From: Methanoregulaceae archaeon
GTDB lineage: Archaea > Halobacteriota > Methanomicrobia > Methanomicrobiales > Methanospirillaceae
Direction: 5' to 3'
Assembly (NCBI GenBank): GCA_019695435.1
Contig: JACTVF010000010.1
Location: 1-17,379, forward strand
DNA length: 17,379 bases
Shown: positions 1 through 17,379 of the stretch, in pieces
Layout: the number at the start of each line of letters is the position of its first letter
Numbering within the stretch: the stretch's first letter is position 1
Position numbers and translations under genes: made by a program
Notes under the pieces: model-generated
Seen by the model: only the letters and a program-made list of their open reading frames with translations
The model's database searches: none
Told to the model about the DNA's origin: nothing

Positions 1-2
1 TT

Positions 3-491
3 CTACCTATTATAAGACAAGAAGCAATTATTAAAAAAAGTGCAAAAAAACGATGGGAGGAAATTCCCAATCGGATATCTAACAGTACCGAAGTTACTAA
101 TTTTCTAAAAGCTTTTCAAAAAATGGCACTCTTTGAAACTAATAAACCAAATGCCCCATATGCACCTGGCGTAACTGGGTTAGCTATTTCAGAAGGTGAG
201 TTCGAAAGAATTTGCGATGAAGAATTTTTAAAAGATCGTCCAAAATACAAAACGTTAATTGAAACGATTTCTGTTTGCATATCACTCAACCTTATTGAGG
301 AATTCTCAGATGTAACTCAGGGTCAAAAAGGAAAAACATGGAAAGTATTATATTTAAACCGTTTGTTGTGTTTACATTTTGACTTACCTCTCCAGAAGGG
401 AGGTTGGCGCCCTAAGACAATTGATGAGTTGTCCGAATGGATTGAAAATGGTGAATTTATTGTACCTAAAAAAAGAGGGTCTAATCGATGA
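3..491 (+). CDS. 3' end of a large protein, possibly an ORC/CDC6-like ATPase C-terminus (5' truncated)
   Basis: The reading frame is open from the window edge, so only the C-terminal ~162 residues are visible; a Met codon at 123 is probably internal. The tail has alternating helices and short strands (residues after the Met: 'FERICDEEF', 'LIETISVCISLNLIEEF', 'WKVLYLNRLLCLHFDLPL', 'GGWRP'), which resembles a winged-helix module of the kind found at the C-terminus of ORC/CDC6-like or STAND-type ATPases. That assignment is from memory of motif style and is weak. No ATPase motif is in view. The stop overlaps the next start (ATGA at 488-491), so the gene is translationally coupled to the 375-residue protein and belongs to the same A+T-rich unit. 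Confidence 0.6.
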   Translation, partial: LPIIRQEAIIKKSAKKRWEEIPNRISNSTEVTNFLKAFQKMALFETNKPNAPYAPGVTGLAISEGEFERICDEEFLKDRPKYKTLIETISVCISLNLIEEFSDVTQGQKGKTWKVLYLNRLLCLHFDLPLQKGGWRPKTIDELSEWIENGEFIVPKKRGSNR

Positions 492-1615
492 AAAACTGTT
501 TTAATCCTTCAAAATTAAAATGGTCAAATTATTTCATGAAATCTGGTACGGATTTTTCATTTTTTTGGGATCAATATCTAAGAGAAAAACAAAGAACTAT
601 CTTATTCATTTTGGGTATTGGTTTTGATCCCAGAATGTGTTTCGGACTAAAAATTATTACAGATTCTTCAGCACCTAAGATTTGTGATTGCATATCAATA
701 AAATCAAAGGAAGGACCAAATTTCCGAGCAAAACTACATGAAAAAAATCTTAATAATAATATGATTGAATTTGAAAATTTGCTGAAAAAATGCAATAACC
801 ATTATCCAAAAGAAATCACAAAATGGACCGTAGATAAACGACCGAAGGGCGATATAGAAGCAAAAGAAATTATTAAGAATTTCTCGGAGTTATCAAAATA
901 TTCAGATATTATTGTTGATATCAGTGCTTTACCCAAAATAATCTACTTTCCATTGATCGCAAAAATACTTACATTGATTGAAGAAGCAAAAATGAATGGG
1001 TCATCAACTAGTTCTCCCGCCTTCCATGTAATTGTATCAGAAAATGTAGAGTACGACCGGTGCATTAATGAACAAATTCTCAATTGCGATCCTTTTTTTA
1101 TGAGTGGTTTTATCTCTAACTTGGAAAGTGAAGCTCTTGAACATCTTCCAAAAATTTGGATCCCGATTTTAGGTGAAAATAAAGAAGAGCACTTAAACAA
1201 CATTCATAAAATAATTGCACCTGATGAAGTGTGGCCAGTACTTCCATCCTCTTCAATTGATCCTAGAAGAAGTGATAAACTTCTTTTAATGTATCGTGAT
1301 TTCTTCTTCGATAAATTAAATATTGAACCAAGAAATATCATTTACGCATCTGAACAAAATCCATTTGATTTATATCGGCAAATCCATAGAGTATTTCACT
1401 ATAAGAATGAAGCGCTTAAACCGTTGGGGGGCTTTAAAATTATAATTTCCCCATTATCAAGTAAATTATTATCTATCGGTGCATTACTGGCAGCGTATGA
1501 GCTAAAACAAAAAAATGTGGGAATTATACATATTGAACCTCAGGATTATATTGTTAAAGAAATAACGGATACAATCAAACCAAATTTGTTCTCATTATTG
1601 CTAGTTGGGGATTGA
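488..1615 (+). CDS. Conserved-looking protein of unknown family with Rossmann-like segments (375 aa)
   Basis: I do not recognise the family. The sequence looks like two alpha/beta halves. The first has a hydrophobic strand followed by 'GIGFDPRM' (about residues 43-50) and a later strand 'DIIVDISALPK' leading into a helix. The second has 'ASEQNPFDLYRQIHR', 'IIISPLSSKLLSIGALLAAYEL' (split here as strand, turn, helix) and 'VGIIHIEP'. The strand-small-loop-helix pattern suggests nucleotide or small-ligand binding, and CARF-like or NAD/nucleotide-binding Rossmann proteins are possible. There is no signal peptide or membrane helix. It starts inside the stop of the previous gene and ends one base before the kinase start, so the three are co-transcribed. 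Base use is A+T-rich like its neighbours. The role is inferred only from context: a sensor or enzyme of a nucleotide-related conflict system. Confidence 0.85.
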   Translation: MKNCFNPSKLKWSNYFMKSGTDFSFFWDQYLREKQRTILFILGIGFDPRMCFGLKIITDSSAPKICDCISIKSKEGPNFRAKLHEKNLNNNMIEFENLLKKCNNHYPKEITKWTVDKRPKGDIEAKEIIKNFSELSKYSDIIVDISALPKIIYFPLIAKILTLIEEAKMNGSSTSSPAFHVIVSENVEYDRCINEQILNCDPFFMSGFISNLESEALEHLPKIWIPILGENKEEHLNNIHKIIAPDEVWPVLPSSSIDPRRSDKLLLMYRDFFFDKLNIEPRNIIYASEQNPFDLYRQIHRVFHYKNEALKPLGGFKIIISPLSSKLLSIGALLAAYELKQKNVGIIHIEPQDYIVKEITDTIKPNLFSLLLVGD

Positions 1616-2689
1616 ATGGCCGTAAAAACAAAACAAAATACCCAAAAAAAAGTTGGGACGTGCGTCGGTGCAGGTTATATTGCATTAGATATTGTTTTTA
1701 ATGAGATACTGAATGAAGACCCCAAGTATTGGACAGGTGGATCTTGCGGAAATATTCTTACAATCCTTTCATATTGGAACTGGAATACCTATCCTTTATC
1801 CCGTTTGGGAAAAGATATTGCATCAAGGTTTATTTTAAAAGATATCAAATCTTGGGGAGTGGATACAAGATTTATATCCACAGAAAAGATTGTCGATACA
1901 CCTATTGTTATTGAAAGAATAAAAAAACGAAAAACCGGAAAATATCTCCATAAATTTGAATGGACTTGCCCAAATTGTGGCTCTAGATTACCACATTATA
2001 GACCAATTACATTTGATGAGATTTCCTCATTCAAACAATCATTGCCTATCCCAGAAGTGTTCTATTTTGACAGAATTTCAAAAAGTACATTTGAAATTGC
2101 ATCCTTTTTAAAATCCGAAGGTAGTATCATTTTTTTCGAACCTTCCAGTGTAAAGAATAGTCCATTGTTTGAGAAATGCCTGCAAATATCAGATATTGTG
2201 AAATATTCTAATGAAAGGATAGAAGATATTACATTATTAGACGAGGATTCTATTTGTTTACAAATTCAAACTATGGGCGAAAATGGACTTCGGTATAAAT
2301 ATAATTCTTCAAGAAAATTGAATGGAAAAAAATGGGTTCATTTAAAATCGTATCACCTCACTGAATTTGCAGATTCTACAGGATCCGGAGATTGGTGTTC
2401 TGCTGGGATAATTCATATTTTGGGCAAAAATGGGCAAAAAGGTATTAAAGAATTGTCCGAAAAAGATGTTAAATTTGCACTAAATTACGGTCAAGCATTT
2501 GCAGCGTTGAATTGTATGTTTGATGGGGCTAGAGGATTGATGTACTCAGGCTTATCTAAAAAAGAGATTGAAATCGCAGTTACAAAGATTCAAAAAAATG
2601 AAAGCGTCGGTGATTTAATTGAAAGCAATAAAAAATCAAATATCTGTAAAACAATGCTGAAAATATGTAAAAATTGTCATCATCCGTAA
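1616..2689 (+). CDS. PfkB/ribokinase-fold sugar or nucleoside kinase with extra Cys pairs
   Basis: This 357-residue protein has the two hallmark regions of the PfkB (ribokinase) family. They are an N-terminal glycine motif 'GGSCGN' at residues 41-46 and the C-terminal anion-hole and catalytic motif 'DSTGSGDWCSAG' at 253-264, with D259 as the likely catalytic base. Family members phosphorylate hydroxymethyl groups of sugars or nucleosides with ATP. Unusual insertions are 'CPNCGSRLPHYRP' (118-130) in the lid region and a C-terminal 'CKNCHH' (351-356), which together could bind zinc. The ATG directly follows the previous TGA with no gap. The substrate cannot be read from the sequence. Because a deaminase-fold protein and a dUTPase lie just downstream, a nucleoside or modified-nucleotide substrate is the favoured inference. 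Confidence 0.88.
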   Translation: MAVKTKQNTQKKVGTCVGAGYIALDIVFNEILNEDPKYWTGGSCGNILTILSYWNWNTYPLSRLGKDIASRFILKDIKSWGVDTRFISTEKIVDTPIVIERIKKRKTGKYLHKFEWTCPNCGSRLPHYRPITFDEISSFKQSLPIPEVFYFDRISKSTFEIASFLKSEGSIIFFEPSSVKNSPLFEKCLQISDIVKYSNERIEDITLLDEDSICLQIQTMGENGLRYKYNSSRKLNGKKWVHLKSYHLTEFADSTGSGDWCSAGIIHILGKNGQKGIKELSEKDVKFALNYGQAFAALNCMFDGARGLMYSGLSKKEIEIAVTKIQKNESVGDLIESNKKSNICKTMLKICKNCHHP

Positions 2690-2701
2690 AGTTGATTTTT
2701 A

Positions 2702-2954
2702 GGCTCTGTAGAAATCGTCTACGATAATATCCGGAGATTCTTTTCCGTTTTTTCTCCCGGACATGGACAAGCGAGAAAAGCGTTGAGTGGGGTACCCGGA
2801 TCAGCCGATGAATACTTTCAGAATCGTACCCCTTGTCCATAACATAGAAGTTAGAATGTCTGACCCTGTGACATTGGTTTAGAAGTGTTTCAGCATGAAG
2901 AATATCATAAACCGGATGGTAGAGCGCCCCCTCCTAAAAAATTTCTACAGAGCC
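2702..2954 (-). mobile_element. IS5-like deletion derivative (MITE-like) with 14-bp terminal inverted repeats
   Basis: A perfect 14-bp inverted repeat, GGCTCTGTAGAAAT at 2702-2715 and its complement at 2941-2954, bounds a 253-bp element. Between the ends, the - strand encodes a transposase fragment in one open frame from about 2933 to the left end. It contains the DDE-core signature 'DKGYDSESIHRLIR' and a basic tail 'KRKRISGYYRRR'. This pattern is known from IS5-related DDE transposases of methanogens. The N-terminal two thirds and the normal C-terminus are absent, so it is an internally deleted, non-autonomous copy. I see no convincing target-site duplication. It sits between the kinase and the deaminase-fold gene and may have separated a former single operon. 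Confidence 0.8.
2710..2933 (-). pseudogene. Transposase fragment (DDE, IS5-like)
   Basis: The open frame on the - strand reads through 'YHPVYDILHAETLL', then 'FYVMDKGYDSESIHRLIR', then 'VREKKRKRISGYYRRR', and runs straight into the left terminal repeat. The order matches the middle catalytic part of IS5-type transposases. The upstream catalytic Asp and the downstream Glu region are missing, and the frame is closed by a TAG at the 5' side. It cannot code for an active enzyme. Confidence 0.75.
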
Positions 2955-2989
2955 GTCCTTTTCAGATCACCCTCCAATTTCGTTTTATC

Positions 2990-3100
2990 GAGTCTTTTTT
3001 AAAATATAGTTTACAGATTATCTCCCAAATCATTAAATAAAAGATTCGTATTGAATGTTACTATGTTATAGATAGAGGTAATCATAGAAAGGGGTAATTA
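2990..3100 (+). promoter_or_regulatory. Probable archaeal promoter and leader of the deaminase-fold/dUTPase pair
   Basis: An A+T-rich stretch follows the transposon remnant. 'TTTTTTAAAATATAG' (about 2995-3009) is a good TATA-box candidate. A purine-rich ribosome site 'GAAAGGGG' lies at 3087-3094, about eight bases before the TTG start. A second TATA-like block at about 3063-3068 cannot be excluded. Confidence 0.45.
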
Positions 3101-3102
3101 AA

Positions 3103-3816
3103 TTGTCTTTATTGACTGATACGGATCTTAAATTATTAATCTGTAAAGAGGAAGATTGGAGTGATAAGAATAAACTCCATATTTATCCTTATGAGGATTC
3201 TTGTTTAACGCCTGTCGGCTATGATGTTCGAGTTGGATCATATTATGCCTCCTCAATGGATGCGGATCGTTACAATATTCCACACGACAAACCTTATGTT
3301 ACAATAAAACCAGGTGATACGATTCTTATTACCACACTTGAAAATATTGGAATGCCCCAAAACCATACAATTTCAGCATTTATAACTTCGAAAGTATCGA
3401 AAGTATCTAAAGGCCTATCACATATTTCAACTAACATTGACCCCGATTGGGTAGGTAATCTCTTGATTGCAATCCACAACCCTTCTCGCAATGTTGTTAC
3501 CCTTGAATATAATGAACCATTTTGTACCTTAAATTTCATTGAGAATAAAAGTCAGTCAACAAAGGGATCAGAACATCCTCCGGGTCGCATAGATGTACTT
3601 CTTACACAATTTACGGAGGCTCAAAAAATTTCAAAAATGCTTGAAATGAATAAAACCAAACGGGAAAAACGATTTAATCTGCTGATTAAAGGGAGTATAA
3701 TATTATTGTGTGGAATAATCGGGTATTCTGTATTCAACAGCACGCCAGGTTTTATTGCTCTAGTTGCAATGGGAGTTGGTCTTTCAAGTATCATCAAATG
3801 GCCTAAAGAGAATTAA
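3103..3816 (+). CDS. dCTP deaminase/dUTPase-fold protein with two C-terminal membrane helices, catalytic Glu missing
   Basis: This 237-residue protein starts at TTG, chosen because of the upstream 'AAAGGGG' and the good fit of the N-terminus. Residues 1-170 follow the dCTP deaminase (Dcd) pattern: 'LTPVGYDVRVG' (35-45) matches the family's N-terminal signature, and 'NIDPDWVGNLLIAIHNPS' (111-128) matches the 'RIDPGWxGxxxLEFYN' block. In Dcd the Glu of 'LEFYN' (E138 in E. coli) is catalytic; here the same place is Ala123. The upstream 'GRSSLAR' motif is also changed ('SKVSKVSK', 97-104). Deamination is therefore unlikely and nucleotide binding is more plausible. After a basic linker, residues about 191-210 and 213-230 form two hydrophobic helices, placing the domain at the membrane. 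The gene precedes a dUTPase with one base between stop and start. A membrane-bound nucleotide sensor or effector is the inference. Confidence 0.82.
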   Translation: MSLLTDTDLKLLICKEEDWSDKNKLHIYPYEDSCLTPVGYDVRVGSYYASSMDADRYNIPHDKPYVTIKPGDTILITTLENIGMPQNHTISAFITSKVSKVSKGLSHISTNIDPDWVGNLLIAIHNPSRNVVTLEYNEPFCTLNFIENKSQSTKGSEHPPGRIDVLLTQFTEAQKISKMLEMNKTKREKRFNLLIKGSIILLCGIIGYSVFNSTPGFIALVAMGVGLSSIIKWPKEN

Positions 3817-3817
3817 T

Positions 3818-4279
3818 ATGTCGGTTGACAAAACCAAAATAAACCGAGTTAAGATCAAAGTTCAGCGTATCTCCCCTGATGCTAAACTTCCAAATTATCA
3901 ACATTTGGGCGATGCAGGAGCCGATATTTGTTCAACTATTAATTACACTCTTAAGCCCAATGAAAGAAAAGCTATTCCTATTGGATTAAAGGTAGAAATC
4001 CCTCAAGGGTATGAACTACAAGTGCGGTCTAGAAGTGGCTTAGCACTTAAGGATGGAATATTCGTTTTAAATAGTCCGGGGACAATCGATTCTGGTTATA
4101 GAGGTGAAATTCAAGTAATATTAATAAATGTTAGCGATAAAGAATATGATATACATATTAATCAGAGAATTGCTCAAATTGTTTTAAATCCGGTTTTTAT
4201 TGCAATTTTTGAAGAAGATGAAACTCTTACGGAATCTTCTCGTGGCAGTGCTGGATTTGGGTCAACTGGCAAAAAGTAA
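3818..4279 (+). CDS. dut: dUTP diphosphatase (trimeric dUTPase)
   Basis: It hydrolyses dUTP to dUMP and pyrophosphate, which keeps uracil out of DNA. All five motifs of the homotrimeric family are present: motif 1 'DAGADI' (32-37), motif 2 'RSRSGLA' (70-76), motif 3 'GTIDSGYRGE' (88-97) with catalytic D91, motif 4 'RIAQIVL' (117-123) and motif 5 'RGSAGFGSTG' (142-151). The 153-residue length is normal. I chose ATG 3818 rather than a start further upstream, because this start lies one base after the preceding stop, has 'AAAGAG' before it and leaves no odd N-terminal extension. It looks fully active, unlike the deaminase-fold partner. Base use is A+T-rich, so it is probably part of the island rather than the host's housekeeping copy. 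Confidence 0.95.
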   Translation: MSVDKTKINRVKIKVQRISPDAKLPNYQHLGDAGADICSTINYTLKPNERKAIPIGLKVEIPQGYELQVRSRSGLALKDGIFVLNSPGTIDSGYRGEIQVILINVSDKEYDIHINQRIAQIVLNPVFIAIFEEDETLTESSRGSAGFGSTGKK

Positions 4280-4303
4280 ACACTCCCCTATAGCGTCATT
4301 GCT

Positions 4304-4323
4304 CGTTTTGATTTTGATATTTT
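4304..4323 (+). terminator. T-rich archaeal-type terminator after dut
   Basis: Three T-runs in 20 bases follow 25 bases after the dut stop. Such T-rich tracts are typical archaeal intrinsic terminators. The tract also marks the point where the A+T-rich island gives way to G+C-rich sequence. Confidence 0.4.
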
Positions 4324-4846
4324 GGCAATTGCTCTGTTGGGGACGGGAAGGAATAATTTTGCCACTGAGTGGAGGGGGTACCCCCCACCTTCTCGGACAC
4401 AGGCGGAGGGGGTAGGGGGATCACCCCCCTCATCCAGCGGCCCGAAAAAGTATACCCCAAATACGCCCGATACGGGCCCGGATTGTCAATACGGCGATCC
4501 CGTTTTCCGGTTCCACAGGAAATTGTGTCCACGCCCACGGAAGAAATGGCATTTTGGGAGTATTTTGCAAAACCGGGTAAAAAGAGGGTCACTTAAACCT
4601 GCAATACAGCGGGCCTGTACGGGCCCCGGTTTTCCGGAGGTGCTGAAGGAGGGGGGGAGGGGCGAAAAAGGCCGTTATGGAAAGATCATCTCCGGAAAAT
4701 AGATTCTCATATTCGCGTTTTTACGGCATTTTCGGGTGCCGGATGGGGTAAACAAGGTGGCGGAAACAGCCCCCATTTCAATATCCGGGACACTCTGAAA
4801 ATATTCTCATAGTCTTCCTTTTCATTTTCCCGGAAATTCATTTTTT
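4324..4846. other. Non-coding G+C-rich stretch with palindromes and dispersed-repeat fragments
   Basis: No credible gene is visible; the short open frames have proline/arginine-rich nonsense composition. The stretch holds a perfect palindrome GGGGGTACCCCC (4374-4385), a near inverted repeat around GGGGGATCACCCCC (4415-4428) and a 31-base segment at 4455-4485 that recurs at 7672-7704. The CCGG-rich style resembles the other non-coding stretches of the window. Confidence 0.6.
4455..4485. repeat. Dispersed intergenic repeat, copy A
   Basis: The core 'ATACGCCCGATACGG' followed by 'CCCGGATTG' is shared with 7672-7704, with one A insertion and one C/G difference. Both copies are in non-coding DNA and in the same orientation. 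A shorter 'GCGGGCCCGGATT' piece recurs at about 16504-16516. Confidence 0.7.
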
Positions 4847-5518
4847 TCAAGTATTTCTTTTTGCAAACTCCCGGACCTTGATCGATGCGTCGGGTCTCAG
4901 AGGTATTCCATGTCCCGACAGCATGATTTCAAAATCAAGTGCGGCGATTTTATTGATTGATTGCTGTACCGCACCTGTGTCTAAAGTCAATGGCCCCATT
5001 TCGATTTTGCTGCCGTTAAACCTCATGAGATCCCCGGCAAACAGAATTTTTGATGCCGGATCAAAAAGACAGATACTTCCTGGTGTATGTCCTGGCGTAT
5101 GTATGGTGGTGAGACCAGCAATGGTGTCACCGTCGTTGAGCTGTATATCCGGTTCAACAGGCGTTGATCTGAACAACAAGGGCATGAGGAATTTCACGAT
5201 CATTCCCTTAACCCCACTCGGGACAGGCGGGGTTTTTCTACCGGCAACGTACTCCGCATCCGCTTCATGAATGGCCACCTTCGCACCGCTCAGTTTTTTG
5301 AGTTCGCTCGCGTCGCCCACGTGATCAATATGAAAGTGTGTCAGGACGATCGTTTTGACGTCTGAAGGTTTACGTTTAAGAATATCCTGAATATAGTTTA
5401 CAATTTTTGCGCTGTTTTTGGGCATTCCCGTATCGATAAGTGTCAGGTCGTCCCGAACAATAATGAAACAATTGCCATTTACACCATCGACTTGGTGTAT
5501 GCCAGGTACTATCTCCAT
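4847..5518 (-). CDS. Metallo-beta-lactamase-fold hydrolase
   Basis: This 223-residue protein has the complete metal-binding set of the MBL fold: 'THFHIDHVGD' (60-69; H61, H63, D65, H66), 'HTPGHTPG' (140-147; H144), 'AGDLM' (161-165; D163) and 'SGHG' (201-204; H203). These bind two metal ions, usually zinc or iron. The size and the 'TPGHTPGS' sequence fit the glyoxalase II-like or general thiolester/lactone hydrolase branch; the substrate is not predictable. There is no signal peptide, so it is cytoplasmic. The ATG at 5518 is preceded by 'GAAGGATT' on the - strand. It is divergent from the HTH-MNT gene, with 158 bases between the starts, and its function seems unrelated to the neighbours. Confidence 0.9.
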   Translation of the reverse strand: MEIVPGIHQVDGVNGNCFIIVRDDLTLIDTGMPKNSAKIVNYIQDILKRKPSDVKTIVLTHFHIDHVGDASELKKLSGAKVAIHEADAEYVAGRKTPPVPSGVKGMIVKFLMPLLFRSTPVEPDIQLNDGDTIAGLTTIHTPGHTPGSICLFDPASKILFAGDLMRFNGSKIEMGPLTLDTGAVQQSINKIAALDFEIMLSGHGIPLRPDASIKVREFAKRNT

Positions 5519-5568
5519 AATCCTTCAACTCCATTTTTTTGTATCTCTTCGATTATCCGACATCTATC

Positions 5569-5578
5569 AATTTATAGC
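5569..5578. promoter_or_regulatory. TATA-like box in the divergent intergenic region
   Basis: 'CAATTTATAG' reads CTATAAATTG on the - strand, a good archaeal TATA box about 55 bases before the hydrolase start, leaving room for a short leader with a ribosome site. In the + direction it lies about 105 bases before the HTH-MNT start and could also serve that gene, with all operators then downstream of the transcription start. Confidence 0.4.
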
Positions 5579-5621
5579 GATCAGCTGCGGACCGGCACCT
5601 GTACCCTGCACACAAACTTTT

Positions 5622-5682
5622 GTTCACGGATCGCAAACATTTTGTTCATGGAACGTGAACCATTAGTTCAGGGACTATGAAC
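5622..5682 (+). promoter_or_regulatory. Three phased operator-like inverted repeats, 22-bp period
   Basis: Three 17-base sites share the plan GTTCA-N7-TGAAC. Site 1 (5622-5638) has a degenerate right arm, CAAAC. Site 2 (5644-5660) and site 3 (5666-5682) are perfect. The left arms start at 5622, 5644 and 5666, exactly 22 bp apart, so the sites lie on nearly the same face of the helix. Site 3 overlaps the ATG of the HTH-MNT gene (5677). Autoregulation by that protein's N-terminal HTH is the simplest reading. Confidence 0.75.
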
Positions 5683-6234
5683 GAACGACTGCATGATCTC
5701 TCTGCGCTCTTCCGGACCGGGGAACGCATCACCCTGCTCCGGGCTGCCCTCCTCGTACCGGCATGCACCGTGCAGCAGATCGCTGCAAAGACCGGGTTGT
5801 CAAAAGGACTCGTCTCCCCGTACCTCGCCCTGCTCGAACGCGAAGGGCTGCTCACGCGGATCGACCGCACGTACCAGCTGAAATTTTCCCCGGTGACGGT
5901 CGCAGTAAAACGTCTGCTCAATACCGATCTCATCACTGGCGCATTCCAAAAACCGGCATGGGCTTCCGGCACCGGGATCTATGGAAGCTGGGCTCTTGGG
6001 ACAAACACGGAGGAGAGCGATATCGACCTCTGGGTGTACGTAAAAACCCTGCCGTCCGGGATAATGGTCGCAGAACTTGAGCGGGAGGTATCGCGTGCAG
6101 TTTCTGCCGAAGTCCATATTCTGGTCCTGACACAAGAGAAAATGGCCGGGCTCAAAAGTACTGATGAACCGTTTTACCGGTCGTTTGTAAAACAATCGAT
6201 CACGCTCGAAGGTGAATCACCTGACACGTCTTGA
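5677..6234 (+). CDS. HTH-nucleotidyltransferase (MNT-type) protein, likely antitoxin and autorepressor
   Basis: This 185-residue protein joins a winged-helix DNA-binding domain (residues about 15-70; recognition region 'IAAKTGLSKGLVSPYLALLE') to a minimal nucleotidyltransferase domain. The signature 'GSWALGTNTEESDIDLWV' spans 103-120, with the GS motif and metal-binding D115 and D117. MNT proteins of this kind pair with HEPN toxins and can neutralise them by transferring nucleotides (known for MntA/HepT). Here the stop lies 23 bases inside the next gene, whose N-terminus is HEPN-like, which supports the pairing. Three operator-like repeats precede and overlap the start, so autoregulation is likely. 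The nucleotidyltransferase looks intact although its HEPN partner is damaged. Confidence 0.88.
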   Translation: MNERLHDLSALFRTGERITLLRAALLVPACTVQQIAAKTGLSKGLVSPYLALLEREGLLTRIDRTYQLKFSPVTVAVKRLLNTDLITGAFQKPAWASGTGIYGSWALGTNTEESDIDLWVYVKTLPSGIMVAELEREVSRAVSAEVHILVLTQEKMAGLKSTDEPFYRSFVKQSITLEGESPDTS

Positions 6235-6475
6235 TGAGTGTTACGAGCGCGGGCTCCTGCGGAAGGTTGCACCTTCAAACGAGAAGGCGATGCAGTCCCT
6301 CGCACAGGCCCGCGAGTGGGTAACCGAGGCCGGGTTTGATTGCGATGCCGGTGCGGAATCGCTGTACCGGATCCGGGTCGGGGAGTACCGGATTATTTAT
6401 CAGGTGCTGCATGAATCCCGCGAAGTGATCGTGTCCTCTATCCGGCACCGGAGTGTTGCATACCGTGGAGTGTAA
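6212..6475 (+). CDS. Chimeric gene: HEPN N-terminus fused to RelE C-terminus
   Basis: GTG at 6212 starts a frame overlapping the MNT gene. Residues 1-45 ('CYERGLLRKVAPSNEKAM') match the first helices of HEPN toxins that pair with MNT. From residue 46 the protein abruptly becomes the C-terminal half of a RelE-type toxin ('YRIRVGEYRIIYQV', then 'IRHR..AY'). The switch falls exactly where a 157-bp direct repeat begins (6347), whose other copy is in the decayed relE at 7460-7616. The HEPN catalytic region (R-x4-6-H) is gone and the RelE half lacks its N-terminal helices, so toxicity of either kind is doubtful. A recombination product is the likely origin. It may be translated, but function is unknown. 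Confidence 0.7.
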   Translation: MNHLTRLDECYERGLLRKVAPSNEKAMQSLAQAREWVTEAGFDCDAGAESLYRIRVGEYRIIYQVLHESREVIVSSIRHRSVAYRGV

Positions 6476-6503
6476 CGCTCCCGGTTTCACATCGGTACCC
6501 CGG
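6347..6503 (+). repeat. 157-bp direct repeat, copy 1 (relE 3' half)
   Basis: Bases 6347-6503 match 7460-7616 with five differences. The first 107 bases are identical. The repeat covers the 3' half of a relE gene and about 28 bases beyond its stop. The high identity points to a recent duplication or gene conversion. Confidence 0.95.
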
Positions 6504-6531
6504 AAACCTTTCCGTTCCTGTACACAAACCC

Positions 6532-6570
6532 TATTATAATTCGCAACCAAGATCCACGTATACTAGGTGA
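6532..6570 (+). promoter_or_regulatory. Promoter and ribosome site of the DUF104/PIN pair
   Basis: 'TATTATAAT' at 6532-6540 is a TATA-box candidate about 37-45 bases before the ATG, allowing a very short leader. 'AGGTGA' at 6565-6570, six bases before the ATG at 6577, is the ribosome site. Confidence 0.55.
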
Positions 6571-6576
6571 ACCGGC

Positions 6577-6768
6577 ATGGTCAGGGCAATCGAATGCATC
6601 TATGAGGACAATGTTCTCAAACCGGTGGGAAAGATCCAACTTAAGGAAGGTGAACGGATCCGGGTGACCATTGAGAAGAAGCTCAGCTTTGAGCCTATCC
6701 GGCTAAAGAAGAAAGTTACATCGAATCGCATCAGTACTCTCAAGGATGAGTCATGGACCTCTTCCTAG
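6577..6768 (+). CDS. Antitoxin of the AF2212-like (DUF104) family
   Basis: This 63-residue protein begins 'MVRAIECIYEDNVLKPVGKI', continues with 'LKEGERIRVTIE', and has a basic middle region. That is the signature of the short archaeal DUF104 antitoxins, which form a small beta structure and pair with PIN-domain toxins. The next gene is a PIN toxin whose start lies 16 bases inside this one, so the two are translationally coupled. It has a good ribosome site ('AGGTGA'). The antitoxin is expected to bind and block the PIN active site and may repress the promoter. Confidence 0.88.
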   Translation: MVRAIECIYEDNVLKPVGKIQLKEGERIRVTIEKKLSFEPIRLKKKVTSNRISTLKDESWTSS

Positions 6769-7202
6769 ACACTTCTTTTATTATCCCGCTCCTTATCGAG
6801 ACCGATACGACACAGAAGGCCCGGGATTTTTTCTCATCGTTTCCGGGTGCCTGTGCTGCAAGCATGTCGGTGTATGAAGAAACCTTCTTTGTCGGGATCA
6901 GGCTGATCGCAGAGGATGAATTCGGGATTGCCGGGACCGCGGATCTCAAGAAACACATCCGGGAAAACGGCTACGGTTTTGCCGACGATTTTATCCGTAA
7001 CGTAAACGAAATTTTTTCAGGACTCATAATCGTGCCGGACACGTCGAACCTCACACTCATCGAAAAGACTGCCCGGGCCTATGCCCTCCTTCCCAACGAT
7101 GCACTGATTGCCGCGACCTGTATCGAACACGCCATCCCGCAGATCGCAACATTTGACCGTGACTTCTCAAAAGTGAAAAATCCATGCCGAATCAAAATCT
7201 GA
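6753..7202 (+). CDS. PIN-domain ribonuclease toxin (VapC-like)
   Basis: This 149-residue protein has the PIN-fold acidic set: D6 in 'LFLDTSFIIPLL', E42/E43 in 'SVYEETF', D116 in 'LPNDALIAATCIEH' and D135/D137 in 'IATFDRDF'. These would bind Mg2+ or Mn2+ in a sequence-specific RNase that stops growth by cutting RNA when free of antitoxin. It starts with 'AAGGATGA' just upstream and overlaps the DUF104 antitoxin by 16 bases. It appears intact and is the only toxin of this cluster that does. Its 3' end overlaps a short RelB-like frame by 19 bases. Confidence 0.92.
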   Translation: MDLFLDTSFIIPLLIETDTTQKARDFFSSFPGACAASMSVYEETFFVGIRLIAEDEFGIAGTADLKKHIRENGYGFADDFIRNVNEIFSGLIIVPDTSNLTLIEKTARAYALLPNDALIAATCIEHAIPQIATFDRDFSKVKNPCRIKI

Positions 7203-7294
7203 AAAATCCTCAGCAGATCAAAGAAGATCTCCACGATTGTGCGATGGTGGCAGAACGGCGGGACGAAGGCATCATAAGCCTGGCCGAATTATAA
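7184..7294 (+). CDS. Short RelB-like antitoxin remnant (36 aa)
   Basis: ATG 7184 opens a frame 'MPNQNLKNPQ', then 'DLHDCAMVAERRDEGIISLAEL', stopping at TAA 7292-7294. The 'AERRDEG.ISLAEL' end is typical of RelB-type antitoxins that precede RelE toxins. After the stop the same frame continues with K-R-V-M and a second stop, so the gene may have lost a few C-terminal residues by a nonsense change. It lies directly before the decayed relE at 7320 and overlaps the end of the PIN toxin. Without a functional partner it may be vestigial. Confidence 0.55.
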   Translation: MPNQNLKNPQQIKEDLHDCAMVAERRDEGIISLAEL

Positions 7295-7319
7295 AAGCGT
7301 GTGATGTGAGCGGGACAGA

Positions 7320-7588
7320 ATGAGTCCTTACACGCTCTCTTTTAAAAACAGCGTGGAGAAAGATTGCCGGAAAATCTAAAAAAGACCTGCTCCCGAATAT
7401 TTTTGAGCACGTGGAAAATCTTCGGAGAAAATCCGCTCCCGCACGATGCGATCAAACTGGCCGGTGCGGAATCGCTGTACCGGATCCGGGTCGGGGAGTA
7501 CCGGATTATTTATCAGGTGCTGCATGAATCCCGCGAAGTGATCGTGTCCTCTATCCGGCACCGGAGCGTTGCATACCGAAGCGTGTAA
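7320..7588 (+). pseudogene. relE-type toxin, broken by two frameshifts
   Basis: ATG 7320 gives 'MSPYTLSFKNSVEKDCRKI' and a stop at 7377. The following frame (+1) gives 'SKKDLLPNIFEHVENL' from about 7375. The third frame gives 'GENPLPHDAIKLAGAES' and the RelE C-terminus 'YRIRVGEYRIIYQV' to the TAA at 7586-7588. Joined, the three pieces make a normal RelE-size protein of about 88 residues. The first shift is at the A-run near 7378-7383 and the second is near 7430. This is the second copy of the 157-bp repeat and probably the source of the segment found in the HEPN chimera. Confidence 0.85.
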
Positions 7589-7616
7589 CTCTCCCGGTTT
7601 CACATCGGTACCCCGG
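7460..7616 (+). repeat. 157-bp direct repeat, copy 2 (relE 3' half)
   Basis: This is the partner of 6347-6503, at an offset of 1113 bases, with five mismatches clustered in the last 50 bases around the stop codon. It is continuous with the frameshifted relE upstream, so this copy is in the native context. Confidence 0.95.
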
Positions 7617-8200
7617 GGTGAGAATACCTTGTTTCGACCCCCCAATCCGACCTTGGATCCCCGCTCCCTCACCCCCAAAATACGCCCGATACGGCCCCGG
7701 ATTGCCCCTAACCGGCTCCGGAAAACCTCGTAAAACGCCCGGATTCGGGGGCCACCCAAAAGTTGGTTATACGGGGACATTTTGCTAAAATACCCCATAT
7801 TTGCCCCCGGATTTTGATCGTCATATTGGCCGTTCTTTCAATTCCGGCATACTTTGGCCCGATAAAAAGGAGATCGGCCACCGGAACGCGATAGCGGCCG
7901 TTTCCTGAGGGGGTCGGAATCCGGCGGATTTTTGAGAGTATTTTGGCTGGGAAACGATGATTTTGGGACGGTTTTCTCCGACGGAGATGGGGTTCCGGAG
8001 GGGATCGGTGAAAATGTACCGATCCGGGCCAAAAATTACCGGTCCTCTTTTTCATACGAAGCCACTTCCCGAGCGGGAGGTCCGAATGAAATTCATAATC
8101 TGTCAGATGATTGTTCATTTCGGCAGAGGAGTTGTATGAGGTAATTCCACGAGAATGCGGGATCAGGTGGAAATCACTGACCGGATGTGCGATTGTCCAA
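7617..8200. other. Non-coding stretch with dispersed-repeat fragments and a hairpin
   Basis: No gene is supported here; the open frames are rich in R, P, S and G with no plausible ribosome site or family. A 33-base segment (7672-7704) matches 4455-4485 nearly exactly. 'TTTTGAGAGTATTTTGG' (about 7929-7945) resembles 'TTTTGGGAGTATTTTGC' at about 4552-4568. A perfect 8-bp hairpin GGATCGGT/ACCGATCC lies at 8002-8025 and is followed by an A-run. Confidence 0.6.
7672..7704. repeat. Dispersed intergenic repeat, copy B
   Basis: This is the second copy of the segment at 4455-4485. Similar spacing to CCGG-rich surroundings suggests a genome-wide repeat family that landed in both gaps. Confidence 0.7.
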
Positions 8201-8204
8201 AACA

Positions 8205-8308
8205 GCACTAAAATAAAAAGTAGTATATAGCTGGTGTTGAGAACAGGCTGTTAATCACCCGGAGGGTAATGAGCGGTTCCCGGCCCGGGAGCACGGGAAC
8301 GAGGAGGT
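8205..8308 (+). promoter_or_regulatory. Promoter and structured leader of the CO dehydrogenase operon
   Basis: 'ACTAAAATAAAAAGTAGTATATAG' (about 8207-8230) contains an A-rich element and a TATA box, so transcription would start near 8250. The leader holds an inverted repeat GTTCCCG (8276-8282) / CGGGAAC (8294-8300), whose stem ends right at the ribosome site GAGGAGGT (8301-8308). A second ribosome-like GGAGG (8261-8265) lies before an in-frame ATG at 8269. Confidence 0.55.
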
Positions 8309-8316
8309 ACCATTGC

Positions 8317-8931
8317 ATGAAAACGGTTTTTGTAACGCCTGAACTCTGTATCGGGTGCAGGCACTGCGAGGTCGCGTGTGTGATCGAGCACGCGAAGAGC
8401 AAACAGCTGTTCGCTGCGGTTGCGGAAGAGAAACGGTCGCAGCCGCGGGTGTACGTGGAGACGGGGATGCATTACCTGACCTTCCCCAACCGGTGCCGGC
8501 ACTGCGACCCGGCGCCGTGCATGCAGGTCTGCCCGACCGAAGCGCTGGTGCGGGACGATGCCACGGCTTCCGTCCTGGTCCGGTACGAGCGGTGCATCGG
8601 GTGTGCGGTCTGCGCCATGGCCTGCCCGTTCGGCATCATCCGGTTCAACAGCGTCCACCAGCTGGACACGGACCGCGAGGTGAACGCGAAGTGCGACAAC
8701 TGCATCGAGCGTCAGCGGGCCGGGGCGATTCCCGCCTGCGCCGAGGCCTGCAAGACCGGCGCCCTGACATTCGGGGAGGCAGGCGACCTGATCCGGTCGA
8801 GCAGGAAGGACTTCACCCTGCGGCTGATCGCGGCGCAGGAGACCGGGGCCGAGGCGCCGAAGATGCCAGCCAACATTAAGGCGTTCCGGTCGATTATGGC
8901 ACGGCTTGCTGAACTTACGGGGGAGAACTGA
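8317..8931 (+). CDS. cooF: CooF-like polyferredoxin, electron carrier of CO dehydrogenase
   Basis: This 204-residue protein has 16 cysteines in four [4Fe-4S] motifs: C11/C14/C17/C21, C60/C63/C68/C72, C93/C96/C99/C103 and C126/C129/C141/C145. This is the CooF/HycB/DmsB plan. In CO-oxidising microbes CooF takes electrons from CooS and hands them to a partner enzyme. I chose ATG 8317 because a strong ribosome site (GAGGAGGT) lies eight bases upstream. An in-frame ATG at 8269 would add a 16-residue tail that the family lacks. It is the first gene of the operon and is followed 13 bases later by cooS. There is no membrane segment; it acts in the cytoplasm. Confidence 0.92.
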   Translation: MKTVFVTPELCIGCRHCEVACVIEHAKSKQLFAAVAEEKRSQPRVYVETGMHYLTFPNRCRHCDPAPCMQVCPTEALVRDDATASVLVRYERCIGCAVCAMACPFGIIRFNSVHQLDTDREVNAKCDNCIERQRAGAIPACAEACKTGALTFGEAGDLIRSSRKDFTLRLIAAQETGAEAPKMPANIKAFRSIMARLAELTGEN

Positions 8932-8944
8932 GGGGGAAAGAAAA

Positions 8945-10834
8945 ATGTACGATACATCTGCAGGAAAGAAGATCGCTGAGGCGAGAGCGCTTGACAAGAA
9001 CGACCAGGAGATTATGGTAAAATCCATGGAAGACGGTATCGAGACAGTCTGGGATCGTTTCGCTGACCAGCAGCCACAGTGCGGCTTCGGGAACCTCGGC
9101 GTCTGCTGCAACCGGTGTGCCATGGGGCCCTGCCGGACCGAGCCGTTCGGGAAAAAACCGACCCGGGGCACCTGCGGTGCGGATGCCGATCTCATCGTCG
9201 CACGGAACCTGCTCGACGACCTTACCACCGGCGCTGCCGCCCACTCGGACCACGGGCGTGAAGTCGTCGAGGCCATGCTCGCGACCGCGGAAGGCCGGGC
9301 ACAGGGGTACCAGATCCTCGATGAGGGCAAGCTGAACGTGGTCGCGACGGAGTATGGCATAAAAACGGCCGGCCGGAAAAAAGAAGAGATCGCCGGCGAG
9401 CTGGCCCGGGCGCTGCTCGAAGAGTACGGGACGCTCAAAAACAAAATCCAGATGACCGAGCGTGCCCCGCAGAAGACCAAAGACGCGTGGAAGAAGCTGG
9501 GGATTATGCCCCGCAGCGTTGACCGCGAAGTCGTGGAGGCGATGCACCGGATCCACATGGGTGTCGATGCGGATTACACAAACATCCTCCTGCACGCGAT
9601 GAGGACGGCTCTTTCCGACGGGTGGGGTGGCTCGATGATGGGGACCGACTGCTCCGATATCCTCTTTGGGACCCCGACGCCCCTGAAGGCGTGGATAAAC
9701 CTTGCCACGATCAGCAGGGACAAGGTCAATATCGTCCTCCACGGGCATAACCCGGTCCTCTCCGATATGATCGTGAAGGCGGCAGCCGATCCGTCCCTTG
9801 TCAAACGTGCAAAGGACGCCGGCGCAAAGGGCATCAACCTTGCCGGGATGTGCTGTACCGGGAACGAACTCTTAATGCGGCGTGGCATCCCCCTTGCCGG
9901 CAGTTTCTTCGACCAGGAACTGGTGATTGCGACCGGGGCAGTCGAGGCCATGGTGATCGATTACCAGTGCATCTTCCCCGCGGTGACCCAGACGGCCGGC
10001 TGTTACCACACAAAAGTCGTGACCACCAGCCGGAAGGCGAAGATCCCGGGCGCCATCCACAAGGAGTTCCGGCCCGATAACGCCTACGATACCGCAAAGG
10101 AGATCATCGGTCTCGCGATCGACAACTTCGCGAACCGGAACCCGGCCCGGGTCAGGATCCCGGACAAGCCGATGCAGCTGATGTCGGGCTTCTCGGAAGA
10201 AGCGATACGAAAGGCACTCGGCGGGACGTACAAGCCGCTGATCGATGCCATCGTTGCCGGGAAGATCAAGGGAGCCGTCGGCATTGTCGGTTGCAACAAC
10301 CCGAAGATCAAGCAGGACTATGGCCATGTCACGCTGGCAAAAGAGCTGATCAGGCGGGACATCCTTGTTGTCGAGACCGGGTGTGCCGCGATTGCCTGCG
10401 GGAAGGCGGGCCTGCTCGTCCCCGAAGCAGCAGACATGGCGGGACCCGGCCTCAAGTCTGTCTGCAACGCGCTCGGCATCCCGCCGGTGCTCCACATGGG
10501 CTCCTGCGTTGACTGCTCGCGTATTCTCGTGCTTGCCGCCAACATCGCAAAGGAGCTCAATGTCGGTATCAGCGATCTTCCGCTGGGCGGGGCTGCACCC
10601 GAATGGTATTCGCAGAAAGCGATCTCGATCGGTACGTACTTTGTCGCTTCGGGTGTGTACACGGTCCTTGGCATCCCGCCCAAGATCTTCGGCAGCGCTA
10701 ACGTCACCAACCTCCTTGCCGCCCAGCTTACCGGCATCGTGAATGCCTCGTTTGCTGTTGAACCCGACCCGCTCAAGGCCGCCGACCTGCTCGAGGCCGA
10801 GATCAACCGGAAGAGAAAGGCGCTCGGGATCTGA
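8945..10834 (+). CDS. cooS: Anaerobic Ni-Fe carbon monoxide dehydrogenase catalytic subunit
   Basis: It oxidises CO with water to CO2, two protons and two electrons (reversible) in the cytoplasm. This 629-residue protein carries the D- and B-cluster cysteines in 'CGFGNLGVCCNRCAMGPCR' (C46, C54, C55, C58, C63) plus C77, with the same spacing as Carboxydothermus CooS. C-cluster ligands are visible as H268 ('HGHNP'), C303 ('GMCCTGNE'), C342 ('YQCIFP'), C450 ('GCNNPK'), C480 ('ETGCAA') and C521 ('MGSCVD'). All catalytic clusters therefore seem intact. ATG 8945 is preceded by 'GGGGGAAAG'. No acetyl-CoA synthase subunit follows, so this is the monofunctional type. The downstream NuoEF-like genes suggest the electrons go to NAD(P) or arrive from it. 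Confidence 0.97.
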   Translation: MYDTSAGKKIAEARALDKNDQEIMVKSMEDGIETVWDRFADQQPQCGFGNLGVCCNRCAMGPCRTEPFGKKPTRGTCGADADLIVARNLLDDLTTGAAAHSDHGREVVEAMLATAEGRAQGYQILDEGKLNVVATEYGIKTAGRKKEEIAGELARALLEEYGTLKNKIQMTERAPQKTKDAWKKLGIMPRSVDREVVEAMHRIHMGVDADYTNILLHAMRTALSDGWGGSMMGTDCSDILFGTPTPLKAWINLATISRDKVNIVLHGHNPVLSDMIVKAAADPSLVKRAKDAGAKGINLAGMCCTGNELLMRRGIPLAGSFFDQELVIATGAVEAMVIDYQCIFPAVTQTAGCYHTKVVTTSRKAKIPGAIHKEFRPDNAYDTAKEIIGLAIDNFANRNPARVRIPDKPMQLMSGFSEEAIRKALGGTYKPLIDAIVAGKIKGAVGIVGCNNPKIKQDYGHVTLAKELIRRDILVVETGCAAIACGKAGLLVPEAADMAGPGLKSVCNALGIPPVLHMGSCVDCSRILVLAANIAKELNVGISDLPLGGAAPEWYSQKAISIGTYFVASGVYTVLGIPPKIFGSANVTNLLAAQLTGIVNASFAVEPDPLKAADLLEAEINRKRKALGI

Positions 10835-10855
10835 TCGGGCACCATCGGCCACTCG

Positions 10856-10862
10856 TTTTTTT
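10856..10862 (+). terminator. T7 tract between cooS and the nuoE-like gene
   Basis: Seven T bases lie in the 37-base gap between cooS and the next start. In archaea such a tract can cause partial termination, so it may set a higher ratio of cooF/cooS to downstream transcripts. It is weak evidence by itself. Confidence 0.3.
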
Positions 10863-10871
10863 GAGGACACC

Positions 10872-11357
10872 ATGGACGAACCAACGCTCGACGCCATTAT
10901 CGCCCGGTATGACGATCCGGCCGGCCGGCTTCTCGGGATCCTCGGGGAGATCCAGGATGAGGAAGGATACATCCCGAGAGAATCGCTCGCGATGCTCGCA
11001 GAGAAACTTGACGTACGCCTCTCACAGCTCTACAGCCTTACCACCTTCTACTCCTATTTCAGCCTGACACCGGTCGGCGACCATGTCATCACGGTCTGCA
11101 TGGGGACTGCCTGCCATGTCAAAGGCGCCCCCGGGATCCTCGAGGCCCTGGAAGGGATGCTGGGAATAAAGAGCGACACCTCGGAGGACGGCAAGTTCTC
11201 CATCACCACGGACGATAAAAAATTCACGCTGGAGATCGCCCGTTGCTTCGGCGCCTGCAGCATGGCGCCCGTCCTCCGGATTGACGGGAACCTCTATGGC
11301 TATGCAACCAGGGAAGACCTCCCGGCGATCCTCGCAGAGTACGGGTGGGAGCCATGA
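10872..11357 (+). CDS. NuoE/HydC-like [2Fe-2S] thioredoxin-fold subunit
   Basis: This 161-residue protein has the [2Fe-2S] ligands C76 and C81 ('CMGTACHVKGA') and C125 and C129 ('CFGACSMAP'). The helical N-terminus ('GYIPRESLAMLAEKL') is typical of the 24-kDa subunit of complex I and of HydC in bifurcating hydrogenases. It passes electrons to or from the flavin subunit. ATG 10872 has 'GAGGAC' upstream; a start further upstream would overlap cooS and is rejected. The stop overlaps the next ATG by four bases (ATGA), so it is coupled to the NuoF-like subunit. With no NADH dehydrogenase membrane genes nearby, a soluble complex is likely. Confidence 0.93.
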   Translation: MDEPTLDAIIARYDDPAGRLLGILGEIQDEEGYIPRESLAMLAEKLDVRLSQLYSLTTFYSYFSLTPVGDHVITVCMGTACHVKGAPGILEALEGMLGIKSDTSEDGKFSITTDDKKFTLEIARCFGACSMAPVLRIDGNLYGYATREDLPAILAEYGWEP

Positions 11358-13045
11358 AGATCGGATCAGCAGCCGATCTGGAGGCGGTACGACAGGCCGG
11401 CATGCAGAAGCTCCGGCCCGGAAAACCCCGGATCGCGGTCGGGCTTGCCACCTGCGGGATCGCGGTGGGCGGCAACCGGGTGTACGAACGCCTCCGGGAG
11501 ATCATTGAAAGGGACGGTCTGGATATCGTTCTGACAAAAACGGGGTGTATCGGCTATTGTAAGGAAGAGCCGCTCGTGAATATCAGTATCCCGAATAAAC
11601 CGCTCGTGATCCTGCACAAGGTCACCGAAGCCGATGTTGAGGAGATCGTAAAACAGGTAAGCAGGGGAAAGGTGCCGGCTGATAAGGCCCTGTGCCGGGT
11701 CCCGTCATGGGACCATGTTACGGGATGCACCCTTGAGTACGGGAAAGGATTTTCCAAGATTCCTCTCTATGAAAAGGTCCCGTTCTTTAAGGCCCAGAAG
11801 AAAGTGATCCTGCGGGACGCCGGCCTGATCAACCCGGAAGATATTGACGAGTACATCGCGGTGGGCGGCTACGCAGCTGCCCTGAAGGCCCTGACCGGGA
11901 TGGATCCGGAGACCATTATAAAAGAAGTGGAGAACTCCGGGCTCCGGGGAAGGGGCGGTGCCGGTTTCCCGACAGGCCAGAAGTGGCGGATCACCCGCGA
12001 TGCGAAAGCTGACAAGAAATATATCCTCTGCAATGCCGACGAGGGCGACCCCGGCGCGTACATGAACCGGAACGAGATGGAGAGCGACCCCCACATGCTC
12101 ATCGAGGGCATGATCATCGGGGCGTTTGCCATGGGTGCTGCCAAGGGTTTCATCTTTATCCGGGCGGAATACCCGCTAGCGATCAAACGGCTGAAGCTCG
12201 CCATCGGGCAGGCCCGGGAGTACGGGCTCCTTGGCAGCAACATCTTCGGCACAGGGTTCTCGTTCGATATCGGGATCGCGACGGGTGCCGGTGCCTTTGT
12301 ATGCGGCGAATCAACTGCCCTCGTGGCATCCATTGAGGGAAGGACCGGCCGGCCCCACCCCCGCCCGCCGCGGCTCACCGACATCGGGGGCGGGCTCTTC
12401 GGGTACCCCACGGACCTCAACAATGTCGAGACCTGGTGCAACGTGCCGGTCATCATGGCCAACGGCAGCGACTGGTACTCCCGTATCGGGGCTGAGGGCA
12501 ACACCGGCACCAAGGTCTTCTCGCTCGTGGGAAAAGTCGACCGGGTCGGGCTCGTGGAAGTGCCGCTCGGGACAACGCTCCATACCATCGTGTCCGATAT
12601 CGGCAACGGCGGGGCCAACAACAAGAAGGTAAAAGCCGTCCAGACCGGCGGTCCTTCCGGGGGCTGCATCCCGCTCCGGCTGTTCGAAACAACCGTGGAC
12701 TACGAGAGCCTCAACCGTGTCGGCTCGATCATGGGGTCCGGGGGTATCGTGGTCATGGACGAGGACACGGACATGGTGGATATCGCCCGGTACTTCATCA
12801 ACTTCGCTACAGGAGAGTCCTGCGGGAAATGTGTCCCCTGCCGGGAGGGGCTCAAGCACGCGCTCCTCCTCCTCAACCGGATCATGGCAAAGAAGGGCAC
12901 GAAAAAGGATATCGAAACCCTTGCCCTCCTGTCCGACACCATCGTGGCAACATCGCTCTGCGGGCTTGGCCAGACGGCACCCAACCCGGTGCTGACGACC
13001 CTGGCGTATTTCCGGGAAGAATACGACGCGCTGGTGAAACCATGA
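11354..13045 (+). CDS. NuoF/HydB-like flavoprotein subunit (NAD(P)H/FMN, Fe-S)
   Basis: This 563-residue protein has, in order, an N-terminal [2Fe-2S] thioredoxin-like domain (C34, C65, C69 in 'GCIGYC'), the FMN and NADH core with 'GRGGAGFPTGQKWR' (199-212) and 'CNADEGDPGAYMNR' (226-239), a SLBB-type segment near 385-440, and the [4Fe-4S] site 'ESCGKCVPCREG' (C490, C493, C496) with C536 in 'SLCGLGQ'. Unlike many HydB proteins it ends soon after and has no C-terminal two-cluster ferredoxin. It should exchange electrons between NAD(P)H and Fe-S clusters through FMN. It overlaps both neighbours by ATGA, which indicates tight co-translation with the NuoE- and NuoG-like subunits. Placement beside cooS suggests CO-linked NAD(P) chemistry. 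Confidence 0.95.
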   Translation: MKIGSAADLEAVRQAGMQKLRPGKPRIAVGLATCGIAVGGNRVYERLREIIERDGLDIVLTKTGCIGYCKEEPLVNISIPNKPLVILHKVTEADVEEIVKQVSRGKVPADKALCRVPSWDHVTGCTLEYGKGFSKIPLYEKVPFFKAQKKVILRDAGLINPEDIDEYIAVGGYAAALKALTGMDPETIIKEVENSGLRGRGGAGFPTGQKWRITRDAKADKKYILCNADEGDPGAYMNRNEMESDPHMLIEGMIIGAFAMGAAKGFIFIRAEYPLAIKRLKLAIGQAREYGLLGSNIFGTGFSFDIGIATGAGAFVCGESTALVASIEGRTGRPHPRPPRLTDIGGGLFGYPTDLNNVETWCNVPVIMANGSDWYSRIGAEGNTGTKVFSLVGKVDRVGLVEVPLGTTLHTIVSDIGNGGANNKKVKAVQTGGPSGGCIPLRLFETTVDYESLNRVGSIMGSGGIVVMDEDTDMVDIARYFINFATGESCGKCVPCREGLKHALLLLNRIMAKKGTKKDIETLALLSDTIVATSLCGLGQTAPNPVLTTLAYFREEYDALVKP

Positions 13046-13887
13046 CACGTAAGGAAGCCAGCAGCACGGGGGGAGCGAAAAAACAGGTCACGGTGACGAT
13101 CAACGGGAAAAAATACCCCGCGGATGAGGGGGAGATCCTCCTTGGGGTTGCAGTGCGGGAGAAGATCGCGATCCCGCACCTCTGCTACGAACCGTCCCTT
13201 GACCCGTACGGTGCGTGCCGGCTCTGCATGGTCGAGGTGATAAAAGACGGGAAGCGGGAGATGACAACGTCCTGCACCCTGCGGGCAGCAGAAGGGCTGG
13301 AGGTTGTGACCGATACGCCGGCAATCGTCAAATACCGGAATGTCCTGTTCGAGCTCTATCTTGCCGAGGCGCCCAAATCCGAGGTCATCAAGGAGATGGC
13401 GGCCCGGTACGGGGTGACAAAGACCCGGTTCCTGAAGAAACTCGACACCACGGATTCGCTTGGGAACAAGTGTGTCCTCTGCGGGCTCTGTGTCCGGGCA
13501 TGCAATGAGATCATGGGAGCCGGTGCGATAGGCTTTGTCAACCGGGGCCCGTACACGGTGGTCAATACGCCGTATTTCGAACCCACCAAGGACTGCTTCG
13601 GGTGCGGGGCCTGTGCAAAGGTCTGCCCGACAAAAGCGGTGGAGTTCGAAGACAGGGGATCTGAACGGGTCATGACTTCGTGGAGTGGTACAAAAGTGCC
13701 GCTTGCCCGGTGCGACTGCTGCGGCGGTTACTATGCGCCTAAAGCCCTTGCCATATCCACCCTGGCACATATCACCCCCTCCCTGAGAGAAGAGATCGCC
13801 GCACTCTGCCCGGTGTGCCGGGGCAGGCGGATAGCCAGGGACGAGATCCTTGCAGGGAGAGGAGGCGGTGCGGGTTCCCATGGCTGA
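13042..13887 (+). CDS. Short NuoG/HydA-N-like Fe-S subunit with C-terminal Cys-rich ribbon
   Basis: This 281-residue protein has an N-terminal plant-type [2Fe-2S] domain (C48, C59, C62, C78) and two [4Fe-4S] ferredoxin motifs (C144/C147/C150/C154 and C185/C188/C191/C195). It resembles the N-terminal part of NuoG, HoxU or HydA, without a molybdopterin or H-cluster domain. The usual His-Cys3 cluster between the two parts is not seen (about residues 98-120 have no cysteine). The C-terminus adds 'CDCCGGYY' (224-231) and 'CPVCRGRR' (256-263), probably a zinc ribbon. It begins inside the NuoF-like stop (ATGA). It likely wires the NuoEF-like pair to CooS/CooF or to a soluble ferredoxin. Confidence 0.9.
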   Translation: MTRKEASSTGGAKKQVTVTINGKKYPADEGEILLGVAVREKIAIPHLCYEPSLDPYGACRLCMVEVIKDGKREMTTSCTLRAAEGLEVVTDTPAIVKYRNVLFELYLAEAPKSEVIKEMAARYGVTKTRFLKKLDTTDSLGNKCVLCGLCVRACNEIMGAGAIGFVNRGPYTVVNTPYFEPTKDCFGCGACAKVCPTKAVEFEDRGSERVMTSWSGTKVPLARCDCCGGYYAPKALAISTLAHITPSLREEIAALCPVCRGRRIARDEILAGRGGGAGSHG

Positions 13888-14785
13888 CCCGCGGATCGAC
13901 CGGGAGAGGATGGCTGCATCTGCCCGGAAACTTCGGGAGAACACCCGGCCGGGAGAGGACCGGGGATGTCGAATCGTCATTACCGGAAAAGGAGGGGTAG
14001 GCAAGACAACGATCACCGCCCTTCTCGCCCATATGTTTGCACGGAACGGGTTTACAACGCTTGCCGTGGATGAAGACCCACAGATGAACCTCCCGTATGC
14101 TCTCGGTATCCCCCGAAATGAGAGTGACAGGATTATTCCCTTAACAAAAAACCTGGATTATATCGAGGAGAAGACCGGTGCCCGGCCCGGCGCCGGGTGG
14201 GGCCTGATGCTGACGCTGAACCCGGACGTCTCGGATGTCGTGGAACGGTTCGGGGCAAAGACTCCCGGCGGGGTGAACCTCCTTGTCATGGGCACGGTCG
14301 AACAGGCCGCTACCGGGTGTCTCTGCCCGGAGAATACACTGCTTGAGGCCGTAATCAGGTACATCAATCTCCGCGAGGACGAGGTGATCCTGATGGATAC
14401 CCCGGCTGGCGTAGAACATTTTGGCAGGACCATTGCCCGTGGGTTTGACCAGGCACTGGTCATAACCGATCCTACATTCAGCGCAGTCCAGGTGGCAGGG
14501 CATGCTGCATCGCTTGCAAAGGAACTGGGCATCCGATGGGTCTGGCTGGTGATCAACCGGGTGCGCTCGGAAAACGATATCCGGAAGGTACGGGAACTCC
14601 TGGGTACTGCCATGGACCTGTTTTCCGGAGAGTTTTTCCTCCCGTATGATGAGAACGTGATCGCATGCGAACCCGATGTCAGGCCGGTACTGAGCGGTGC
14701 ATCTCCCTTTATAGAAAATCTTATGACCCTCCAGGCAAGTCTGGAAGATCCCGGCATTGCCCCCGGGGACAACTCATCCGTGTGA
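13880..14785 (+). CDS. cooC: CooC, nickel-insertion ATPase for CO dehydrogenase
   Basis: This 301-residue protein is a MinD/SIMIBI-type P-loop ATPase with a deviant Walker A 'GKGGVGKTT' (36-44), a switch region 'DEDPQMNLPYALG' and 'MDTPAGVEHFGR' (172-183). The 'CLC' pair (C147, C149) in 'TGCLCPEN' is the CooC metal-binding motif that lets two subunits bind a nickel ion at the dimer interface. It matures the C-cluster of CooS at the expense of ATP. ATG 13880 overlaps the previous stop by eight bases; a GTG at 13868 close to GGAGAGGAGG is an alternative start. As the last gene of the operon it confirms that the cluster makes an active CO dehydrogenase. Confidence 0.93.
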   Translation: MADPRIDRERMAASARKLRENTRPGEDRGCRIVITGKGGVGKTTITALLAHMFARNGFTTLAVDEDPQMNLPYALGIPRNESDRIIPLTKNLDYIEEKTGARPGAGWGLMLTLNPDVSDVVERFGAKTPGGVNLLVMGTVEQAATGCLCPENTLLEAVIRYINLREDEVILMDTPAGVEHFGRTIARGFDQALVITDPTFSAVQVAGHAASLAKELGIRWVWLVINRVRSENDIRKVRELLGTAMDLFSGEFFLPYDENVIACEPDVRPVLSGASPFIENLMTLQASLEDPGIAPGDNSSV

Positions 14786-14802
14786 GAACGCCAACACTTC
14801 CC

Positions 14803-14836
14803 TTTTTTTAAAGTGCACACCCTGCGGTAAACATGC
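14803..14836 (+). terminator. T-tract terminator after cooC
   Basis: A T7 run (14803-14809) lies 17 bases past the cooC stop and a second T6 run lies at about 14828-14833. They form a typical archaeal poly-T terminator that closes the CO dehydrogenase operon. The remaining bases to 14974 show no gene. Confidence 0.6.
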
Positions 14837-14974
14837 CTTTTTTGTAGTACCCGGGATCACCCTCCTCTGGAAACCAGCCGGTATTGTTTCCTGTCTTATA
14901 CTACGCCAGCCCACCCGGGATCGCTGGCAAGTGCAAAATGCCCCCCTTCACCGCCTCCCGGCTGCCCCTCACGA

Positions 14975-15892
14975 TTACCAAGCCTCTTGGATTTTCGGCA
15001 TCCTGTTTTCATTGTGCACTCTTAATTGCGTGCACAATCCATTCGCCGCCTCCGGACACACTTCCGCAAACTTACAACTCAGACATTCCCGCTGCGAAGG
15101 CCGGGCCGGGAAATCCCCGTACTCGTACGATGCGTTCATCGCCGCAAATTCCCGCCGGATCATTTCCTCCACCTCGCGTAACTGCTCCGGGTAAAATGAG
15201 TACGGCTTTGTCGCGCCGGTTTTGAGGAACACGAGTTCGGTCTTGATCTCATCGGCACTTTTCCGGTAAAACTCCTGTGCCCAGAGCACGTAGGCTGCCA
15301 TCTGGAGTTCCGTCTCGTACTCGTCATCGTCCCTGCCGGTTTTCCAGTCGGTAATGACGAGCGTGCCGTCCGGCATCTTCCCGGCAAAATCCACCTTGAC
15401 CGTTACCCCGACATCCACGATGCTGAAATGATCGAACTGCTCGTGCCGCAGGCATTCCCGGCCCGTATAGTCAGGCCACTTCGCAAAGAAGGTGTGCAGG
15501 CACGTCTTCCCGTTCTCCTCAATGGCTGCAAAAAATGAGCCTTGGATCTTCTCGCCGTTGTGGTACTCGGTGAAGGTCTCCCCGCCAATATCCTTGTAGA
15601 GCGAGACTTTCTTTGCGAACGCTGCCAGTGCCCCGGCAAGGTCCATCGGCTTGTTCTCGCAGTGGAGCTGGATCTGCTGGTCGATGATGTCGTGGATGAG
15701 CTGGCCCTGGACAACAAACTTAGAGGTGAAGTTTTTGAGCCACCGGATCTTTTCCGGGGGAACGACCGCCCCGGTCTTCACGTACGGTGCGATGTACTCG
15801 TAATAATACTGCCGCTGGCACCGGTTCCAGACCCGGTGTTTGGTGAAGGACCACGTGTTGATCGTGAAGAAAAAAGGATCGAGATCCGTCAT
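14975..15892 (-). CDS. PD-(D/E)XK nuclease, Cas4/RecB-like with Fe-S cysteines
   Basis: This 305-residue protein has the RecB-family nuclease core: H67 in 'LIHDIID', D168 in 'VKVDFAGK', the D-x-K motif at 182-184 in 'TDWKTG', and motif 'QMAAY' (197-201). Cysteines C25, C270, C273 and C279 are placed as in Cas4 and AddB, where they hold a [4Fe-4S] cluster that staples the domain. It should be a metal-dependent DNA exonuclease or DNA-end-processing enzyme. ATG 15892 is preceded by 'AGGATCC' on the - strand. There are no cas genes or CRISPR repeats in the window, so it is better called a stand-alone Cas4/RecB-like nuclease of DNA repair or mobile-element origin. Confidence 0.9.
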   Translation of the reverse strand: MTDLDPFFFTINTWSFTKHRVWNRCQRQYYYEYIAPYVKTGAVVPPEKIRWLKNFTSKFVVQGQLIHDIIDQQIQLHCENKPMDLAGALAAFAKKVSLYKDIGGETFTEYHNGEKIQGSFFAAIEENGKTCLHTFFAKWPDYTGRECLRHEQFDHFSIVDVGVTVKVDFAGKMPDGTLVITDWKTGRDDDEYETELQMAAYVLWAQEFYRKSADEIKTELVFLKTGATKPYSFYPEQLREVEEMIRREFAAMNASYEYGDFPARPSQRECLSCKFAEVCPEAANGLCTQLRVHNENRMPKIQEAW

Positions 15893-15944
15893 AAGGATCC
15901 TGTTGGGGAGGGGAGAGAAATAATGTTACATGTTTCAACAAAAA

Positions 15945-16221
15945 TTAATAGACCTCTTCGTGCGATCCGATATCGATCAGGATTACTTTTGTCCGGCCCT
16001 CATCAGCAAAATCGAAAACGAGCCGGTGTTCGTAGGTAATCCTGAAGGACCAGAGACCTTTCAAGACGCCACTGGAGGGAATGGGTCTTTAAGGACGGAT
16101 GAAAAGGATCTTCTTCGAACTGCACGATTCTTTTGGCGAATTGAGCCTTTAATTCCGGATGCTGGCGGGACCACTTCCTGTAGATTTTAGTAAACCGCTC
16201 ATCCCAGATGAGTTCAACCAT
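15945..16221 (-). pseudogene. RelE/mRNA-interferase-type toxin with a one-base frameshift
   Basis: From ATG 16221 (- strand) the protein starts 'MVELIWDERFTKIYRKWSRQ' and reaches 'FHPSLKTHSL', typical of a RelE/YafQ-like toxin of the ParE superfamily. The frame then runs into nonsense ('QWRLERSLVLQ') and stops at 16003. Shifting by one base at the GGAGGG run (16074-16079, + strand) restores 'SGVLKGLWSFRITYEHRLVF', then 'FADEGR..VILIDIGSHEEVY' and a TAA at 15945. The restored length is about 91 residues, normal for the family. A single extra base therefore inactivates the gene, or a sequencing error mimics this. It overlaps its presumed antitoxin by eight bases. Confidence 0.85.
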
Positions 16222-16543
16222 TCAGATCCGCCAGAAGATCTTTTGCCGTCCCGCTCCGGCTCTGGTTTTTTTTGCATGCTGTTTTTGCCTGTTTTGCCCG
16301 GAGTACAATTGCCGAACGCCTTTTCTCGATAAGCCTGCTGCGGATAATTTCCTGAACGTACTGCTGGTCTTCGATATCGAGCTTGTCAACGTACTCAAGT
16401 ACCGTATTGAGCGATGAGGTTCCGGAAAAAGTGTGTAAAACTGCACCTGTTTTGGCACAAAATTCCGGAAAACGGGTGTCCGGAGGGGTAATCCGGGGCA
16501 GTTGCGGGCCCGGATTAGAGGGCGGGAATGCAGGTGTTTTCAC
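16214..16543 (-). CDS. Antitoxin of the RelE-type toxin; N-terminus uncertain
   Basis: The convincing part begins near 16417: 'SSLNTVLEYVDKLDIEDQQ', then 'VQEIIRSRLIEKRRSAIVLRA', then 'GTAKDLLADLNG'. This is a helical antitoxin typical of pairs with RelE/ParE-like toxins in archaea. The stop at 16214 overlaps the toxin start. No ATG, GTG or TTG lies in frame near 16417. The nearest start is a GTG at 16543 that overlaps the stop of the upstream radical SAM gene and would add a proline-rich leader that looks like translated non-coding DNA. The native start codon may have been lost, which would fit decay of the whole pair. Confidence 0.6.
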   Translation of the reverse strand: MKTPAFPPSNPGPQLPRITPPDTRFPEFCAKTGAVLHTFSGTSSLNTVLEYVDKLDIEDQQYVQEIIRSRLIEKRRSAIVLRAKQAKTACKKNQSRSGTAKDLLADLNG

Positions 16544-17379
16544 TCATCGCATTTCCGCCCCTTATCGACGAGTCCCTCGACCCATGCCCGGTTCGTCCAG
16601 AGTGCGCACCCGCCGTTTGTCTCGGTGAGAAGATGGTGATGCGACCGGATCTTAGAGAGCAGCGGGGAGCTGAGGGCTTCGCGGAGGGAGACCCGGGCCA
16701 GGTTTGTATCCGAGAACGGCGCCGCCGGACAGGCTTCGAGATCGCCCGAAGCGCTGACGTGAATGAAACCCCGGCCGGCCGCAAGGCAGCCCCCGTAGGC
16801 ATCCTCGTTGCCAGGAAAACCGATAAAGAGTGCAGGATATTTTTTGCTGAGCCGATCAATGCTCCCGTACAGCGCCGTGCGCCGGCCGTCATCAAGCACC
16901 AGTGCCTCTGTGCCCGGCTCGATCGGCACGTACTCGACAAACACAAAGACCCGGGCTCCGGCGGCGAGCATCTCCCGGATAAACCGGTCCGTGGTCACGA
17001 TATCGGCATTGGTGCAGGTGACCGTCACCGAACAGCCAAAGAAGATGCCGTTTTGTCTGAGCCGTGCACAGACACAAAGCAGCCGGTCGTAAACCCCGGG
17101 ACCCCGGCGTGCATCGGTCTCGCTTTGGAACCCTTCGAAGCTGATCATGGGGATGATGTTTTTTGTTTTGGCAAATTCCGCTGCAGCTGCGTCATCGATC
17201 AAAAGGCCGTTTGAAAAAACCGGGAAGAGGATCCGGAGGTAGGATAGTGCCAGGCCGGCGATCTCCGCTCTCCGGAGCAGGGGCTCTCCCCCGGCAAGGA
17301 CAATGATCGAGACACCGAGTTCTGATGCCTCGCGGACAAGCGAGGAGAGCCGGCCGGGATCCAGTTTTTGGGCCGGACC
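16540..17379 (-). CDS. Radical SAM protein, 3' part (start lies beyond the window)
   Basis: The - strand frame is open from the window edge for 279 residues. 'VLAGGEPLLR' near residues 31-40 of the visible part is the GGEP motif that binds the amino group of S-adenosylmethionine. The CxxxCxxC cluster motif must lie just outside the window. A strand-rich core follows ('MISFEGF', 'CSVTVT', 'VFVFVEYVPI'), then a C-terminal region 'GFIHVSASGDLEACP' with cysteines near the end ('NGGC'), as in SPASM/twitch-type auxiliary cluster domains. The substrate is unknown. It belongs to the family of peptide- or protein-modifying radical SAM enzymes only by general likeness. The neighbouring antitoxin gene is on the same strand. 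Confidence 0.85.
   Translation of the reverse strand, partial: GPAQKLDPGRLSSLVREASELGVSIIVLAGGEPLLRRAEIAGLALSYLRILFPVFSNGLLIDDAAAAEFAKTKNIIPMISFEGFQSETDARRGPGVYDRLLCVCARLRQNGIFFGCSVTVTCTNADIVTTDRFIREMLAAGARVFVFVEYVPIEPGTEALVLDDGRRTALYGSIDRLSKKYPALFIGFPGNEDAYGGCLAAGRGFIHVSASGDLEACPAAPFSDTNLARVSLREALSSPLLSKIRSHHHLLTETNGGCALWTNRAWVEGLVDKGRKCDE

Follow-up and report, generated by a model that had tools for sequence, protein, structure and literature searches.

A predicted CARF operon tail and a membrane-anchored Dcd-fold/dUTPase pair side by side in a Methanoregulaceae contig

Gene layout at the contig edge

The window, the whole stretch of DNA analyzed here, is an entire contig of 17,379 bp from a Methanoregulaceae archaeon, so its base 1 is a contig edge. 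Its G+C content is 33.8% over positions 1-4279 and 56.6% over 4280-17379, which bears out the contrast between an A+T-rich stretch and a G+C-rich flank drawn in an earlier note made from the sequence. Re-reading the open reading frames also reproduced the genes listed there, their location on the + strand and the junctions at 488/491, 1615/1616 and 3816/3818 (Table 1). We divide the genes into module A (3-2689) and module B (3103-4279). The note had described a compact set, and the overlapping or abutting starts agree with this, the dUTPase gene beginning only 1 bp downstream of its neighbor, but the set is not uniformly tight and does not form a single cluster: a gap of 413 bp containing a transposon remnant separates the PfkB gene from the Dcd-TM gene. 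The inverted arms of the remnant (2702-2724 and 2932-2954, 23 nt) are 83% complementary, and a portion of the remnant recurs at two further sites of this genome, with 79% and 69% identity. An 86-aa frame on its − strand (2580-2840) gave no Pfam match at E 0.001.

Table 1. Features of the A+T-rich stretch of the window.
Feature	Coordinates	Strand	Module	Remarks
ORC-CDC6-like ATPase C-terminus, 162 aa	3..491	+	A	open at the 5′ edge
CARF6-family protein, 375 aa	488..1615	+	A	4-nt overlap with ORF 3-491
PfkB-type sugar kinase, 357 aa	1616..2689	+	A	abuts the CARF gene; PF00294
Transposon remnant, MITE-like, 253 bp	2702..2954	.		23-nt inverted ends; between modules A and B
Dcd-TM, dCTP-deaminase-fold protein	3103..3816	+	B	TTG start; DCD Pfam match
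Trimeric-type dUTPase, 153 aa	3818..4279	+	B	ATG at 3818; PF00692

The CARF6 gene and its operon partners

Because the window starts at the contig edge, ORF 3-491 covers no more than the C-terminal end of a larger protein. Over 150 columns it is 41% identical (E 8e-32) to residues 466-609 of a PF24389 protein from a Sulfitobacter plasmid, and a Pfam search of the fragment itself gave no match. The gene that adjoins it codes for what had been called an unknown Rossmann-like protein and can now be assigned to the CARF6 profile family: the 375-aa product matched the PADLOC model PDLC01910 (E 3.8e-105) and, more weakly, four other CARF6 models (E < 0.002), the PDLC01910 profile had matches in none of 14 control genomes, and CARF chains were the best rows in a structural comparison. 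Elsewhere in the phylum we observed weak CARF6 matches in G324 (E 3.7e-4) and G539 (E 9.7e-4). The third gene is the PfkB kinase that had been proposed, as PF00294 matched at E 1.9e-9, with 37.7 bits against a curated Pfam cut-off of 25.8. The protein carries a CPxCG insert and an intact GSGD motif, residues D253, G256, G258, and D259 are invariant across 12 aligned sequences, and it shares 34% identity with the PfkB of the Sulfitobacter operon; the top scores of the family profile against the PDB went to fructokinases and PH1459.

We compared the window with 18 other CARF6 loci, consisting of 17 plasmid records and one methanogen chromosome of the same order (G047). SIS-HAD, PRTase-CE, and ORC-CDC6-like genes accompany the CARF gene in all 18, PRTase-CE being present in G047 as well, while PfkB is found in 17 and a NADAR gene in seven. 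The compared loci thereby define a five-gene operon of SIS-HAD, PRTase-CE, ORC-CDC6-like ATPase, CARF protein, and PfkB, with the PRPP-loop (DDFxASG) and kinase (GSGD) motifs intact in the family. Judged from sequence, module A in the window is the 3′ part of this operon, cut by the contig edge. Scans of viral contigs found nothing when queried with single window proteins and returned matches when queried with alignments, and a phage collection held no relative of the 375-aa protein. When eight hand-picked neighbors of module A were submitted to PADLOC, the defense matches were GajB (L069, L074), a patatin effector (L010), a caspase (L073), and a PD-DExK nuclease (L070), and two of the eight matched nothing or matched weakly. 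Module A looks like a mobile immunity operon and is the better immunity candidate.

It is improbable, in our view, that module A in the window genome is a decayed and inactive leftover of which only the 3′ part exists. Such decay would agree with the results for the assembly, in which PRTase-CE was not found, by a search run without a positive control, and no further ORC-CDC6-like match appeared; against it, both the CARF and the PfkB gene have complete frames, and that of ORC runs open to the contig end of an assembly that is in 508 contigs and 84% complete. As for how the complete operon might work, the CARF protein would act with the ORC-type ATPase as sensor and gate, its CARF domain binding a nucleotide-type ligand. 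On activation, PRTase-CE would destroy nucleotides at the glycosidic bond, and PfkB and SIS-HAD would make, remove, or recycle a phosphosugar or nucleotide ligand or product. We put this scheme forward as a whole tentatively, giving it somewhat less than an even chance. What makes the operon worth pursuing is that it would unite a CARF protein, with no Cas10 partner in the neighborhood, two enzymes of phosphosugar metabolism and an effector predicted to destroy nucleotides. This combination makes the question of the orphan CARF ligand directly testable.

The Dcd-TM protein and its neighborhoods

The Dcd-fold protein and the dUTPase of module B were both confirmed by Pfam (DCD, E 2.6e-11; PF00692, E 2.8e-28). 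The dUTPase scored 175.7 bits on NF001862, for which the cut-off is 103, it is 47% identical to the dut of a Peribacillus pair, and on visual inspection it seems to have all five motifs of dUTPases. The Dcd fold of Dcd-TM was also confirmed in fold tests, but the protein reached only 61.2 bits on TIGR02274, below the curated cut-off of 92.8. Ala replaces the catalytic deaminase Glu (E138 of E. coli), the position engineered in the E138A dCTP deaminase of E. coli in PDB entries 1xs4 (with dCTP) and 2j4q (with dTTP), according to their titles. This Glu is missing in all 24 readable Dcd-TM proteins and kept in both housekeeping Dcds used for comparison, L017 and L029; five further housekeeping rows (L018, L019, L026, L031, and L034), taken from the wrong strand, are left out of the comparison. 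In the window protein the Dcd fold is extended by a long helix and, at the C-terminus, by two hydrophobic, transmembrane helices, so the earlier reading of a catalytically altered and membrane-anchored Dcd protein holds.

Searching 199 genomes of relatives with Dcd-TM as the only query gave matches in 63, the best non-self match (E 9.3e-7) being taken as an ordinary Dcd by its score and length. With a Dcd-TM profile, matches at E 1e-8 came from 118 of 392 genomes, of which the best seven besides the window's own were examined in detail (G245, G277, G310, G311, G364, G391, and G458). A scan of GTDB genomes with two strict word patterns returned 10 loci. Counting L097, L099, and L101 as Dcd-TM is generous, because an R-S-x-x-(A/T)-R stretch is retained in all three and the frame of L099 has 128 aa; they may be Dcd-type dUTPases. 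The pairing with a dUTPase was borne out, as Dcd-TM lies beside one in five of 25 Dcd-TM loci, the window included, and the pair occurs without module A on two Bacillaceae plasmids, in another archaeon, and on a viral contig. At L059, a 61-codon frame matched a dUTPase profile (E 3.5e-14), but phmmer at 1e-5 did not recover the match. All seven cyanobacterial loci place Dcd-TM in a thymidylate-synthesis cluster, where its neighbors are thymidylate synthase-like, dCMP deaminase, and deoxyribosyltransferase-like genes (L057 alone supplied the family names), and this conserved cluster links the protein to dUMP/dTMP metabolism. Our results point to Dcd-TM being a naturally occurring variant of dCTP deaminase, with Ala in place of Glu and with added membrane helices, repeatedly linked to that metabolism.

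We tentatively favor a function in which the membrane-anchored Dcd-fold protein would bind, but not deaminate, a deoxypyrimidine nucleotide, and module B would tether or tune dUTP/dUMP handling at the membrane, or sense the dUTP pool. The cyanobacterial clusters would also suit a membrane-bound enzyme with dUTPase or other nucleotide-hydrolyzing activity, engaged with its neighbor in plain pool sanitation. This we hold to be rather unlikely, since Dcd-TM of the window has neither the RSSLAR stretch of 8y1w nor the KSSIAR stretch of both housekeeping Dcds, and five loci already have a canonical dUTPase as its neighbor. Less likely still is a defense or toxin-antitoxin-like pair, in which Dcd-TM would be a membrane-damaging effector kept silent by the dUTPase and freed when a phage alters dUTP. 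The two hydrophobic C-terminal helices and the occurrence on plasmids and a viral contig fit such a pair, as does a SIR2 gene (PADLOC PDC-S25, E 3.2e-159) directly upstream of it in Peribacillus, with SIR2-like genes near L055 (on the other strand) and L101 (weak); nevertheless, the cyanobacterial relatives look like housekeeping genes in all seven loci, and PADLOC assigned zero families to the Dcd-TM and dUTPase of the window.

Two modules and their relation to known systems

The earlier note had joined the four genes in one nucleotide-conflict system, in which a signal made by PfkB is sensed by membrane-anchored Dcd-TM and the dUTPase trims the pool. On such a reading the remnant would simply be an insertion into the operon. 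A shared strand, a shared A+T-rich stretch, and a small gap speak for a single circuit of four or five genes. We rejected it on neighborhood counts, which show the very pattern that the note had named as refuting its proposal: 17 of the 18 other CARF6 loci have both the CARF6 gene and the kinase gene, Dcd-TM and dUTPase appear in none of these 18 (in the stretches read) and in none of three IMG/VR contigs with module A, and module A genes are absent from all 24 other Dcd-TM loci (0/17, and 0/7 more). The CARF-type operon tail and the Dcd-TM/dUTPase pair separate, so the proposed system is not one system and a single circuit is highly improbable; nor has the sensing of a kinase product by the Dcd protein any comparative support. 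What survives is the nucleotide and conflict flavor of the proposal, through the CARF6 profile, the ORC-CDC6-like ATPase, and the PRTase-CE partner in relatives. The locus probably holds two independent, horizontally moving modules side by side, the 3′ part of the five-gene CARF operon and the Dcd-TM/dUTPase pair, a reading supported by the transposon remnant between them and by their separate occurrence elsewhere. A false four-gene system is thus replaced by two separately testable units. A bolder proposal, which we think unlikely to hold in full, is that Dcd-TM proteins are an undescribed and widespread group of pseudo-dCTP-deaminases tethered to the membrane, present in archaea, cyanobacteria, Bacilli, and Rhizobiales and on a viral contig, which would read the deoxyuridine/thymidine nucleotide pool and exert their effect via a membrane hairpin, in housekeeping and defense versions, and that the module A CARF protein would be an orphan sensor of a sugar-nucleotide from its own PfkB/SIS-HAD/PRTase rather than of cyclic oligoadenylate.

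Among the papers listed in the literature searches, none seemed from its title and the opening of its abstract to treat either module, the collection searched lacking the likeliest sources on module A. Among the papers searched for terms in full text, "PRTase-CE" and "dCTP deaminase-like" occurred in none and "CARF6" in one unrelated paper; "ORC-CDC6-like" occurred in one, PMC12839542.

Several known systems resemble the two modules in part. Anti-phage dCTP deaminases of the AvcD type have a zinc-dependent CDA-type fold and act on deoxypyrimidine pools; the matches of Dcd-TM and dUTPase from the window, at E up to 1, did not include their NCBIfam model NF041025 ("anti-phage dCTP deaminase"). 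Unlike dCTP deaminases and Dcd-type dUTPases (PF22769), the window Dcd-TM lacks both the deaminase Glu and the (R/K)SSxAR stretch, and adds the long helix and the C-terminal pair of hydrophobic helices. The PRTase-CE proteins of three relatives, L008 (E 3.4e-14), L007 (E 2.5e-20), and L005 (E 7.7e-7, a broken gene), distantly match the retron type III-A PRTase effectors (PADLOC PRTase_III-A), but none of the genes annotated in the 17 plasmid stretches of module A is labeled reverse transcriptase. CARF6 is reportedly one group of the CARF superfamily, to which module A is tied by the PDLC01910 match and the CARF chains; it differs in having no fused effector, no Csm1/Cas10 in either genome searched (G000 and G047), and PRTase-CE, ORC-CDC6, PfkB, and SIS-HAD as partners. 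PRTase-CE is itself said to be a nucleotide-targeting immune effector. There is also a likeness to the PRTase-CE/ORC-CDC6-like conflict systems (PF24390, PF24389), as both domains stand next to the CARF protein in the relatives of module A, which differs from them as a five-gene operon with CARF, PfkB, and SIS-HAD, and of whose ORC gene the window keeps only the tail.

Two units in the A+T-rich stretch

The window spans the entire contig C146 (17379 bp), one of 508 in an assembly that is 84% complete. Its source organism is an archaeal methanogen, as the genome encodes both methyl-coenzyme M reductase and archaeal RNA polymerase subunit N, and the search for the latter matched 4 of 14 control genomes, namely the four archaea. 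The G+C content is 33.8% at bases 1-4279 versus 56.6% in the remainder of the window. This stretch carries five + strand frames, the first open at the contig edge, with the same junctions as in the earlier note, which had joined the 375-aa protein, the PfkB kinase, the deaminase-fold protein and the dUTPase in a possible single nucleotide-conflict system. The genes and junctions are real and the earlier reading is supported in part, but the set decomposes into two units: module A (here the C-terminal part of an ORC-CDC6-like ATPase, CARF protein and PfkB; in full also SIS-HAD and PRTase-CE) and module B (Dcd-TM, a membrane dCTP-deaminase-fold protein, and dUTPase). The gap at 2690-3102 contains an element of 253 bp, bounded by inverted ends of 23 nt and in part similar to two further sites of the same genome.

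Beside the A+T-rich stretch lies a toxin-antitoxin-like patch (5677-7202). The toxin gene in the second copy of a direct repeat (ORF 7364-7588) appears truncated or chimeric. The CO dehydrogenase cluster further includes a ferredoxin-type protein, NuoE/NuoF-like subunits, a 2Fe-2S/4Fe-4S protein and a CooC/MinD-like ATPase.

Features elsewhere on the window
Feature	Coordinates	Strand	Remark
HTH-nucleotidyltransferase gene	5677-6234		toxin-antitoxin-like patch
ParE-type gene	6212-6475		toxin-antitoxin-like patch
157-bp direct repeat	6347-6503 and 7460-7616		97% identical; carries C-terminal part of ParE-type toxin gene
AF2212-like gene	6577-6768		toxin-antitoxin-like patch
PIN-domain gene	6753-7202		toxin-antitoxin-like patch
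CO dehydrogenase cluster	8269-14785		includes CooS-type catalytic subunit (TIGR01702, 699 bits)
PD-(D/E)XK nuclease	14975-15892	-	weak Cas4-type similarity

Distribution and chemistry of module A

Using tblastn, the CARF protein was matched in 17 of 72,556 plasmid records, whose hosts are 15 Alphaproteobacteria, one actinobacterium and one betaproteobacterium. Among genomes, matches were obtained in 2/232 of the class and 4/392 of the phylum (two of these marginal), and in none of 14 control genomes. The clear match besides the window's genome, G047, which is also a methanogen and belongs to the same order, has all five genes of the operon (SIS-HAD, 640 aa; PRTase-CE, 387; ORC-CDC6-like, 654; CARF, 385; PfkB, 373). 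Profile searches of the CARF regions of all 17 plasmids (stretches of 12.8-19.9 kb) and G047, with module A profiles iterated on the same loci in which genes were counted, found SIS-HAD, PRTase-CE and ORC in 18/18, PfkB in 17/18 and NADAR in 7/18, CARF being 18/18 by selection; neither Dcd-TM nor dUTPase was found (0/18 each). The examined stretch of L067 has no PfkB, L074 is fragmented, as is the PRTase-CE of L005, and L070 and L071 are not independent, as their positions and scores are identical. A Rhizobium tumorigenes plasmid (L010, 2923-13044) has two tandem PRTase-CE/ORC/CARF sets, separated by a patatin-like effector gene.

Module A also occurs on three IMG/VR contigs (within L076-L080); they have no Dcd-TM or dUTPase, and in the fetched stretch one lacks SIS-HAD and one PfkB. 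By eye, L077 encodes a large primase-helicase-like protein and L080 a Mu-like transposase, which suggests that phages or phage-like elements carry the module.

Of eight module A neighbours submitted to PADLOC, matches to defence models comprised GajB of Gabija (L069, L074), a patatin effector (L010), a caspase (L073) and a PD-DExK nuclease (L070); that of L011 was unmatched and that of L009 weak only. As neighbours were chosen by hand, these matches are support and not a statistic. Csm1/Cas10 was not found in G000 or G047 by a search that matches 7/14 control genomes.

In 11 aligned PRTase-CE sequences, none from the window's genome, the DDFxASG PRPP loop is kept (D201, D202 and G207 invariant). 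The HAD part keeps DxDGT (D386, D388, G389 and T390 invariant, n=11) and PfkB keeps GSGD, its family profile lying closest to fructokinases. The N-terminal part of the 640-aa protein weakly resembles SIS phosphosugar isomerases (PDB 2aml, E 0.0021; 8eol, 0.003); a chain labelled FecR outscores these (E 3.3e-4), and with a threshold of E 0.1 Pfam SIS matches 3/11 members, the lowest E being 0.032.

We favour module A as a gated nucleotide-destruction system, taking gene content and motifs as observed and inferring sensing, activation and substrate. The ORC ATPase and CARF protein would form the sensor and gate, PRTase-CE would be the effector, and PfkB and SIS-HAD may handle the phosphosugar side. 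Nicastro et al. reportedly described PRTase-CE in 2023 as a nucleotide-targeting immune effector. ORC/CDC6-family ATPases are called a mainstay of conflict systems (PMC10853773).

Neighbours and kinship of module B

Dcd-TM loci were picked by sequence, independent of neighbours, and number 25: the window, plasmids L048-L053 (six examined of 8 matched records), genome-scan loci L054-L063, viral L064 and seven archaeal loci (L096-L102). No module A gene is seen in the other 24, the contigs of L097, L099 and L102 being only ~7 kb or less. A dUTPase adjoins Dcd-TM in 5/25 (window, L048, L049, L064, L096; gaps 0 to 89 bp), and the Peribacillus pair is preceded by a SIR2 gene that matches PADLOC PDC-S25.

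In all seven cyanobacterial loci (L056-L062, around position 10000), Dcd-TM lies in a conserved four-gene cluster with thymidylate synthase-like, dCMP deaminase and deoxyribosyltransferase-like genes. The thymidylate synthase-like protein matches a methanogen-type model below cut-off and has a pterin-binding domain; the cluster looks like an uncharacterised dTMP-synthesis unit. A 61-codon frame in L059 (11090-11272) matches the dUTPase profile (E 3.5e-14), gives no match at 1e-5 by phmmer with the window dUTPase, and is possibly a dUTPase remnant.

Other neighbours are a MazG-like gene (L050, below the Pfam cut-off, and L052), a dTMP kinase (L102), a P-loop kinase weakly similar to dTMP kinase (L100) and, in L054 and L055, a relative of Tm1382 (PDB 3e57, E 1.5e-27), a Nudix protein; neither Pfam nor NCBIfam matches the relative itself. 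No gene of these kinds was recognised beside Dcd-TM in seven loci (L051, L053, L063, L097, L098, L099, L101). A second Dcd-TM type, on Rhizobiales and Priestia plasmids (L050, L051, L052), adjoins an Oxidored_FMN-like gene, with the MazG-like gene as well in the two Rhizobiales loci.

Our favoured reading of module B is a membrane-bound, non-deaminating nucleotide binder acting with dUTPase, the candidate roles of the binder being sensing, tethering or hydrolysing. The cyanobacterial relatives argue against a role in defence alone for the Dcd-TM family. The pair is a new variant of Dcd/dUTPase, of which we found no description in the literature searched, and module A is a methanogen member of the mobile CARF/PRTase-CE operons, whose components already figure in public libraries.
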